A stretch of DNA of 64,000 nucleotides from positions 90,006,893 to 90,070,892 of the forward strand of contig CM026426.1 in NCBI GenBank assembly GCA_014871385.1, written 5' to 3'. Each line of letters opens with the position of its first letter. The first letter of the stretch is position 1. Positions 1 through 64,000 of this stretch are shown here, piece by piece. Both the position numbers and the translations under genes were made by a program. The stretch comes from Ceratodon purpureus. Taxonomy: Eukaryota; Streptophyta; Bryopsida; Pseudoditrichales; Ditrichaceae. The notes beneath the pieces are model-generated. The model ran no database searches. It saw nothing but the letters and a program-made list of their open reading frames with translations, and was not told where the DNA came from.

Positions 1-3000
1 ATCGCTACTTCCACTCTCAGAATTGGATGATTCTGAATCTCCTTCTACAGCCTCTACATCGACAAATATGAGGGCCCTGAGATCAAAAGTAGTTGGCCGA
101 CTAAAAACATATGTAAGGGCTCCAGACTGAATCGCTTGTGCTAAGCCCTCTACATAGTCCAAAAGTATAAAAGGCTCAATTGGGCTGGAATGAAGATGCC
201 ACGATGGAGTGGACACGACTCTTGGCCCACGTGGCGGTGTTGCCGCAACTACTCTGCAATAGAAAACCGATATTGTTAAGAATGAGTGGGTAAATATGGA
301 ATCAGTAAAGAAGCAAAGAAAAATAGCCCAGAAGTTGGAAAATGTAAAGAAGAACTTACAATACTTATCTTGTCTTGCTCTCTTGGGAGGTGCTTCTTGA
401 ATTGCTGCCTCTCTAAGATGCTTAGGAGGGCCCATGGCGGATGACGTAGCCATATACGGTTTGAGAAGGGCGTTGAAAATGGCTTCGTCCTCCTCACAAG
501 CTATAATATGACGACCAATATTCTAGCAAGCCTTGATGGAGGCACCTGAAACATGTAGCACAAGAAAGAAGTCAGTCGCTGTGGAGAAAATCAGAGGAAT
601 GGAAATGTTGCAACTGTTAATGAGGGATTACCTGTTCCTGCCTTCCACTCAAAGACTATGTCACCAAGCTTGGACATCTCTTCAATTATGCCCTGCATCA
701 TCTCAGAGGCTTTCTTCCTTGGCCCTCTCCACGGCACCTCCCCATTCATTTCCTGCGAATCCACATCGGTGAAGTTGAGAATGGCATCACTCTCGGTAAT
801 GTGGAGGTCATTGTATATAACATCGGATTTCTTTGTTTGAAAATTGAACTTAGATAGGGGATGGCCACCACAAATGAAGACGCGCACCCAGAACCGAAGA
901 GACTGCGAGACACCAAAATATGTGAGTGTAAATAAAAAAAGCAGATTAGCAGAATGCAAAGACAAGGAATGAATATGATGTACATACTAAGGAGCCGGGG
1001 ATTGTAGGGTGAGCCAAGCCTAGTGCATTGAAGCCCCACCAGTCTCGGTGCTGCACAAAGGCATCAAGATTAGCCACTTCAGAAATCTGCGCTGCCAGAT
1101 CTTGGTCGTTGTTGTGGATTATGCAAAGAGCACCATCATACTGCAAGAAATGTCTTGCAAATTCGAAGAGGTTCTCCAAATACTCCTTATCACAAGAGTT
1201 CCAAGGTGGAACGACGTGGGGGGGATTGGATATTGTAGGGACACAAAGATTCTCAGGAATATTGGCAATGATCAAGTCGTATCCCAAGTGATTCTGATCT
1301 TTGCATCTTGGCGGAACTCGGTTCTGGCGGCCTGCTCCAAACTTGACGAAACAAGAGAACAGAGTTAGACATTATAAGATTTACACCATTGTATGTATTG
1401 AAGGGAAAGGACTAATCAACGGATCATGCCTTTTGAAGGATTTCTAGAGCCTTGTTCCATTCGTGATCGCCATTTATGTCAGAGAGCTCCTTGGGTCAAA
1501 GCAAAACTGAATCCACAGAGGAGTTGATGACATAAACCTGTGTGGAATGCGGAGTTCCAACGGAAGAAGTAGTTTGCGGAAACTTTTTGGCCTTCCTCTG
1601 CTCAAGGAGACTTCTGGTAATCTCGGAAGCACTGATCAAGGAAGGAGCTGGCAAAGAAGTTGGAGAAGGCTTCGTGACAGCATTACCTGGAGAGGGCTCT
1701 GGTGCCTTTTGCCCTGGCGCGGAAGATGCCGCACCGGTTTGCTGTGATGCCTGTGAATGCGAACGCAAAGATTTCAATCGCCCTCTCCCTTTCTTCGATG
1801 CAGGAGCTGATGATTGGTCGTGATGGCCTTCGTCATCTTTAGTACCATCCACCGTGTCTTCAACCACCACCTCACCGGCATCGTGTAGAGTCTTGACGTC
1901 CACCTCCGAGTCAATTGTGAAACCGCGAAAACAATCAAGATACCAGCATCCAGCTTCCAAGTGGGGAGCTTTGTACCTTTTCAACTGTTGGGGAGAATAG
2001 ATACACTGATCCGAGCTTCTCTGAGTCCAAGCAGAAAAGTACTTAGCGAGCTGCTGGACAGTGATGGCACCTTTTGGAACAAACTCTCTCTTAAAGTACC
2101 TAAGAAAATCATTTTATAGAAGGTTAGTATTAGTGAATAATAAAGAGCCCATTATTGTGGAAAACGACTGAGATGAAGTTAAGTAACATACCGGTAAGTA
2201 ACCCGCTTGACAACCTCTGCAGTTCCAGGAAATTTTGCAAAATTCGACTTCTTGTCATAAACCTTCTCAGCCTTCTTTCCAAGGAACGTAGGGAAGGCCT
2301 TGTCCCATAAAAGAATACGTGAACCCTCCACATAAGCGCCCAGTTTGTGGACATCAGGAAAATCCTTCCAATTGATAATGAGGTTCCCCGCTTTGCATAT
2401 GTCCTCGACTTCATTGATGACGGCTTCCTCCAACTATAATAAACAATTCAATATATTAGCGACGAGGTAGAATTTCTAAAGAATAAAAAATCATCATGTA
2501 ATTTATATAATAAATGTCAAAAATATACCCCAGCCCAGAATGAAGCCTTGTTCAACCAAGGGTCGAGGTCCGTTACTTTGAATTTGGGCGGTAGAAATCT
2601 GTAAGACATTTGGGAATTCGGAGATGAGTTCCACCACCTCAACCAACGAGCCTTGTATTTGGCCTCAACTGCTGCTGGGACAATCTTCTGTAGCTTCTCA
2701 AGGGTCATCTCAGGTTTCGAGAAGTCACTGAAATGTCGATTGATCTGCATGGAGAGCAATTATTTTAGACACTAAGAAATAAGGAAATGACGTTGTCATA
2801 CGAAGTGTTGTAAATGGCATTAGTGAGGGAGTCACCTCATTGAGGAAGTCGTCACCATTCTTGGGATTTGCAATGGCCAAGTATTTGGTAAAGTCCTTCT
2901 TCTTGATGAATTCGACCATTCTTTAAGATGCCTCAGTCATGACATCCCAAACTGCATTTGCAGTTTGTTCGTCCTCTGGTGTCTTATCAAGGTAGGCCCT

Positions 3001-4843
3001 AGCTGCTTCATCCGAGGCCACAGTAATTTCCCGCTGTTGAAATAAAATTATTTATCAGAATATTGAAAAATTATCCAAGTTGCTGAAGCAAAGACAGGAA
3101 GTTGGTAAAACTTACTCGGTACAGAAATGCTATAAAATTTTTGGTTGTCAAGGGAAACCACGACGGATTAGGTGGCTTGTGTTTCAGACATGCATCATAT
3201 TCTTCAACAGTGAGGTGGTCTTTAAAATCCTTCAGTTTCATCATCCCAAATGAGCAGATTCGAAACAATTTTGCTGGAAGGTTACTGTTCACGTGGTCAT
3301 TCTCATTCGACCTAAATATCAAAGTAGAATATTAGAGAATAATATATAATAGCACAAAATTTTGAATGACCACAAGTAAGGTAAAAAACGGAAATACGTA
3401 CCTGAAAACCCTGAAAAACAAAGTAGAATATTAGAGGAATAAAATGCAGTAGCACAAAAGTTTGAGTGTGCACAAACAAGGAAAAGAACGGAGATACTTA
3501 CTAGTTAATGTCGTGCATGGCGTGAAGCAACTTGCCCACATGGCCGCGGGGGTCTAGTACAATACAATGGACAGAGATGTGCCATGCTGGGTCGTCCGCA
3601 TGGTGCTTGTTTATATGTCGGAGCCATGGAGCAAGGCGGTGGTTACCTTCCCAGACAAAAAACATCTTGTGCGAGAATTGCATCCACTCCTCGTCTCCAC
3701 GGATCTCATCATCAAAACGATCACTCGCGGCCCTCCATAAAGGGCTCCAACCAGCCATGATCTCCACCATAACATCCTTCGTCTGCTCTTCGTTGTTGTA
3801 TATGGAAATGTACATGACGCGGACCCCATCTCTATACCCCTTTACAAACTCCCGCTCCAAGTGCTGTACCCCCATTTCGCCCACTGGTCGAACCTTGGCC
3901 ATTGAGATCATCCTGCACAGGGACACCATCAAGCGCGACTTCCTTTCCGGTTTGATCCTGAGTTTGTTGATGACGCCTATGGAGTCCAGCTTGTTTTGTT
4001 TGCGGTGCTACAATTCGCCTTCTAAAGCAGCCTTCAAGTCTATCGGACAAGATGGTTTTACCAACACATCTTGTGTTTGAATAACCTGCCAAACGGTGTG
4101 CAAATTAATGTTGGAATTGCAACGCAAAAACTCTTGCAAAATATAGAATTAAAGAACAGAGAATAACAACATCACTTCATAATGAAAAATCCAATATAAC
4201 AACTTAATTATCATATGCGCTTGAAGACTCTATCGCAGTGATGGATGCCTATAATACTCCCTAGACTGTCTACAGTTCCAACGACGGCGCCTCCTCCAAA
4301 AACGCGTGGTTTGTTGGACAAGGCATGGCAATATTGCCGGAAGGGCAAACACAACATGGGCTGGCCGCCTCACTCTAATAGGCGAGGAAGGAGAGGGTGG
4401 AGACATCGGTGGTGAATCCTGTGTAGGAGAGGTGGGCATGTAGCTAGGGGAAGTAGGCTCATAGACTGGGGACGTAGGCATGTAAACTAGAGATGTAGGC
4501 ATGTACTGTGGAGAATGGATCTCCAAAGGTTCACTACCTAAACCTATAGGGTTTGCTACATCACAAGTACAATAGGGCTGATTAAATGAATCTGAAAGGT
4601 CGGAGACATTGATAACAGATATAGGGGAAGTGGCAGACATCTCTGGAGCATTGGAATATACCTATAGAAGGAAGAATAAAAAGGTTATATTATAATGTCA
4701 AGGGAAGTTGAAGAGTAATAAAATAACACAAGTAATTTTGGAAATGCTGAATCATCTAAGGATTAAGGTACAATTTTAAGTACCTCCGTCTCCGCTGGAG
4801 TCAATACTTGTACTTGGCTCCCCATATTATCCTCAGATGACTC
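1..4843 (-). pseudogene. ParB-like / DNA methyltransferase-like multi-exon pseudogene (main body, runs off left edge)
   Basis: At least ten exons with good GT-AG borders read leftwards: 4843-4784, from 4661 (CTD-like exon), about 4085-3502, a 9-nt exon 3411-3403, and exons near 3.3-3.1, 3.0-2.8, 2.7-2.5, 2.4-2.2, 2.1-1.4, 1.34-1.0, 0.9-0.6, 0.5-0.36 and below 0.25 kb. The 3.5-4.1 kb exon has EGNHRL followed by a histidine-rich stretch, resembling the GxHR box of ParB/sulfiredoxin folds. The 1.34-1.0 kb exon has GYDLIIANIP, like methyltransferase motif IV, and 0.6-0.9 kb has GDIVFEWKAGTGN, like motif I. The order IV then I is that of permuted (class beta) amino-methyltransferases. In-frame stops lie at 4008-4010, 3501-3503 (formed by splicing), 2923-2925, 1496-1498 and 523-525, so no full protein is expected. 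Motif IV lacks the catalytic DPPY. Domain names are inferred from motifs only. Confidence 0.6.
4230..4661 (-). other. Exon encoding RNA polymerase II CTD-like heptads
   Basis: Translated on the minus strand this exon has four consecutive seven-residue units of the form Y-x-P-T-S-x-x (YMPTSLV, YMPTSPV, YEPTSPS, YMPTSPT), close to the YSPTSPS repeat of the largest subunit of RNA polymerase II. Before them lie ISVINVSDLSD, which resembles a SUMO-interaction motif, and YCTCDVANPIGL. After them comes a Ser-Pro-rich tail and then a basic stretch that may already be intron. The 5' splice acceptor is at 4663-4662; the 3' exon end is uncertain. No other polymerase sequence is present, so this is a repeat within the pseudogene and not a polymerase gene. 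Confidence 0.6.
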
Positions 4844-4898
4844 CTAAATTACAGACAATAAAAAGAAGATTAGGATCATCTGAGCTTCACAAGCTGCA

Positions 4899-5233
4899 GG
4901 CTGTTCAAGGCCCCCAACCAAGTTTCGGGGCCGAAAGCTCTGTATGATGGAGACTTACGCAAAAATAAAATGCAGCCTTATAGCATCATCGGCCCAGCCT
5001 GGAGGGGCCGAGCCTCCGCAGCTGCAGGAATGCTGAGGGCCCCGACGAAGTGTCGGGGCCGAAAGCTTTGTATGATAGAGACTTACGCAAAAAAAAATGC
5101 AGCCTATAACATCATTGGCCCAGCCCCAAGGGGCCGAGCCTCCGCAGCAGTAGGAATGCTGAAGGCCCTGACCAAGTGCCGGGGCCGAAACCTCTGTATG
5201 ATGGAGACTTACGCAAAAAAAAATGCAGCCTTT
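4899..5233. repeat. Tandem repeat, about 2.6 units of 126-128 bp
   Basis: The block from GGGGCCGAAAG through GGAGACTTACGC and AATGCAGCCT to CCGAGCCTCCGC recurs with GGGGCCGAAA at 4927, 5055 and 5181, giving periods of 128 and 126 bp. Copies differ by scattered substitutions. It lies between the pseudogene intron and the hairpin at 5235, where a retrotransposon 3' LTR would be expected. Confidence 0.8.
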
Positions 5234-5234
5234 A

Positions 5235-5382
5235 TCGCGGCCACGTACTCAGGAAACAACTTAGGAAGACTCTGGAAGGATCTAGAAGTTCCTAGAAACT
5301 CCTGGAAGTTTCTAGAAGTTTCTGGAAGCTTCTAGATCCTTCAAGAGTCTTCCTAAGTTGTTTCATGAGTACGTGGCCGCGA
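5235..5382. repeat. 148-bp inverted repeat (long hairpin)
   Basis: The left arm starts TCGCGGCCACGTACTCAGG and the right arm ends with its complement, TCATGAGTACGTGGCCGCGA. Pairing continues inwards through the CTTAGGAAGACTCT / AGAGTCTTCCTAAG blocks and the GATCTAGAAG / CTTCTAGATC blocks, so arms of about 55 bp surround a short TCTAGAAGTTTCTGGAAG-rich centre. It abuts a polypurine tract and may be the outer part of a retrotransposon LTR. Confidence 0.8.
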
Positions 5383-5387
5383 CATCA

Positions 5388-5399
5388 CCTCCCCCTTTA
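5388..5399 (-). other. Polypurine tract next to a putative 3' LTR start
   Basis: On the minus strand AAAGGGGGAGG is followed directly by TGATGTCGCGG, the usual arrangement of a polypurine primer and an LTR beginning with TG. The hairpin and tandem repeats to the left would then be the LTR. This supposed LTR does not match the 5' LTR-like region at 10.65-11.03 kb. Confidence 0.45.
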
Positions 5400-5437
5400 G
5401 CTTCGAGGTCTCCGAGAAGCTTAGAACACGATCACCT

Positions 5438-5788
5438 TCAAAATCGCAAGAAATCGAACACTTGGCGCATAGTCTCTGCAATGTATTCCAACTGTCTTGC
5501 TCGAGGTAGATGACTCATGGGTCCTTGCAGCCATCGATAGTGCCCAGCGCCTTCGACTTGTGACCATGCTTGAACCTCCATAGCTTTGTTATGAAAACGT
5601 CCTGCAAATACGCCCTCAGGACGGCCTTCTCCGGCAGGTTCAACTTCTAACACCAATACAAATGATCTGCTGCTTGGTATCCTTCGACGCCTTCTGGGTT
5701 CGGTTGGCTCTTCATCTCGAGGACGTCGACGTGATCCGCTAGGCTGAGAAAGTACAGCTAATGTAGTATCTACTTCTTCGCTATCCAT
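5438..5788 (-). CDS. Small basic ORF downstream of chromovirus integrase
   Basis: A 116-residue open frame starting MDSEEVDTTLAVL, with an Arg-rich segment (PRRRRRIPSSR) at about residues 32-42 and a C-terminal half with FAGRFHNKAMEVQAW. I do not recognise the family. It lies between the chromodomain end and the polypurine tract on the same strand as gag-pol, so it could be an extra 3' gene of the retroelement. A TATA-like TATAAAAG lies about 90 bp upstream. Whether it is expressed is unknown. Confidence 0.4.
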   Translation of the reverse strand: MDSEEVDTTLAVLSQPSGSRRRPRDEEPTEPRRRRRIPSSRSFVLVLEVEPAGEGRPEGVFAGRFHNKAMEVQAWSQVEGAGHYRWLQGPMSHLPRARQLEYIAETMRQVFDFLRF

Positions 5789-5876
5789 GTCTAGAAGTAC
5801 TTGTAAATTTGATATGGTTACAGGAAATCAAACAAACAGCACATGTAGTTGTGTTTTTTGCATACTAAAACTCTAT

Positions 5877-5884
5877 CTTTTATA
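5877..5884 (-). promoter_or_regulatory. TATA-like box upstream of the 116-residue ORF
   Basis: Minus-strand GGTATAAAAGATAG lies between the end of the chromodomain reading frame and the ATG at 5788. Sequence match only. Confidence 0.3.
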
Positions 5885-5912
5885 CCTATACAAGAAGCGT
5901 TTTTGTGAAGTT

Positions 5913-8900
5913 TCATCCACGATGTGGTTTTGGCTTTTCAGGATATCGTTCATGAAATTCCTGTACCTTTAGCGGCGCATTTGCCAAGTTTGCGGCTAGC
6001 TCCCACGTTTGTTCACTAATGTCATATCCTCTCCAATGGATAAGATATTGTAACTTTTCCCTTCTCCTCCGCGAATCAAGGACCTCCTCCACTTCATATT
6101 CTTCATGATTTTCTACTTCAACAGAGGGCAAAGATGGTTGTAATCGTCCCGAGATAGTAGACTCTTTATATGATTCTAGAAGAGAGACATGGAAAACTGG
6201 ATGTACCTTCATGGAAGCAGGTAACTCCAACCTATATGCAATTGGGTTGATTTTCTCCTGAATATTGAATGGACCAAGTCACCTATAGTCCAATTTGTCG
6301 CAGGGCCGACTAGTCTTGATGTTTCGCCAAAGAAGCCACACCTTATCACCAACATGAAAAACAGGATTTTCCTTTCGAAGCCGGTCTGCAGAAGTCTTAT
6401 ACAAATCTTGGGCTTGTTGTAATTGCATCTTCAGAATAGCTTGAATTTCTGATAAATATTTGGCAAGATTTTCGGCTGCTGGATTCTTGTCACCGGTGGA
6501 CGCCAACATACCAAGTTTTGGATGATAACCATAATTGGCATAGAACGGAGTTTGCTGAGTTGACGCGTGAATAGAATTGTTGTAAGCAAACTCCGCCAGT
6601 GATAAATACGATGTCCAGTCGTCTTGCTCATAATTGATTGTACATTGTAGATATTGCTCCAACACTTGATTAACGCGTTCCGTCTGGCCATCAGTTTGAG
6701 GATGAAAAGCAGAAGAGAGCTTGATGTCGACCTTCAATATCTCAAATAGCGATCTCCAAAATCTAGATATAAATTGGGGTCCCCGATCAGAAATAATATC
6801 ATCCGGCAAGCCATGATACCGATATATGTTGTCAAGAAAGAGTTTTGCAGTCTCTTCACCAGAAATAGACTTCCTACATGGAATAAAGTGCGCCATCTTC
6901 GTCAACTGGTCTACCACAACACAAATGGCGTCAAAAGTAGCTGATGGCCGCAAATCTGTGATGAAGTCCATCGAAACAGATGACCACGGCCGTTGGAGAA
7001 TCGGCAATGGTTGCAAGAGTCCATAAGGTCAATGCCGAGGATTCTTTGACCTTGAATATGTATCGCAAGATAATACAAAGTCTTTGACGGCCTTCCACAT
7101 TTGTGGCCACCAAAAATCTCGAGAAACAAGCTCCAATGTCTTGTTAAAGCCAAAATGTACCGCTGCAAGAAAGTCGTGGCGAGACTGAAGCACTCGGAGT
7201 CGGAGTGGCCCTTCCGGAATATACACACAATCTTCAAAGTACAACAAGTTATCTTGAATCTTGAACGTGTCATTGTCAGGGTGTTGTTTTGTTTTACAAA
7301 ACAAGGGGTCTTGGCTAGATGCAATCTGAATATCACGACCGAAGTCGGCATCAATTGGTAATGCCATTGACATCACATTGAGGCAAAATCGTTCAGGTTG
7401 CAACAATGTTGTCCATTGTTGATCAAACGCCGCGTCTCCTGCCTTTGGTGCAAGATACGCCCTTCTTGATAATGCATCGGACAGTCCTTGTTGCTTCCCT
7501 GGCCAATATGTGATAGTAAAATCAAACCAGGATAACGACATATTCCAACGAGCTTGGCAACGATTTAAAACCCGAGCGGATGTAAAGTACTCCAGATTTT
7601 TGTGGTCGGTATACACAACAACCGGATGAGCAGCTCCTTCTAAGAGATGACGCCATTCTTGGAAGGAATCAACTATACCAAGAAGTTCTTTATCATGAAT
7701 CTCGTAGTTGATCTCGGCCGCCAAAAATTTCCTTGAATAAAATGCAATAGGATGAAGTTTTCCATCTTCTCCCATCTGCGAGAGCACTGCTCCTAGTGCA
7801 AAATCGGAGGCGTCCGTCTCCATATAAAACGCCTTTGTAAAGTCAGGATGTACTAAGATTGGAGCTGTAGTAAACGCAACCTTCGGATCTTCAAATGCCT
7901 TCTGTGCTGCGGGTGTCCACTCCAACTTGTCCTTACATGTCAACCGGGTCAAGGGGGCCCCAACTTGTGAATAATTCTTAATGAATATCCGATAAAAGTT
8001 AGCAAAACCAAGGAAACAGTGCACATCACGTACTGTTTTTGGTGACGCCCAGTCTGTCACTGCTTGAACTTTCTTCGGATCCATCATAAGGCCTTCGCTA
8101 GATATGATATATCCAAGAAATTCAACCTTAGGTTGGTGGAATGCGCATTTCTCTACCTTGGCATGTAAGCCCTTTTCTTGCAGCTTTTGTAATACCAGCT
8201 TTACGTGCTCTTCATGTTCTTCGACGTCCTTGGAGTAGATCAGAATGTCGTCTAAATAGCAAACGACGAATCTATCCAGATATTCTCGAAAAACATCATT
8301 CATTAAATGCTGGAAGATGGCCGGCGCATTGGTCAATCCAAACGGCATGACATTATACTCAAAATGCCCATACCTTGTGCAAAATGCAGTCTTCTACTCG
8401 TCTCCTTCTTTTATCCGCACAAGATTATAGGCTCTATGGAGATCTATCTTTGTATAGATCTTGGCTTGGCCGAGTTGGTCCAAAAGTCCCGATATTAGTG
8501 GCAACAGATAACGATTCTTCACGGTGACCTTGTTCAGACCTCGATAATCCACACACAATCGTAACGAGCCATCCTTCTTCTTTACAAAGAGTATAGGTGC
8601 CCCTGCTGAAGACTTGGAATGTCGAATAAAATTCTTTACAAGATTCTCATCAATATACTCTCTCAAAGTCGTCAGCTCGTTCTGTGACAAGTTGTATATT
8701 GGGCCGAAAGGTGGTTGTGCTCCATCTTGAAGATCTATGGCGCAATCATACGGTCTATGCTCCGGTAGTATGTCCGCATTCTTCTTTTCAAATAGGTCTT
8801 AAAATTGCTTGTATCGCTCCGGAATAGTTGTAGGCGGTGTTTCTTCTTGAATAGGTGTTGCATAGATAATAAACGGTGTATCCTCCTTCGCCATCTTCAT

Positions 8901-9380
8901 GAAGGCCTTTGCTCCAACCAGCAAAGGTTTACTACTTGTAGTCCTTTGGCATTCCTCCGGCTGCTGAGGTTTTCTCGAGAATGATATAGTACGAGAAAAT
9001 CAATCTATGTCCGGGTTATACGTTTCCAGCCAAGATATCCCAAAAACAGCAGGATGGGAGGGACTATTGATTATGTTAAACATAATCCTACTACTTTGAC
9101 CCTCCATTGCTACGTCTAAAGGTATAGTCTCATAAGCGACAACTATAGGTCGTCCGTCTATCACCTCTGCTTGTACACGGTTAGGCTTTTGCTGAAGCGT
9201 GATCTTATGAAGTTTTGCAAAAGCCATATCCATGAAACAAGCAGATGCTCCAGAGTCCAATAAACTAATAGTCTTTATGTTTTCACGTCCGACAAAAATA
9301 GGTATTGTAAAAGATCGAGAAGGTTGGGAAGAGAGGTAAGGACCTTGATGTTTTGGTGTTGTTGAGAGGTCCAGTCGCAC
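5913..9380 (-). pseudogene. pol: Ty3 pol polyprotein (protease, RT, RNase H, integrase, chromodomain), interrupted
   Basis: Protease has LLDSGASA (about 9.25 kb). Reverse transcriptase shows [13 protein letters not shown] and the YLDD catalytic box (about 8.24 kb). RNase H has METDASDFALGAVLSQ (about 7.8 kb). Integrase has a zinc-binding region (HFGFNKT...CDTY), the second Asp in ISDRGPQF and the Glu in DGQTERVNQ. The chromodomain has YLIHWRGYDISEQTWE (about 6.0 kb). One frame is broken by stops at 9000-9002 (TGA), 8799-8801 (TAA), 8394-8396 (TAG), 7029-7031 (TGA) and 6279-6281 (TGA). Each sits at a position where Trp, Gln or Arg would be expected, and the second cysteine of the usual CDTC zinc box is Tyr. 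The copy is not autonomous. Confidence 0.9.
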
Positions 9381-9385
9381 GGCCC

Positions 9386-10405
9386 CTACTGCGACTGGCC
9401 ATCCTTGTTTTCGGAAATTGTGGCGCTTCTAATCTTTGTCACGGGTAATTTCCGCTTCTTTGGACAGCTGCCGACTTTATGTCCAAGTTCTCTACAATAC
9501 AGACATAGATTCTCTTCAAATCTTCGTTTCTTCTCTTCCGGTGTCAATGGCTTGAAGCGTGTCGCGTCAATCTGCATATCTTCCACGCCTTGATATGAAT
9601 CATGAACCTTTGTTAAGGCAGTATGTGCGCTTTGTCTTGAGGAACTCGAAGAACGCCGATCTTGATGTCGCTGAAAGAGCCAATTATCACATTTTACGGC
9701 CTGTCTGATAGCTTCATCAAGCGTGCAGGGATCAGGAAAATTTAGCAACAAGTCCTTCACGTCATCCCTCGAACCTCGATAAAACTGGTCCATTAATGCT
9801 TGTTCGTCCCAATTGATATCTGCAGCGAGTTGTCTGTATTCTGAAGCATATACAGATACAGAGCGCGACCCTTGTTGTAAGGCGTAGATCTTGTTTAACG
9901 CCACTCGAGCCTTGACATGTTCTCCAAACGCCTCTATTAATGCTGCGATAAATGTCTCAAAATTGGTCAAAATAGGTGATCTTTGTTCAAAATGAGCAGC
10001 AAACCAAGAAAGAGCTGATCCTGTCAGCAAGGTTCTTACTAATCCAACTTTTGATTCTTCGGTGGGATATCTCTTTGGTTGCAGCATCGTTATGAGTTGG
10101 ACTTGATTGATGAATCCTCTGAACTTGGATTGCGTTCCATCAAACTTCTCCGGCATGCTTACTCGAGGCTCCTTACGTTGTTGAATGTGTAGAGTATCTT
10201 GCCGAATAACAGGTGGAACAACCTCCTCTGGTATAGACGTAAATGGGTGATGAGCTGTAGTCGACGTTGCTCCAGAGCTTGAGTTGTTGTAAGCAACGCC
10301 CTCTACGTCCGTGAGTCTCGTGGATAACGCGTTTATAGCGTTCATAAGGGCGTCAAACCTAGTTTCAAAAGACTCGATCATACTAATATCTTGACCTCCA
10401 GTCAT
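9386..10405 (-). CDS. gag: Ty3 gag (capsid and nucleocapsid)
   Basis: 339 residues from the ATG at 10,405; the frame stays open upstream, but this is the first reasonable methionine. A capsid-type helical region (WFAAHFEQRSPILTNFETF, then YRQLAADINWDEQALMDQFY) occupies residues 120-250. It is followed by an Arg/Ser-rich linker and one CCHC zinc knuckle, CLYCRELGHKVGSC (C-x2-C-x4-H-x4-C), near residue 300. It ends with a TAG six bases before the protease frame, which is in a different phase, so pol would need frameshifting. This is the only part of the element without an internal stop. Confidence 0.85.
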   Translation of the reverse strand: MTGGQDISMIESFETRFDALMNAINALSTRLTDVEGVAYNNSSSGATSTTAHHPFTSIPEEVVPPVIRQDTLHIQQRKEPRVSMPEKFDGTQSKFRGFINQVQLITMLQPKRYPTEESKVGLVRTLLTGSALSWFAAHFEQRSPILTNFETFIAALIEAFGEHVKARVALNKIYALQQGSRSVSVYASEYRQLAADINWDEQALMDQFYRGSRDDVKDLLLNFPDPCTLDEAIRQAVKCDNWLFQRHQDRRSSSSSRQSAHTALTKVHDSYQGVEDMQIDATRFKPLTPEEKKRRFEENLCLYCRELGHKVGSCPKKRKLPVTKIRSATISENKDGQSQ

Positions 10406-10462
10406 TGCTATATAGATAAGACGATTTGAGCAGATAACTAGGTCGAGCGCCGATTTAGAGGT

Positions 10463-10622
10463 GGGTAATCCACGCCCTCTAAAATAGCTTTGAATTCTCC
10501 AAGAAGGGGGTAATCCGCACACTTACGAGAAGATTCAAAGCTGAACGAAATATCAGCTTGAGAGAGGGTAATCCGCAACTTTCAAGACGCCAACAGTCTT
10601 TCAGGCAAGAGGGGTAATCCAC
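10463..10622. repeat. Four dispersed GGGTAATCC(G/A)C motifs in the retroelement leader
   Basis: Exact 11-mers GGGTAATCCAC or GGGTAATCCGC occur at 10463, 10508, 10566 and 10612, all in one orientation, 45-58 bp apart, between the primer-binding site and the gag start. Each follows a G/A-rich stretch. Confidence 0.8.
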
Positions 10623-10637
10623 GCTCTAGCAAGAAAG

Positions 10638-10652
10638 CCTTAGCTCTGATAT
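10638..10652 (-). other. Primer-binding site (tRNA-Met-like)
   Basis: Minus-strand GAATATCAGAGCTAAGG matches nine bases (TATCAGAGC) of the usual initiator tRNA-Met primer site TGGTATCAGAGC. Its position between the LTR-like region and gag fits. Confidence 0.55.
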
Positions 10653-11026
10653 TCGCAAGTAAGGCAGTCTGGACAAACTGTCAGGGACACGAGAAGACAA
10701 GCTACAAGAAAGACTCGAACTAGAAGAGGAACTCTAGATATAGCTTGAACAGGACTTAGATTAACCAAGAAGAGTACACAACAACACCAAGAGGTGTAAG
10801 CTAGAGCTCCAAGAGATGCGTTGTCGAGACTGAGGTTGCCCTCAGCCTCGACTCCTATTTATACTAGCTCAAAAGAAGGTTCTCTAGAACCTTCCACAAC
10901 TTAAGACCTTCTAAGACCTTCTAGGAACTTCGAGGAGTTTCCAGGAACTTCCAAGAGCTTCCAGGAACTTCCAGGAGCTTCCAGGAACTTCGAGGAGCTC
11001 TTGGAGCTCTCCTCGCTCTCGCAGCA
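10653..11026 (-). repeat. Putative 5' LTR of the Ty3 element
   Basis: Minus-strand U3 has many imperfect copies of CTGGAAGTTCCTGGAAGCTC (10.9-11.0 kb) and a TATA box, GTATAAATAGGAG (10,856-10,863), followed by a transcribed R/U5-like part ending at the primer site. The right border is set where GGGAGG|TGCTGCGAG resembles a polypurine tract plus LTR start. No equal copy is present at the left end. The bases 11,027-11,336 to the right show no feature I can name. Confidence 0.5.
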
Positions 11027-11336
11027 CCTCCCTGCCACTCACTAGATCCTTCTGGCGCTTCTGAATCGCCTCCTCTCACTCCTCCACTCTGTTTAGCAAA
11101 TCTAGAACCTCCGCCCTCGGTCCACTACTTAAAAATGGCAACGTTAGCTACTTTGGGGCCCCAAATTCACACTTTTACGGTTTTAAAACTACGCCTACCA
11201 AGATATAAAGCATATCATAAGTCATCAATTTCAACAACATATATGCCAATTAAGAACAGTAACATATAAACGAGGCTATCAAATTCAAAATTTAATAATA
11301 GATTTTGAACTGTGAATCCTAAAAAATCCACTTACT

Positions 11337-11830
11337 TCAGTGGAGTGACGGTCCTCTACGGATCCTACATTTCTCTCTTTCGAACGTGAATCCTTTAAAC
11401 CAAATGACGGCTCAAGAGACTCTGGTGTTCCTATGCAATTAAACCCTAACTCCTCCGACATCTCCTTCCCTTGTTCCACCATGCTATCTAGAACACCCTC
11501 AACTACCTTGTCATCTAAAACCTCCTGTTTAAACTCCGCGATGGACTCTAGAATAACTTTACGAATGCTACCAAATCATTGAGCTAAAGGCAATCCAGCT
11601 CCCCGTCTCTGCAGAGGTGCACTCAGAAGGTTGCCTTTTGTCTTCACCTTTCTACGTGACTCTCTCCTCTTCCTCGCTCTTCTATCCATAAAATCTGTAC
11701 CACCTGGTTTTCTTCTAGGTTTAGGAGTGACATAAGTGGAGGGAGATGGCCCTCCACTCTGCTTCATGTGTCTAACCAAAGGAAGGACTCTCTCACAAAA
11801 AGGCTCTCTAGAGAACTTCTTTTCGGCTTA
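11337..11830 (-). pseudogene. Probable 5' exon of the ParB/methyltransferase-like pseudogene
   Basis: An open minus-strand stretch from about 11.83 kb down to a strong splice donor (GAA|GTAAGT, exon end 11,336-11,337). It encodes a Pro/Ser-rich then highly basic segment (RRARKRRESRRK, a likely nuclear localisation signal) followed by an acidic helical segment. It is interrupted by an in-frame TGA at 11,576-11,578. The donor is phase 0, and the next suitable acceptor on this strand (exon 4843-4784) is also phase 0, which suggests that the Ty3 element between them sits in an intron of one gene. The link is inference from phase and order only. Confidence 0.4.
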
Positions 11831-12392
11831 AATACCTATAACGTACAACTATTTTGATACAACTCTAAGTTGATATAGAATCTTAACCACTGACACATTT
11901 TCTACCCTCTTTTTATAAAGAGTACCAATAACAATTCTATATTAAAGTAAAGTTTAAAATATCAACCTTTACATATAAGGAAGAAATCTAAGCACCCTAT
12001 AAATTAAAAGATTTGAATCAAGCGCTTCAATGCATGCTCCCTTTTATATTCATTGTTTTAAATGAGGAATTTAAAAGACGGCTCATTCTAATCTTATAAT
12101 ACATCATAACAAATAGAATCTGCTTTACGATTCAAATTATTAAGGTACAGTTCTAAAAACCTTACCTGATATACTTAGACCTGCAAAAAGTGGCATTCTA
12201 ATTAGTTAGCGCTGTCTCTCTTAAATCATACATTCGTTACATAACAGAATGAATCATTCTCTACTCGTCCACATAGACATTCCAACCTGAATAAAATGAT
12301 CAACAGCGATGCATCATTCCTCTCACTTTGCTCTTGCGATACCGCTTCGCTAGTACACTCACTCTTCTCTTCTTTCCGCTAGTACGATTGAG
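11831..12392. other. A/T-rich spacer without recognised gene
   Basis: No open frame of note, no RNA gene and no clear repeat. It separates the methyltransferase-like pseudogene from the MULE and may contain the MULE's left end, but I could not find a terminal inverted repeat. Confidence 0.4.
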
Positions 12393-15300
12393 TTGCCTGC
12401 GAACATGGAGATGGTCTGCCTCTATGCCCAAGGCATGGGAATCCCTCTTAGGTTTCGCGTAGATGACGATGGACTAGCTACAATATCCTCTCTTTGCCTG
12501 AGTCTCAGATTTCATTTCCGTGAGGATACCATCAGTATAGAGGAAGAGATCTTTGATGACATTACTGCCGAGGTTACCCACACACTCGGGCAACCTTCAG
12601 TGAGAGATGAGAACAATATGTTGCAGTGGAGACTTTTCCCTGGATCCTATAAAGTCTATGGTCTTACTGATTCTCTAATGGCTGCATCCACTCAGATCCT
12701 CATTCCCCGTCGCTCTTCTACTTGCACAATTCAGACTCCTTTACCTCGTGATGTCAAGGTCAAAGTCGAGCCCGGTACCGAGACTTCAGATGTAGAGAAA
12801 CCTCCTCCTCCGTCCGTCATATCTCTCTCTTCTGATGACAAAGTCAGTCCCGTCAAGTTGGTGTCTAAGGTCCACGCTGATGCTCCTTCTTCCAATGTCT
12901 CTCCTCCATTGTCCCAGGTCACAGTTAGCATTGTTCCGCTCCTTCAACAGCTTGCAAAGGCGCGTGGGTCAAAAAACATTTTGAAGAAGATAGACTATTC
13001 CACTATTAGACACGAGAGAGTAGAGTACTTGCCTGCGAATTTTGATGGTCCGGTACTTTTTGAGTTGCCCCCAGCTGCTGCAGGATCCTCTAAGCTCGCC
13101 GCCAAGTTAATGCAGGGAATGGACAAAAGATATGACGGACACTTGTGGACCAAGACCATCACAACAAACATCAAAAACGACTTCGGACTGTCTTTTCAAA
13201 GTTCCACGTGCGTCGCATGGCTGCGCTGCAGCAACAAGGAGTGTGACTTCCTAATATTAGGAGAAAAATGAGCTCAAAATAAGGCCGTGTAAGCCTGCCC
13301 TTTCTAGGTGAACTCCCTACTTTGGGCACCTCTGCCGCTGGCAGCGGATGCCAGAGTTGCTGCCCGCACAGAACTGCGTGGCGCACTCACAACAAAGGTC
13401 CTCGGAATATTAGGTGAGACATGAATGCCTCGGCTCGGGCTTTGGTTCCAAGTGGGCAGGTTGTGTCAGCCCGACACTGTAGATGTGCCCTCCACACGCC
13501 TCGCTCGGAGGTCATTGGTTCGAGCCCCCGTGGCGGTTGCTGGCACCACGGTGGCACCTCACATGCCATGTCAAAAAGTACGCGGGCAGCGCCCGTTTTT
13601 TTCTCTCACGTGCCGCTTACACGGCCTTTTTGTGACCTGATTTTTCTCCTAATGAGCGTGTTCCCAAGATCTTCAAGGTTAACGACACTGAGTTTGAAGG
13701 GTGTACCCTCCAAGCCATTCTCATGGATCAGCCTCCTCCATTTGATTCCACGCTACTGTGCAAGGTATGTAAAGAACCTCCATCATGTGTAGCTACATGC
13801 GAGGCTAAGATTTATTACGTAGTGGGCAAAGTGAATCAGACTAGAGCTTGTATTCACATTGGAACACATGATCATCCAGTGAAAGTAGGAGACTACAGAG
13901 ACTCTAAAGCAGAGATTAGTAGCTTAATAGAAGAGAAGGTAGAGATGAATAACAAAGCAACAAAGAGCGCCGTTGTCCTGGAGGCGAGCAAACTCCTCAT
14001 CAGGAGCTACTTCCTACAGCCCGAGGATGCACCACCGAGGAAGCTGACGATGGAGGAGCTGATTCCTGTTCTGGATCGATGCAAAGACATGGCGTCGCCC
14101 AACATCCGCAACAAAGTTGCGACCTTTAAAACTATTAGAAGGTATGGAATCATGGAAGGTATCACCAAGCTCCATGGAAACAGTCTGTGGGCGTATGTCC
14201 AAGAGAATAAGTTTCCTAGTCAGGGAGCTATGCGTGACAAACTCTTCGTCTTCAAGATATCGGAGGTCGGGCCGAGAAGTGGTGTCGACTTGGTCAGCCG
14301 AATGCAAGTTGGCGGTGCTCTAGAGAAGGCCTGGATCATGTTCAACCATGTGTGACAAATGAAAGAGTGGTTGACGATGGCCTGCCATGTGTCAACGCCA
14401 CCTACTGCCGCGTGATGACAATCGCCACTTGCGACATGCAGTCCGAGGACACAAAGGCCCAGCTTGTCTTCTGGAAAAACCTGAACCTGGTCATGAAGAT
14501 CAATGGCGTTGCAGCGCCGAACTTCAAGGGGTTCATGGCGGATAACGCACAGGCGCATTGGAATGCAGTGCGAATCCTTTACGGCAATGGCAACAAAGAG
14601 GACCCAATGGAGGACCGAGAGAGGTCGTGCTTGTTCCACTGGACTCAGAACATGGTGGCGTACACGCAGAAGCACTTCCCCGAAGAACTCTGGGAACAGC
14701 ACAAGAAGATGTGCACTCAGTACAAGAATGCGATTAGCATGGCAGAGGCGGAAACTCTGTACCACGCGTTGCGAGCATGGTGGGCATCTACCGGGGTCGT
14801 TGGCGAGAGCGGACTCATCAAACTTGATAAGTGGCTATCATTCTGACACCACCGCTTCCGCCAGTAGGGGGGATTCATAACCACGGTATGATTTCTGCAC
14901 TCTGCTTTGATGTTTTTGATATCAGTTTCCTAGCCCTAACCTACAAAACTCTAATCGGTGAATCTAACGGCACCTACTGTCTAAACTGCCAAAATTTACG
15001 GAAGAAGAACTCACAGAGATGCCGACCTGTAACCTCGCCGAAACAATTCACAACAAGTGGATCCAAGCTTCAGGAAACAACGGAAACGACCTCTTCGTTG
15101 CTACCGTGGACGATTTCGTTCGGGCTTTTCTACAGGTTGTTAACTACTACCAGTTCCTCAAAGGTGACATCAGCAGAACAGGACCGTCCAAGAAAGAAAT
15201 CAAGCTCAGGATGGCGACCGCAATGCGAAAAAATGGAGAATCCTACACTCCTCGAAGACCATATGCTCGATATGCCAGGAGCGGAAGAGTTCTGCACCCG

Positions 15301-16444
15301 TCAGCCTATCATGCCTCCAGCGGAAGTGTTTGGTTCACAGAAGCGAAAAGCGGACGTTCCCATCAAAGCTGACGAGGAGTCTCATCGCCCGGACAAGACC
15401 AACTTCTCTCGCCCAAGAGGCCCAAGACGTGCCGTCAGGGCTCGCCCTATGCAGATGCTCGTCATTGTGGAGGACGACTCCGAACACGACACTGAGTTAG
15501 AAGGTACCCAATCTCCTACCCAGGAAGTTGATTCCCCTTTTCCTTCACCTGTGAACAAGGCAGGCATTCGCCATGTCAACGCGGTTGAAGAAACCAAGGT
15601 CGATGTGAAGGAGTGGCACATTTCGAGAATTCACAAAAATTTTGCGAAGTGCTGCTGGGCCTTAAGGGCTGGAACGTTAAAGAAGTGCACTGAGAGAATT
15701 GTCAGGGGGCCCAATTGCACTGCTGCACTGACCTACACTAGGCTTCGGACTAATTATCGCAGGAACACAGTTCAGACGACAGAGTTCTTCTTCTGTTCCG
15801 ATGATATTGAGCGCTGCGTGAAAGGCACTAACCGCAAATGGGTAGCACACTACTCGAAGGACCAGGAAGTGCCCTCCATTCCAGAGGTCTGGCCAGTGAG
15901 ACTAGGTACTAACCTAAAACTCACTGAGATTCTTGCCCTCGAAGCAGCAGGCTTTCAACTTCCGCCGAAGAAGCCGGTCTCCCCAAGACGCCTCTTCTCC
16001 TCTGCCCCGCCCCCTGCAAATCTCAGCTCGGTGCCAGTCCCTACAGACGCTGACCGCTACCCAGGCAAGAGAGACGGCAAGATGGTGAAGCGCACTGCCA
16101 CTCGTCCCAATCCGGCGCAGCAACTCTCCATGGGCTCCTCCGAGTCCCTCAAAGCGTGCCTCCGTTCCGTCACCATGATACCTGAGCCGGGCAACAGTTG
16201 CATCATTGGGCTGGACTCGGGCGTTGCTCTCCACATTTCACGAAACCAAATTACCATCAGTTCTTACTCTGGTTGCACTTGCCCAGCTTTCAAGAAGACG
16301 ATGACTACGTTCCGAGGCAGGACTCAGTTCACGTACTGTAAGCACATGTACTACATACTCTTGAAGGTCTGCACCCGTGATCCTGAAGCCGAGCTTTTTT
16401 CCATGCGCCTACCTTCAGCTTCAACGAGGTCAAGGTACTCCTAG
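12393..16444 (+). pseudogene. MULE (Mutator-like) transposase pseudogene
   Basis: The N-terminal part (12,405-13,255) contains PSVISLSSDDK, a SUMO-interaction-like motif, and the first half of a GCM/WRKY-like zinc finger (WLRCSNKECDF). The second half (ACIHIGTHDHPV) lies beyond an insertion. The MULE core follows: the DDE-type FMADNAQAHWNAVRILYG, then CLFHWTQNM and LWEQHKKMC. The C-terminus has a SWIM zinc finger (CTCPAF...TYCKHMYYIL, 16.29-16.36 kb). Damage includes a stop at 14353-14355, a frameshift near 14,390, stops at 14844-14846 and 14865-14867 where the family has Trp, a further frame change near 15.0-15.3 kb, and the 13.26-13.65 kb insertion. Transposase activity is lost. Element ends were not found. 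Confidence 0.85.
13256..13646. mobile_element. 391-bp inverted-repeat element (MITE-like) with a Pol III B-box-like sequence
   Basis: The left end ATTAGGAGAAAAATGAG...AAGGCCGTGTAAGC is mirrored at the right end (complement ATTAGGAGAAAAATCAGG...AAGGCCGTGTAAGC), an imperfect inverted repeat of about 40 bp. TCCTAAT occurs at 13249-13255 and 13647-13653, either a 7-bp target duplication or the outermost repeat bases. It interrupts the MULE zinc-finger coding sequence. Inside, GGTTCGAGCCC at 13517-13527 matches a tRNA-type B box, and TTCCAAGTGGGCAGG at about 13,444 is a weak A-box candidate. The flanks do not fold into a tRNA. No coding capacity. Confidence 0.7.
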
Positions 16445-16733
16445 AGAGTGGAATCTTGCGTCACCCCTTCGCGAAGAAGTAGGTAGCACTCCTTGTTTAG
16501 AACTGCCATTTTCACAATGGCCATTGATCACGTAGTGAATAATTTTAGTAATATCCTATGTACTAAGTCAGCAATACAGAAGCTGTATTGACTTTTTCAT
16601 TATAAAGGCTTTGTCGTTCACATTGATTGCATTCTATTTCAATACATTCTATCTTGAACATGTCCACTATATACCTCGTATCCCCTCACATGTACCCTTT
16701 ATTACAGCCAACATACACTTGTTATTAGACGTC

Positions 16734-17186
16734 CTAATCTTTGAACCTAACACGTTTAGGTTTGCCCACTACACTATCAGCAGGACCGCCAGGCTCTGAC
16801 TGTACTACAGGAGAAACTACATTCACGTTCACTTTCGGTCCCACACTTGGCAAGTGTCCTTGGTATGAACGTTTCAACAATGGCCCACCTCCCTGCCTTC
16901 GATTCACTGATTCCCTGGAATGGGTTCCCCTTGGGATCTTTCCAACCTTTGAGTATGCATGAGGTTGAAAAGGCACATTTGCGTCCTCCTCCAGCACTAT
17001 GATATCATCCGAATTTTCTGAACGTGGAGGGTCAGCTCTTACATCCGATTGTACATCCACATCCGTTGTCAAAGGAGGCCCTTGGCTGTTGGCCATCACC
17101 TCCTCTTTGTCCTCCACCTCAACATATGGTTGAAATGGGCAAACATCGTCAGCGAGTGAAACAACAATATCTCTGACGTCTTCCAT
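16734..17186 (-). CDS. Small acidic hypothetical protein
   Basis: A 150-residue open frame starting MEDVRDIVVSLADD. It has two similar segments (VCPFQPYVEVEDKEE and NVPFQPHAYSK), an acidic SUMO-interaction-like core (DDIIVLEED) at about residue 63, and a basic C-terminus ending PKRVRFKD. I do not recognise the family. It lies between the MULE end (290 bp to its left) and the left end of the CACTA element (70 bp to its right), on the opposite strand to the MULE. It could be a MULE-borne second gene or a fragment of a host gene. A real coding function is uncertain. Confidence 0.4.
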   Translation of the reverse strand: MEDVRDIVVSLADDVCPFQPYVEVEDKEEVMANSQGPPLTTDVDVQSDVRADPPRSENSDDIIVLEEDANVPFQPHAYSKVGKIPRGTHSRESVNRRQGGGPLLKRSYQGHLPSVGPKVNVNVVSPVVQSEPGGPADSVVGKPKRVRFKD

Positions 17187-17256
17187 AACTGTTATCCCGC
17201 ACTACAAAAAAGAGCTTCACAAAACACCAACACAAAAGAGGAAGAGACATTCCATA

Positions 17257-17277
17257 CACTAGTAAAAATACGGTCCT
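17257..17277 (+). repeat. CACTA left terminal inverted repeat
   Basis: CACTAGTAAAAATACGGTCC preceded by ATA. It pairs with the right terminus at 57250-57270. Confidence 0.85.
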
Positions 17278-19461
17278 TTGTGACTACTCTGGAAAGCCAA
17301 ATTAGGCTCGTATAGGACAGTTTTAGTCCATTGCGACCCTGTCGCAAAATGCAAGTCGCTTCGGACTTTGACTCATTTGGGACGAGTCCAGTCACTGTCG
17401 TCTGGGACAGCTATCAAAACCATGTTCAGTCACGCCGGACCATTTATACGATGTTATCATCTTTATACAAGCAAGATGTCACAAGATTCAAAATCTACCG
17501 TAAAACCTGTAAATCTCCCAAACATGATATACACCTACTTAACATTCTCTGCATTCTATATGTTCTTCTTCAGTGGTTCCAGTGTATTTAATATCCCCGA
17601 CATATGATGATTTGGGACTTCGCACGTGGACATTTGACTCCCTTTATAACCGAGGTTCACGGTGCGTAACTGTTTGAAATGTTAACTGTGAGTGGTAGGG
17701 TCACCAACATGCAGATTGGGATGTGCAGTCGTGTCTGTTTCCTTGTTTGACATTTGTGTTTCTCTCATTTGTGCAGAATATAGGGTTTAGTGACCCTAAA
17801 ATAAATGTCGGATTAGGATCCTTGTAATATGCTTCCACGTGAGCGTTTCAGATTGGAAGATACGTAGAAATTAATTGAATTAGAATGGGCTCATGAACTG
17901 TGGTCACTATTAAATTGATGGTGACACTAATTACTGCACCTCGAAGGGTATCTAATCACTATATTCCCCAGCCTTCACGCAGCTGATCACATTCAAAAAT
18001 ATTTTCGTTACACATATATATCACTGTGACATGGAGTTACCAAACTTTAATAGACTGCACATTTGCAATCACATGTGAGGAATCAATGAGAGAATTCAAC
18101 ATTTACAACGGTAATGATACAGAGAAAATCCCAACTACAAAGACTAAGTGTAGCGTTATGGAGCTAGGACGTCGAATAAAAGTAAGTCATTGAAGACTTA
18201 TCAGAGTTGCAAAGTATTTGATCCTATGTTCAAAACATAATATTGGGAACACATTGCTACTCTATGTTTTAGTTCCCCCAACTCCAAAACCAGTCACCAA
18301 AAATTAGTCTAAACTCTGAACCTACTTATGTACCTTCCGTAGAGGTCGCATACTTCCGAATTACCATTCCGTCATCATTTACCTTCAATACCATTATCAA
18401 CCTGCGCCTGCATTCAGTAGTTGTGATTAGTGTCAACTGTATTTGCAATTTCAGAATGTGAACCCTGCCAAACTTCGTCATCGGAAACAGATGTCCATGA
18501 AGTATATAAATATGTGACAGGAGTTAAGGGGGAAAATTCTGAGAGAACAGGAAAGAGAACCGATAGGAAAGAATGCCTTCTCATTGAAGACTTAACTCAA
18601 TATTATAACTAGATCTCATCATTGAAGACAGGATTGTGAACTTGTTTGTCTTCCTGGTATCACAAAGCTATCCTCGAATGCTGTAATAGCATGTCTAAAA
18701 AATAAATTCACCTCCCAAAACGACGTGAAGATTACCTGATGATGCCATCAGATCGTATTCTGGAACATTCCAAAAAACCTACACATTTAAACACAAAACA
18801 TTGTGAGCTTCGAGTTTCACCAAACCCAGTACCCTGCGAACAGCATAGTAGTACAGCAGTTCATACATGATTATGATCCCATCTGCAACTATGCAGCGGC
18901 CTCTGTCTTCATTTGTGGCCTATAAATCTCGAGCAAACGTTAAGCACTGCACAGCCGATACTGTCATCACATACAGCATCGACTTCTGCAGCTATTGCAT
19001 GATCCACATCCGGCCCCCTGGTGGATATCGTAATCTACTCTGCACCATAGTCCATGTCACTATGAAATTGCTCTTATAGGCAGGAAACATCTATCTTCAT
19101 GATTATGGATTCGTCATTTACCTCAAAAAAACGCTTGTGTCAACTACAAACTCCCCAATTATCTGCCACAATTCATGGTCGTTACGTCAATAAGAAGTAC
19201 AAACATTTACGCTAACTCAAATCAAAATTATTTTCGAACCAACGTAGATTGGAAGCACAGAATAAACAACGTACTGAAGATCGTGAATGAGTTTGAAGAC
19301 CGCAGATCTATTTCAGAATAGCACATTGAACATATAAATACATAACTGTAAATTGAAAGGTGTACATTGCTGCACTACAAGGTATGCAAAAAAAGGTAAT
19401 ACATAAAAAAAAGGTAAAAACAAATGCGGAATCAAAAAATGAAGATATATTATGCATATGT
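17278..19461. other. CACTA left subterminal region, no gene seen
   Basis: The first 170 bp hold short direct and inverted motifs typical of transposase-binding subterminal regions: GGACAGTTTTAGTCC, TTGCGACCCTGTCGCAA (inverted), GTCGCTTCGGAC and GGGACGAGTCC. The remainder to the stop codon of the minus-strand gene is A/T-rich, with only short unsupported frames. Confidence 0.6.
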
Positions 19462-22400
19462 TTACTTTCTTAACATGCGAATGTACCTTCGAGGAAATGC
19501 TTCCACACAGTCCCGCTTCCATAGGGCTACCCCTTTGATTGTGTCCCCAAGTTTGAATTGATCTGCCGCTTCGTGCGGGTGCATCAACGGGAATTTCTTA
19601 TCGAAAACCTCCATCACATCAAGCCGTAACCATCCACAAGGTACTGGTTTCTGATGAAACAAGTCTCTGTCCAGGCCGCTTATCTCACCAATGGCTACTT
19701 TGTTCCTCGAATCTTTAGGGTCAAGTAAATAAACTTTGTCCCCTTTTTTAAACTGCGGCTAATCATTCAGATAACGTCAATGGGGTTAGAAAACTATTGC
19801 ATATGATATGTGATTAAAAGGTCTCATAAAATAAATAGATAAGTTGCTTTGAGCGAATATTCTGTCCTACCTCCACAAGGACCCTCTCCAATGCATGCAC
19901 AATTGAGCCTTTCTTTTGAGGAGCTTTCTGTGGTATTCCTACATCCGCAACCCAATCGATTGCAGATGTGTCTACTTCCTGTGGTTATCACAAACCACAG
20001 GTGAATAGCGTTTCCAATCATGGTCCGTAAGCTTAACAAACGGAATAAATAGTAACACGACGGCTGTATGGTTATATGTGAACAAGGGGTAACCATTGTT
20101 AAAGTTTTCCTGTAGACATCCTTTAGTCATGTGAATGTCGATTACCATGTAATCTGTGTTAACTTATTACACTATCATGTTCATGCACTCTTACAAATCA
20201 TATGTCGTCCGCTGATTCACCAGCACTGTTTGATTGCAAACTGCACAGCATGGACACCAAGTTGTACATTGACACTCACCTGTGATTCTTCTACGTCCAT
20301 GTCGAAAAACCCGGCAACACCTTGTTTTTTCCGATTACTCTTCTTCACGGTACTTGTTTGCTTTCGTCCTCGTTTTGATGTTGTTGCTGCGCTGGAATCC
20401 CCTACTGCATTCGCAGCAGCATTGCTTGTACGAGTGTTGACTCTTCTGTTGCCACAGGTGCGGGTCTGAGTCAACTCCAATGATGACGAAGACATCCCTG
20501 CTTTCTTCAACGGAGAATTCCCACTCGGAAAGGTCGAGTTCGCTGGCACTCTGGTAGGACGCTTCCCGTCTCCAATACGGCCTGTCTCCCTCGCCTCCGT
20601 AGTGATATCATCATTAAGAACTTGGCTGCACAGATCACGACCAGTCTGCACACAACCAGCGGTGCGTTCAGTTTTATGGTTTAATGTACTAGTAACTGAG
20701 ATTCTTACGACTTCTTCCACCTGAGCTCCTCCAGCGCTTCGAGTAGCTTCATTTCCGTCATTTTGTAGTGGCTCTGCAAGTGGATTTCTGTCACTGCCTT
20801 CAGAATGTTCACCACCTTCCATGGTTACAGGCGGAAACCCGAGACTTTCTGAATGGCTAGCCTCCTTCGCTGAATTGACAAGTCCTGTTAATTTACCACT
20901 CGACCTTCGCACACCACCATCCGAAGTTCCGTCGTTTTCATTGATCTCAGCTTCATCTGCGAATGGGGGTGTTAGTTCCGGTAAATCCACGTTCAGCCCT
21001 TTCACTATCTGCATCAAAATGTTTTCCATCCTGCTCATAGACGCGTTGTTCTTCATCCCTGCCTCAATTGCTAGCGATAGTTTAACGTCGATGGCCTTCA
21101 TCGACTCCTCTTGATCCTTAGCGTTTTTCTCCAGCAATGTCAGTTTGGTCAGTGACGCACGAGCTTTGCCCTGTGGAGTTTCACAATGCACTTAAAGACA
21201 ACCATGAGAAAAGTCTACCATGCAATGGAACTCGTGTACGAGTTCCAACTTTATATAATTTCGAATCAAATCTAGACAAATCTGAAAACCAAAGAACACG
21301 TAGGCGAATATACAATAAATGTAATCCACACAGACAACTGCCATAGTCAAATTGTATCAATGTAGAAAGACATTCTGTACGCTGTAATACTTAATTAAAA
21401 AGTTTCTGTCCGTCGCAGTGAAGATTATTACTCACCGTCCGGCGCTGGGAACCCCCTCTTTCTATATCCTCGGCCACGTCCGATATCCCGGGGCTGCTAT
21501 TACGCTTCCTCTTCTAGGGGCATGTCAAGTGGACACTAATTCAATTAGTACCAATGGAAGTTGAAATTTGGTACGCACTATATTAATGATATCCTACTTA
21601 GCATCTGACTGTACACAGAGGGGTTTCGTAAATAGGTGGCAGTCCTAGTGAGTAACAACGCGAAGCAAACAGTAAACAGGCCCTACTGTACCAAAAGATG
21701 TTCACCCAAATTCCAAACACTTACCAACATTGCCGCTTTGCCTGCGTACCCGTTCCGGCCGGTGCGGTTGATATTCTTCACCTTTGACCGAGCGTATCGC
21801 ATATCCTCTGACTTACCCTCTGTAGATGGCAACTCCCAGTAGTCCTTCAACCTTTCCCATTGGTCCTCTTGTATATGAGGAGGACACTTGATCTCACTCG
21901 GATCCTTCGTAGGGTTTCCCTTCTCTTTGACGTAGATATCTTTCAAACGCGCTCTCTCCTTTGTTATCCAATTTGCTATGTGCTTGTGATAACCCTCCTT
22001 ATCTAGAGTGTTACCTGCAAATTCAAAATCTTCATCGAGCGCGTTTTCCAAGTTCCTCTGTCCGTCAGGTTCTTGTTGGCTGTAGTTTATGCAACTGAGG
22101 TCAAGCATGCTTGGGACATACTGTCTTAAAGCAACTTCCCAAAATGACTTACCAATAGAAGCTCCGTCGACCTCACCGCCTTCGTTTAATACAACTAGGT
22201 ATGGTTTCAGCCCTCGCTCCTTGCGCTCTTTCGCCAACTGCACCACCTGTTTTCTGTAGGATCTCCTGGACGCTCTGGCTATGGATTCCAACTTCCTAGT
22301 GTCCTCGTTGTGGATTTCCTTTCCAAGTGCGCATCCATTTTCATCCTCGTCGAATCTGCTACGCGTTGGAGCGTCTTCACCGGTTTCTACTGTACTTGGC

Positions 22401-23613
22401 CACTGCACTCCGAAGGTTGGCCGGGTCATGGGAACAAAACCTCCGTACTGATTGCCACCTATGGAAGTTGGAGGATCTCCTCCTGCACGTCCAACAGCCG
22501 GTGAAGCTACCCAAGGCTGCGAATGAAGATTCTGTTGCTGGAGTAACTGGTGTTGCGGAGGAGAAGGAATCCATGGAGGTGGTCCTTGAGGATGGGGAGG
22601 CATTGACCAGGTAGTGCCATGAGGCATAGGTGGTGGTGCGCCATTCCATGGCGCTTGACTCGGATGGTAGCTCCACGATGGATTCCAAATCCATCCCTGC
22701 GGAGTGTACTGCCACTGTCCTGACGGTGGCTGCTGTCTGCGAGATGAGTCGCTACCCTGTGAGGCTGCTGGCGCCTGAGATGGAGTTGGGGAATCGGTGG
22801 ACCCACGTCCAGGGGTTGGAAATGCAAAGTTTGTCTCCCACGGCGATGCCACTCCCGGAGCTGGGTTGGCATGCTGCTTCGTCTTTCTATTCGAGGGATG
22901 CATCTCAGACTCTGTTCTTCCGAAGGCGTTTTCATACGTTGCATGGTTTTCTCCAAGACCTAACAAGAGACATTCACACTCATCACTACTGAAATGTCAT
23001 TTGTGGATTAAGTTTTACAAGAAACAGAATCATTACGTAATCCATACGTCTACAAAATCGTTAATAAAAAACCCTAACTCTATCACGTTTAGCTACATCA
23101 CCTGTTTCGCTACTTCGCATGGGAGCTCTGTAAAGAGTTATTCACCACTTTATATATTTCATTGTGCATGATCATTCAGCTAACGAGCTTTGTGACAGAT
23201 TAGAATCAAACCTATGATCAATAAAAGACTTCTCCACATCTCTAGCCCTCTCGATAGCGGAGTAGGGTTTATAACGACATCTAGAACAGACCGTACTCGT
23301 TCATTTTTCTTTGCACCGCAACAGACAACAACCGTATTTAATTCCATGCAAATTTTCGGTGGCTTCACCACCTTCCAAACAATGGGTTCTTGTTAGCAGC
23401 GTACCAGGGATAGACTTGCGCTCCGTTCTCTGACGCTGCTGATCCGATGACGCACTGGTAGTGCTCATGGTTTGAGGCACTCTCGCTTCTAATTGCTTCG
23501 TTCGCCCACCTCCTTGCAACCTGGAACTCCTACGCGGCTCGGTGTGTACTGCCGGAGACGACAACTGTGTTTCCTCAAATTTGCTGGGCCTTGGTGGCCG
23601 ATAAGAGTCTCGC
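19462..23613 (-). CDS. CACTA accessory transposase, Transposase_24 (Ptta/En/Spm) type, exons 2-7
   Basis: Six exons on the minus strand: 23613-23405, 22959-21725, 21513-21436, 21170-20280, 19978-19871 and 19758-19462 (TAA). With exon 1 at 40438-40272 all phases fit, giving an uninterrupted 994-residue protein. Exon 3 starts with a Gln/Pro/Trp-rich low-complexity region (residues 150-290). It then has a charged helical domain with EDQWERLKDYWELPS and NINRTGRNGYAGKAAM near residues 500-535, resembling the plant Transposase_24 signature. Exon 5 has a leucine-rich coiled coil, then a basic tail (SKRGRKQTSTVKKSNRKK). The last exon has the small beta-rich domain often found at the C-terminus of such proteins. 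It is likely a nuclear, DNA-binding partner of tnp2. Family assignment is by motif. Confidence 0.75.
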
Positions 23614-23755
23614 CTGCAGGAGAAAAAAACCAATAAGCCCTAGCTGTTAAACAATTCGTGCACAGTTCGGCTGGTATGACGCTATACTTACCATGTAAGA
23701 CGTGCTACTGACTACCGTGTAAACGATAAAGACTGCTGTGTCATATACCCATGCC

Positions 23756-23850
23756 CAGGGTTGTCACGGTCGTCCGGGACGCTCGGGACGTGGGGACGTC
23801 CGCGGACGTCCGCCAGCGCCAGGGGACGTCCTGTGACTTAGAAAAAAAAA
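23756..23850 (+). repeat. hAT left terminus with GACGTCC subterminal repeats
   Basis: The terminus CAGGGTTGTCACGG is followed by GGGACGTGGGGACGTCC, GCGGACGTCC and GGGGACGTCCTG. GACGTC is a palindrome with an ACGT core. The same motif recurs at the right end but not in the internal GC blocks, so it marks ends, as expected for transposase-binding sites. Confidence 0.75.
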
Positions 23851-23859
23851 ATCACCCGC

Positions 23860-24150
23860 ATAGGTTTCACCCCGGGGTGAAACCACATCTTCTACGCGGC
23901 GGAGGGGTTGCGGGGGAGGGTGCGGCCGTCGCCGCGGAGCGGGGGGGGCCGTCGGACGCGTCGGGAAGGGGCCGTCCCCGGCGACGGCCCCTTGCCGTCG
24001 CCGCGGTGGGGGGGGCCGTCCCCGGCGACGGCCCCTTGCCGTCGCCGCAGAGCGGGGGGCCGTCCCCGGCGACGGCCCCTTCGACGGCGGTGACAGTCCA
24101 TGATCGGACGGCCCCTCGTTGACTTACGGCCTCGACGGCCGTCCTCCGTT
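23860..24150. repeat. GC-rich block 1 (GGCCGTC / CGACGGCC repeats)
   Basis: Almost pure G+C with iterated GGCCGTCCCCGGCGACGG and GGCCGTCG units. It is upstream of the hAT transposase, about 250 bp before its start codon. Long open frames here on both strands are by-products of base composition. Confidence 0.8.
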
Positions 24151-24175
24151 GATTTTTAGGGCTTACCCCTTGGCA

Positions 24176-24210
24176 TTTCAGGGAATGAGTATAAAAGACC
24201 CCTCCTGAAA
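24176..24210 (+). promoter_or_regulatory. TATA box within an inverted repeat, hAT transposase promoter
   Basis: TATAAAA at 24190-24196 lies between TTTCAGG (24176-24182) and its complement CCTGAAA (24204-24210). It follows GC block 1 and precedes the ATG by about 210 bp. Confidence 0.5.
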
Positions 24211-24401
24211 GTTGCCATTACACTTCTGAATTGTACTCCATTTGCTACTAGTTGCACTAATATACGTGTGTATCTGTTGCATGGTGAACGGCGGCGTTCA
24301 GAAGTGTGTTGAATTGGAGCTTCTTCGGAGGCTCTAGTTCTCTTGAGGACGTGGTACCCCGATTTTTTGAAGTTTTTCCGGGCGATCTATCAAGTGCACC
24401 A

Positions 24402-27386
24402 ATGGCGTCTAAAAGTTACTCCCCATGGTATACCGAAGTCCATATGATCGATGCGGAGAAGAAGAAGACTGAGATGGTTCAATGTATGCTATGCAAGAAC
24501 ACTTTCGCAAAGAGGATTGAGCGGATGCTCAGTCATTTGGGCTATGACAAAGTTCTAGGGGTACGGACTAGTGGAGTAGGTCGTTGCACTAATTTGTCAC
24601 CCGCTATACTGTCCTTGTTCAAGAATTGCGGTGGCAAATTCCCTAACGACTCCTGAATATTCATGTCGGAGCAGAGTACTTCCCCGGTGACTCGTGGCAA
24701 TATATCCCCGAGAGTGAACACTCCCATGGATGTGGACTCATGCGCTGGATCCCGGGTTTCTACTCCGAAGAATGAACCCGTTTTATTTGGTGAGGGTGTA
24801 CCTTTCATTTCCACTTTTCCGGGGGAAGGTAGTGGACCGTTTCCTCCTTTGAAGGCAAAGAGGCAATCTACCCTTCAAGAGGGCTTCGAAGAGACTCAGA
24901 GGCGGGAATGCGACAAAGCATGGGCCACATTTTTTTACGAGAACAGTATCTCGTTTAACGTGGCTCAGAGTGCCTCTTTCAAGGACGCGGTGTTGAAGAC
25001 GTCCAACATGAAGAGATCATACAGACCTCCATCTTACCACCATCTCCGAACAAATTTACTAGCCCAAGCAAGGACTGATTTGGAGACTTCCTTGAATGAT
25101 AGGATTTTTTCAAGTGTTAGGAAGTACGGGGGAACGTTGGCCCTGGATGGGTGGACTTCTGTAAGCAGTCGCCCTCTAATAAACGCAATGCTGGTATCTC
25201 CAGCTGGTGAGTTATTCTTGGGAGCCGTTGACACGAGTGGGAAAGAGAAGGATGCTGTTTTCGTAGCAACCGTCATTGAGAAGTTTATCCAACAAGTTGG
25301 AGAACAGAACATCATTCAAGTATGCTACGATAATGCTCCGGTGATGCTTAATGCCGGAAAGTTGGTCCAAGCACTCTATCCATCCATATTTGTCCAAGGA
25401 TGTGCTGCCCATGCGATGGACCTTTTGTTGGAGGATTGGAGTAAGATGAAGTGGGTGAAGGAGCTCCTAGATCGGGCTAAGAACTTGGTTAAGTTCATAA
25501 AGATAAGGCAAATGCCACTCTCGGTATTTTGAAAGCACGAGGCAAAACTTAGCTTGCTGATGCCTGGTCAGACTAGGTTTGCATCGCACTACATTATGAT
25601 TTCGCGTCTACTGAAGGTTCGAGGAGCATTGGAGCAGAGCGTTGTGGATCCTGAGTGGAGAAACTACGAAACGAAGAAGACCTTATCTGCCCGTGACAAA
25701 GCGAAGATCTCACGCGATGTCAAGAGGGTTGTCTTGGATGACGTTTTCTGGGAGCAATGTGCAAACTTCAAGTGGATGACGAGTCCCGTTGTATATGCCC
25801 TACGAGAGTTTGATGCGAAGGAATCGGCATTGGGTAAAGCCTACGTCGTTCTCCGCAACCTTGAGAAGCATGTTCTCTCTTTACGCCATGAGCCCTTCAA
25901 ACTAGACTCAGACAATGCTGATTACTGCGAGGACTCATTTTACGAGCGTAAAGCCATGATTAAATCACCCTTACAGTGTGCTGCTGCGCTTCTAAACCCT
26001 TATCTTATTGACGATGAGGACCTTCGCAATGATACTGATGCAATGGCATCGGCGAAGGAGGTCTTGTTGTCGATGGCTCCTCCGACACTGAAGAAAGTGG
26101 TCATAGAAGAGTTCTTTGCATTTCGTGAAGCTTATCCTCCGTTTCGTGACGTACGTGAATCCTCTAAGTCACAACTGCCGCCTTCTGGTTGGTGGAATAT
26201 ATACGGATCCGCTGGTAAATTCATTTCCCCAATTGCAAAAAGGATTTTAGCTCAGCCCCTGTCTTCTTCTTCATGCGAGCGGAATTGGAGTAGCTACTCC
26301 TTTGTCCACGACAGGAAGCGAAACCGTTTACTTCCGGAGAGGGCTAATGACCTCGTGTTTGTGTATACAAATTCCAAGATAATTTCCCAGTCCAAGTTGA
26401 GTGCCTTAGGCAGGTTCTACGGGGAGTTGGAGGGGAAGGAGGATCCGAAGGCCGTGGAAACCGAGGATGTTGACTACTCTAGTGAGTCTGATGTTGATCT
26501 ACCCTTCGATGATCTATCAATTGACCCCCCCATCGAGGCCCCACTCGACGACCTCGAGGTGTCTCCGAAAGGAAAATCCCGTTGTTCTCCTGCGCCAATG
26601 GAGCGTGCTTTCGAGTATGATGATGTCGAAGAAGAAGGTAATAACGAGGAGGATACGATTCCTCTTTCCTCTTTTTTGAATGGAGACGGTTTATTAAACA
26701 GTGATAAGATTCTCCGGGGAGGATCCTCTCATACTACCGTGGATTTGGTCATACCAAAGAAAGAGGGAGACCCCACCATTGATACTTCTAAGGTTGTTTC
26801 TCCAAACTTCAACCGCCTGAAGGACGATATGGTTCCACCCACTACAAAGGAGGATGTGCCCGTACCCGTATCGGGTGCATCTCGCACATTGTTTGGAACT
26901 GCAAAGACTAGGGTCCAAGTTGGTGGGTTCGAATCGTCCACGAGGTTGGTTGAGTTGTCTAAAAAAATGAAGGCAGATGCTAAGGCTGCTGAAGTAGCGG
27001 AGAAATGTAGGAAGAGATTGGTCCGAACCCGACAAGCGGACCCGGGCCTCCTCTCTACTGATGTCGGACTTCCAATTGGGAATCTCTTTGGGCCGAAGTT
27101 GGCTTTGGGAAAACCGGACATATTTCCTGAGAAACCCCCTGCTAGAGCCACGTCCAAGCGAAAGGCTATAGACAAGACTCAGAAGGTGTTGGCTTTCAAT
27201 CCTGGTAGGCCAAAAACTCCTTTGGATGACCCGAATGGCCCAAAGAAATTCCTGAACCCATTCGAGTCAAAGAAGAAGAGTAAGGCGAGGGTGAAGAAGG
27301 TACGCGAGAGCGATGGCGATGACGAATACGATTCTTCCGGTCCTAGTGGGGCCAAAGTGAAGGACGACAGCGATTATGTGGCCTGA
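24402..27386 (+). pseudogene. hAT transposase (BED finger, DUF659, hAT dimerisation), two stops
   Basis: From the ATG at 24,402 one frame runs to 27,386 (994 sense or stop positions). A BED-like zinc finger (VQCMLCKNTF...HLGYDK) is near residue 27. The DUF659/RNase H-like core follows with LALDGWTS near 247 and FVQGCAAHAMDLLLED near 330. The C-terminal dimerisation domain has SSSSCERNWSSYSF near 620. In-frame TGA codons at 24654-24656 and 25530-25532 (positions compatible with former CGA arginines) break the protein. An unusual extension of about 340 residues after the dimerisation domain is acidic, then Lys/Pro-rich. It converges with the RING gene. Confidence 0.88.
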
Positions 27387-27747
27387 TTGGGCACGATAGT
27401 TAGAAGGCGGCATTTCCAGTGCACCACCCTAGAATGCCACTCTTTTATGAATGTCCATTTCTAGAAACCATTATCATATTATATCTCATTTAAGCGGTGG
27501 TGCTTGCCTCTTCAATATTGTCCTCCACGTTGTGTACTTATTTTTACTTTGATTGTACTTCTCGCAATTTCTTTCTCGTAATGAATGTACACAATCTACA
27601 TATGAAGTTCGATGCATCTAAGTACTAACAATTCTTTCAACACAAATGCAACTCCGATAAAACATAAATGAAATTGTATTAAAACCAGAGGTAATTTTTG
27701 CAAGTACATATAGAAGTAGTGTAAAGTCCATACACCCGGCTCCGCAA

Positions 27748-27794
<47 letters not shown>

Positions 27795-27876
27795 TGCTCT
27801 AAATACGACTATCACCCAGTGTATTGTCACATTAACCGTAGTAATGCGGGTACCATGTCCAACGTAAATACTCTAC
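27387..27876. other. Convergent 3' region between hAT transposase and RING gene
   Basis: 490 bp of A/T-rich sequence serving as shared 3' flank. It contains the AT microsatellite and AATAAA-like stretches, but no gene. Confidence 0.5.
27751..27793. repeat. (AT)n microsatellite, about 21 units
   Basis: An uninterrupted AT dinucleotide run. Confidence 0.98.
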
Positions 27877-30800
27877 TCAACGTCCATTGTTTGCATTTGA
27901 CCTCCGAGTTTGGCGTCGCTGGCTTGGATGTGTAATCGTACCCCCCGATCGATATTCTTCTTCCACGCGATCCAAAGAACGACGATTATCTTCCCCCCAT
28001 TCGGGATCATCTTCATAAGGGTTGTCTCGATTGCGCTTCTTGGAATTCTTCCCGTTCCACAACTCCTTTGCCTTGTCAATCTTGGCTACTGTTTCTTGCA
28101 CAATCTTCTCAATCCTATTGCGTGACCAACGAGAGGAATTATCCTCCGCACGAAGTGCCCTCCTCCAGTCGTTAACTATTTTCTGAAGAGCATCGTCAAA
28201 CTTCTCAGTGATCACCCAGTAGTCTAGGTCCGAATATTTGAAGGATTCCTCTGTAAAAGTGCGACGATGCAGAATGGCTTCTTCTAGTTTGGCCAATACA
28301 AGTGCCCTACCAACCGGGGTTCTGTCATACATCTTGTACTCATCAAGTTGGCCATAGTCCCGTTCTACTTCTCTTCTCTTACCGTCGGCATCTACCACAA
28401 CTTCCGGTTTTGGAAACCGGAAGAAGCGATTGCGATGTATACTCCAATGTCCACCGAAGTTCCTACAAAAAAATTCTCGGTCCTTGGCATCCGGAATTTC
28501 ACTTGCCCTCATCTCCACCTCATAGTCGTGTGTCATCCATGAAAAATCGTCCATTCCGGCATCGTTAGCCGTAGATAGTTGGTGAGTCATTGTCTCCGGG
28601 TTCCAAGCCAGTGATTTGCCCCAATCATAATAATTCAGCTCTTTCTTAGGTAGTTGGTCTAGTGGTAAATTCCACCGATCAAACTCATGCCCAGGCGGCA
28701 TCACGTGTTGTAGTCCCAGCATCTCGTAAAAACGTGAACTAATTGGGGAGCGACACATAACACACTGTTTGTTGTTTAAAGCAGCCTTCGCGATGCAGGT
28801 TATGTGGAACTTGTGATTACAATTTCCCATCTGAAAGGCCCCTTCCGGCCCAAAATATTGTTGACAGATGGGACACGTTTCCTTCGAATATTCCTCCGAC
28901 GGTTTGCGGGTATGGATAACCACACGTTTCGATTCATCCAAATGAGATGATAGTACATCGTACGGCATCCACCCCTCCTCGACCTCTAGCGCCCAGTCAA
29001 TGACCCCTTCTTTATTTTTGGAACTATGTAATGTGCGCTCCATCATTTCTCCTACATCGCGCCATATCGTGATTTTTGTAGCATCCTCGCCGCCTTTGGC
29101 TGCTGCCTCGTTATACTTCTGTAAAGATGATTGGATAGCTTCTTCGACATCCATAGAAGTAATTGCACATTTCTTCATATCCTGTTGTGCTCTAGAGACT
29201 ATTGTCTCCTTATCTCGTAGTTTGTGGACCCAACCAAGCCATGATAATGCCCTTATGGAAGATGGTGTATCATCTACCATCTTTATGGTGGTCTTCAGCC
29301 TTTCCAGTTCCGTACGGGCCTCGTCTCTTTCCCTTCTAGCCACCTCCAAATCCCGTAAAAGAATGTCTAATTCTATTGAATCATCCATTGGCCCTTTTCC
29401 TCTATCCTCATGTCCTGGTGTTGCTTGGCTAGAGCCAATGTCCAATGGAAGTGGACCAGATGTCATTTTAGACTTCTGAGACGCCATCCCTTGTGTGGCC
29501 CCATCTCCACTTTTATTTGAGAATTTAGAAAGGCCAAGGTCATCGGAATCCTCACCATCGCTCTGTACTTCAATGATACGATCCTTTCCTTCCACCTTCA
29601 CCACTTCCTTCTTCACCGTAGGCTTCACTTCTTTTGTTTTGTTTTTCTCCTTCTCTACCGGGTGGTAGATTTTGCACTCTTCCAATTGTGCAAAAAAACT
29701 CATCTTCACATGGTCCAACCTTCTTGTCAAACTCTTGATTTGTTCCGTTGCATCCATTAAATCCTTACTCAGAGCCACGTTCTCTTCGCCTAACTTCACA
29801 CGGTCTTCCAGAAGAGGCTTAATGGAAGATGCCAAAGTGTCAAAGCCAAGGGCACCCTGTATCATGCCCGGAGGGATACTTCCAAATGCATGAGCCATAT
29901 TTATGAGATCTGGTGCCATAGCGCCTAATACGGAAGCCCCTTCTTTCAGGGTGTGTGCAATCTTCAACACATTATGAATTTGTTGCACTTCCTCCGTGGT
30001 TTTTCTTGCAGCGTCTCCCTCTGTGGTATTCTCTAAGCCCCCACGCTGTTCATCAGAGGACACCTCCGTCAATTTGATGCTAAAATCTAGTAACTCCTTC
30101 AATGATTCATTGTTTGGCATCGACTTCACCAGCTCCATAATCTCCGAAATGGATTGAACTGCATCCTTTGTGCTATCCTCTTCGGTAGGCACTTGTACTA
30201 TTGCCAAGGAACTTGGACCATCATCCACTGAACGAGGGTTGGAGCATCCGGCTTCCGCAGCCGTAAGATGTGTTGAGCAGTCATTGTCCACCTCCACTTC
30301 CACCTCATCTACGGCTGCCTTGCCCTTTGTATCGTTGGAAGATTTCACCGTGATTTCCAGGTCTGCTCTAGGAATAGTAGGGGCATTAGTTTCTGTGGCA
30401 ACGGGGAACATCGTAGCGATCACATTGGCAATGGCAACGGGCTTCTTTTCCTCTGGACGATGCGGAGTTTCATTCTGTACTTTTTTTACTTCATTCTTCG
30501 GAAAGCTCTTTAGATGTGGCCACTGCCGCTTTCGGAACTCCGCTACAACCTTCTGTGCTTGCAAAGGATCGATCAGATATAAATCCGGAATGTCTCTTAC
30601 CATCCATCCAATTTGCAACGGCCTGTCTTTCGTAGTGGGGTACGTACACCAACTAATCTTCCGCTTCAATATTAGCTCCGCATATACCATACTGCAAATG
30701 GTATAATTGAAATGGCCTTTGCTGGGCTTCCGTTGCCCAAACATAGTAGTCCAGACTTCATATGCCCGATGCAAGAAATGGTCATCCATGCATGACCAGG

Positions 30801-31047
30801 GCTTGCAACTAAAAGTCCGTGTGTTCATCTCGTGTTCTTCTCGGGGCCACAACTTGTCAATGTGATACATCTTCACATACTTCTTACACTCCTTGAAAGT
30901 CCAGAAAATCTCCCCTACAGATTCCCAGCCTTCTTCTGCTACAATGTTTTTGTTGTCTAGGATCTCCCAAGAAAAGTTGTGGCACATTCCCTTCGGCCTG
31001 TTCCTCTTCCCGGTTCCTCCAATCTCATCATGTTCCGGATCCGCCAT
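27877..31047 (-). CDS. Large RING-H2 protein with SUMO-interaction-like motif (hAT cargo, putative E3 ligase)
   Basis: An uninterrupted single-exon frame of 1056 residues. The N-terminal domain (residues 30-180) has ECKKYVKMYHIDKLW and MVYAELILKRKISW and is shared with the next hAT gene. A low-complexity acidic middle follows, then coiled coil at about 430-480 and 570-600 (RRERDEARTELERL). DRIIEVQSDGEDSDD near residue 495 fits a SUMO-interaction motif (two hydrophobics, x, hydrophobic, acidic run). A RING-H2 finger (CPIC...CNHKFHITC...CVMC) lies at about 724-766 with all eight zinc ligands. The C-terminus is highly charged. SIM plus RING is the layout of SUMO-targeted ubiquitin ligases; that function is inference. 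It is transcribed from GC block 2 and converges with the transposase. Confidence 0.8.
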   Translation of the reverse strand: MADPEHDEIGGTGKRNRPKGMCHNFSWEILDNKNIVAEEGWESVGEIFWTFKECKKYVKMYHIDKLWPREEHEMNTRTFSCKPWSCMDDHFLHRAYEVWTTMFGQRKPSKGHFNYTICSMVYAELILKRKISWCTYPTTKDRPLQIGWMVRDIPDLYLIDPLQAQKVVAEFRKRQWPHLKSFPKNEVKKVQNETPHRPEEKKPVAIANVIATMFPVATETNAPTIPRADLEITVKSSNDTKGKAAVDEVEVEVDNDCSTHLTAAEAGCSNPRSVDDGPSSLAIVQVPTEEDSTKDAVQSISEIMELVKSMPNNESLKELLDFSIKLTEVSSDEQRGGLENTTEGDAARKTTEEVQQIHNVLKIAHTLKEGASVLGAMAPDLINMAHAFGSIPPGMIQGALGFDTLASSIKPLLEDRVKLGEENVALSKDLMDATEQIKSLTRRLDHVKMSFFAQLEECKIYHPVEKEKNKTKEVKPTVKKEVVKVEGKDRIIEVQSDGEDSDDLGLSKFSNKSGDGATQGMASQKSKMTSGPLPLDIGSSQATPGHEDRGKGPMDDSIELDILLRDLEVARRERDEARTELERLKTTIKMVDDTPSSIRALSWLGWVHKLRDKETIVSRAQQDMKKCAITSMDVEEAIQSSLQKYNEAAAKGGEDATKITIWRDVGEMMERTLHSSKNKEGVIDWALEVEEGWMPYDVLSSHLDESKRVVIHTRKPSEEYSKETCPICQQYFGPEGAFQMGNCNHKFHITCIAKAALNNKQCVMCRSPISSRFYEMLGLQHVMPPGHEFDRWNLPLDQLPKKELNYYDWGKSLAWNPETMTHQLSTANDAGMDDFSWMTHDYEVEMRASEIPDAKDREFFCRNFGGHWSIHRNRFFRFPKPEVVVDADGKRREVERDYGQLDEYKMYDRTPVGRALVLAKLEEAILHRRTFTEESFKYSDLDYWVITEKFDDALQKIVNDWRRALRAEDNSSRWSRNRIEKIVQETVAKIDKAKELWNGKNSKKRNRDNPYEDDPEWGEDNRRSLDRVEEEYRSGGTITHPSQRRQTRRSNANNGR

Positions 31048-31275
31048 AGTAACCTCGTTTTAAACAAAAACGATATGGTTTTGTTTTAAAGAAAACAAGG
31101 AGTTGATAAATGACGTTTACAAAATAACGAATACAGAAAATTCAAAAACTCCCCCCCCCACAATAAAAAGGGACCCCCATCTCCTCACCCCCACGTACCA
31201 ACAAGCTCCCAAGTGAATTGGGAAACTGTAGCAATAGGAGAGGGACTATTGAGGAGAGTGAAGTGAGGAAGTGGG
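31048..31275 (-). other. 5' leader of the RING gene
   Basis: About 230 bp between the ATG and GC block 2, with a C-run near 31,150 and a CACTTCCTCACTTCACTCTCC-like pyrimidine-rich stretch beside the block. No other gene. Confidence 0.4.
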
Positions 31276-31830
31276 GGACGGCCGTCGCCATATATGGCGA
31301 CGGCCCCCAACCCTACGGCCGTCCCCCCGAGCCTAGTGCCGTCGCCACCCGATCCTACGGCCGCGGCCAATGGCCGTCGTCCCAAACCTGATGACGGCCG
31401 TTGGGGGACGTCGGGTCGGGGGCCACGGCGACGGCCGCGGAGGCCCGTTCCTCCGCGGCCGTCCCATCGGGCCGTGTCCTCGGCGACGGCCGTCCGATGA
31501 AGGCCGTCACCGAGGGGACGGTCTTGGAGACGGCCCCCGAGGGGGCGGCTTGCGGCCCTCCGATCGCGGCCGTCCCCGCGGCCGTCGCCGTCCGATGGCG
31601 GCCGACCGCGCGGCGACGGCCGCGTAGACGGCCTTGGAGACGGCCGCGGGGACGGCACCGTCGGCGACAGCCCGCGGCCGTCCGATCGGGGCCGTCTCCA
31701 AGGCGACGGCCGTTCGATCACGGCCGCGATCGAAGGGCCGTCCCCGCGGACGGGCCCTCGCGGAGACGGCCCACAGCCGTGGAAACGGCCCCCGACCGTG
31801 GATACGAGGCCGTCGCGGCCGCGGGAAATT
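31276..31830. repeat. GC-rich block 2
   Basis: Iterated GGCCGTCCGATCG, GACGGCC and CGCGGCCGTCC units over about 550 bp. It lacks the GACGTCC motif of the element ends. It is upstream of the RING gene. Confidence 0.8.
31280..31305 (-). promoter_or_regulatory. TATA-containing perfect palindrome, RING gene promoter
   Basis: A 26-bp perfect palindrome made of GGCCGTCGCCATA and its complement. The centre CCATATATGG is both TATA-like and an exact CC(A/T)6GG CArG box. It lies at the inner edge of GC block 2, about 245 bp before the RING start codon. Confidence 0.55.
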
Positions 31831-33780
31831 TCCCTCCCCCCCCTTTTTTAAAATACAAATGAAAAAAACATATAATGCTACATTTTCCGACCACATATTA
31901 CACTAAACCTGTTAATTTCTTTCACCAATTAAAATGAGAACAGCAGTTAATGTAAACATGAATTAAAATACTTCATGGTATGCAAAGCATCTAAATTCTT
32001 CAACGAGTCATTATTCCGTACGCTCCACTGAAGTTAATGTATGTGTCATTGATTCGAATCATTATTTCTGTTGTTTCTATCCTACGCATTTCAAGGTGGT
32101 CTATCATCGCACTCCAAAAGTTCCTTGCAGAAATCGAACTCATCTAAACTTGTTTCAGAAATTGTAATCTAAATAGTTCTCCGTCTTCTTATTCTCCGCT
32201 TTGATTTTTTGTTTTTTTAAATACATAAGTGCTTCTATTATACTTTCATTAAACGGCTTCATATTATCAATTTAATTCGAGTTACCATCTCTTTATGTAC
32301 TTTTAACGTTCCTCCCTCTATACAATTTCCACTTTCGAATATTGTTTTCATTTACCTCTTCTTTATTTTCCTCTATGTTTATCCCCCTCTAGTTTATGCC
32401 CTTTTTTTAACGTCTAATTTGTCTAATTTAGAACTTCAACCCTCGAAGCTCCATAAATGTCATTTCGTGAATTTCTTCCTTTCATATCGTTTTGATCGTT
32501 CGTATTTCGATTTATTTCCTCCATGACCCATGTTAAAGTATATTTTACTAATTCGACCACTATTCCACCATTTTACCTGTTAAATTCTCTCATTCGTGCT
32601 TGTTAAATTCTCTCATTGTGTCATTAGTAAGTGATTACTTTTGTACGTATGTACTATACATTGTACAAGTTAGAATCCAATTCCATATTTATATTTACGT
32701 TAAAGTGTATATGAATAAACATATATTTGTATAGAGTATAATGTAAATGTGTTACCTAATTTATTTATTTTATTTCATATAAGTTGCAAGGTACAACTCA
32801 ATTCTGGGCGTTGGAAACTAGAATTGTTTATAAAAACAATGATTTCAATTATAGTCGTTCACAAATTGGCATTATTCAGTGACGGTTGAATGTTTTCTGT
32901 TTTAATTTTGTTTTTACTATTATCCCTTCCTCATCTCATAATGTGAGCTAGTGATTTTTTTTTTTTTTTTAATGATAACACAGTACTACGGTATGGAAGT
33001 TTGTAAAATAAAAGACATTAAAGAGCAAGGAGAGTTTTTATATTTCATATAACTCTAAACCAGCCAGGAGAAATTAGAATTGGACCATTTGTTATGAAAA
33101 CAATGATTTGAGTTTTATTCTTCCATGAATTGCATAATCCCAAGAGAATTGAATGTTTGTTTTGGTTTATTTCACTTTATTATTATCTCCAGTTTCTCTC
33201 ATAATCTAAACTACTATTTATGTTTTTATTTTTGATTCTACCATAATACTAAAGAACGAGAGTATGTAAAATTAAAGAAATAAAACTGGGGTAAATCATT
33301 CCATTAAAAATTAGAGTCAAAGAATCTATATAAATATTTTCATTGTATACCACTAATCGAAAAGAAATTGGATCTATATTTCTAAGAGATTACCCTAAAC
33401 CGTAAACCGGTGAAATATAAATGCAAATCTCTTAACCATTTAAACGTAAGGTGCACCGCATGAAAAACCAAGTGTGTACATCAATTTATGCGTTGAATTA
33501 CTTCTAGTGCATTCTCTCCGCGATGTTCCTCTTATCATATTGTTGTTGACATTTACTCTTTTGATTCGTTAGTATAAAATGTTAATTCATTACCGTATGC
33601 TAAAACATGAGTAACTTCGTTTCTTTAAATGACAATTGGTAAAAACTGTTTTAGTGTACCCACAATGTTTACGGTTCTTTCCATTCAATAGGATATATAT
33701 TCTTCTTCATAAACGTGTTGACATTATTTGTAGATCCTAGGGGGTTATCCACCCCCAAAGAACCAAAATATCACATAGTT
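31831..33780. other. A/T-rich spacer at the centre of the hAT
   Basis: About 1.95 kb of A/T-rich DNA between the divergently oriented RING gene and the 35-kb gene. It holds a T run at 32,957-32,970 and many short pyrimidine-rich stretches, but no open frame or RNA gene that I can support. The base composition contrasts sharply with the GC blocks on either side. Confidence 0.6.
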
Positions 33781-33891
33781 CATTGGATCCCAATTTCAAA
33801 CGTCGACCCTACCTCCCCGATCACAGGATCTTCAGGACATTCCCCACAATATCCGGGATATGTCTGAATTTTCCATTTGTAGGAGATATGC

Positions 33892-33925
33892 TGTCCAAAC
33901 AATCCCAAGTGGGATTGTTTGGGAC
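33892..33925. repeat. Short inverted repeat before GC block 3
   Basis: GTCCAAACAATCCC and GGGATTGTTTGGGAC face each other around a 4-bp loop, just outside a G/A-rich stretch leading into GC block 3. Confidence 0.75.
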
Positions 33926-34004
33926 AAGAAGGAGGGGGGAGAGTAGGGGAGGAGCGGGGGGAGGAGAGGAGAGAAAACACAAGGGGAGGGGAGTTCCTTC
34001 GACC

Positions 34005-34680
34005 CTCCCCCCCCCTCCCCGGCCGTCCCCGGGGACGGCCACGGCCGACCCCGCGTGGACGGCCGTCGCCCACGGCCGTCGGATCTTCTCCGACGAGAAG
34101 ATCCTACGGCTGCGGACGACGGCCGTCCACGCGGGGACGGCCTTGGCCGACACCGCGGTCGCAGCCCCCCGACCCCGGGGTCGGCCGCGGCCGTCCCCGC
34201 GGGGTCGGACAAGGCCGTCCCCGGGGACGGCCACGGCCGACCCCGCGGTCGGAAGGTCCGTCCGCGTGGACGGCCGTGGCCGACCGCGGGGTGGAGCACG
34301 GCCGTCCCCGCAGGTCGGACACGGCCGTCCCCGCGGGGTTCAGCACGGCCGTCCCCGGGGACGGCCACAGTCCACCCCGCGGTCGGAAGGGCCGTCGGCG
34401 TGGTCGGCCGTGGCCGACCACGCCGCTGCAGCCTCCGACCGCGGGGTGGAGCACGGCCGTCCCCGCGGTGGGCCGCGGCCGACCCCGGGGACGCCCGTCC
34501 ACGTGGTCAGCCGTCCCGACCGCGGGGCGGCGGTCCACCGACGCACCCTTTGGGGAGCGGTCGCGGCCGCACGACCGGTCGCGGCCGCGATCGTGGACGG
34601 CCGCGACCGCTCCCGCGACGGACCAGTTACGGCCGTTGGATTCTCCATTCCCCGAGATCCAACGGCCGTAGGGGGGCCGT
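34005..34680. repeat. GC-rich block 3
   Basis: Iterated GGCCGTCCCCGGGGACGGCC, GACCGCGG and GTCGGCCGTGGCCGACC units over about 680 bp, many of them self-complementary. It is upstream of the plus-strand gene at 35,070. Confidence 0.8.
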
Positions 34681-34710
34681 CGTTTCACCTAACTGGCTGT
34701 CTAGGGGTTC

Positions 34711-34733
34711 GGGCCAGCATAAAAGGCTGGCCC
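34711..34733 (+). promoter_or_regulatory. TATA-like box in the loop of a perfect hairpin
   Basis: GGGCCAGC (34711-34718), loop ATAAAAG, then GCTGGCCC (34726-34733). It directly follows GC block 3 and lies about 350 bp before the ATG at 35,070. Confidence 0.5.
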
Positions 34734-35069
34734 TGCTTCCTTTTTCTTCACTTGGGTGCTCGTGCTACATGTGCTGGATTTACTTCAGCTCAGTTGCGTT
34801 CCTCCAAGCTTTTTCTACTTCCTGACGGGTTATCGTGGGTTTGTGTTTAGGGTTGTCAGCACCGTTTGTTGGTTATTATGAAACCAACAATATAGTGCTT
34901 CATACGTACGATTTTTTTGGCAGGAGTTCTAGGTTTTGTTTTAGTCCTTATGCACTAGATATATACGAGATTAAATCAACTTTTATACGGTGGGGAAGAG
35001 TTACTCGCATTGTTACAAGGTTGGTTCGATACACGGTATTCACAGCTACTCGCTTACCGGACTTTCGCC

Positions 35070-36557
35070 ATGCCTCGTAACGTCCGGGGAGGACCCTCCA
35101 CTCCTAAAAGGAAACACCCCTTGGATCCATACGCTACGAAAGACCCTGATTGTGTAGCACAGTTTGGATGGGAGGGGGAACCATCACCATGGCGAATGGT
35201 AACTTGCAAGGAATATGTCAAGATGAAGCACCTCATGAAGTTGATCCCAGTACATCTACGTACCGAGGCTGCGGAGAAACAGGCAACACGGGCAGAGATA
35301 AGGATCGACAATTGTGAAAGTAATCATTTCAAAATTCGATATAACGAGGTGTTTCGAGCAGCACGAATCCAGAGCTCCCGACCTCATATCATGTTGTATT
35401 CGAATATGGCAATGGTGTGGGCGGAGATAGTCTTACACAAGAGGGTTGACTGGACCACAGTCTCGGGCCTCAGGACAGATAGAATGAACAGAGACAGCAT
35501 GGATCTTGTAACAGACTAGGGTGGACATAGCGATTGTCCCCCACTATATATTTCAAACCGTTGGAGTCCACCGGCACAAGATGCTGGAATACAAACTCTA
35601 GCCATCGAATATAATGATGAGGAACAGGAGAGACGTCGTTTAAGCTATGATGATGAAGACAACTATTGAAGGCGTCCCTCAAACGAAAATCCCAGGAATC
35701 GCAGAGCGTATCGTGGCAGAGAGTCATCGCGTACCAACCATGAAGAGTATGGACAAAGCTCTGCCCACGGGGGACACCGTTCGCAAGATCGTCAAGACAT
35801 GGGACCCCACGAACGGGGCTATGGCCACGGGGAACCGGAAGGAGCTGATTTACCCTTTGACTTTACGGATGGTGCGTATGGACCGTATGGGGGACGACCG
35901 TGGCCAGATTATGCAACGGGATCAAGATACTTTAGTAACTATGACGACGGCTGGTCGGAAATACCGAGTCCTCCAAGGAGTGCTAGTCCGCGCCATCGAA
36001 CACCTCTGAGAGAGGTACCTCACGGTTATTCTCCAGATCGCGAAGAAGATACGCAGAGACTGGGACGTGATGATTACGCAACTCCCCCTCCATACCGCGG
36101 ATATGGTGGTCATGGTACCCCATCTGCCCTATTTGCAGAAGATGATTACAGATCATCTTCGCGGACTCCGCCTGGAATATTTCCTCCACCTCTAGGTTAT
36201 CACACCGACGGTACTGATCACAATAGCGGGGACAACCGCAACGTACTTCATCGCGATGACAGAGTACCACCTCCTCCTTTTGGATACCCTCCCGGTCGAG
36301 TTGTAAGAGATAGCTATTTTGAGGAAGAACTAGAGTTGGAGCGAACAAGGCAAAATTACGTACTACAGATAGAGAATCATGCGTTCCACCTAAGACAAGA
36401 TAATCGAAGATTGATGGAGGAGAGAGAGAGACTTCTGAGAGCCTCCACAAATTCTGCAAGGCACGGGCCACAAGAAACGTACGATCGGGGAGGTCCAAGC
36501 GAACTCCCCAATGATGGGAACTATTATCATCCATATGACTACAATGGATTAGGGTGA
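35070..36557 (+). pseudogene. hAT cargo gene sharing the RING protein's N-terminal domain; two stops
   Basis: From the ATG at 35,070 (MPRNVRGGPSTPK) a single frame continues to 36,557, about 495 codons, interrupted by TAG at 35517-35519 and TGA at 35667-35669. Residues 50-145 contain TCKEYVKMKHLMKLI and MVWAEIVLHKRVDW, matching the RING protein's N-terminal domain in spacing and residues. The second half is Tyr/Gly/Pro/Arg-rich low complexity, ending in a coiled coil (ELELERTRQNYVLQIENHAF) and an acidic tail. No known domain recognised. The two parts lie in one frame, so this is one gene with two nonsense codons. It is transcribed from GC block 3. Confidence 0.65.
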
Positions 36558-37522
36558 AGGGGAGACTATTAGAATGGGGTGCATGGTAGTACTTTCTACA
36601 GCATCGGAGCGTACCGAGACTTTAATGTAGACTTCGCATATTACAAATTTACAACGGAAAGTAAAAGATGCAAGCATAGTATGTACGTAGTTTGCAGTTT
36701 TGTAGATGGAGGTTTAAAATGTACGGACTCAAGAATACAGGCACGTGCCACATTTTGCAAGTAGAATAGATATAATTAGTGTTTTAGAGTGTAGTTGTGT
36801 TGTCTTTTATATTGTAGTTGTCTTCACATTTGAAAGGAATTTACCTTTTTAATATTCTCCTAGCCGTATTCGAAGTGCACATTACTATCAATATCACTAT
36901 TTTTAAAATGACAACTTCCTATTGACATGGGTTACGAGTCTACGGCTTACGAGCACTAGAATATAATGAATCTCAAGACAAGTATGCAAAATAATTTTCA
37001 ATTATTTTTTTGGCTAAATTAATAAGAATATCGTGAATGATATTTTTTGATGGATGCATATTTATATCTAAGGTATTTGTTTGTACAGGGGATTATGAGC
37101 AATCACGTTTTGCGGCCCTTACGCTTTCGTCTTCACGAAAAGAACTTGAGTATACGCTTGCCAATATTTGTAAGAATAAAAATTACAAAGCATAACGGTT
37201 ACAATTCACATATCGCATAATTTTCATAATTAGAATTGAGAGTATTGACTTTTAGCTAGATGTGTGGAGCCAATCCGTTTTCCTCATAATACAAGGGGTA
37301 GAAATAGACCAATCTTAGTACAGAGACCATATTTGAACCAAATGCAAGTAAACTTTATAAACAAAATATTGACCGGTGTACAAAAATTGAGATTCCAACA
37401 TCTCATAATAATATAGAGTGTAAATATGACTATTCACTACTAAGAGCTATGCCCGCCGTCCGGTAACAAAAAAAACATTATGCTTTTATAGGAATACGGA
37501 AAGGTAGATATGTAACTCCATA
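36558..37522. other. Convergent 3' region between the 35-kb gene and the kinase-like gene
   Basis: A/T-rich, about 960 bp, no gene seen. It is the counterpart of the 27.4-27.9 kb convergent region in the left half of the element. Confidence 0.5.
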
Positions 37523-38986
37523 TCAGTAACCCTCGCGATAGTGCTCGATGGGAGTGGGCCAGTTGTGTGTATCTCTGAAACGGTTAATAAGATGTCCGAG
37601 TCCACCAATCGTTCCTCTGTTGTTTTGGCAAACTCTCTCAAGGTAACCTTCGAAAACCATTGCGAGTTCTCCGATATTCTGGAAATGGCGTGTTTCTACT
37701 GGCTCGGCTTCGTGGTATGCCGTGTACATGTTGCCCCTGTTGATCTTCGCAGCTGCGAAATCCTCCGATGCAACCGTCAAATCTGGAATGATTTGAATAT
37801 CTTGGTTTTCCTTGTGTACGTATACCACGCGAGGATCCACCCAGTATCGCCTCCTCATAGTCTCCTCCTTCTGATGGACACTCTCAAAAACCCAAGGCGA
37901 CCTTCTGTTCTCTAGTGTCTTCGTCATCAAGCCCCAATCACAAACCTCGATGTAGATCTTGGACTCATCTTCCGGAAAGTGAAGTAGGATGTTGTCCGGT
38001 GACAAGTCATTGTGGAGGTAACCGTATTTGTGTACGGCATCTATGATGTTACACAATGCCCAAGCAAGCTCTGTACGCTTACTTCGGAAAAGTTGGAGAC
38101 GCTTCCCTAGAATCGAACTGTCGTCTGCATTCTCTCTGAAGATGTAGTCGATGGGGAGGTCACCCGGGGCCTCGTTGTCTCTCTGTAGCATGGCTCGAAG
38201 GGTCCCACCGTTCCACCAGAACATGAATCCCACATGTTCCAACTGATGAATGGCCTGGAAGCGGATGACACCAGGATGGGGAATCCTTATCGCAAGAGAT
38301 TCATTGTTGTGGTCCACACGTGCCAAATCCGGCCTCATAGACCAATTGAGCGGCCGTTTCTCAGCAAACTCCCAGTATGGTGGGATTTGCGGGTTTCCTT
38401 CGATACGAACCCTACGTATGGTAGCATAACCACCTCTCTGGACTTCCTTGTCCAAGTAATAGAAAACTGCAAAGTCTGCCAAGATAGTCAAATGCCGTTT
38501 ACGTAAGTCAGCCGCCGTCTCCATCCCAATCGGAGAATTCCACCAAGTAATAGACGCCCGTCGATGCTTTCTTGAGCTATGGGGCGCCATTAGTCTCGTG
38601 AAGCAATCTGCCTTTGCAATAGTATCCTTGAAGGCCTCGACTCCCCCCCTTTGCGCCTTTGCATACTTAGTAATAACCTCTTTAGCATTCCATAACGCAT
38701 CGTGTGCACGTTGTGACACGAAATGATCGTAACCGGGCTTCTGTGTATCCGAATGCCAGCACGGATCCATCAAACGATCCCTAATCTTTGTCTCCATCTC
38801 TGACTTGAATTTCCTGGGCCCATCTTCCTCATACCGAACGTAACGACTATTCAATGAAACAAGGGTATTCTCCTGGTAAAATTCCACGATGAATGCCACA
38901 ATATAATCCTTGCAACGTAAGCTCAGCATGTCATCAAATTTGTTCGCCCATTCCCCCACATTCTTCTGCTTCTTATTCTTCGGCAT
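37523..38986 (-). CDS. Protein-kinase-like protein (hAT cargo)
   Basis: An uninterrupted single-exon frame of 487 residues. The N-terminal 190 residues are unassigned and charged. A possible glycine-rich loop, VQRGGYATIRRVRI, lies near 195. The catalytic loop HNDLSPDNILL (near 323) corresponds to HRDLxxxN, with the Asp and Asn present but Arg replaced by Asn. CDWGLM (near 345) corresponds to the DFG magnesium site with Phe replaced by Trp. A clear VAIK lysine was not identified. Activity is plausible but unproven; the substrate is unknown. It converges with the 35-kb gene and starts beside GC block 4. Confidence 0.72.
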   Translation of the reverse strand: MPKNKKQKNVGEWANKFDDMLSLRCKDYIVAFIVEFYQENTLVSLNSRYVRYEEDGPRKFKSEMETKIRDRLMDPCWHSDTQKPGYDHFVSQRAHDALWNAKEVITKYAKAQRGGVEAFKDTIAKADCFTRLMAPHSSRKHRRASITWWNSPIGMETAADLRKRHLTILADFAVFYYLDKEVQRGGYATIRRVRIEGNPQIPPYWEFAEKRPLNWSMRPDLARVDHNNESLAIRIPHPGVIRFQAIHQLEHVGFMFWWNGGTLRAMLQRDNEAPGDLPIDYIFRENADDSSILGKRLQLFRSKRTELAWALCNIIDAVHKYGYLHNDLSPDNILLHFPEDESKIYIEVCDWGLMTKTLENRRSPWVFESVHQKEETMRRRYWVDPRVVYVHKENQDIQIIPDLTVASEDFAAAKINRGNMYTAYHEAEPVETRHFQNIGELAMVFEGYLERVCQNNRGTIGGLGHLINRFRDTHNWPTPIEHYREGY

Positions 38987-39117
38987 CGTGGAAAGCCTTC
39001 AAGGCTTCAAGAAATCGTAACCGCAACTCCAAAGAAACCCTCAATTCCCACAATGATTAATAAGAGCAATACAAATCCAAAGGGTTTTAAAAAAAACCGT
39101 TTAAAAATTCGAAAAGT

Positions 39118-39143
39118 CCCCCCCCCCCCCCCCCCCCCCCCCC
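39118..39143. repeat. 26-base poly-C run
   Basis: An uninterrupted C homopolymer in the leader of the kinase-like gene (poly-G on the coding strand). The true length is uncertain because such runs are error-prone in sequencing. Confidence 0.9.
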
Positions 39144-39259
39144 AAATGAAGGACCCCTTTCCTCCCGGTGAGAACGACCAACGGAGAAGGATCAAGTCCC
39201 CCACCAGTAGCAATCAGCCTCACTCGAAAAGGGAGAAAAAAGGTAAAAAATGAAGAGGC

Positions 39260-39284
39260 GGCTTCCCCTTATATAGGGGAAGCC
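39260..39284 (-). promoter_or_regulatory. TATA box in the loop of a perfect hairpin, kinase-like gene promoter
   Basis: GGCTTCCCCT (39260-39269), loop TATAT, then AGGGGAAGCC (39275-39284). It sits at the inner edge of GC block 4, about 285 bp before the ATG at 38,986. Confidence 0.55.
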
Positions 39285-40089
39285 GACCTCGCGGCCGTCC
39301 CCACGGCCGTCCCCGCGGCCGTCCGATCTACGCCCCCGCGGCGGTCCGATCGGGCGCGACTCCACCCGAAGGCGCCGGCCGTCCGATCGGACGGCCGCGT
39401 CGGGCGATGGCGCCGCGTGGCCGTCCGACCGACGCGGCCGTCTCCGCGGTCGGCCCCGTCTGCACGCGGTCGGCCACGCGGACGGCCGTGTCTCCCCGCG
39501 GTCGCCCACGCGGACGGCCGCGGGATCGGACAGCCCTCCGCGGCGGCCATGGTCGGCCGCGGAGGGCCGTCCGATCCAGTGGCCGTCCCCGCGGCCGACC
39601 GCGGAGACGGCCGCCCGATCGGACGGCCCACCCAGGCCGACCATGGCTGCCGCGGGCCGTCCGATCCCGCGGCCGTCGCCGTTGCCGACCGCGGGGACGG
39701 CCACGGGGACGGCCGCGGGATTGGATGGCCCGCGGTCGGCCGCGCCGATCGAGCGGTCCCCGATGGCCTGCGCTGGGATCGATCCGGGCCGTCGGATCCC
39801 GCGGCCGTCCCCGAGGCCGTCCCCGCGGTCGACCGCGGCGATGGCCGTGGGATCCGACGGCCCTGGAGGGCCGCCCACATCGGACGGCCCGCGATGTGCC
39901 ACCACGGCCGCATCTTGGCCGTCAAATCGACGTGCGGCCGTCCGCAACGACCCCGCGGCCGTCTCCGCGGCCGTCCCCGCGGCCGTCCCCGCGAACGGAC
40001 GGCCGAGATGAGGCGTGGTGGCGGGATCGGCCGATCGGACGGCTGGGGAATGTTTTTACCCCTCCGGGGTCGCAAAATTATTACCGCGG
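39285..40089. repeat. GC-rich block 4
   Basis: About 800 bp of CGCGGCCGTCC, GGACGGCC and GACCGCGGGGACGGCC units between the kinase-like promoter and the right end of the hAT. Several long open frames on both strands are composition artefacts. Confidence 0.8.
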
Positions 40090-40192
40090 CGTAATTCTCG
40101 AGCGTCGGGGACGCCACGTCCGGGACGGGGGACGTCCGGGTCGGACGTCTTGACGTCCGGAGCCGGGTCGGACGTCTATTTGAACAACCGTG
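40090..40192 (-). repeat. hAT right terminus with GACGTCC subterminal repeats
   Basis: GACGTCCGGGTCGGACGTC and TTGACGTCCGG, then GTCGGACGTC, precede the terminus ...TTTGAACAACCGTG, which complements the left end. It is followed directly by CCCATGCC. Confidence 0.75.
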
Positions 40193-40271
40193 CCCATGCC
40201 GTCTAAATCGGCACGTGGCACTGGAGTGAAGCTGATGTTTCGCAATTAGGGTGAGCATTGAAGAAACTTAC

Positions 40272-40438
40272 AAATTTTTGGCTGCTTCCTCAAGTGGAAA
40301 CATTCTAGCGCGCAACTCCGCCACCCTCTGGTTCCTTTGTCGTAGGTACTCATTCTCCTCCGGCTCCTCTTCGCTTCCACTCTTCTCTGACCTGGAACTG
40401 CTAGAAGTGTCGTCGCGGTTGGTGTCATAGTCAGTCAT
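40272..40438 (-). CDS. Exon 1 of the CACTA Transposase_24-like gene
   Basis: ATG at 40,438; 55 complete codons plus two bases, rich in Asp, Glu and Ser (SRSEKSGSEEEPEENEYL) and then a short helix. The donor TTT|GTAAGTTTC at 40,271 joins in phase to the acceptor CTCCTGCAG|GCG at 23,613. Intron 1 is therefore 16,658 bp, of which 16,445 bp are the hAT and its duplicated target; the original intron was about 213 bp. The start faces the tnp2 gene across 0.8 kb. Confidence 0.75.
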
Positions 40439-41229
40439 GGTGTATACACCGAGCAACGAGCTCTAAGGAGGGCCAGGCACAACTGAAACACCTAGAGTTT
40501 TCTGCTGGTAAACCCTATTTCAATCAAAACCTCCGACAGGTAACTTATATCTTGGGATTTCTAAATAAAAACCCTCGTTCTGTGAATACTGACCCCGTGA
40601 ATGAATGCCCTCCTTGTAGATCTCTTACCATACCTCAAACACAAAACTTGAAATCACATACTCTCTCGTCACTAAGTACCGGACATTGGAAACTGTGCCT
40701 TGACTGCATGGATATGCGCTATACGAGTGCACCGTGGCTCAGGTATTGTTCCTTTTCACCTTACTGAATTCACTTTTCTGTCACTTTTTTTTCTTCACGC
40801 TACCTTTTCCTGGACCTTTTTCCAGTGAGCTTTGTAATTTTCACACATGAATTGATACGCAGTCTGAGATTGATTATTGTCATCTGTTTGGTAGGTAACC
40901 CAGGGGGCGTGTTACGTGAATTTTTTGAGGGTTTTGTCCGCATTTCACTTGGAGTTGTTCCGCTCCTCTACCACTCAGGTATGTGAATATTTGAAACAGG
41001 AATTCTTCTTGGAGATGATTTCACTCTCGCTCTACATTTAGATTACTCTCTCGTTCACTTTTCCACTCCGTCTACTCTAACACTTTGCCCGTGCAATGTA
41101 GACATGCCCCAAGGTTGTAGCTGCTATCGTTACGGGACTTGACAGTTATACATGGATAACAGAAAGCTCCCCATAGGCAACCCCATTTGACAGAGACATC
41201 GGGATGATCGTCTGTTCCGCAGAGAGTGT
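40439..41229. promoter_or_regulatory. Divergent intergenic region between the two CACTA transposition genes
   Basis: About 790 bp between the ATG of the Transposase_24-like gene (minus, 40,438) and the proposed tnp2 start (plus, 41,230). It should hold both promoters. No unambiguous TATA pair was identified, and an upstream non-coding or coding exon of tnp2 cannot be excluded. Confidence 0.5.
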
Positions 41230-44219
41230 ATGCGATATCGCATGTACAGACTGCGTAAAATGCCTTGCCCGTGCATGGATTGTAACGGCAAGGTATCCTT
41301 GAAGCTAAAGGAGGTTCGAACTCACCTCTTGCAAAACAGAAGGCATCCACGATATCGAATTTGGAAAGGACCAGGAGAATATGATTCGTCAGATGCAGAG
41401 TGGGAGAACGCATCCAGGAGTCAGCCCATACACCCGGAGCGAGACGAAGGCATGAATTTGAGGCCCATGATCCAAAACCGATTTGAGAGAGAACATGTGG
41501 ACATAGAAGATAGGGTGGTTGAAATTATTGTGAACACGCTAAACGATGCAGACGATACTACTGAGGGATATGATCCACAAAATGAAGCCAACATAGAGGA
41601 CGGCCAGCAGCAGCGTAATCAGCGGGGACAGTTCCAGCGACAAGAACGTCCCCGGCCAGAGTGTGATTACAGGGGCGATGAGACTTTCGATCCTGCGGCA
41701 ATGGAGGAGGCCGTTCGTGATCTATACGATGGTGCACCTTCTACTCAGTTGGGTGCGACAATTTTCTTGAAGAACCTCTTCTCCGTTCACTCCATTACGT
41801 CGAGATTCATTGCAGACCTACTTGCAGGTTTGCACAAGTACTTCTTGCCTGCTAATAACTCCCTTCCGAAGACGAACTACGGTCTGACAAATTTGTTGAG
41901 CAGTTTTGGATTAGACTATGTAAACATTGACGCATGTGTTAGAGGTTGTGTTCTTTTTCGAAAGAACAGAGATGGAGTTGATTTATCAGAACTGGATCGG
42001 TGCCCTCTTTGTCAAGAGCCAAGGTACAGGGATATGAAACGTCGGGTATGTCCAAGGAAGATTCTAAGGCAGTTTCCGGTTATACCGCACCTCCAAAGAA
42101 CCTATAGATCTCCGTCACTTTCAGAACTCCAACTTTGGCATGATCAGCATAAGAGTACCGATGGAAAGGTACGTTTCCCAGCCGACTGCAAGGCCTGGAA
42201 GAAAGCTGCGGAAAAATTCCCTCGTGTTTTTCCCAACATGCCTAATTTTCATGAAGATCCGAAGAATGTAACATTTGCTTTAAGTGCCGACGGCATGACT
42301 CCTTTCAAATTGTATAGATCTAGTTGGTCCACAACCCCGGTTCTACTGTTCAACTACAATATACCTCCTTGGTTAGCTTCCAAAAAATTCTTCGTTATTT
42401 TAGCGTTGCTTATTCCTGGGAAAGAGGCAGTTAAAGATGACTCATTCGATGTGTACCTTGAGCCGCTTGTGGAAGAGCTACTGGATCTGTGGGATGGAGT
42501 ACCTGCATACAATGCACACCTAGGTGCTATGGAACGGCACTTCACACTTCGGGCAATGGTTTTGTGGACAATACACGATCTACCAGGGTACGGTATGGTT
42601 GCCGGTACCGCTCATTCAGGTACAATCGCATGTCCTCCTTGCGGTCCACAGATGAAAGGCACATGGGCACATGAGCTTGGCAAATTCGTTTATCCTTTTG
42701 GAAGACGATGGCTGGATGATGACCATCCGTACAGGTCAGTTTCAGCAGCGAAATTCTTTGATGGAACCGTGGAGACTCGTCCGAGACCGACCCATGTCAC
42801 GGCTGAAGCTCAGTTGGCAGGAGCAGCGGAGTACGAGCAGTGGAAGCAACATGGTTACCGTCGCAAAAATGATCCTCCAGACCCCTCAAAGATTCATGGC
42901 ATGAAGAGAAAAAGCATACTTTTCAGGTTGCCGTACTGGAAGGTGATATACAACATTTCTTTGCTTATTATATTTAATTGATTTTGAGCGTTACACTATG
43001 TGTTGTATCTTGTATATAAACGCTAAAGATCTGGATAGAGCATAAAACCACAGTACATTTCGTAACATTTGAAAATCAGCTCTGCAGTTATCTGGTAATT
43101 GCTTGGAATTCTGTTCTCACACACTATTACCTTCGATAGCTTTTGGCTAATCTGCGTGCGGTTGTTTCTTGCAGCACTTGGAGATTCGAAACACAATCGA
43201 CGTTATGCATTCGGAAAAGAATCTAGCAGACAATATTCTACGAACAATTTCTGGAGATAAAGATACTGTACAGGTTCGGAGAGATATGCAGCGGATGGGA
43301 CTGGAACAGAGGAATCATCTTTTTTTACAACCACATCCGCGAAAACCAGGTAGAATGATCAAACCTAGTGCACCCTACGTCTTGACCCCTTCAGAATTCG
43401 ACAAGTTCTGTTCAACTTTGGAGGCGTTGAAAACTCCTTCGAAGTACATGGGAGCCAATTTAGCAGACAACATTCGCAAGAAAAAATGGGGTTCACTAAA
43501 ATGTCATGACTTCCATAAATTAATGCAGGGATTGCTTCCACTTGCACTGAGAGGCCTCATGCAACCAATTCCAAGATTGGCCATAATGAGAATATGTAGA
43601 GTGTTCAGACGTATCTGCTGTAAAATTTGGGATCCATCTCAGATTGATTCACTTAGGAGGGACGTTGCTGTTACATCTTGTTTGTTGGAGATAGTGTTTC
43701 CCCGTTCCTTTTTCGATGTCATGACACATTTCCCACTGGAGTTAGTAGAACAACTGGATTTATGTGGACCGGTTTCCAATAGGTGGATGTACCCGGTAGA
43801 ACGATATAATAAAACTCTAAAAAAGTATGTGAAGAACATGGCCCGACCCGAAGCCTCTATTGCAAGAGGTTACGTTCAAGACCAATGCAATGGATTCGTG
43901 ACAGAATACCTGCATGGCATGAAGGCGGTTACCAACAGACTTTGGGATCCTGATGATGACGACGAGGATACGTACGAGAAGTTGGAAGGAGCATCAGCGC
44001 CGTGGGAGTTCACAGAAACAACGCGCCGTCTCGCCCACAACTATGTGATCCGCAATTCAACTGTTTTGTCGCCATTTTTCCAGTAAGTGATCACGATGAA
44101 TACATTCTGAATGTGATTGTATGTTTTGTCTACTTGTATAGAGTTTAAATCCACACTTCAATCAGATAACGGTTGCGGTCCAAGGGATTGCTCTTCCTGT
44201 AAGTAATAGGATGCTACTA

Positions 44220-44281
<62 letters not shown>

Positions 44282-45279
44282 AAATGAAAAAAATTAAAAT
44301 TAAAATTAAAAAATTAAAGAAAAAACGTCTCATATGTTCAGAGGAGCATGCTACCATTCTGTTTTCAGATATCGAATCAGAAGTGTGTGTCATATTAGAT
44401 TGTGAGTGTACATTATCCCCTGTGTACTTTTTTCAAATATCAGTTAATGCAGTGGACGTTTCAACTTGTGCTAATTCATTGGAACATTGAGTGCTGTATC
44501 TGTCATTGTAATGACAGACTCCTTTTGGTGTTCGTAGGCAGTGGGAGGAACTACAGAAAGAGGACAACACCATCGCGCCCTTTGAGATGTGGATTCGAGA
44601 AGTAATATTCCGACGCAATATTGTGAACCCTAGTGGAGATGATTTAGACGCGGTTAAGCTTTGCAGTAAGCCAAGCATGAAAGCGGAGAGATTTTGTAGA
44701 ATTAAAGCGTTTGGTAACCACTTCCGCATCAAAGATGAACGCACGGAGACAGTAGACACCTATGACTGCGGAGTTGTTTGTCTTCATGAATGGGTTACAG
44801 AGGACGGACATGTTACGAAGAGGTATACCGTGGGTGAGATAATTGATATTATTCGATTGGATTATGGAAAGCTATTTACACCAATCGTCTTATTTAAATG
44901 TAGTTGGGTGAAGGCTACTGACAACCGAGGGAATCCAACATACATGCGAGATAGAGATGGATTTCTCATTGTTAACTTCAAGCATAGAGAAAAGAAGGAC
45001 CATGATCCTTTTATATTTCCGGAACAGTGCTCGCAGGTGTTCTTCTCTGATGAAAGAGATCGCAAGGGTTGGAAAGTCGTCATGAGGACAGAGCCACGAT
45101 CACGTCGAGTGATGCAAGAAGTACCAGACGAGGAAATAATTACCACGTCTGCGGAGGCACCTGGTCTACAACCGCCGTCAATAGAGAATATTCCCCCCTC
45201 CAGAGGATTGGCATCGGCTATGGAGCTGACGGATGAAGAAAACCGACTTGCTATGTCAGACTTTCGAGAATGTACTTAA
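41230..45279 (+). CDS. tnp2: CACTA transposase, tnp2 family (Transposase_21, DUF4218, DUF4216)
   Basis: Three exons, 41230-42942, 43175-44082 and 44538-45279, join in phase through GT-AG introns of 232 and 455 bp into an uninterrupted protein of 1120 residues. CPCMDC near residue 12 is the end of a shortened transposase-associated zinc region. The Transposase_21 core includes LSADGMTPFKLYRS near 350 and GTIACPPCG near 470. DUF4218 covers about 660-800 (YPVERYNKTLKKYV). DUF4216 lies at about 975-1060 (VLFKCSWV, then PFIFPEQCSQVFF). No stop or frameshift is visible, so the element may be autonomous. It should cut at the CACTA ends in the nucleus. The N-terminus is short, and a 5' exon may be missing. 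Confidence 0.88.
44223..44278. repeat. (TA)n microsatellite in tnp2 intron 2
   Basis: About 28 TA units, followed by a run of AAATTAAAATTAAAA. Confidence 0.97.
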
Positions 45280-45833
45280 TCGGATTAGTGTGATTCGAAG
45301 AGTTTTTTTACATTTCTGAAACGATTTGTGTAATTATGGTTTGAATCCGCAATTATGAGGTCTATGATGTACTCAATGTCAAAAACCTATGCTAAAGCGG
45401 CAATGTATATTCGTTGCATTATAGAGTAATCGAGGTATCTATTCCTTCTGATTTAATGATTTTCATGCTACCGGTACTTGTTTTGTAATTTTATGGATTG
45501 TAACAAGTAAGCAATATTTTCGTGTATGGTACTCTGGTTCCAATGGTCGAGACATAATGGCAATTTATGTGTGTGCATATGCAACGAATCTGAAGGTCTA
45601 ATTACAGTTTTGATGATCGCAGATTGAAGGAATTGTCGAGTTCAATGTAGACCATTGTATAACACAATCAAAGCACTCATAAGAATGACGTGAAAGCAAA
45701 AAAAAATGGCCAATATCAGGTACTGACTTTACCGGTATATATGGGAGAATTCAATAATACAGTAGATGAATAATTGTGACATTTTTTTTCTTAGAGCTGG
45801 ACTGTTTAAAAGTTCCCTTTACCAAAGCTGAGC

Positions 45834-45864
<31 letters not shown>

Positions 45865-46210
45865 TACAGTGACAGCGGAGAGGGTTGTTGGCAATATGTT
45901 TTTATATTTCTTAATTGTCCATTGTTGGTATACTCTTTTAAGAGAGTAGAGGGAGAGAAAGAATCAAAAAATACATTAGGAAAATTTTTCATTAATCACA
46001 CTCATGTGAACTGCGCAGAGAACTGCTTGTTCATATGAAACAGAGGATGCCAAATGTGACACAGAGGATCGAAGTCGCATGCAGTGTACGAGTTCTTCAT
46101 CTTTTCCTGCATGCTCACATGTGTTGTAGTCGATCAAGTATACTCTTCTTTCTACATAGTGTAGTAGAGATGTTTCCTGGTCCAATGTAGCAATCGTTCC
46201 ACCTCTTACG
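45280..46210. other. Intergenic, poly-A tract
   Basis: No gene seen. A 27-base A run at 45837-45863 is the only clear feature. It forms the 3' flank of tnp2 and the 5' flank of the first coiled-coil cargo gene. Confidence 0.6.
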
Positions 46211-46717
46211 ATGAACTCGCATCAAATGAACGTCCTGTTGCAGGCTGTGAGGAATTTAGAAGATGCTCAGATGGCGACGTGGTTGTCTGAACGCGAGTTG
46301 CAGAGTCTGCGTGAAGAAATTCCTCAGATTAGTGTGCGACGTATGCGACTGGAGTATATGCAAGCCCGGGACAACTACAACCATCAACTTGACACTCTGG
46401 CAGGAATGATAACAAGGTTAAGGAGCCCTTGTTCAACACATTCACAGGAGGCCATGGAGGAGGCAATCAGTGAGCAGCTTCGTCGTGTCACGTCTGCTAG
46501 ATTGAGCAAAGTTACGGCAAATCACAACGCATGGCGTGCTCGGGAGAGGAGGGACCTACTTGAGGAGATGATCACAATGAAGATTCGCAGGCTTGAACGG
46601 GAAAGAGCTTTGGAAGCCATAGCTTTAGGAAATTGTCATAGTCCTATGATTGAGTTAGCAAGGGCTGCGTTGGAAGCGAAACCTCGACCCTTGTCGTCTG
46701 AAGATGTTCACGCATAG
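46211..46717 (+). CDS. Coiled-coil cargo protein, family C member 1
   Basis: 168 residues, mostly predicted helix. The start MNSHQMNVLLQAVRNLEDAQ is followed by long charged heptad-like stretches (SERELQSLREEI; RRLERERALEAIALG) and a short conserved end (NCHSPMIELARAALE). Its closest relative in the window is the frame at 48,100-48,594, which aligns along almost its whole length. No known domain recognised. It is the first gene right of tnp2 inside the CACTA element, on the same strand. Its role is unknown; a structural or partner protein of the transposition machinery is only a guess. Confidence 0.6.
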   Translation: MNSHQMNVLLQAVRNLEDAQMATWLSERELQSLREEIPQISVRRMRLEYMQARDNYNHQLDTLAGMITRLRSPCSTHSQEAMEEAISEQLRRVTSARLSKVTANHNAWRARERRDLLEEMITMKIRRLERERALEAIALGNCHSPMIELARAALEAKPRPLSSEDVHA

Positions 46718-47982
46718 TGCCTGTGAGGGCACAAAACTATTAGGGGTACCGCTAACCGCATGAGCAGAGAATCACAAGCAGACTCATAGTAACAGTAGCT
46801 ATTTGTTATCTTCTTTACCATTTATAAAGCATGAATACGGGAAGAACGATGACTGTTTATGGTGTATGAATATTTGTCACATGCGAAGACGCGTTTTGAA
46901 GATTATAATTTTTGCAAAGAACATACGATTTTCTGAGATGATTTACATGCTCCTCCTCTGTATTGTTCTCCTTCGACTGGTTTGTTTCAATTACACAGAC
47001 ACTCCAATTTCTTGTCATTTTGTTCACGTGGTTGCCCATTTTTCTTACCTTATTCTCTTCTTGATATTCAATAAACCTGTGTAATCATGCTTTTGGTGTT
47101 TTGGAGTTCCTTGTGAGAGGTCGATCAGCGTTGATTCACACAGTTCTTTGATTGACTTATTTTCAACGCCCATATTGACCACTCTGAGAATACTCTGTAA
47201 ACCAGACTAGTCAGAGTTTGTTTTTGAACAGTTTTCGAAAAGTAGATGTTAAATTTCTCGTCACCATGTCCGTGGTGCCGGGAGCTTTATACCATATCGT
47301 TTGCAGAAGCTATGGTGGTTTACTATATATGGGTTCAAACTGATACGATCTTCCAGATTCAAGCCTTGGTGGCTTGGTGTTCGTGGACAACCATTTGATG
47401 CTGCCGTGGCAACCCCCGGGTGCTTGTGCCGGGTTTCAAATGGTCCCCACGTCACCCACCCCACCACGCTTGTCACCGACCCTACCGCGCTAGAGCATCA
47501 CGGTTGAATGGCCGTCCTACCACGGCAGAGAAGCATAGCCATACCAGCACAGTTGACAGGTGCCAAAATTTTTTCCCCCCTTCATTTAAGTCAAATATTT
47601 TTACAATCAGTTTCGGAACTCAATGTGTTATACTCAGCTGGGATTATTGAATTTGATTTCTCTCCTAGGTGAAGTAGATGTCGCTCATCTTCATACACAT
47701 GTAAGTAATTTATCAATAATCACACTTCCAGAGATTAATTTTCTGGGAACTAAATCACCTTCTTCGCTTGCTAGCAGTGACCTTTTTAGACACAAGATAT
47801 GTGAATATTTGAAAGATTTATTCTCCTTGCATGTCAGTGTGAGTATGGACATGGGCATGTATTGTCTAAACTACCAGTCCAATTGACATGTACGGGATAC
47901 ATTTATGGGAGTTTCCTTTTGTTGCGTTAAACATGCACAACCAAGAAGCTCCTATAACATGGAAGTCTTCAAATTTATACGA
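46718..47982. other. Intergenic with a GC-rich patch and a shared promoter-like segment
   Basis: 47,265-47,530 is unusually GC-rich, with CCGTGGT near its left edge and ACCACGG near its right edge, perhaps a degenerate inverted-repeat insertion. 47541-47630 is similar to 50941-51040 (CAGCACAGTTGA...GTGCCAAAA...AACTCAATGTG). No gene. Confidence 0.5.
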
Positions 47983-48059
47983 GGGAATGCAGAGAGAATG
48001 CAGAGAGAATGCAGAGAGAATGCAGAGGGAATGCAGAGAGAATGCAGAGGGAATGTAGA
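47983..48059 (+). repeat. 11-bp tandem repeat, seven units
   Basis: Seven units of G(A/G)GAATG(C/T)AGA. Eleven is not a multiple of three, so any frame cycles through all phases. It lies just before the start of the second family C frame. Confidence 0.95.
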
Positions 48060-48099
48060 ACAATGCTTTGAAACTGATTTTGTTGACAGCCGTAGAGTG

Positions 48100-48594
48100 A
48101 TGGAGGAGCTCGTGGAGTGTGTGAGGAAGCTAGAGAACGCGGAGATTGGGACTCTGATTTCGAGACTAGAGCTTTGTAACCTAAAGAGCGAGGTAGATAT
48201 TATTGACGTGCCGCTACTCCGTAATGCTGCCAGGGCTGCGCAGGATACATACGAGACATAATTAGATGTATTGTCCAACCTTCTTGTACTTATCAAGACG
48301 GCAAATTTCAGGCGATCCCAACTTCAGGTTGACAGATCGATCGGGAGACATCTAGAGAACGTCATAAATGCCAGAACGGAGAAAGACAAAGCGTATTACC
48401 GGTGGTGGCGCGCTAATCAACGTGTGCATCATTTAAAAAGCATGATAAAGAAAGCCGAGGAAGAGCTAGCTACACATGAGGCAGCTGAGCAGGCCGCCAG
48501 AGAAGAATGTCATGCGCCGGTGGTACAGTTATCTCAGGTGTGGACTAGATGTAGGGCAAGAAGTCAGCAGAGACTGGTGACATATCCTTTGTAG
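48100..48594 (+). pseudogene. Coiled-coil cargo protein, family C member 2, with in-frame TAA
   Basis: From the ATG at 48,100, MEELVECVRKLENAEIGTL aligns with the start of member 1. The frame meets TAA at 48259-48261 and then continues in the same phase to 48,594 with LDVLSNLLVLIK, matching LDTLAGMITRLR of member 1. The stop lies exactly where member 1 has Gln, so one C-to-T change in CAA explains it. Downstream helices and the EECHAPVVQL end match member 1's GNCHSPMIEL. Translation of only the N-terminal 53 residues is possible. Confidence 0.65.
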
Positions 48595-49666
48595 CACATT
48601 TCTCTTTGTGCAAAGCTTTGAAGTGAATGCGAGTTTTTTTTATTTATTTTAATTTTTTATTTGGCTACAGTGGAATAAGTCGGTTTTTGAATTAGATAAT
48701 GATAAATATATTGACCATGGAAATGCCGAATGCCTTTGGCAATCTGCCCAGCAATATGCATAGCTTCAGGAAATTGGAATGGGCCTCCTCCTTATTAGTA
48801 CAAATCAGAATATGTTTAGAGACTGTTGCCTCCTTCCTCTGCGCAGCCGACGTTTTCTTACGTAAAACATTGCAGAGAAGATTGTTTGCAAATTTTGAAA
48901 TCAATGAACGACTTCTCTTGCCAACAGCCCAACAGAATCTCTTCACAATATTAGGCTAATCACTGAGTTCAAACAGGTAATTACCTCGCTTTCAAAGACA
49001 TCACCCTTCACTCCAGGAAACAGTCTCCGTGCAAACCTGCCTGTGTTTTCTTATAGAGGTGACCATGCAATCTTTTAGAGATATCCAATGCAGCTTTGTT
49101 AGATAAAACTTCCAAGTGTCGAAGCCTTAGACTTTACTCTACTCTTGTGAGGAGCCAGAAATTTAAATGTTTAGGTACTTTCCAAGCAAGGGAGAGAACC
49201 GAGGAGGAAAGGGAAAAAAAATAAACCAGGGAAAGCATCTCAGTCAACAAGAATTGAAGCAGCAGTTATGAGGAAGCAGAAGTCAAGAGCGGTAGTCCTC
49301 AAGCACAGCGAAGACATCAGAGGGAAATTTCAACATACACTGATTTAGAGATTGAAGATTGGGTATCTTTAAATCTCAAGTAGACCGAAAGGTCTTTTTT
49401 TAACAAGGGGTGACAGTGTCTTAATGTTTATGTCACGATATCAGCAAAAAACTAAGTTTTCTTTTACAGTTTCTACTACAGGAGTCCGAAGCAGATCTGC
49501 TAAGCTATCCCAGTGTGCTCTTTTCAGCAAAAAATAGAGAGAAAATCTATCAGGAAAGAAAAAAAGAGAAAGAGCTCACTGGGATAGTATATATGTGTTG
49601 GTTCTAAGGTTGAGCTCCATCTTGAGTTTCCACGGCTCAATTCTGGTCTGAATCAACCATTTTCTC
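48595..49666. other. Intergenic, no gene supported
   Basis: Contains short frames on both strands (for example 48,699-48,959 plus) without domain or homologue in the window. It is the 3' flank for both neighbouring genes, which converge here. Confidence 0.5.
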
Positions 49667-50278
49667 CTAGTAGTTGGGGTCGTAGCCATTGGAGCAAGAG
49701 CCCTCGCGAGTTGTGAAGGACTTCTCCGCGCTATTTTTGCTCGATCCCCCGGATGAGGATGACAGGTAGCCGCGGTCATTGCATATGCGGACGCCATCAA
49801 CACGGTAAGGGGAACCAGAAGGAACTCCGCCGCTGGAGGAGCTCGTTTCTTCAGCGCCGTCGGTTCCTTCAGTGGCGACATTGGAAATTTGGGTTGCGTG
49901 ATCGGAGGAAGCGCGCTCGGCGGGGACCTCCTTTGGGGGGGATGTCACACATACACAGTAATCGACTGGGTCGTCGGGTGTCTCCTTTCGCTCGGACAGG
50001 GAGGAGCCTTCGGAAGTATCACTCAGCTCAATTGGGTTGGCTGGAGATGTCCCGTCTCGATACACAAAACAATTCTGCAGATATTCAGTGAAGGACAAAC
50101 CGGAGATCGCTTCGAGGGCATCCACATCCTGCGAGCATTCCTCATTGAAATCAAATACATTGGAATGGCCCAGAAGATGTGCCAATGCGGGGATGTCAGG
50201 GTATTGCGCCCTGGTTTTCTCCTGCTGCAAAAACACCAAGGTTAACCATCGCAATAGCAGGGTACGCTCGCTCTCCAT
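49667..50278 (-). CDS. Family D acidic protein, member 1 (CACTA cargo)
   Basis: 203 residues from the ATG at 50,278. The N-terminal domain starts MESERTLLLRWLTLVFLQQE, continues with a Pro-Ala-Leu-His pattern (DIPALAHLLGHSNVFDFNEE) and LSFTEYLQNC, and ends in ANPIELSDTSEGSS. A Ser-rich C-terminus contains DYCVC. It aligns over about 100 residues with the proteins at 53,778 and 55,398. The PIELSD plus acidic/Ser run resembles a SUMO-interaction motif. No named family recognised. It is the only member on the minus strand. Confidence 0.65.
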   Translation of the reverse strand: MESERTLLLRWLTLVFLQQEKTRAQYPDIPALAHLLGHSNVFDFNEECSQDVDALEAISGLSFTEYLQNCFVYRDGTSPANPIELSDTSEGSSLSERKETPDDPVDYCVCVTSPPKEVPAERASSDHATQISNVATEGTDGAEETSSSSGGVPSGSPYRVDGVRICNDRGYLSSSSGGSSKNSAEKSFTTREGSCSNGYDPNY

Positions 50279-51612
50279 TGCTCCGGCTCGGGGAGATCAA
50301 GTAGAACAAAGTGAGAAGCAGGCGGGCGGAAGGACTGCGAGTGGGAGCCAGAGGAAAGAGACAACGGCGGAGAAAGGGACGACTAGGGACCAATTTATTC
50401 AAGGACGCACCAGGGACACAACACAGGGAAGGTTTGGACATCATGGACATCGATCGGAGAAGATGGGTCATTATGGCAAGATCGCCCATGATTTGAAAAT
50501 CAGGAGACATTAACAGCCAAAAGGAAACAGAGTAGATGGGCGGGGGGGAGCTTGACAAGACCGCGCTCAGAAGGATCATTGCCATCGGATCCTTACGATC
50601 AGCAGCAATTATGGAAGATCCTCTCATCGGATTGTAGAGGGCACAAGAGGAGTCCCTCCATCCAGATCAGAAGGGCTAAGCGGAGTCCACAAGACATCAG
50701 CATCAATAAGGGAAGCAACATCGACAAGACTCAAAGCAAATCAACACAGCGCAACGGCAACACTTAGCTGTGATCGTGACCGAAGCCAAGGGAGGGAAAC
50801 ACCATGGCGGGAGGAAGTGACCGCGAGAGACAGAGCATAGGGGGCGCCGGATGTAAGACTGGAACCTGTAACAGGCGTGACGGGAGGAAGGCGACCCTAT
50901 CACGCCAAAGCAGCACAGTTGAAAGGCGACCCTATCACACCAGAGCAGCACAGTTGAAACGTGCCAAAAAAATTTAATTGTTTTTTTAATTTTTTAATTT
51001 TTTTTAAATCTTAGAATCTGTCTCGCAACTCAATGTGGTACCCAAGCTGTGTCCACACATACTTTTATCACTTAAGTGTAACACCTGCATACCTTTACCT
51101 CGCATTCTAATTGTGTTTCATATCCAATCATTCTCTTCTATTGAAAAATCCCTATAATCCTTCCCACCGTATCAAAATTTCCACAAGTTTACCAGTTTCT
51201 TGTTAGAGTCATGGATTTGCACATTCGCAAAATATCAAGCAAATTCAATGCAGCTGTTTTAACCACTTGAGTCCTTACTCACTTTTCGAACTCATAGTGG
51301 TACTTGAGGAGTGGAGATGTCTTGTAGTTTACTTCAATAAGTTTCCAATGCAGACTTCAATGCTGAACTACAGACCTCGGTGTCATCGACAAAGGAGTAT
51401 CCCCCGAAGTATAGAAGTGAAATTCTTACAATTGGATTCACCTCTCTGCTATGGTTTCTCTAGGTGGACTGTTTTACTTGTTCATTCCATTCCTCATATG
51501 AACATTACATCTACTTCATTTTTCTGCACACAGATTTCCACCTTGAAGAGATTGTTAAGTATTTATTTGGTCACTCGATAGCGTAGAGGGAAGGAGAAAA
51601 TCAAACCGCTCC
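50279..51612. other. Intergenic with 35-bp tandem duplication and shared segment
   Basis: Two adjacent 35-bp units (GCGACCCTATCAC...CAGCACAGTTGAAA) lie at 50891-50925 and 50926-50960. The segment 50941-51040 resembles 47541-47630. The rest lacks a supported gene. It includes the 5' flanks of the family D gene (left) and the basic protein (right). Confidence 0.6.
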
Positions 51613-52477
51613 ATGGCCACCGAAACAGAGAACGAACCGGCAATTACCGTAGACAGCGTAATTGAACCAGTAGATGAGGGTCATACCGGGATTGATGGTG
51701 AATGCGAGTATAGTGGCCCTGAACATGACGCCCAACTTCCAGGAGAAGAGAACGATCATGCTCTTAAATGTGGAGAGTCTTGCTTCATTAGTGGAGGTTC
51801 TCCTCACACGGACCTTCAGGTAGATGTCGACAAGAGTGCACAAGGATGTTCAGGGGAGAAGTCACAGCGTCGAAGAGGACTAAAAGGAAGAAGACTGAGA
51901 GCTCCTTCTTTCCAAAGGAGGAAATTCAGACCCGAACCTGGCACTCCGAGTGATTCCGACTCATGGGACACTAAGGAGCGTAGGAGGCAGAATGTGACTA
52001 CATCAGATTGGCAATCTATGAAAGGGAAGAAAGCAAAACTGGATGTGTCAACTTCGCGAAAAGTGGAAGGTGATGCTCCAATTCCCGAGGCTGACAGCCC
52101 TAGTCCCGAACGTCTCCTTTGACTACGAGCAACGGACTGTGGAGCAAGAGTATGGTGTTCGACATTGTAAGTTTGTGATAACCGAACTCAACTATGTGAA
52201 TTTTGATTCAATTTATTGTACGAGGCCAAAGATAAGATCTGTACATAACCGTCGTATGTCTAAGTTGGATCCTCTGAGAATTAAAAGATATTTCGGTATT
52301 TATCTGGATGCACCATTGCTTGAAAGGCTGAATTCTGTTAACGCAGCAGTGATTGTGGGGTGTTTTGCACATGGAATAGCAGACACGATCCAGGCGAGGG
52401 CATGCTGGTTCGTGAATGAGTTCTATGATGACTGTGAATGCGAATGCTCTAGAAAGAAACGAGCCCGCTGGAGTTAA
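51613..52477 (+). CDS. Basic/acidic cargo protein, two overlapping frames
   Basis: The first frame (51613-52122, 169 residues) starts MATETENEPAITVDSVIEP, is acidic, then Arg/Lys-rich (KSQRRRGLKGRRLR, a likely nuclear signal), with Ser-Pro motifs at the end. The second frame (to 52,477) carries a compact domain-like segment, EYGVRHCKFVITELNYVNF to LERLNSVNAAVIVGCFAHG, and ends in a Cys-rich CECECSRKK tail. The frames overlap at 52043-52122 in different phases; a +1 shift near 52.1 kb would fuse them. Either the gene is frameshifted or an unrecognised splice joins them. Family unknown. Confidence 0.45.
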
Positions 52478-53777
52478 ATTATCAAACGTCTCCTCTATCT
52501 ACAAATAGAACTATTCGTCAGACTTGAAGTTGAAGTTAAATCAGATCGAGGTCAGAGACGATAGAAGGTTGTATCTGTTGATAAGCATTTACTGCAAGCA
52601 ATGACATATGTTTTCTATAGTACGCAGTTGTAATTTTCGTTTCTCAATTCCTCTTTTCCATGCGACTATCCACCTGGGAACCATTTAAATCCTAGTGTGG
52701 TTTTCTCAGAGTCTACCGAGTTTGTTTAGGGGCTGCTGTAGTTGTGTTCATGAGTTTGTTTCGTACATACAGAACGGATATGTTTTTTTATTCCAGTATC
52801 TCTTAATATCCGAAACTTGTTTGATCATTGATGAAAACTGATGACATTTTGCAGTTATCTCTTTGGAAATGTATGATGAATCGTAGTAGGATGGGGACTG
52901 ATGATATCATTATTTGTGTTGTTTGTTTTGGACACGATATTGGAGTAAGGAACCTGCCGCAATGACGATGTCGCCTAAGACATTTCAAAGGAACATTGGA
53001 TAGTGCAAAATTTGCGTTTGATTCAAGAGTATGTGTTGTTACTAGACTATGCATTTAAAATCTCTGTTTCAAATTTATCCTCCTGTAATCACCTTTAGAA
53101 GGCTACAATTCAACCATGCCTACTTGGAGTGCAGATCTATATTGAATCACACAGAGTGGAATGCAATTGACGATTCATAGTGATAGCAGGTTTAGTCAAA
53201 TGCAGTAAAGCTTAATTCATCGTGGTTTTATTTCACTCGACTTGAGCATATGAATGACCATATCTCTATTAAACATTTTTTTTTCATTGTTATTATGCAG
53301 TTCTTTTGCTACACGTTTATGATCTTCCTGAATTAAATATATCTGTGTAGCTGAGTCTCTGGCACTACAGAAGGTCTTAATTCACCAGTAACTAAAGTCT
53401 GTCACTAACTTGTTGCTAGCAACGAATGTATTTCAGCTGAATGTTAATTAACGTTAACAGAAAACAGCAACGGATGTGATGCGCGGATATGGGGCAGACT
53501 AGACTCTATGAGAAGACATTCCATCACTGTAATGGGGGCGGACGTGATCATTGTAAGTTTTACCTGCACCACTTGTTATGATGGACTATGGAGTTGCCCT
53601 GTCACGCTCTGGTCCTGTCGATTCGTGGCCTTCTTCTTCATTTTTCTAACTTTTGCACTATACTCCCAATGCAGGTTGGAGAGTAGTCAGTTGCGTGTCT
53701 TCCAGAGTTGCGTTGAGTCTACATTTCCAGTGCATTCTGTGAGTGGTATTGTCTGTGCGGAGAGGAGAGTCAGAAGT
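52478..53777. other. Intergenic / 5' untranslated region with probable intron
   Basis: No coding sequence supported. A plausible intron end (CTCCCAATGCAG|GTTGG) near 53,675 lies about 100 bp before the next gene, so part may be spliced leader. Confidence 0.45.
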
Positions 53778-54290
53778 ATGGACATCGAGAAAGGCTGCTT
53801 GTTGGCTTGGATGTCAATAGTATTCTTCAATCGAAATTCGAAGGACAAATGGACCAACAAGCGCTGGCTCCCCAATGTTCCTCACCTTGCAGAACTGGTT
53901 CGAATCTCTAATGCGTATACTTTTACAGATCAGTGCTACCAAGAGGTGGTTTACCTGGGACGCGTCTCCGGGTACACCTATGGTGAATTCCTTCGGCATT
54001 TGAATGTACCAGGGGTGAGTCAAGGTTTCTCCGCGGCAAACCCGATTGACCTTGATGATCCATCCGATGCCAGCTCCGACCTCTCCGCAACGAACAACAC
54101 AAATTCCGAGTCTCTGTCTCATCGGGTCAGCCTGGAAGTCGGAATGTCCATGTCCGATGCTACCGACGGAGTGATGACCGACAGTGAGGAGAGTGGATAT
54201 GGTGATCTGAGTTCCGAGGTCGGAGCGGAGACCGTCGAGTATTGCGTCTGTGATGCAGAGGAGAGAGTGGACCACTGCGTCTGCGAGTAG
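53778..54290 (+). CDS. Family D acidic protein, member 2 (CACTA cargo)
   Basis: 170 residues from the ATG at 53,778, chosen because homology to the other members starts there; the frame is open further upstream. MDIEKGCLLAWMSIVFFNR, then KRWLPNVPHLAELVRISNAY, YTYGEFLRHL and SAANPIDLDDPSDASSDL. The C-terminus is acidic and carries two Cys-Val-Cys units (EYCVCDAEERVDHCVCE). PIDLDD followed by acidic and Ser residues is a good SUMO-interaction-like match. No known domain. It lies in the same orientation as member 3, 1.1 kb downstream. Confidence 0.65.
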   Translation: MDIEKGCLLAWMSIVFFNRNSKDKWTNKRWLPNVPHLAELVRISNAYTFTDQCYQEVVYLGRVSGYTYGEFLRHLNVPGVSQGFSAANPIDLDDPSDASSDLSATNNTNSESLSHRVSLEVGMSMSDATDGVMTDSEESGYGDLSSEVGAETVEYCVCDAEERVDHCVCE

Positions 54291-55397
54291 AACCTGTGAT
54301 GTGGAGGAGAGAGTGGACTAATGCGTCTGCGAGTATGTCTTGTTTTGAACTTGTTCAGTGGATGATGCCATGAACGCAGTGACACTTGTGTGAAACCTTA
54401 GTTTTTTGGACTCTGATTGGTTTTTTGGGTCAATATTCAAGCAATTTCCCTTCTCAGTTTCCACGTACTGTTACTTTGGAAGTGGTGCTGTGAAATGTCT
54501 GACAACGCTATTGAGGACGCCGGGTAACTACAGAAGAAGGGCTAGTCCACTGCTATGTTTACTGTGTTTGTGAAGATAATAGGCACAGACATTAAAACTA
54601 TACTTGGGTTTCCAGACATTGAATACGCTACCAAAATTTTGTTTACCAGACTCTGTTTGGATTCCGGGATACATGTTCATGAACTTTAGCCGGGCTGAAT
54701 ATTCCATCAGACCAGTAGATGATGATAGGCGTGTCTTGATGCTAATTGTCGGGGGCTGATACTTGCAGTATAAGCTACTGTCGGCTGAAGGAAGTCGTCG
54801 TCTGTTCATGCTCTCTTCAATGTAGAAACTGTTCTCGGGTAACAACACGATCTAGTGGGAATTGTATCGGTATACGAGGATGTCTTAGAAAACTGGATTG
54901 CATTCAGTGCGTAGTCTTGCTGTGTCTTCGTCCTAGTTGGGGAGTATGTGTCCGCCAGTATATCAGTATACTGAGTAACATCGTTTCTGTAATGATGGAA
55001 TGATCAGATCATCTGTTGACATCATTCTCTCTACACTTAATGCTTGAAAATTGCCCTGCTTAGAATCCCCTAATTTTGATATTGACACATTGTTTGTCTA
55101 TGATCATTGTTTGTAGTAAATCTGAGTACAGTGAATGGACACCTTAAGATGGCGAATGCAGCTTCTGATGGTCTTGAGGGGTATGGGACTTGATGTCTTG
55201 TTGCTTGCGTGAACAAGTGGCAATCCAGGGGTTTTAATAGCTGGCTATGTCGAGTCTTTCATGTAGTGTACATGTTGTCTTCCATGCAGTGTTTTCAATA
55301 TAGGTTTATGGCTGAGTCTTCCGTGTGGTGTTTTCGACATTGCATTGAGCTGTTGTTGCTGGCGTGTGAGTTTTAGTGGGGTAGTTGAGAAGCAGAA
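54291..55397. other. Intergenic between family D members 2 and 3
   Basis: No gene supported. Immediately after member 2 the sequence for GAGGAGAGAGTGGAC and TGCGTCTGCGAGTA is repeated, a short duplication of its 3' end. Confidence 0.5.
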
Positions 55398-56123
55398 ATG
55401 GACTCAGAGAAGGGAGCGCTCTTATCTTGGTTGGGTTTAGTGTTTATGGAGCGAGGTGCAGTAGGTGGCCAGAACCCTAAGCCATGGCTGCCAAATTTGC
55501 CGAATCTTGCGAGTATTCTACAGAACTCTGATAGCTTTGTGCTTACAGAACAGTGCAACCGCGAGATACGTCTATTGGGCAGTGCTGCGAATTTGACATT
55601 TACAGAGTATATGGCAAACTATCATACACCTATATCACCTGCTGGTTCAGCCGCTAATCCAATCTTCGTTGATGAGTATGGCGATGCCACTTCTGTGTTA
55701 GATTCTTCCCCCATCTCACTGTGTTACACTAACTCCATCACGGCCGAGTCTACGAGGATTCCTGAGGTTGTGTCGCAGGGAGCTGAAATCGAGCACGATG
55801 GAGAGGTGAACTCTGCGATAGGTCGAAGATGTTCCGCAGGTGCTCGTAAGAGACGGTCGCTGTCTGTGGACAAACAGCTGGATGAGTTAGCTCTCGAGAG
55901 CTTGGTGCTGTCGGACATGGCCAAGGAGTCAGTGCCAGAAGACGCTGTGGATTCTGAGGTTCGTGGAGCGGTTACAAGAGTTGGACACACCGAAGATGCT
56001 TCGTCGCAATTGATTGATATGTTCGCGAATGTGACAATCCAGCACTCATCTGATGTTGCTCTAGGTGGACAGAGTGGCCATGATTCGGATTCGCACATGT
56101 ATTCGCCAACTCGTCTACCTTAA
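55398..56123 (+). CDS. Family D acidic protein, member 3 (CACTA cargo)
   Basis: 241 residues from the ATG at 55,398. MDSEKGALLSWLGLVFMER, KPWLPNLPNLASILQNSDSF and LTFTEYMANY align with members 1 and 2, and SAANPIFVDEYGDATS takes the place of the SUMO-interaction-like segment. The C-terminal part is unlike the other members and ends DSDSHMYSPTRLP. After the TAA at 56121-56123 the same frame continues for 31 codons with GSDSHLYSPPRRD before a second stop at 56,219, a repeat of the C-terminus beyond the stop. Function unknown. Confidence 0.65.
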   Translation: MDSEKGALLSWLGLVFMERGAVGGQNPKPWLPNLPNLASILQNSDSFVLTEQCNREIRLLGSAANLTFTEYMANYHTPISPAGSAANPIFVDEYGDATSVLDSSPISLCYTNSITAESTRIPEVVSQGAEIEHDGEVNSAIGRRCSAGARKRRSLSVDKQLDELALESLVLSDMAKESVPEDAVDSEVRGAVTRVGHTEDASSQLIDMFANVTIQHSSDVALGGQSGHDSDSHMYSPTRLP

Positions 56124-56219
56124 GTGGTAATGAATTCTACCAAGACTAATCCCGGTGATAAGAGTTCAGATGGTGATGGTTCTGATTCGCACTTGTATTC
56201 CCCTCCTCGTCGAGACTAA

Positions 56220-57249
56220 GTGACCTACAGTAGTGGCGATGGAAATCTTATGCAGAAACTTTGCCCTGTTTTGTGATCACATTTTGAATGACTTACATCT
56301 CCATGGAGTAGTTCATAGTATACACGAAATGTAATGAGATGAATCTTAGGTTTTGAAGATGACCAGTACTCTGCAGACGGTAATATTTAGGTTCTGGTTT
56401 AATGACACCGGATATGGAGATGCTTATGTGCGACATATTGGGAGTTTGGACTCATTGATCAAGGGCCACGATAATCTTGTTCTATTTTAAAATTGAAAAC
56501 ATTGTGTTACTGATATGTATTGTATTTCTTGTTTGGAGTTATCGAGTTCCAGGTAGCTCTAACTTCATCTGGATTGAGTTTGACATTCTAGATGGGGTTT
56601 TCCAATCTTCTGGTCTCGGTTAGGCTGTTGTAATGTTGTTCGTCTAGCTCTTAAGTTTAGGGGATACAGAGTATGGATTTGCTTTGACATTGAGTACTTA
56701 ACTCAAATAAAACTGAAAATGTACTAAAAGTTCCTTGATTCTAACTGTATTTTGAGCTTATGAGGTTGCAACTTCTGGTGTCGTAGGTTGGAATTCATGT
56801 TCACACTGATCTGAATTGTGGTGAACATATATAGTAGTGGCGATTGAACTAACTGATTATCAAAAAATTAATCACTTGTTTCTAAGATGAACTACTATAT
56901 AAAAAATCACGTGAACCAGTTCCCACACAAAATTGTTGTCGACTACACAGACCGTATAAAATCTATACCCCGTGGTACTTATAGAAATGAATACGAGCAG
57001 AACATGCTGCAATAGTTGAAAACATATTCGTTAATGAGACTAGTATGAACATGTAACAGAAATCTACGAGTATTGTAATTATGCACATGACGATGCAGTC
57101 CGCTATGATGAGTGTATTGAAAATATGTCCGAAGTGACATAGTCATACTAGGCAAAAATTGCCACGTGAGTCGACATAGTGCTGTGAATCTCCCTTGCGC
57201 CATTTTCTAGTCATATGGGACCAAATTGGATTCAGATGCTCATCATCTC
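56220..57249. other. CACTA right subterminal region
   Basis: No gene. Near the end, the complement of GTCACTTCGGAC (about 57,130) corresponds to GTCGCTTCGGAC near the left end, in inverted orientation, as expected for subterminal transposase sites. Confidence 0.6.
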
Positions 57250-57270
57250 GGACCGGGATTTCTACTAGTG
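57250..57270 (-). repeat. CACTA right terminal inverted repeat
   Basis: Plus-strand GGACCGGGATTTCTACTAGTG, followed by ATA. It pairs with the left end at 17257. Confidence 0.85.
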
Positions 57271-60200
57271 ATAATCTTAACTTAAATATCCCTGAAGAAG
57301 ATGCTTGGCGCCCTTGAAAATTGGCTTTTCATTCATTTAAAAGTTGTCATCCTCCTAAACTTAATGGAAAAGGACGATGGTTGTGCAGAAGTCATTTACC
57401 ATTCAAAAATTAAAAAATTAAAAAACATTTTAAAAAATGAAATTATAAAAGAAAAAAGAAGAAAAAAACATTTATAAAAAATGAAATTAAAAATTAAAAT
57501 AAAAAAATAAAAAAACAAAAATAAATATTAAGGTTGAAAATACTATGAAGGAAATTAAGAAAATGAAAGAGAAAATAAAATGATAGATAAAAATAAATGA
57601 AATGACTCTTTCGACCCCATTAACAAGTTAGATAGATTAGAGGAAGTTAATACAAAACGAGATAATCACAAATAAAATTAATAAACAGATTAAAGGCACG
57701 TAGACTAGAATGGATGAGTTCTAGTAATGTTAAGAAAATGTTAGAATATTAAAGGTTACTTGATCCTTCTTAAGAGGTTCAATACCAATACATTTTAAGC
57801 AGTAATTTGCATATAAATGTGAGGGGATAAGGGGAATTAATGTATGCTTGAAGTAGTTAGAGGAAGCTGGAGCATAGTAATTGGTCCGCGTCAAAAAATT
57901 AATCACCCAGAAAAGAGAAAACGAACTACAAATTCAATGAAAATACTGTAATTAGTCCACGGTTATAGGGTCAAATAAATTACTAAAATAAGTATATTTC
58001 TAAAAATAAAGTGAGAATATTCGAATCTTCTAAATTTATATTTTATTTTTGTTAAAAAATTCTATTTTTAGGTTCAGTCCGCCATTCTGTGCTCTCTACT
58101 CTCCAAATCTCTGCTCACCGCTCTCCGCTCACATACAAGCTACGCCCTACAAGCTATGACGCGCCCTGTGTCCACTGTAAAATGGCATTGTTTCACTTGC
58201 TTTATGATATTTCAAAGAATGAAAAGCAATACATTAAAGAGAGATGGTTTCAAAAGGTTTACTCATCTATGGTGCCCAAAGATTTAGGATTTTGTAGAGG
58301 TTTTGGCACTCACAACCACGTTTTGCATTGATTTCTAGGCCAGAATTACTCTTCTACTTTTGAGGAGGTTTAAAGGTTTGGATTTTGCAATGTGGTAGAA
58401 GAAAGTATAGAAGGCATTGGAGGAAGATGATGGTGAGAGAGAGAAGGATATGTTGGACAAATTGTGGACAATTTCAAAGCTGAGCTAGAAGCAACTGTAG
58501 TGAAGGAACCACACTTATGGAGGGAAAAAAGGGCACAACTGGGAGGGTGAAGAAAAGCAGGATTTACTTTGAAAGCTTACAACACTTAAAATTGGTGATC
58601 TCATCTAAGTTGGAAAACTCAGTTGCAATTAATCCCTAAGGTTTTTTGGTGTTTTTGGAACAAAAATTGCAAAATTTAACTATTATCTACTTCAGGCCTT
58701 ATAAATTTAATATAAGCATATTTTAGAAGATTTAGCCTTAAGATCTTAAAAATAAACTTCATATACTACTCATATACCAAATTTGGACTGTCAAATTTTA
58801 TTTCTTTTTTCATTTGAGAGATCGTAAATATCAAAATAGGCTTAACCCCTAAAGCATTTGGCCATAAAATCCCAAATTCTGCCTCAAATCTGCCCTGTTT
58901 CAGTTCAAGGTAGAATTATAAAAATTTAAACGTAATTAGAAGAATCGAACCGTAGGAACTAGTACCTAACTTGTACATGTATGTGTACACAAAATTTAAG
59001 ACTGTAACTCCTCACCGATTGGAAGATCATAAGGTTTGAACTTGAGTGAAAAGTTTTTTTTGGTCCTACCCGGCAGGGACAGCCACACTTTGGAGAGTAA
59101 AACAACCAATTTTTTGAGATCTTGTGGTTGGAGGCTCTTCAGTTTTGGATTCTAAAGTGAGTTGGGAGTATGCTCAAAAAAATTGAAGAGAATACAACAC
59201 AGAGAAGCATTGGAAAACCACATTTCTAGTGATGGGAGTCAAATGAAATGCATATACACTAGCTCTTTTTCCACACTACAAATGCCTAAGAAGATCATCT
59301 ATTTTTTGAAATCCGAACGGTGTATACGTGCATTTCTATGGAAAAGAAATTGTGGAGGAAAAAAATCTAAAAAATAAAAAAATCCGAAATAGATATGAAT
59401 TTTATAGTGGTTTAGGAGGAGATAATGGTGAAGGAAAAATGGGTGATGAGGGTGACCCAATCACTGTAGATCTGTTTGACAGTTTTTATAAAACTTGGAA
59501 CTTTGTCTGAATATATCTCAAGATCCGTACGGTCAAAATTAACAAAATTTGGGAAGCAGACTAATTTGATGGCTCTGAACAAGATCCTACGGTTGGATTT
59601 TTTAAAATCAAGTTTTAAGAAAAATTGTAAAACGATTTCAGAAAGGATCATTTGGAAGTCACTGTAGATTGTCATAGATTTGGTACACCACTTGCATCGG
59701 CCACAAACCTGCCCGAGCTGCCCTGAATTGAATTTTGATCTTTAAACACGATTTATTTCTTAACTACGGGCCCGATGAAAGTGAAATTTGGTCTTGTTAG
59801 AAAGATATGACAATTTCCCATGTTGTGCCAAAGTTACAGCCACATCCGGTAAAATTTGACTCATAGGGAGCCTGACCGGACCCTAAATCATACCAAAATT
59901 GTTGAGTTGATGCTTTAGGGGTTAAACTGTTTTTTAGTGGCTGCAAAACATTTTTTTGTCAAACTTTGAAGCCTAGCGTTGTAAAATTTATGTATAATCC
60001 AACTTGGATAAATTAGTAGTTTGAGTAGAAATTCACTTAAGAATACATCACAATACAAAATAAATTTTTTTGCTACCTAAATTCAATAAAAACAAGTTTA
60101 TGACAATGAAATATTTCCAAAAAATCATTATATTCACCAAAAAAATTACAGAATTAGTTTGCAGTAAAGTCTTGCTTCTCAAAAAATTTCATACTAGAAT

Positions 60201-61227
60201 AATACTTCTTACTAAATCATCTAAGCAACCCATAACTCGAAAATCGGGTTAATGAAAGTTTAGGGTTAAAGACTATGCAAAGTTTCAAAGGTGGTGACTC
60301 TTGAGGGGCAAAGTGGTACCTTTGCGCTGGTGAATCGTCAAGGGTTTCATTTCTTCTTTCAAAGATTATCCTATTTAGAGTTAATTTTAACTTCTCTTCA
60401 TCGCCTTGTTGAATAATGTTAAATGAATAATCATGATCAAGCTATATTTATGGAAGAACATCGTGAAGGATCTTCGGCAATAGCGTAGCAAAGGAAAGCA
60501 GGAGCTGTGTTGCATCTTGTTTATGCGCTAAATCAGAAGCTAAGATAATGAGGTGTTGAATATTGGTATTAAATCATTGCAAGCTGAATCTGATAGTGAT
60601 ATTCAGTGACTGTTGTAGTATGATATTTCGTCTCAAACAGCTCTGGTGTTAATGATACAGTAAATATCTAGCTTAGATATATACAGAAATACTTTCCAAG
60701 AGGTCACAAAAACCTTAGAATCTAATTTTTATGTAAAATAAATAGATTATCCATTGCGTCTAATAAGTCCTCACACCAAGTCTACGCCTTATTCTCCAAT
60801 CAACCCCCTGGATAATACCAGTGTAAGAATCTCACAGTTTGACATCAGCTTGAGTGACGACATCAGCTTCAGGGATTGTACAAATTTAATCTGGCGTGGA
60901 GCTGACTGTGAGCTTTTTTAAACGAAAAGCTAATGAGATGGTGGTTCACACAAAAGAAGTCGAGATTTCTTCTTTTGATAAACAGTAATTTCATTTCTAG
61001 ATGCCTGAAGACGTCGACTCCTCAAAATGCATTCAATTTCGTGCCACTAAGTTCTTTACCCCTAAGTTCTGTGCTTTTGTTGGGACCAGAGCAGTACACC
61101 TACAAGGTTGTGTTTTGCTCTAAGTTTCAGAGCCCTGACAGGATATGTAACTCCTGAAAAATTGCTTGTGTGGGAAACCATCTCTCTAGTGAACTAATAG
61201 AAGTTCGTGCTGAGACGTAGTGACGAG
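57271..61227. other. Low-complexity, A/T-rich intergenic region
   Basis: 57,400-57,560 is a dense A-rich stretch (AAATTAAAAAATTAAAAAAC-type). From about 58 to 60.3 kb the sequence is unique-looking A/T-rich DNA with only short frames that have no supporting features. It may be decayed transposon sequence. No RNA gene recognised. Confidence 0.55.
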
Positions 61228-63669
61228 ATGGAGAGGGGAAGACCAGCTTCGGCGGATGGCGACAGGCCGAGTTCGAGTAAGTTTGAAAGACCATGCAAAA
61301 CGAATCGCCCGGTATCTAGATCACCTATTCGAGGGTCTTCGAGCCAGGCACCAAGGCCAACTTCAATTGAAAAGATAATTCCAGTCATAAGAAAGTTTGA
61401 AAGGCCTTGTTACCCGGAGCCAGAAAAATCAAGGAAAATTTATGGTTATGGCGTTGACTTGGACAAGAGAAGAGAAGCTTCAGAGCAGCGTAAGGCAGCG
61501 ATGAGATTTGCAAATTCAAAAAAACAGTTTTCTTCACCAAAGACGTCTCTATCAAAGTCATCAAGCCCATTCAAGAGATGGGGGTCACCTTACCCGCAAA
61601 TGTGCAGAAAATCTATGCAATCGTGTTCACCAGATTTCACTGTCTTGAAACATGCGTCTGCTGGCTCTGAATATGTCCCTGCAATGAAACGCTCTCCGCT
61701 ATGGCGAGACTCCACAGCAGACATGCAAAGTAAGTTCGTACGTACTAATTGAATCTTAAATGTTATTCCTTGAAGTCAGTTCTGCTCCATTTGGAGTAAT
61801 GCTTGAAGCTTTTCACCGCACTTGGAGCCATTTTCTGTGTAGCTTTTTACTTAGGAATTATCATTGCATGGATTGTGTTCTCTAGTTTCAACTCCTGAGG
61901 ATCAGAATTTTGTTCAGTCACATGTATCGGGTCGAGCACTTGGCTGATTTTGCACTAGTGACATGAACTGCCCTTTTATTGAGAAGTTTATAAGATCTCG
62001 TAAATTGACAACATACCGCATGTACTATTTTGTACGTGTTACATTGGTGAATACGATGTTACACTATAAGCGATACAATGCCATTAATGTTCTAATCATT
62101 ATACCGTAATGCAAAAGCCAATAGTTGTTAAGTGTAAGCTGTAGTTTCTGATGAACCTGGCTTTGACGCAGAATATTTCGGTGGTTCGAACCTTGTTTCA
62201 CGACGTATGCTGGTAATGACAGCCTGCGCTGCGGGTGCAAGAGAACCAGTTCCCGAGTCAAAAGCACGCAAGCTATTGTTTTATAAGAGAATTGACAAAG
62301 AATCCTTTGTAGAGGAGTTAGAAATGTTGAAAGTGGCGGTGGCTGACCAAGCTTATCACTTCCAGCTTCACAAAGTTCACATCCAGAGTCTTCGAATCCA
62401 GCATCAGTCATCACCTAAACTTTTGAACCTCTACAAATAAGGCCTCAGCCAATTGCTAGTGATACTTCCACATAACCTTTAAAAATTTGATAGATCTTAT
62501 CTTCACAAGTTGATAATGCCTGTAATATACAATGTTACAGCCGGCTTGAAGAAAAGGTCGCGGCAATCGAAAGTATAGACGGTAGTGAAGCGCCACGAAC
62601 AGGAGGCGCAAGCCGCTTAAGTTCAAAGATCGCAGGTTTGAGAGTTTGATCTCTATTCCATCTCCATCAGACTCCGTAGCTTCTGGGTAAAGTGCAGAAG
62701 ATGTTACCGGTCTCAGAATCGGCCAAATTCATGTCCTCACAGCAGAATGGATGTGTAGGTATGCTGATGAAAATCTCAAATCTTGAAAGCCATATCACGA
62801 ATCATCAGGAGAATATCCAAAACCTCAAATACAGATACCAAGTCTGTCTCACACGGGTAAGCCAGCAAATGGTCCCTTGTCTGAGCTGCAGCTTCTTTCT
62901 AAATATTATATGTTTTGATTAATTATTTCCGACCGTAACAGGGAGTTGCACCAATATTAAGTTGCTCATAAAATTCATATTAGTGAATACCGTTCAAACA
63001 ATCGTTTCAGCCCAAATGAGGAGCAATAATTAGCCATCTACTGTCTAATAAAGAATTACCTTTAACTTGTCGAGTCTAAGTGCTCTATTGGAAGACAATA
63101 GGTATTTTGGCGCCCTAATCACGACCTGGAGTTGGGAAAACGGCAGTTAAGCTCTGTTTGAGTGCAGGAGGCTTACATTGAAAGAGATATGACTTCGGGA
63201 GAAGCTAGGAGAGTCCAGAAAGAACACCGAATTTTGACCAAATTGCTCAAGGAAATGACAGCACACAACAAAAAGTTTTTGCTGCTCAGAGACACAATCT
63301 TGCCAGAGCTCAAGGCATATGTGAAACAGAAAGAGGACAACATCAAGGTAAGCCTCTTGCCCTATGCTTCAGAGTCTGCATTTATCCACGGAAGATTTCA
63401 CAGTAATAATTCCAAACCCTGAAAAATAAAATGTGCAGGAAATCAAACAAAAGATCCAACATAACGAAGAATTAGGAAGACAATTCACCAACGATTCATA
63501 TGCTCACAAGAAACACGTAGCCAGTGCTGTGAGCCGTGCTAGTGGTCTTGAACAGGAGGCGAGGTCGTTGAGAGCAAAACTCAAGTACGAGCGGGAAAAC
63601 AAACGAGCGACGCAGCAGAAAGTTTGGGCCTTGGCCTACCATACAAGTTTGGTAGCAAAAGACAACTGA
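61228..63669 (+). CDS. Multi-exon coiled-coil protein (probable host gene)
   Basis: Proposed exons: 61228-61729, 62172 to about 62406, 62541-62635, 62759-62856, 63168-63347 and 63439-63669, phase-consistent and giving about 446 residues. Only the weak donor of exon 2 is doubtful. The N-terminal exon is basic and Ser/Pro-rich with a repeated (K/R)FERPC motif (SSSKFERPCKTN, RKFERPCYPE), as in many microtubule- or cytoskeleton-associated proteins. The remainder is coiled coil (SFVEELEMLKVAVADQ; ISNLESHITNHQENIQNL; EIKQKIQHNEELGRQF). I do not recognise the family. It lies outside the transposons and lacks stops, and in this window it is the best candidate for an ordinary cellular gene. Confidence 0.65.
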
Positions 63670-64000
63670 GAAAGGAAAACTGCAGAGAGCGAAGGAAGCA
63701 GACACCATGGTACACTGGTAGTCTGGCACATGTTAGTCTGCTTACTGAGCTGTTTGAAAAATGATTAGCAAGATGCATAATCTACTTCGAATGAAGTCCT
63801 AACTCGGTTCATCTGCGGATATGCAGAACTCGTGAGGGATGTGGGTCCTTGAGCTGAAAGGATGGTTAATCACTGAAGAGCCGCCACAGACGGAGACCAA
63901 TATCGTACCAAGAAGCAACGATGGAAACCTGCCATGCTGGGGAGACCTGCAGAACTTGTACTGCTTGACAAAGAGATCGTAGTGTTTCAAGTAGTCAGCT
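63670..64000. other. 3' flank of the coiled-coil gene
   Basis: No supported gene to the window edge. Further 3' exons of the coiled-coil gene by alternative splicing cannot be excluded. Confidence 0.4.

Follow-up and report, generated by a model that had tools for sequence, protein, structure and literature searches.

The 64-kb window, the whole stretch of Ceratodon purpureus DNA that we analysed, contains a hAT transposon of 16,437 bp (23756-40192). This single unit of ~16.4 kb carries, besides its transposase gene, genes for a RING-H2 protein, a protein termed ORF4 and a protein-kinase-like protein (Table 1), and it represents a new multi-gene variant of hAT. As the preliminary description had proposed, a perfect 8-bp duplication encloses the element, and its termini are short inverted sequences. 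The octamer CCCATGCC recurs once elsewhere in the window (minus strand, 12432-12439), and 1.5 chance occurrences are expected anywhere in it; the flanking two sit exactly at the element ends. The left end reads CAGGGTTGTCACGG at 23756 and the right end, as its reverse complement, CACGGTTGTTCAAA, which matches the left terminus at 8 of 9 bases. Because ten other fetched loci read ACAACCCTG at this position, the right terminus of the window copy carries a substitution. CAGGG-type short terminal inverted repeats are thus represented by CAGGGTTGT and ACAACCCTG in other copies and by the 8/9 match here. When the joined flanks of the element were searched against the genome, the empty site was uninterrupted in 18 of 20 matches. 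Empty sites in related strains had been named as possible support; those found are instead paralogous: the CACTA-like repeat around the element has further copies elsewhere in this genome, and the empty sites lie in them.

Table 1 Features of the element in the 64-kb window.
Feature	Position	Strand	Remarks
Target duplication, left copy, CCCATGCC	23748-23755		Present once in each of 18 paralogous empty sites
Left terminus, CAGGGTTGT	23756-23764	+	309 genome matches of the 26-base pattern from 23756
GC-rich block upstream of transposase	23756-24170		GGACGTC near end, GGCCGTC, tandem unit
~44-bp tandem unit, transposase block	23968-24099		3 units here
Transposase promoter candidate	24176-24210	+	TATA-like core in inverted repeat with 7-bp arms; spacer 21
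hAT transposase gene	24402-27386	+	DUF659, Dimer_Tnp_hAT; two in-frame stops here
RING-H2 protein gene	27877-31047	-	1056 aa, open
GC-rich block upstream of RING	31240-31870		23 GGCCGTC, either strand
RING promoter candidate	31280-31305	-	Perfect palindrome, CATATATG core; identical in 9/9 copies
GC-rich block upstream of ORF4	33950-34735		20 GGCCGTC, either strand
ORF4 promoter candidate	34711-34733	+	Inverted repeat, CATAAAA core; arms 8 bp, unbroken in 7/9 copies
ORF4	35070-36572	+	500 aa in other copies; three in-frame stops here
Protein-kinase-like gene	37523-38986	-	487 aa, open
GC-rich block upstream of kinase	39250-40192		28 GGCCGTC, either strand; GGACGTC near right end
Kinase promoter candidate	39259-39285	-	Inverted repeat, TATATAA core; arms 11 bp, unbroken in 8/9 copies
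Right terminus, ACAACCGTG	40184-40192	+	ACAACCCTG in ten other loci
Target duplication, right copy, CCCATGCC	40193-40200		Exact match to left copy

The transposase is a single frame of 994 aa in copies where it is open. Pfam searches with its pieces matched DUF659 (126.3 bits, cut-off 34.7) and Dimer_Tnp_hAT (39.7 bits, cut-off 21.4), confirming the earlier assignment, to which the two in-frame stops of the window copy have to be added; at the N-terminus, zf-BED reached 16.7 bits, under its cut-off of 20.6. The DGW, DNA and CERNWSS stretches, which we take to be the putative catalytic Asp-Asp-Glu sites, are conserved in an alignment of ten rows.

The RING-H2 frame, 1056-1061 aa across copies where it is open, matched zf-RING_2 at 32.3 bits (cut-off 27.3), in line with the 1056-residue RING-H2 protein described previously. 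Its zinc ligands (C725, C728, C743, H745, H748, C751, C762 and C765) are invariant in six sequences. Judged by this RING-H2 ubiquitin ligase domain with eight zinc ligands, the protein is a predicted ligase; its structure model (mean pLDDT 38.1) was too low in confidence for a fold search. ORF4 indeed has ~108 residues in common with the RING N-terminus (33% identity, E=3e-10), with the correction that the gene, which encodes 500 aa in other copies, is interrupted here by three in-frame stops. Beyond the shared N-terminal domain, ORF4 is rich in Arg, Gly, Pro and Tyr and looks disordered; Pfam gave nothing for it even with E values as high as 1 allowed, and no DNA-binding domain was recognised in it. 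Neither the RING protein nor the kinase has a further Pfam domain above cut-off.

The kinase-like frame, of 487 open codons as described earlier and 491 aa long in other copies, matched Pkinase at 25.1 bits, under the curated Pfam cut-off of 31.7. Among 46 sequences, K210 (46/46), D327 (42/43), N332 (43/43) and D350 (41/42) are near-invariant; we presume these to be the kinase Lys, HxD and DxG-type residues by role. The structure model (mean pLDDT 80.8) matched many kinases in Foldseek at E ~1e-6, with query-normalised TM-scores of just 0.29-0.40. These residues together with the modelled fold are consistent with a putative kinase. Its closest named relative is KC19_VG055000, a hypothetical protein of the moss. 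No prokaryotic relative of the kinase was detected in a scan of genome contigs. A viral origin was rejected, since scans of viral contigs revealed no relative of either the RING protein or the kinase.

Each gene is preceded by a GGCCGTC block specific to the element and by a TATA-like core that lies within an inverted repeat. Within the 64-kb window, 82 of the 86 GGCCGTC occurrences fall in the four upstream blocks and none in the four genes, and 500 Markov copies of any block contained five at most. The ~44-bp unit of the transposase block is present in 3-9 units per copy across nine copies. Eight AT-cored inverted repeats exist in the 64 kb, and four of them are the promoter candidates of the element genes. 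The word list used in the first TATA scan was partly set after the promoters had been seen; the repeat scan was performed without words. The transposase repeat is the weakest of the four; its arms are unbroken in 8/9 copies. Since the four repeats differ in sequence, it is disfavoured that one protein reads all the arms. The same kind of repeat-rich promoter on each gene suggests that the element brings its own helper toolkit.

The Ceratodon genome holds many copies of the element. We fetched ten further kinase loci for comparison, and eight proved to be whole elements of 16.3-17.2 kb with the four genes in identical order, the kind of copies, with the same termini and gene content, for which a search had been proposed as a check. 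In the full copies examined, the order and orientation of transposase, RING-H2, ORF4 and kinase are kept, and the target duplication encloses all four genes; a separate duplication for each gene had been named as a finding that would speak against a single element. Of the other full copies, six could be read on both flanks, and all six have perfect, mutually different 8-bp duplications. Among the RING copies listed, 30 of 44 have a listed kinase in register, compared with ~0.001 expected for each. Similarly, 53 of the 72 listed transposase copies are accompanied by RING, kinase or both, and 19 by neither among the genes listed. These results support a single hAT transposon with three non-transposase genes, and we are nearly certain that the four-gene element and its gene content are real. 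It belongs to a recently amplified hAT family of Ceratodon purpureus whose full form has four genes. The 26-base left-end pattern matches the genome at 309 places when up to 3 mismatches are allowed. At 55 of the 100 places listed, no transposase and no kinase stand in register among the genes listed, and one of these 55, read over 4 kb, has neither gene; non-autonomous relatives with the same left end thus probably coexist with the four-gene form. No autonomous copy was seen, as none of the nine full copies keeps all four frames full-length.

Amino-acid changes amounted to 0.62 of the neutral expectation in the transposase, 0.60 in the RING protein, 0.56 in ORF4 and 0.42 in the kinase. All four proteins are therefore under constraint, in accordance with the past selection on cargo that the preliminary description had argued for. 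RING stop variants numbered 0 against 8.0 expected, further supporting selection on the cargo genes; for the transposase the count was 7 against 5.8, that is, no deficit. It might be argued that the element at one time captured host genes, amplified before these had decayed, and gains nothing from them. In several copies, at least one gene is indeed interrupted by a stop or a frameshift. In addition, a diverged kinase on contig 3 stands without any other element gene in the 8.5 kb read, beside a frame that by eye we take to be aquaporin-like; members of the kinase family therefore also occur outside the element. Such passive hitch-hiking is nevertheless improbable, given that the cargo is constrained at least as much as the transposase, that RING stop variants are lacking, that RING relatives as low as 26% identity retain all eight Cys/His, and that the block promoter peculiar to the element stands before every cargo gene. 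Contigs of identical size for cargo and transposase relatives also suggest that the two are linked in diverged families.

The cargo could alternatively act on the host, through transmission bias or a cell cycle favouring carrier cells, rather than in regulation of the element. A ubiquitin ligase and a kinase could target cell-cycle proteins, and contig 6, which makes up 30% of the genome, holds 53 of the 88 kinase copies listed. However, transposons of all kinds are expected to accumulate on a non-recombining chromosome, and of the 31 listed kinase copies with stops, 25 are located there. We know of no host phenotype, and we regard this explanation as very unlikely. A composite of several nested mobile elements, each gene with its own insertion, is almost certainly wrong: the four GC-rich blocks are alike and could be element ends, but the uninterrupted empty sites with one 8-bp copy, together with eight other copies having the same four genes and the same ends at other sites, led us to reject it.

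It is likely that the cargo serves the element. In the mechanism we propose, the transposase would bind the terminal GGACGTC motifs and move the element by cut and paste, and the three extra proteins would act for the element. ORF4 or the RING protein, via the shared N-terminal domain, would most likely recognise the GGCCGTC arrays, at which the RING ligase and the kinase may modify or remove host chromatin factors. The four promoters would consequently escape silencing. The cargo would then be an anti-silencing or self-regulating toolkit, working like VANC of Arabidopsis VANDAL elements from unrelated proteins. We put forward an anti-silencing step by the cargo tentatively, as a possibility. 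It is rather doubtful whether the three cargo genes amount to a complete anti-silencing system of their own that has converged on VANC. In such a system an element protein would read the GGCCGTC arrays before all four genes, the ligase and the kinase would remove or inactivate host silencing factors there, and the TATA cores in inverted repeats would be the switch. If true, this would be a hAT transposon with a signalling-type counter-defence and its own regulatory code.

Few plant transposons are known to carry whole, selected non-transposase genes, the best-studied being the Mutator-type VANDAL (PMC12730594). In the family described here, copies that bear cargo can be compared naturally with copies that lack it within one haploid moss. 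What transposons gain from accessory genes becomes directly testable, because this is a three-cargo hAT family with uniform block promoters, many near-identical copies and probable non-autonomous relatives. It is also a warning that such cargo gets annotated as host genes, as in the case of KC19_VG055000.

Ac/Ds of maize and other plant hATs have in common with the moss element the 8-bp duplication, CAGGG-type ends, a hAT transposase and non-autonomous relatives sharing an end; Ac/Ds is ~4.6 kb with one gene, compared with ~16.4 kb and four genes here. Lanisha is likewise a DNA transposon lineage, reportedly from the same Ceratodon genome. It is EnSpm/CACTA-like, a group with 2-5 bp duplications, whereas the moss element is a hAT; the excerpt of PMC12730594 describes the Lanisha lineage as EnSpm-like. 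In the titles and abstracts covered by our literature search, which did not extend to the Ceratodon genome paper, there was no description of a four-gene hAT in a moss.

TET+ hAT7 and IS3EU of rust fungi are, like the moss element, DNA transposons, some of them hATs, with a gene for a non-transposase enzyme, which in the rust elements is thought to counter silencing; IS3EU has transposase, TET/JBP and alpha-kinase genes in conserved order (PMC12730594, excerpt). According to the same excerpt, their duplications are 7 bp (hAT7) and 6 bp (IS3EU) instead of 8 bp, their cargo is TET/JBP and alpha-kinase without RING or ORF4 in place of RING, ORF4 and kinase, and block promoters, present in the moss element, are not mentioned for them (PMC12730594). 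The moss element is not a TET+ hAT7, as no TET/JBP dioxygenase is among the Pfam matches of its proteins. Nor, judged by Pfam, is it a Mutator-type element with a VANC homologue, its transposase being of hAT type and ORF4 having no Pfam match. VANDAL21/Hiun with VANC is Mutator-type and VANC binds its motif, whereas the moss element is a hAT with proteins unrelated by Pfam and binding only proposed (PMC5735166 and PMC10398659, both as excerpts). By the same excerpts, both are plant DNA transposons with accessory genes, and in both a short motif is amplified as noncoding tandem repeats and rare elsewhere, for the moss as judged in the 64-kb window (PMC5735166, PMC10398659). In VANC targets the number of tandem units shifts between copies, and the variation of the ~44-bp unit in the moss element follows the same dynamics (PMC5735166, excerpt).

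The window harbors a real and new variant of hAT transposon, and the preliminary description, which proposed a hAT transposon with three non-transposase genes, was right in substance. The perfect 8-bp duplication that it claimed is indeed present, as an exact CCCATGCC on both sides of the element. The joined flanks with a single 8-bp copy matched 20 places in the genome, two of which are the window's own flanks. The other 18 cross the junction unbroken at 77–98% identity (best two, 98% over 214/215 bases) and are paralogous empty sites in the same genome, a counterpart of the empty sites that had been proposed as a check in related strains. The surrounding DNA looks like pieces of a CACTA/EnSpm element, with a weak Transposase_24 match left of the hAT element (18.6 bits versus a cut-off of 28.7) and Transposase_21 and DUF4218 matches right of it. 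Splice-like signals spotted by eye on both sides suggest that the hAT element may lie within an intron of a minus-strand Transposase_24-type gene. The window (90,006,893–90,070,892) lies on contig 6 (110,524,308 bases) of the 362.5-Mb genome. We read this contig as the V sex chromosome of Ceratodon purpureus; the nearest named relative of the kinase in the protein database is KC19_VG055000 of this species (95% identity), in which we take 'VG' to denote the V chromosome.

Features of the window and reading frames of the element
Feature	Position	Strand	Remarks
Ty3-type retrotransposon pieces	6279–10522	−	gag/Ty3_capsid, reverse transcriptase, RNase H, integrase
CACTA/EnSpm-like pieces	20217–22966	−	weak Transposase_24, Transposase_21, DUF4218 and DUF4216, named for both stretches jointly
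hAT element	23756–40192
AT-rich stretch of element	32001–34000		32.6% G+C, between two GC-rich blocks
Site of ~600 extra bases	near 32576–32594		in 3/10 fetched loci (contigs 6, 13, 6)
Fifth AT-cored inverted repeat	34866–34890		arms 9 bp; between ORF4 promoter candidate and start codon
CACTA/EnSpm-like pieces	41230–45279	+	on other side of hAT element
Transposase			994 aa; open in 3/9 full copies
RING			1056–1061 aa; open in 7/9 full copies
ORF4			500 aa; open in 7/9 full copies
Kinase			491 aa in 6/9 full copies; 487 in window

A kinase search of the genome found at least 88 places at 88–100% identity (88 scored out of 1,130 candidates); among the matches listed, 57/88 are stop-free and 53/88 lie on contig 6. 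Sequence was fetched for 10 of the 87 kinase loci besides the window's. The same ends and all four genes, which the preliminary description had proposed to look for elsewhere, were found in 8/10, as whole elements of 16.3–17.2 kb with unchanged gene order; one locus on contig 6 has its left part and an internal piece absent from the stretch fetched, and one on contig 13 is truncated. Perfect 8-bp duplications, all differing, border all six whole elements in which both flanks are readable, while the remaining two have N on one flank. The element termini are CAGGGTTGT and ACAACCCTG; the right terminus was located in 19/20 kinase loci, including the window's, where it carries one substitution. 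Because variants are mostly private to one copy (108/124 in the transposase) and pairwise identity between the nine full copies is 97.05–99.68%, the family looks like the outcome of a recent burst of amplification.

Two copies on contig 8, at about 4.00 and 4.69 Mb (L027/L028 and L033/L034), are 99.68% identical and show CCTGTGAG on their sole readable flank (right in one, left in the other), with N opposite; perhaps they are one insertion split across misordered assembly contigs. Kinase loci L006 and L007 (contig 4, 21.81 and 21.84 Mb) have a common flank past the right end, reflecting a duplication that is either segmental or an artefact of assembly. In loci L042 (right end at 9293) and L002, GTAATGAC directly follows the right end and the DNA past it differs, which is either coincidence or site preference.

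Genome searches with RING, the RING-H2 protein gene, and with the transposase found at least 44 places (44 scored out of 1,591 candidates; 35/44 stop-free) and at least 72 places (72 scored out of 1,176), respectively. Among the matches listed, a kinase is in register with 30/44 RING copies, and the 72 transposase copies are accompanied by RING and kinase in 27 cases, RING only in 12, kinase only in 14 and neither in 19. In the one examined of the 14 RING copies without a listed kinase, 96% identity is kept across the kinase region as far as the right terminus; therefore, real copies are absent from the gene lists. The left-end pattern, with up to 3 mismatches, gave 309 genome matches versus 1 for a reversed control. 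Comparison with the gene lists covered 100 of the 309, all perfect matches on contigs 1–7, and listed transposase and kinase for 21, transposase only for 16, kinase only for 8 and neither for 55. A 4-kb stretch read at one of these 55 contains the end and the repeat block, with no element gene and no right end within it, and this locus is probably a non-autonomous relative of the element.

All four genes are single open frames in most or some full copies and form two convergent pairs, transposase/RING and ORF4/kinase, ORF4 being the third cargo protein. None of the nine full copies is full length in all four frames together. The window copy has two stops in the transposase and three in ORF4, with RING open and the kinase four codons short; RING is frameshifted in one full copy, and the protein database holds a stop-free transposase of 1,026 aa at 98% identity. 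For the nine full copies, picked via their kinase and with rates drawn from the same data, pooled dN/dS is 0.45 for the transposase, 0.41 for RING, 0.37 for ORF4 and 0.28 for the kinase, and amino-acid changes amount to 0.62, 0.60, 0.56 and 0.42, respectively, of an expectation built on the mutation spectrum of synonymous changes, CpG included (frameshifts left uncounted). Stop variants observed versus expected are 7/5.8, 0/8.0, 4/7.0 and 1/2.8 in the same order; therefore, a stop deficit is present for RING and absent for the transposase.

Upstream of the four genes lie four GC-rich blocks with peak G+C of 0.72–0.81. On either strand, GGCCGTC occurs 86 times in the window, with 82 in the blocks (11, 23, 20 and 28), 4 outside the element and none within the four genes; copies of the blocks generated by a first-order Markov model contain a mean of 0.4–1.0 and a maximum of 5. 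GGACGTC, counted on either strand with overlapping palindromes entered twice, occurs 18 times (left block 6, right block 5, RING block 1, transposase 1, outside the element 5), and its location at the element ends suggests candidate transposase sites. The first block contains a ~44-bp repeat unit. Each block is separated from its gene by an inverted repeat that encloses a TATA-like core, with arms of 7, 13, 8 and 11 bp. A word-free scan of the window found 8 AT-cored inverted repeats, 3 outside and 5 inside the element, 4/5 of the latter being the TATA-like ones; such repeats occur in 5.0% of random 400-bp windows. The transposase repeat (arm 7, spacer 21) is weak taken alone, and arm sequences are unlike one another across the four. 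Arms are unbroken in 8 (transposase), 9 (RING), 7 (ORF4) and 8 (kinase) of the nine copies, which are too alike for strong conservation to be claimed.

Protein-database matches number 45 for the kinase (21–96% identity in alignment, key residues nearly invariant), at least 5 for RING (26–81% identity) and at least 67 for the transposase, the latter two from a maximum of 8,000 candidates. Second and third family clusters are roughly parallel in size, with 54/5 members for the kinase, 59/6 for RING and 33/3 for the transposase. Two pairs of matches, RING P0047 with transposase P0053 (contigs both 7,321 long) and kinase P0033 with transposase P0074 (both 27,639 long; each 47% identical over the aligned part), suggest by their equal contig sizes that the genes may also be linked in diverged elements. 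Locus L041 (contig 3) carries at 5038–6522 an open, diverged kinase relative, with Ser replacing Gly of the second DxG, beside an aquaporin-like frame; the element's other long frames are absent from the 8.5 kb read, and this kinase is either a remnant or a host gene. P0021, a kinase of the element's family whose record belongs to a metagenome assembly labelled 'Bacilli bacterium', is probably moss contamination.

In the predicted kinase model (mean pLDDT 80.8), a kinase fold comes after a helical domain at the N-terminus, and the best solved relatives of the RING domain are RNF24, Arkadia and RNF38. ORF4 has no match in Pfam and has an N-terminal domain in common with RING. We favor the view that the cargo genes act for the element itself, and anti-silencing would be the most specific reading of such a function. 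Within the portions of the sources available, the closest known cases found are the hAT7 and IS3EU elements of rust fungi, carrying TET/JBP and alpha-kinase genes (PMC12730594), and VANDAL elements with VANC, their anti-silencing protein in Arabidopsis (PMC5735166, PMC10398659). The gene sets of both, as described there, differ from the four genes of the moss element. VANC targets show change in repeat-unit number (PMC5735166), and the moss element is similar in that its ~44-bp unit varies from 3 to 9 repeats across the nine copies.
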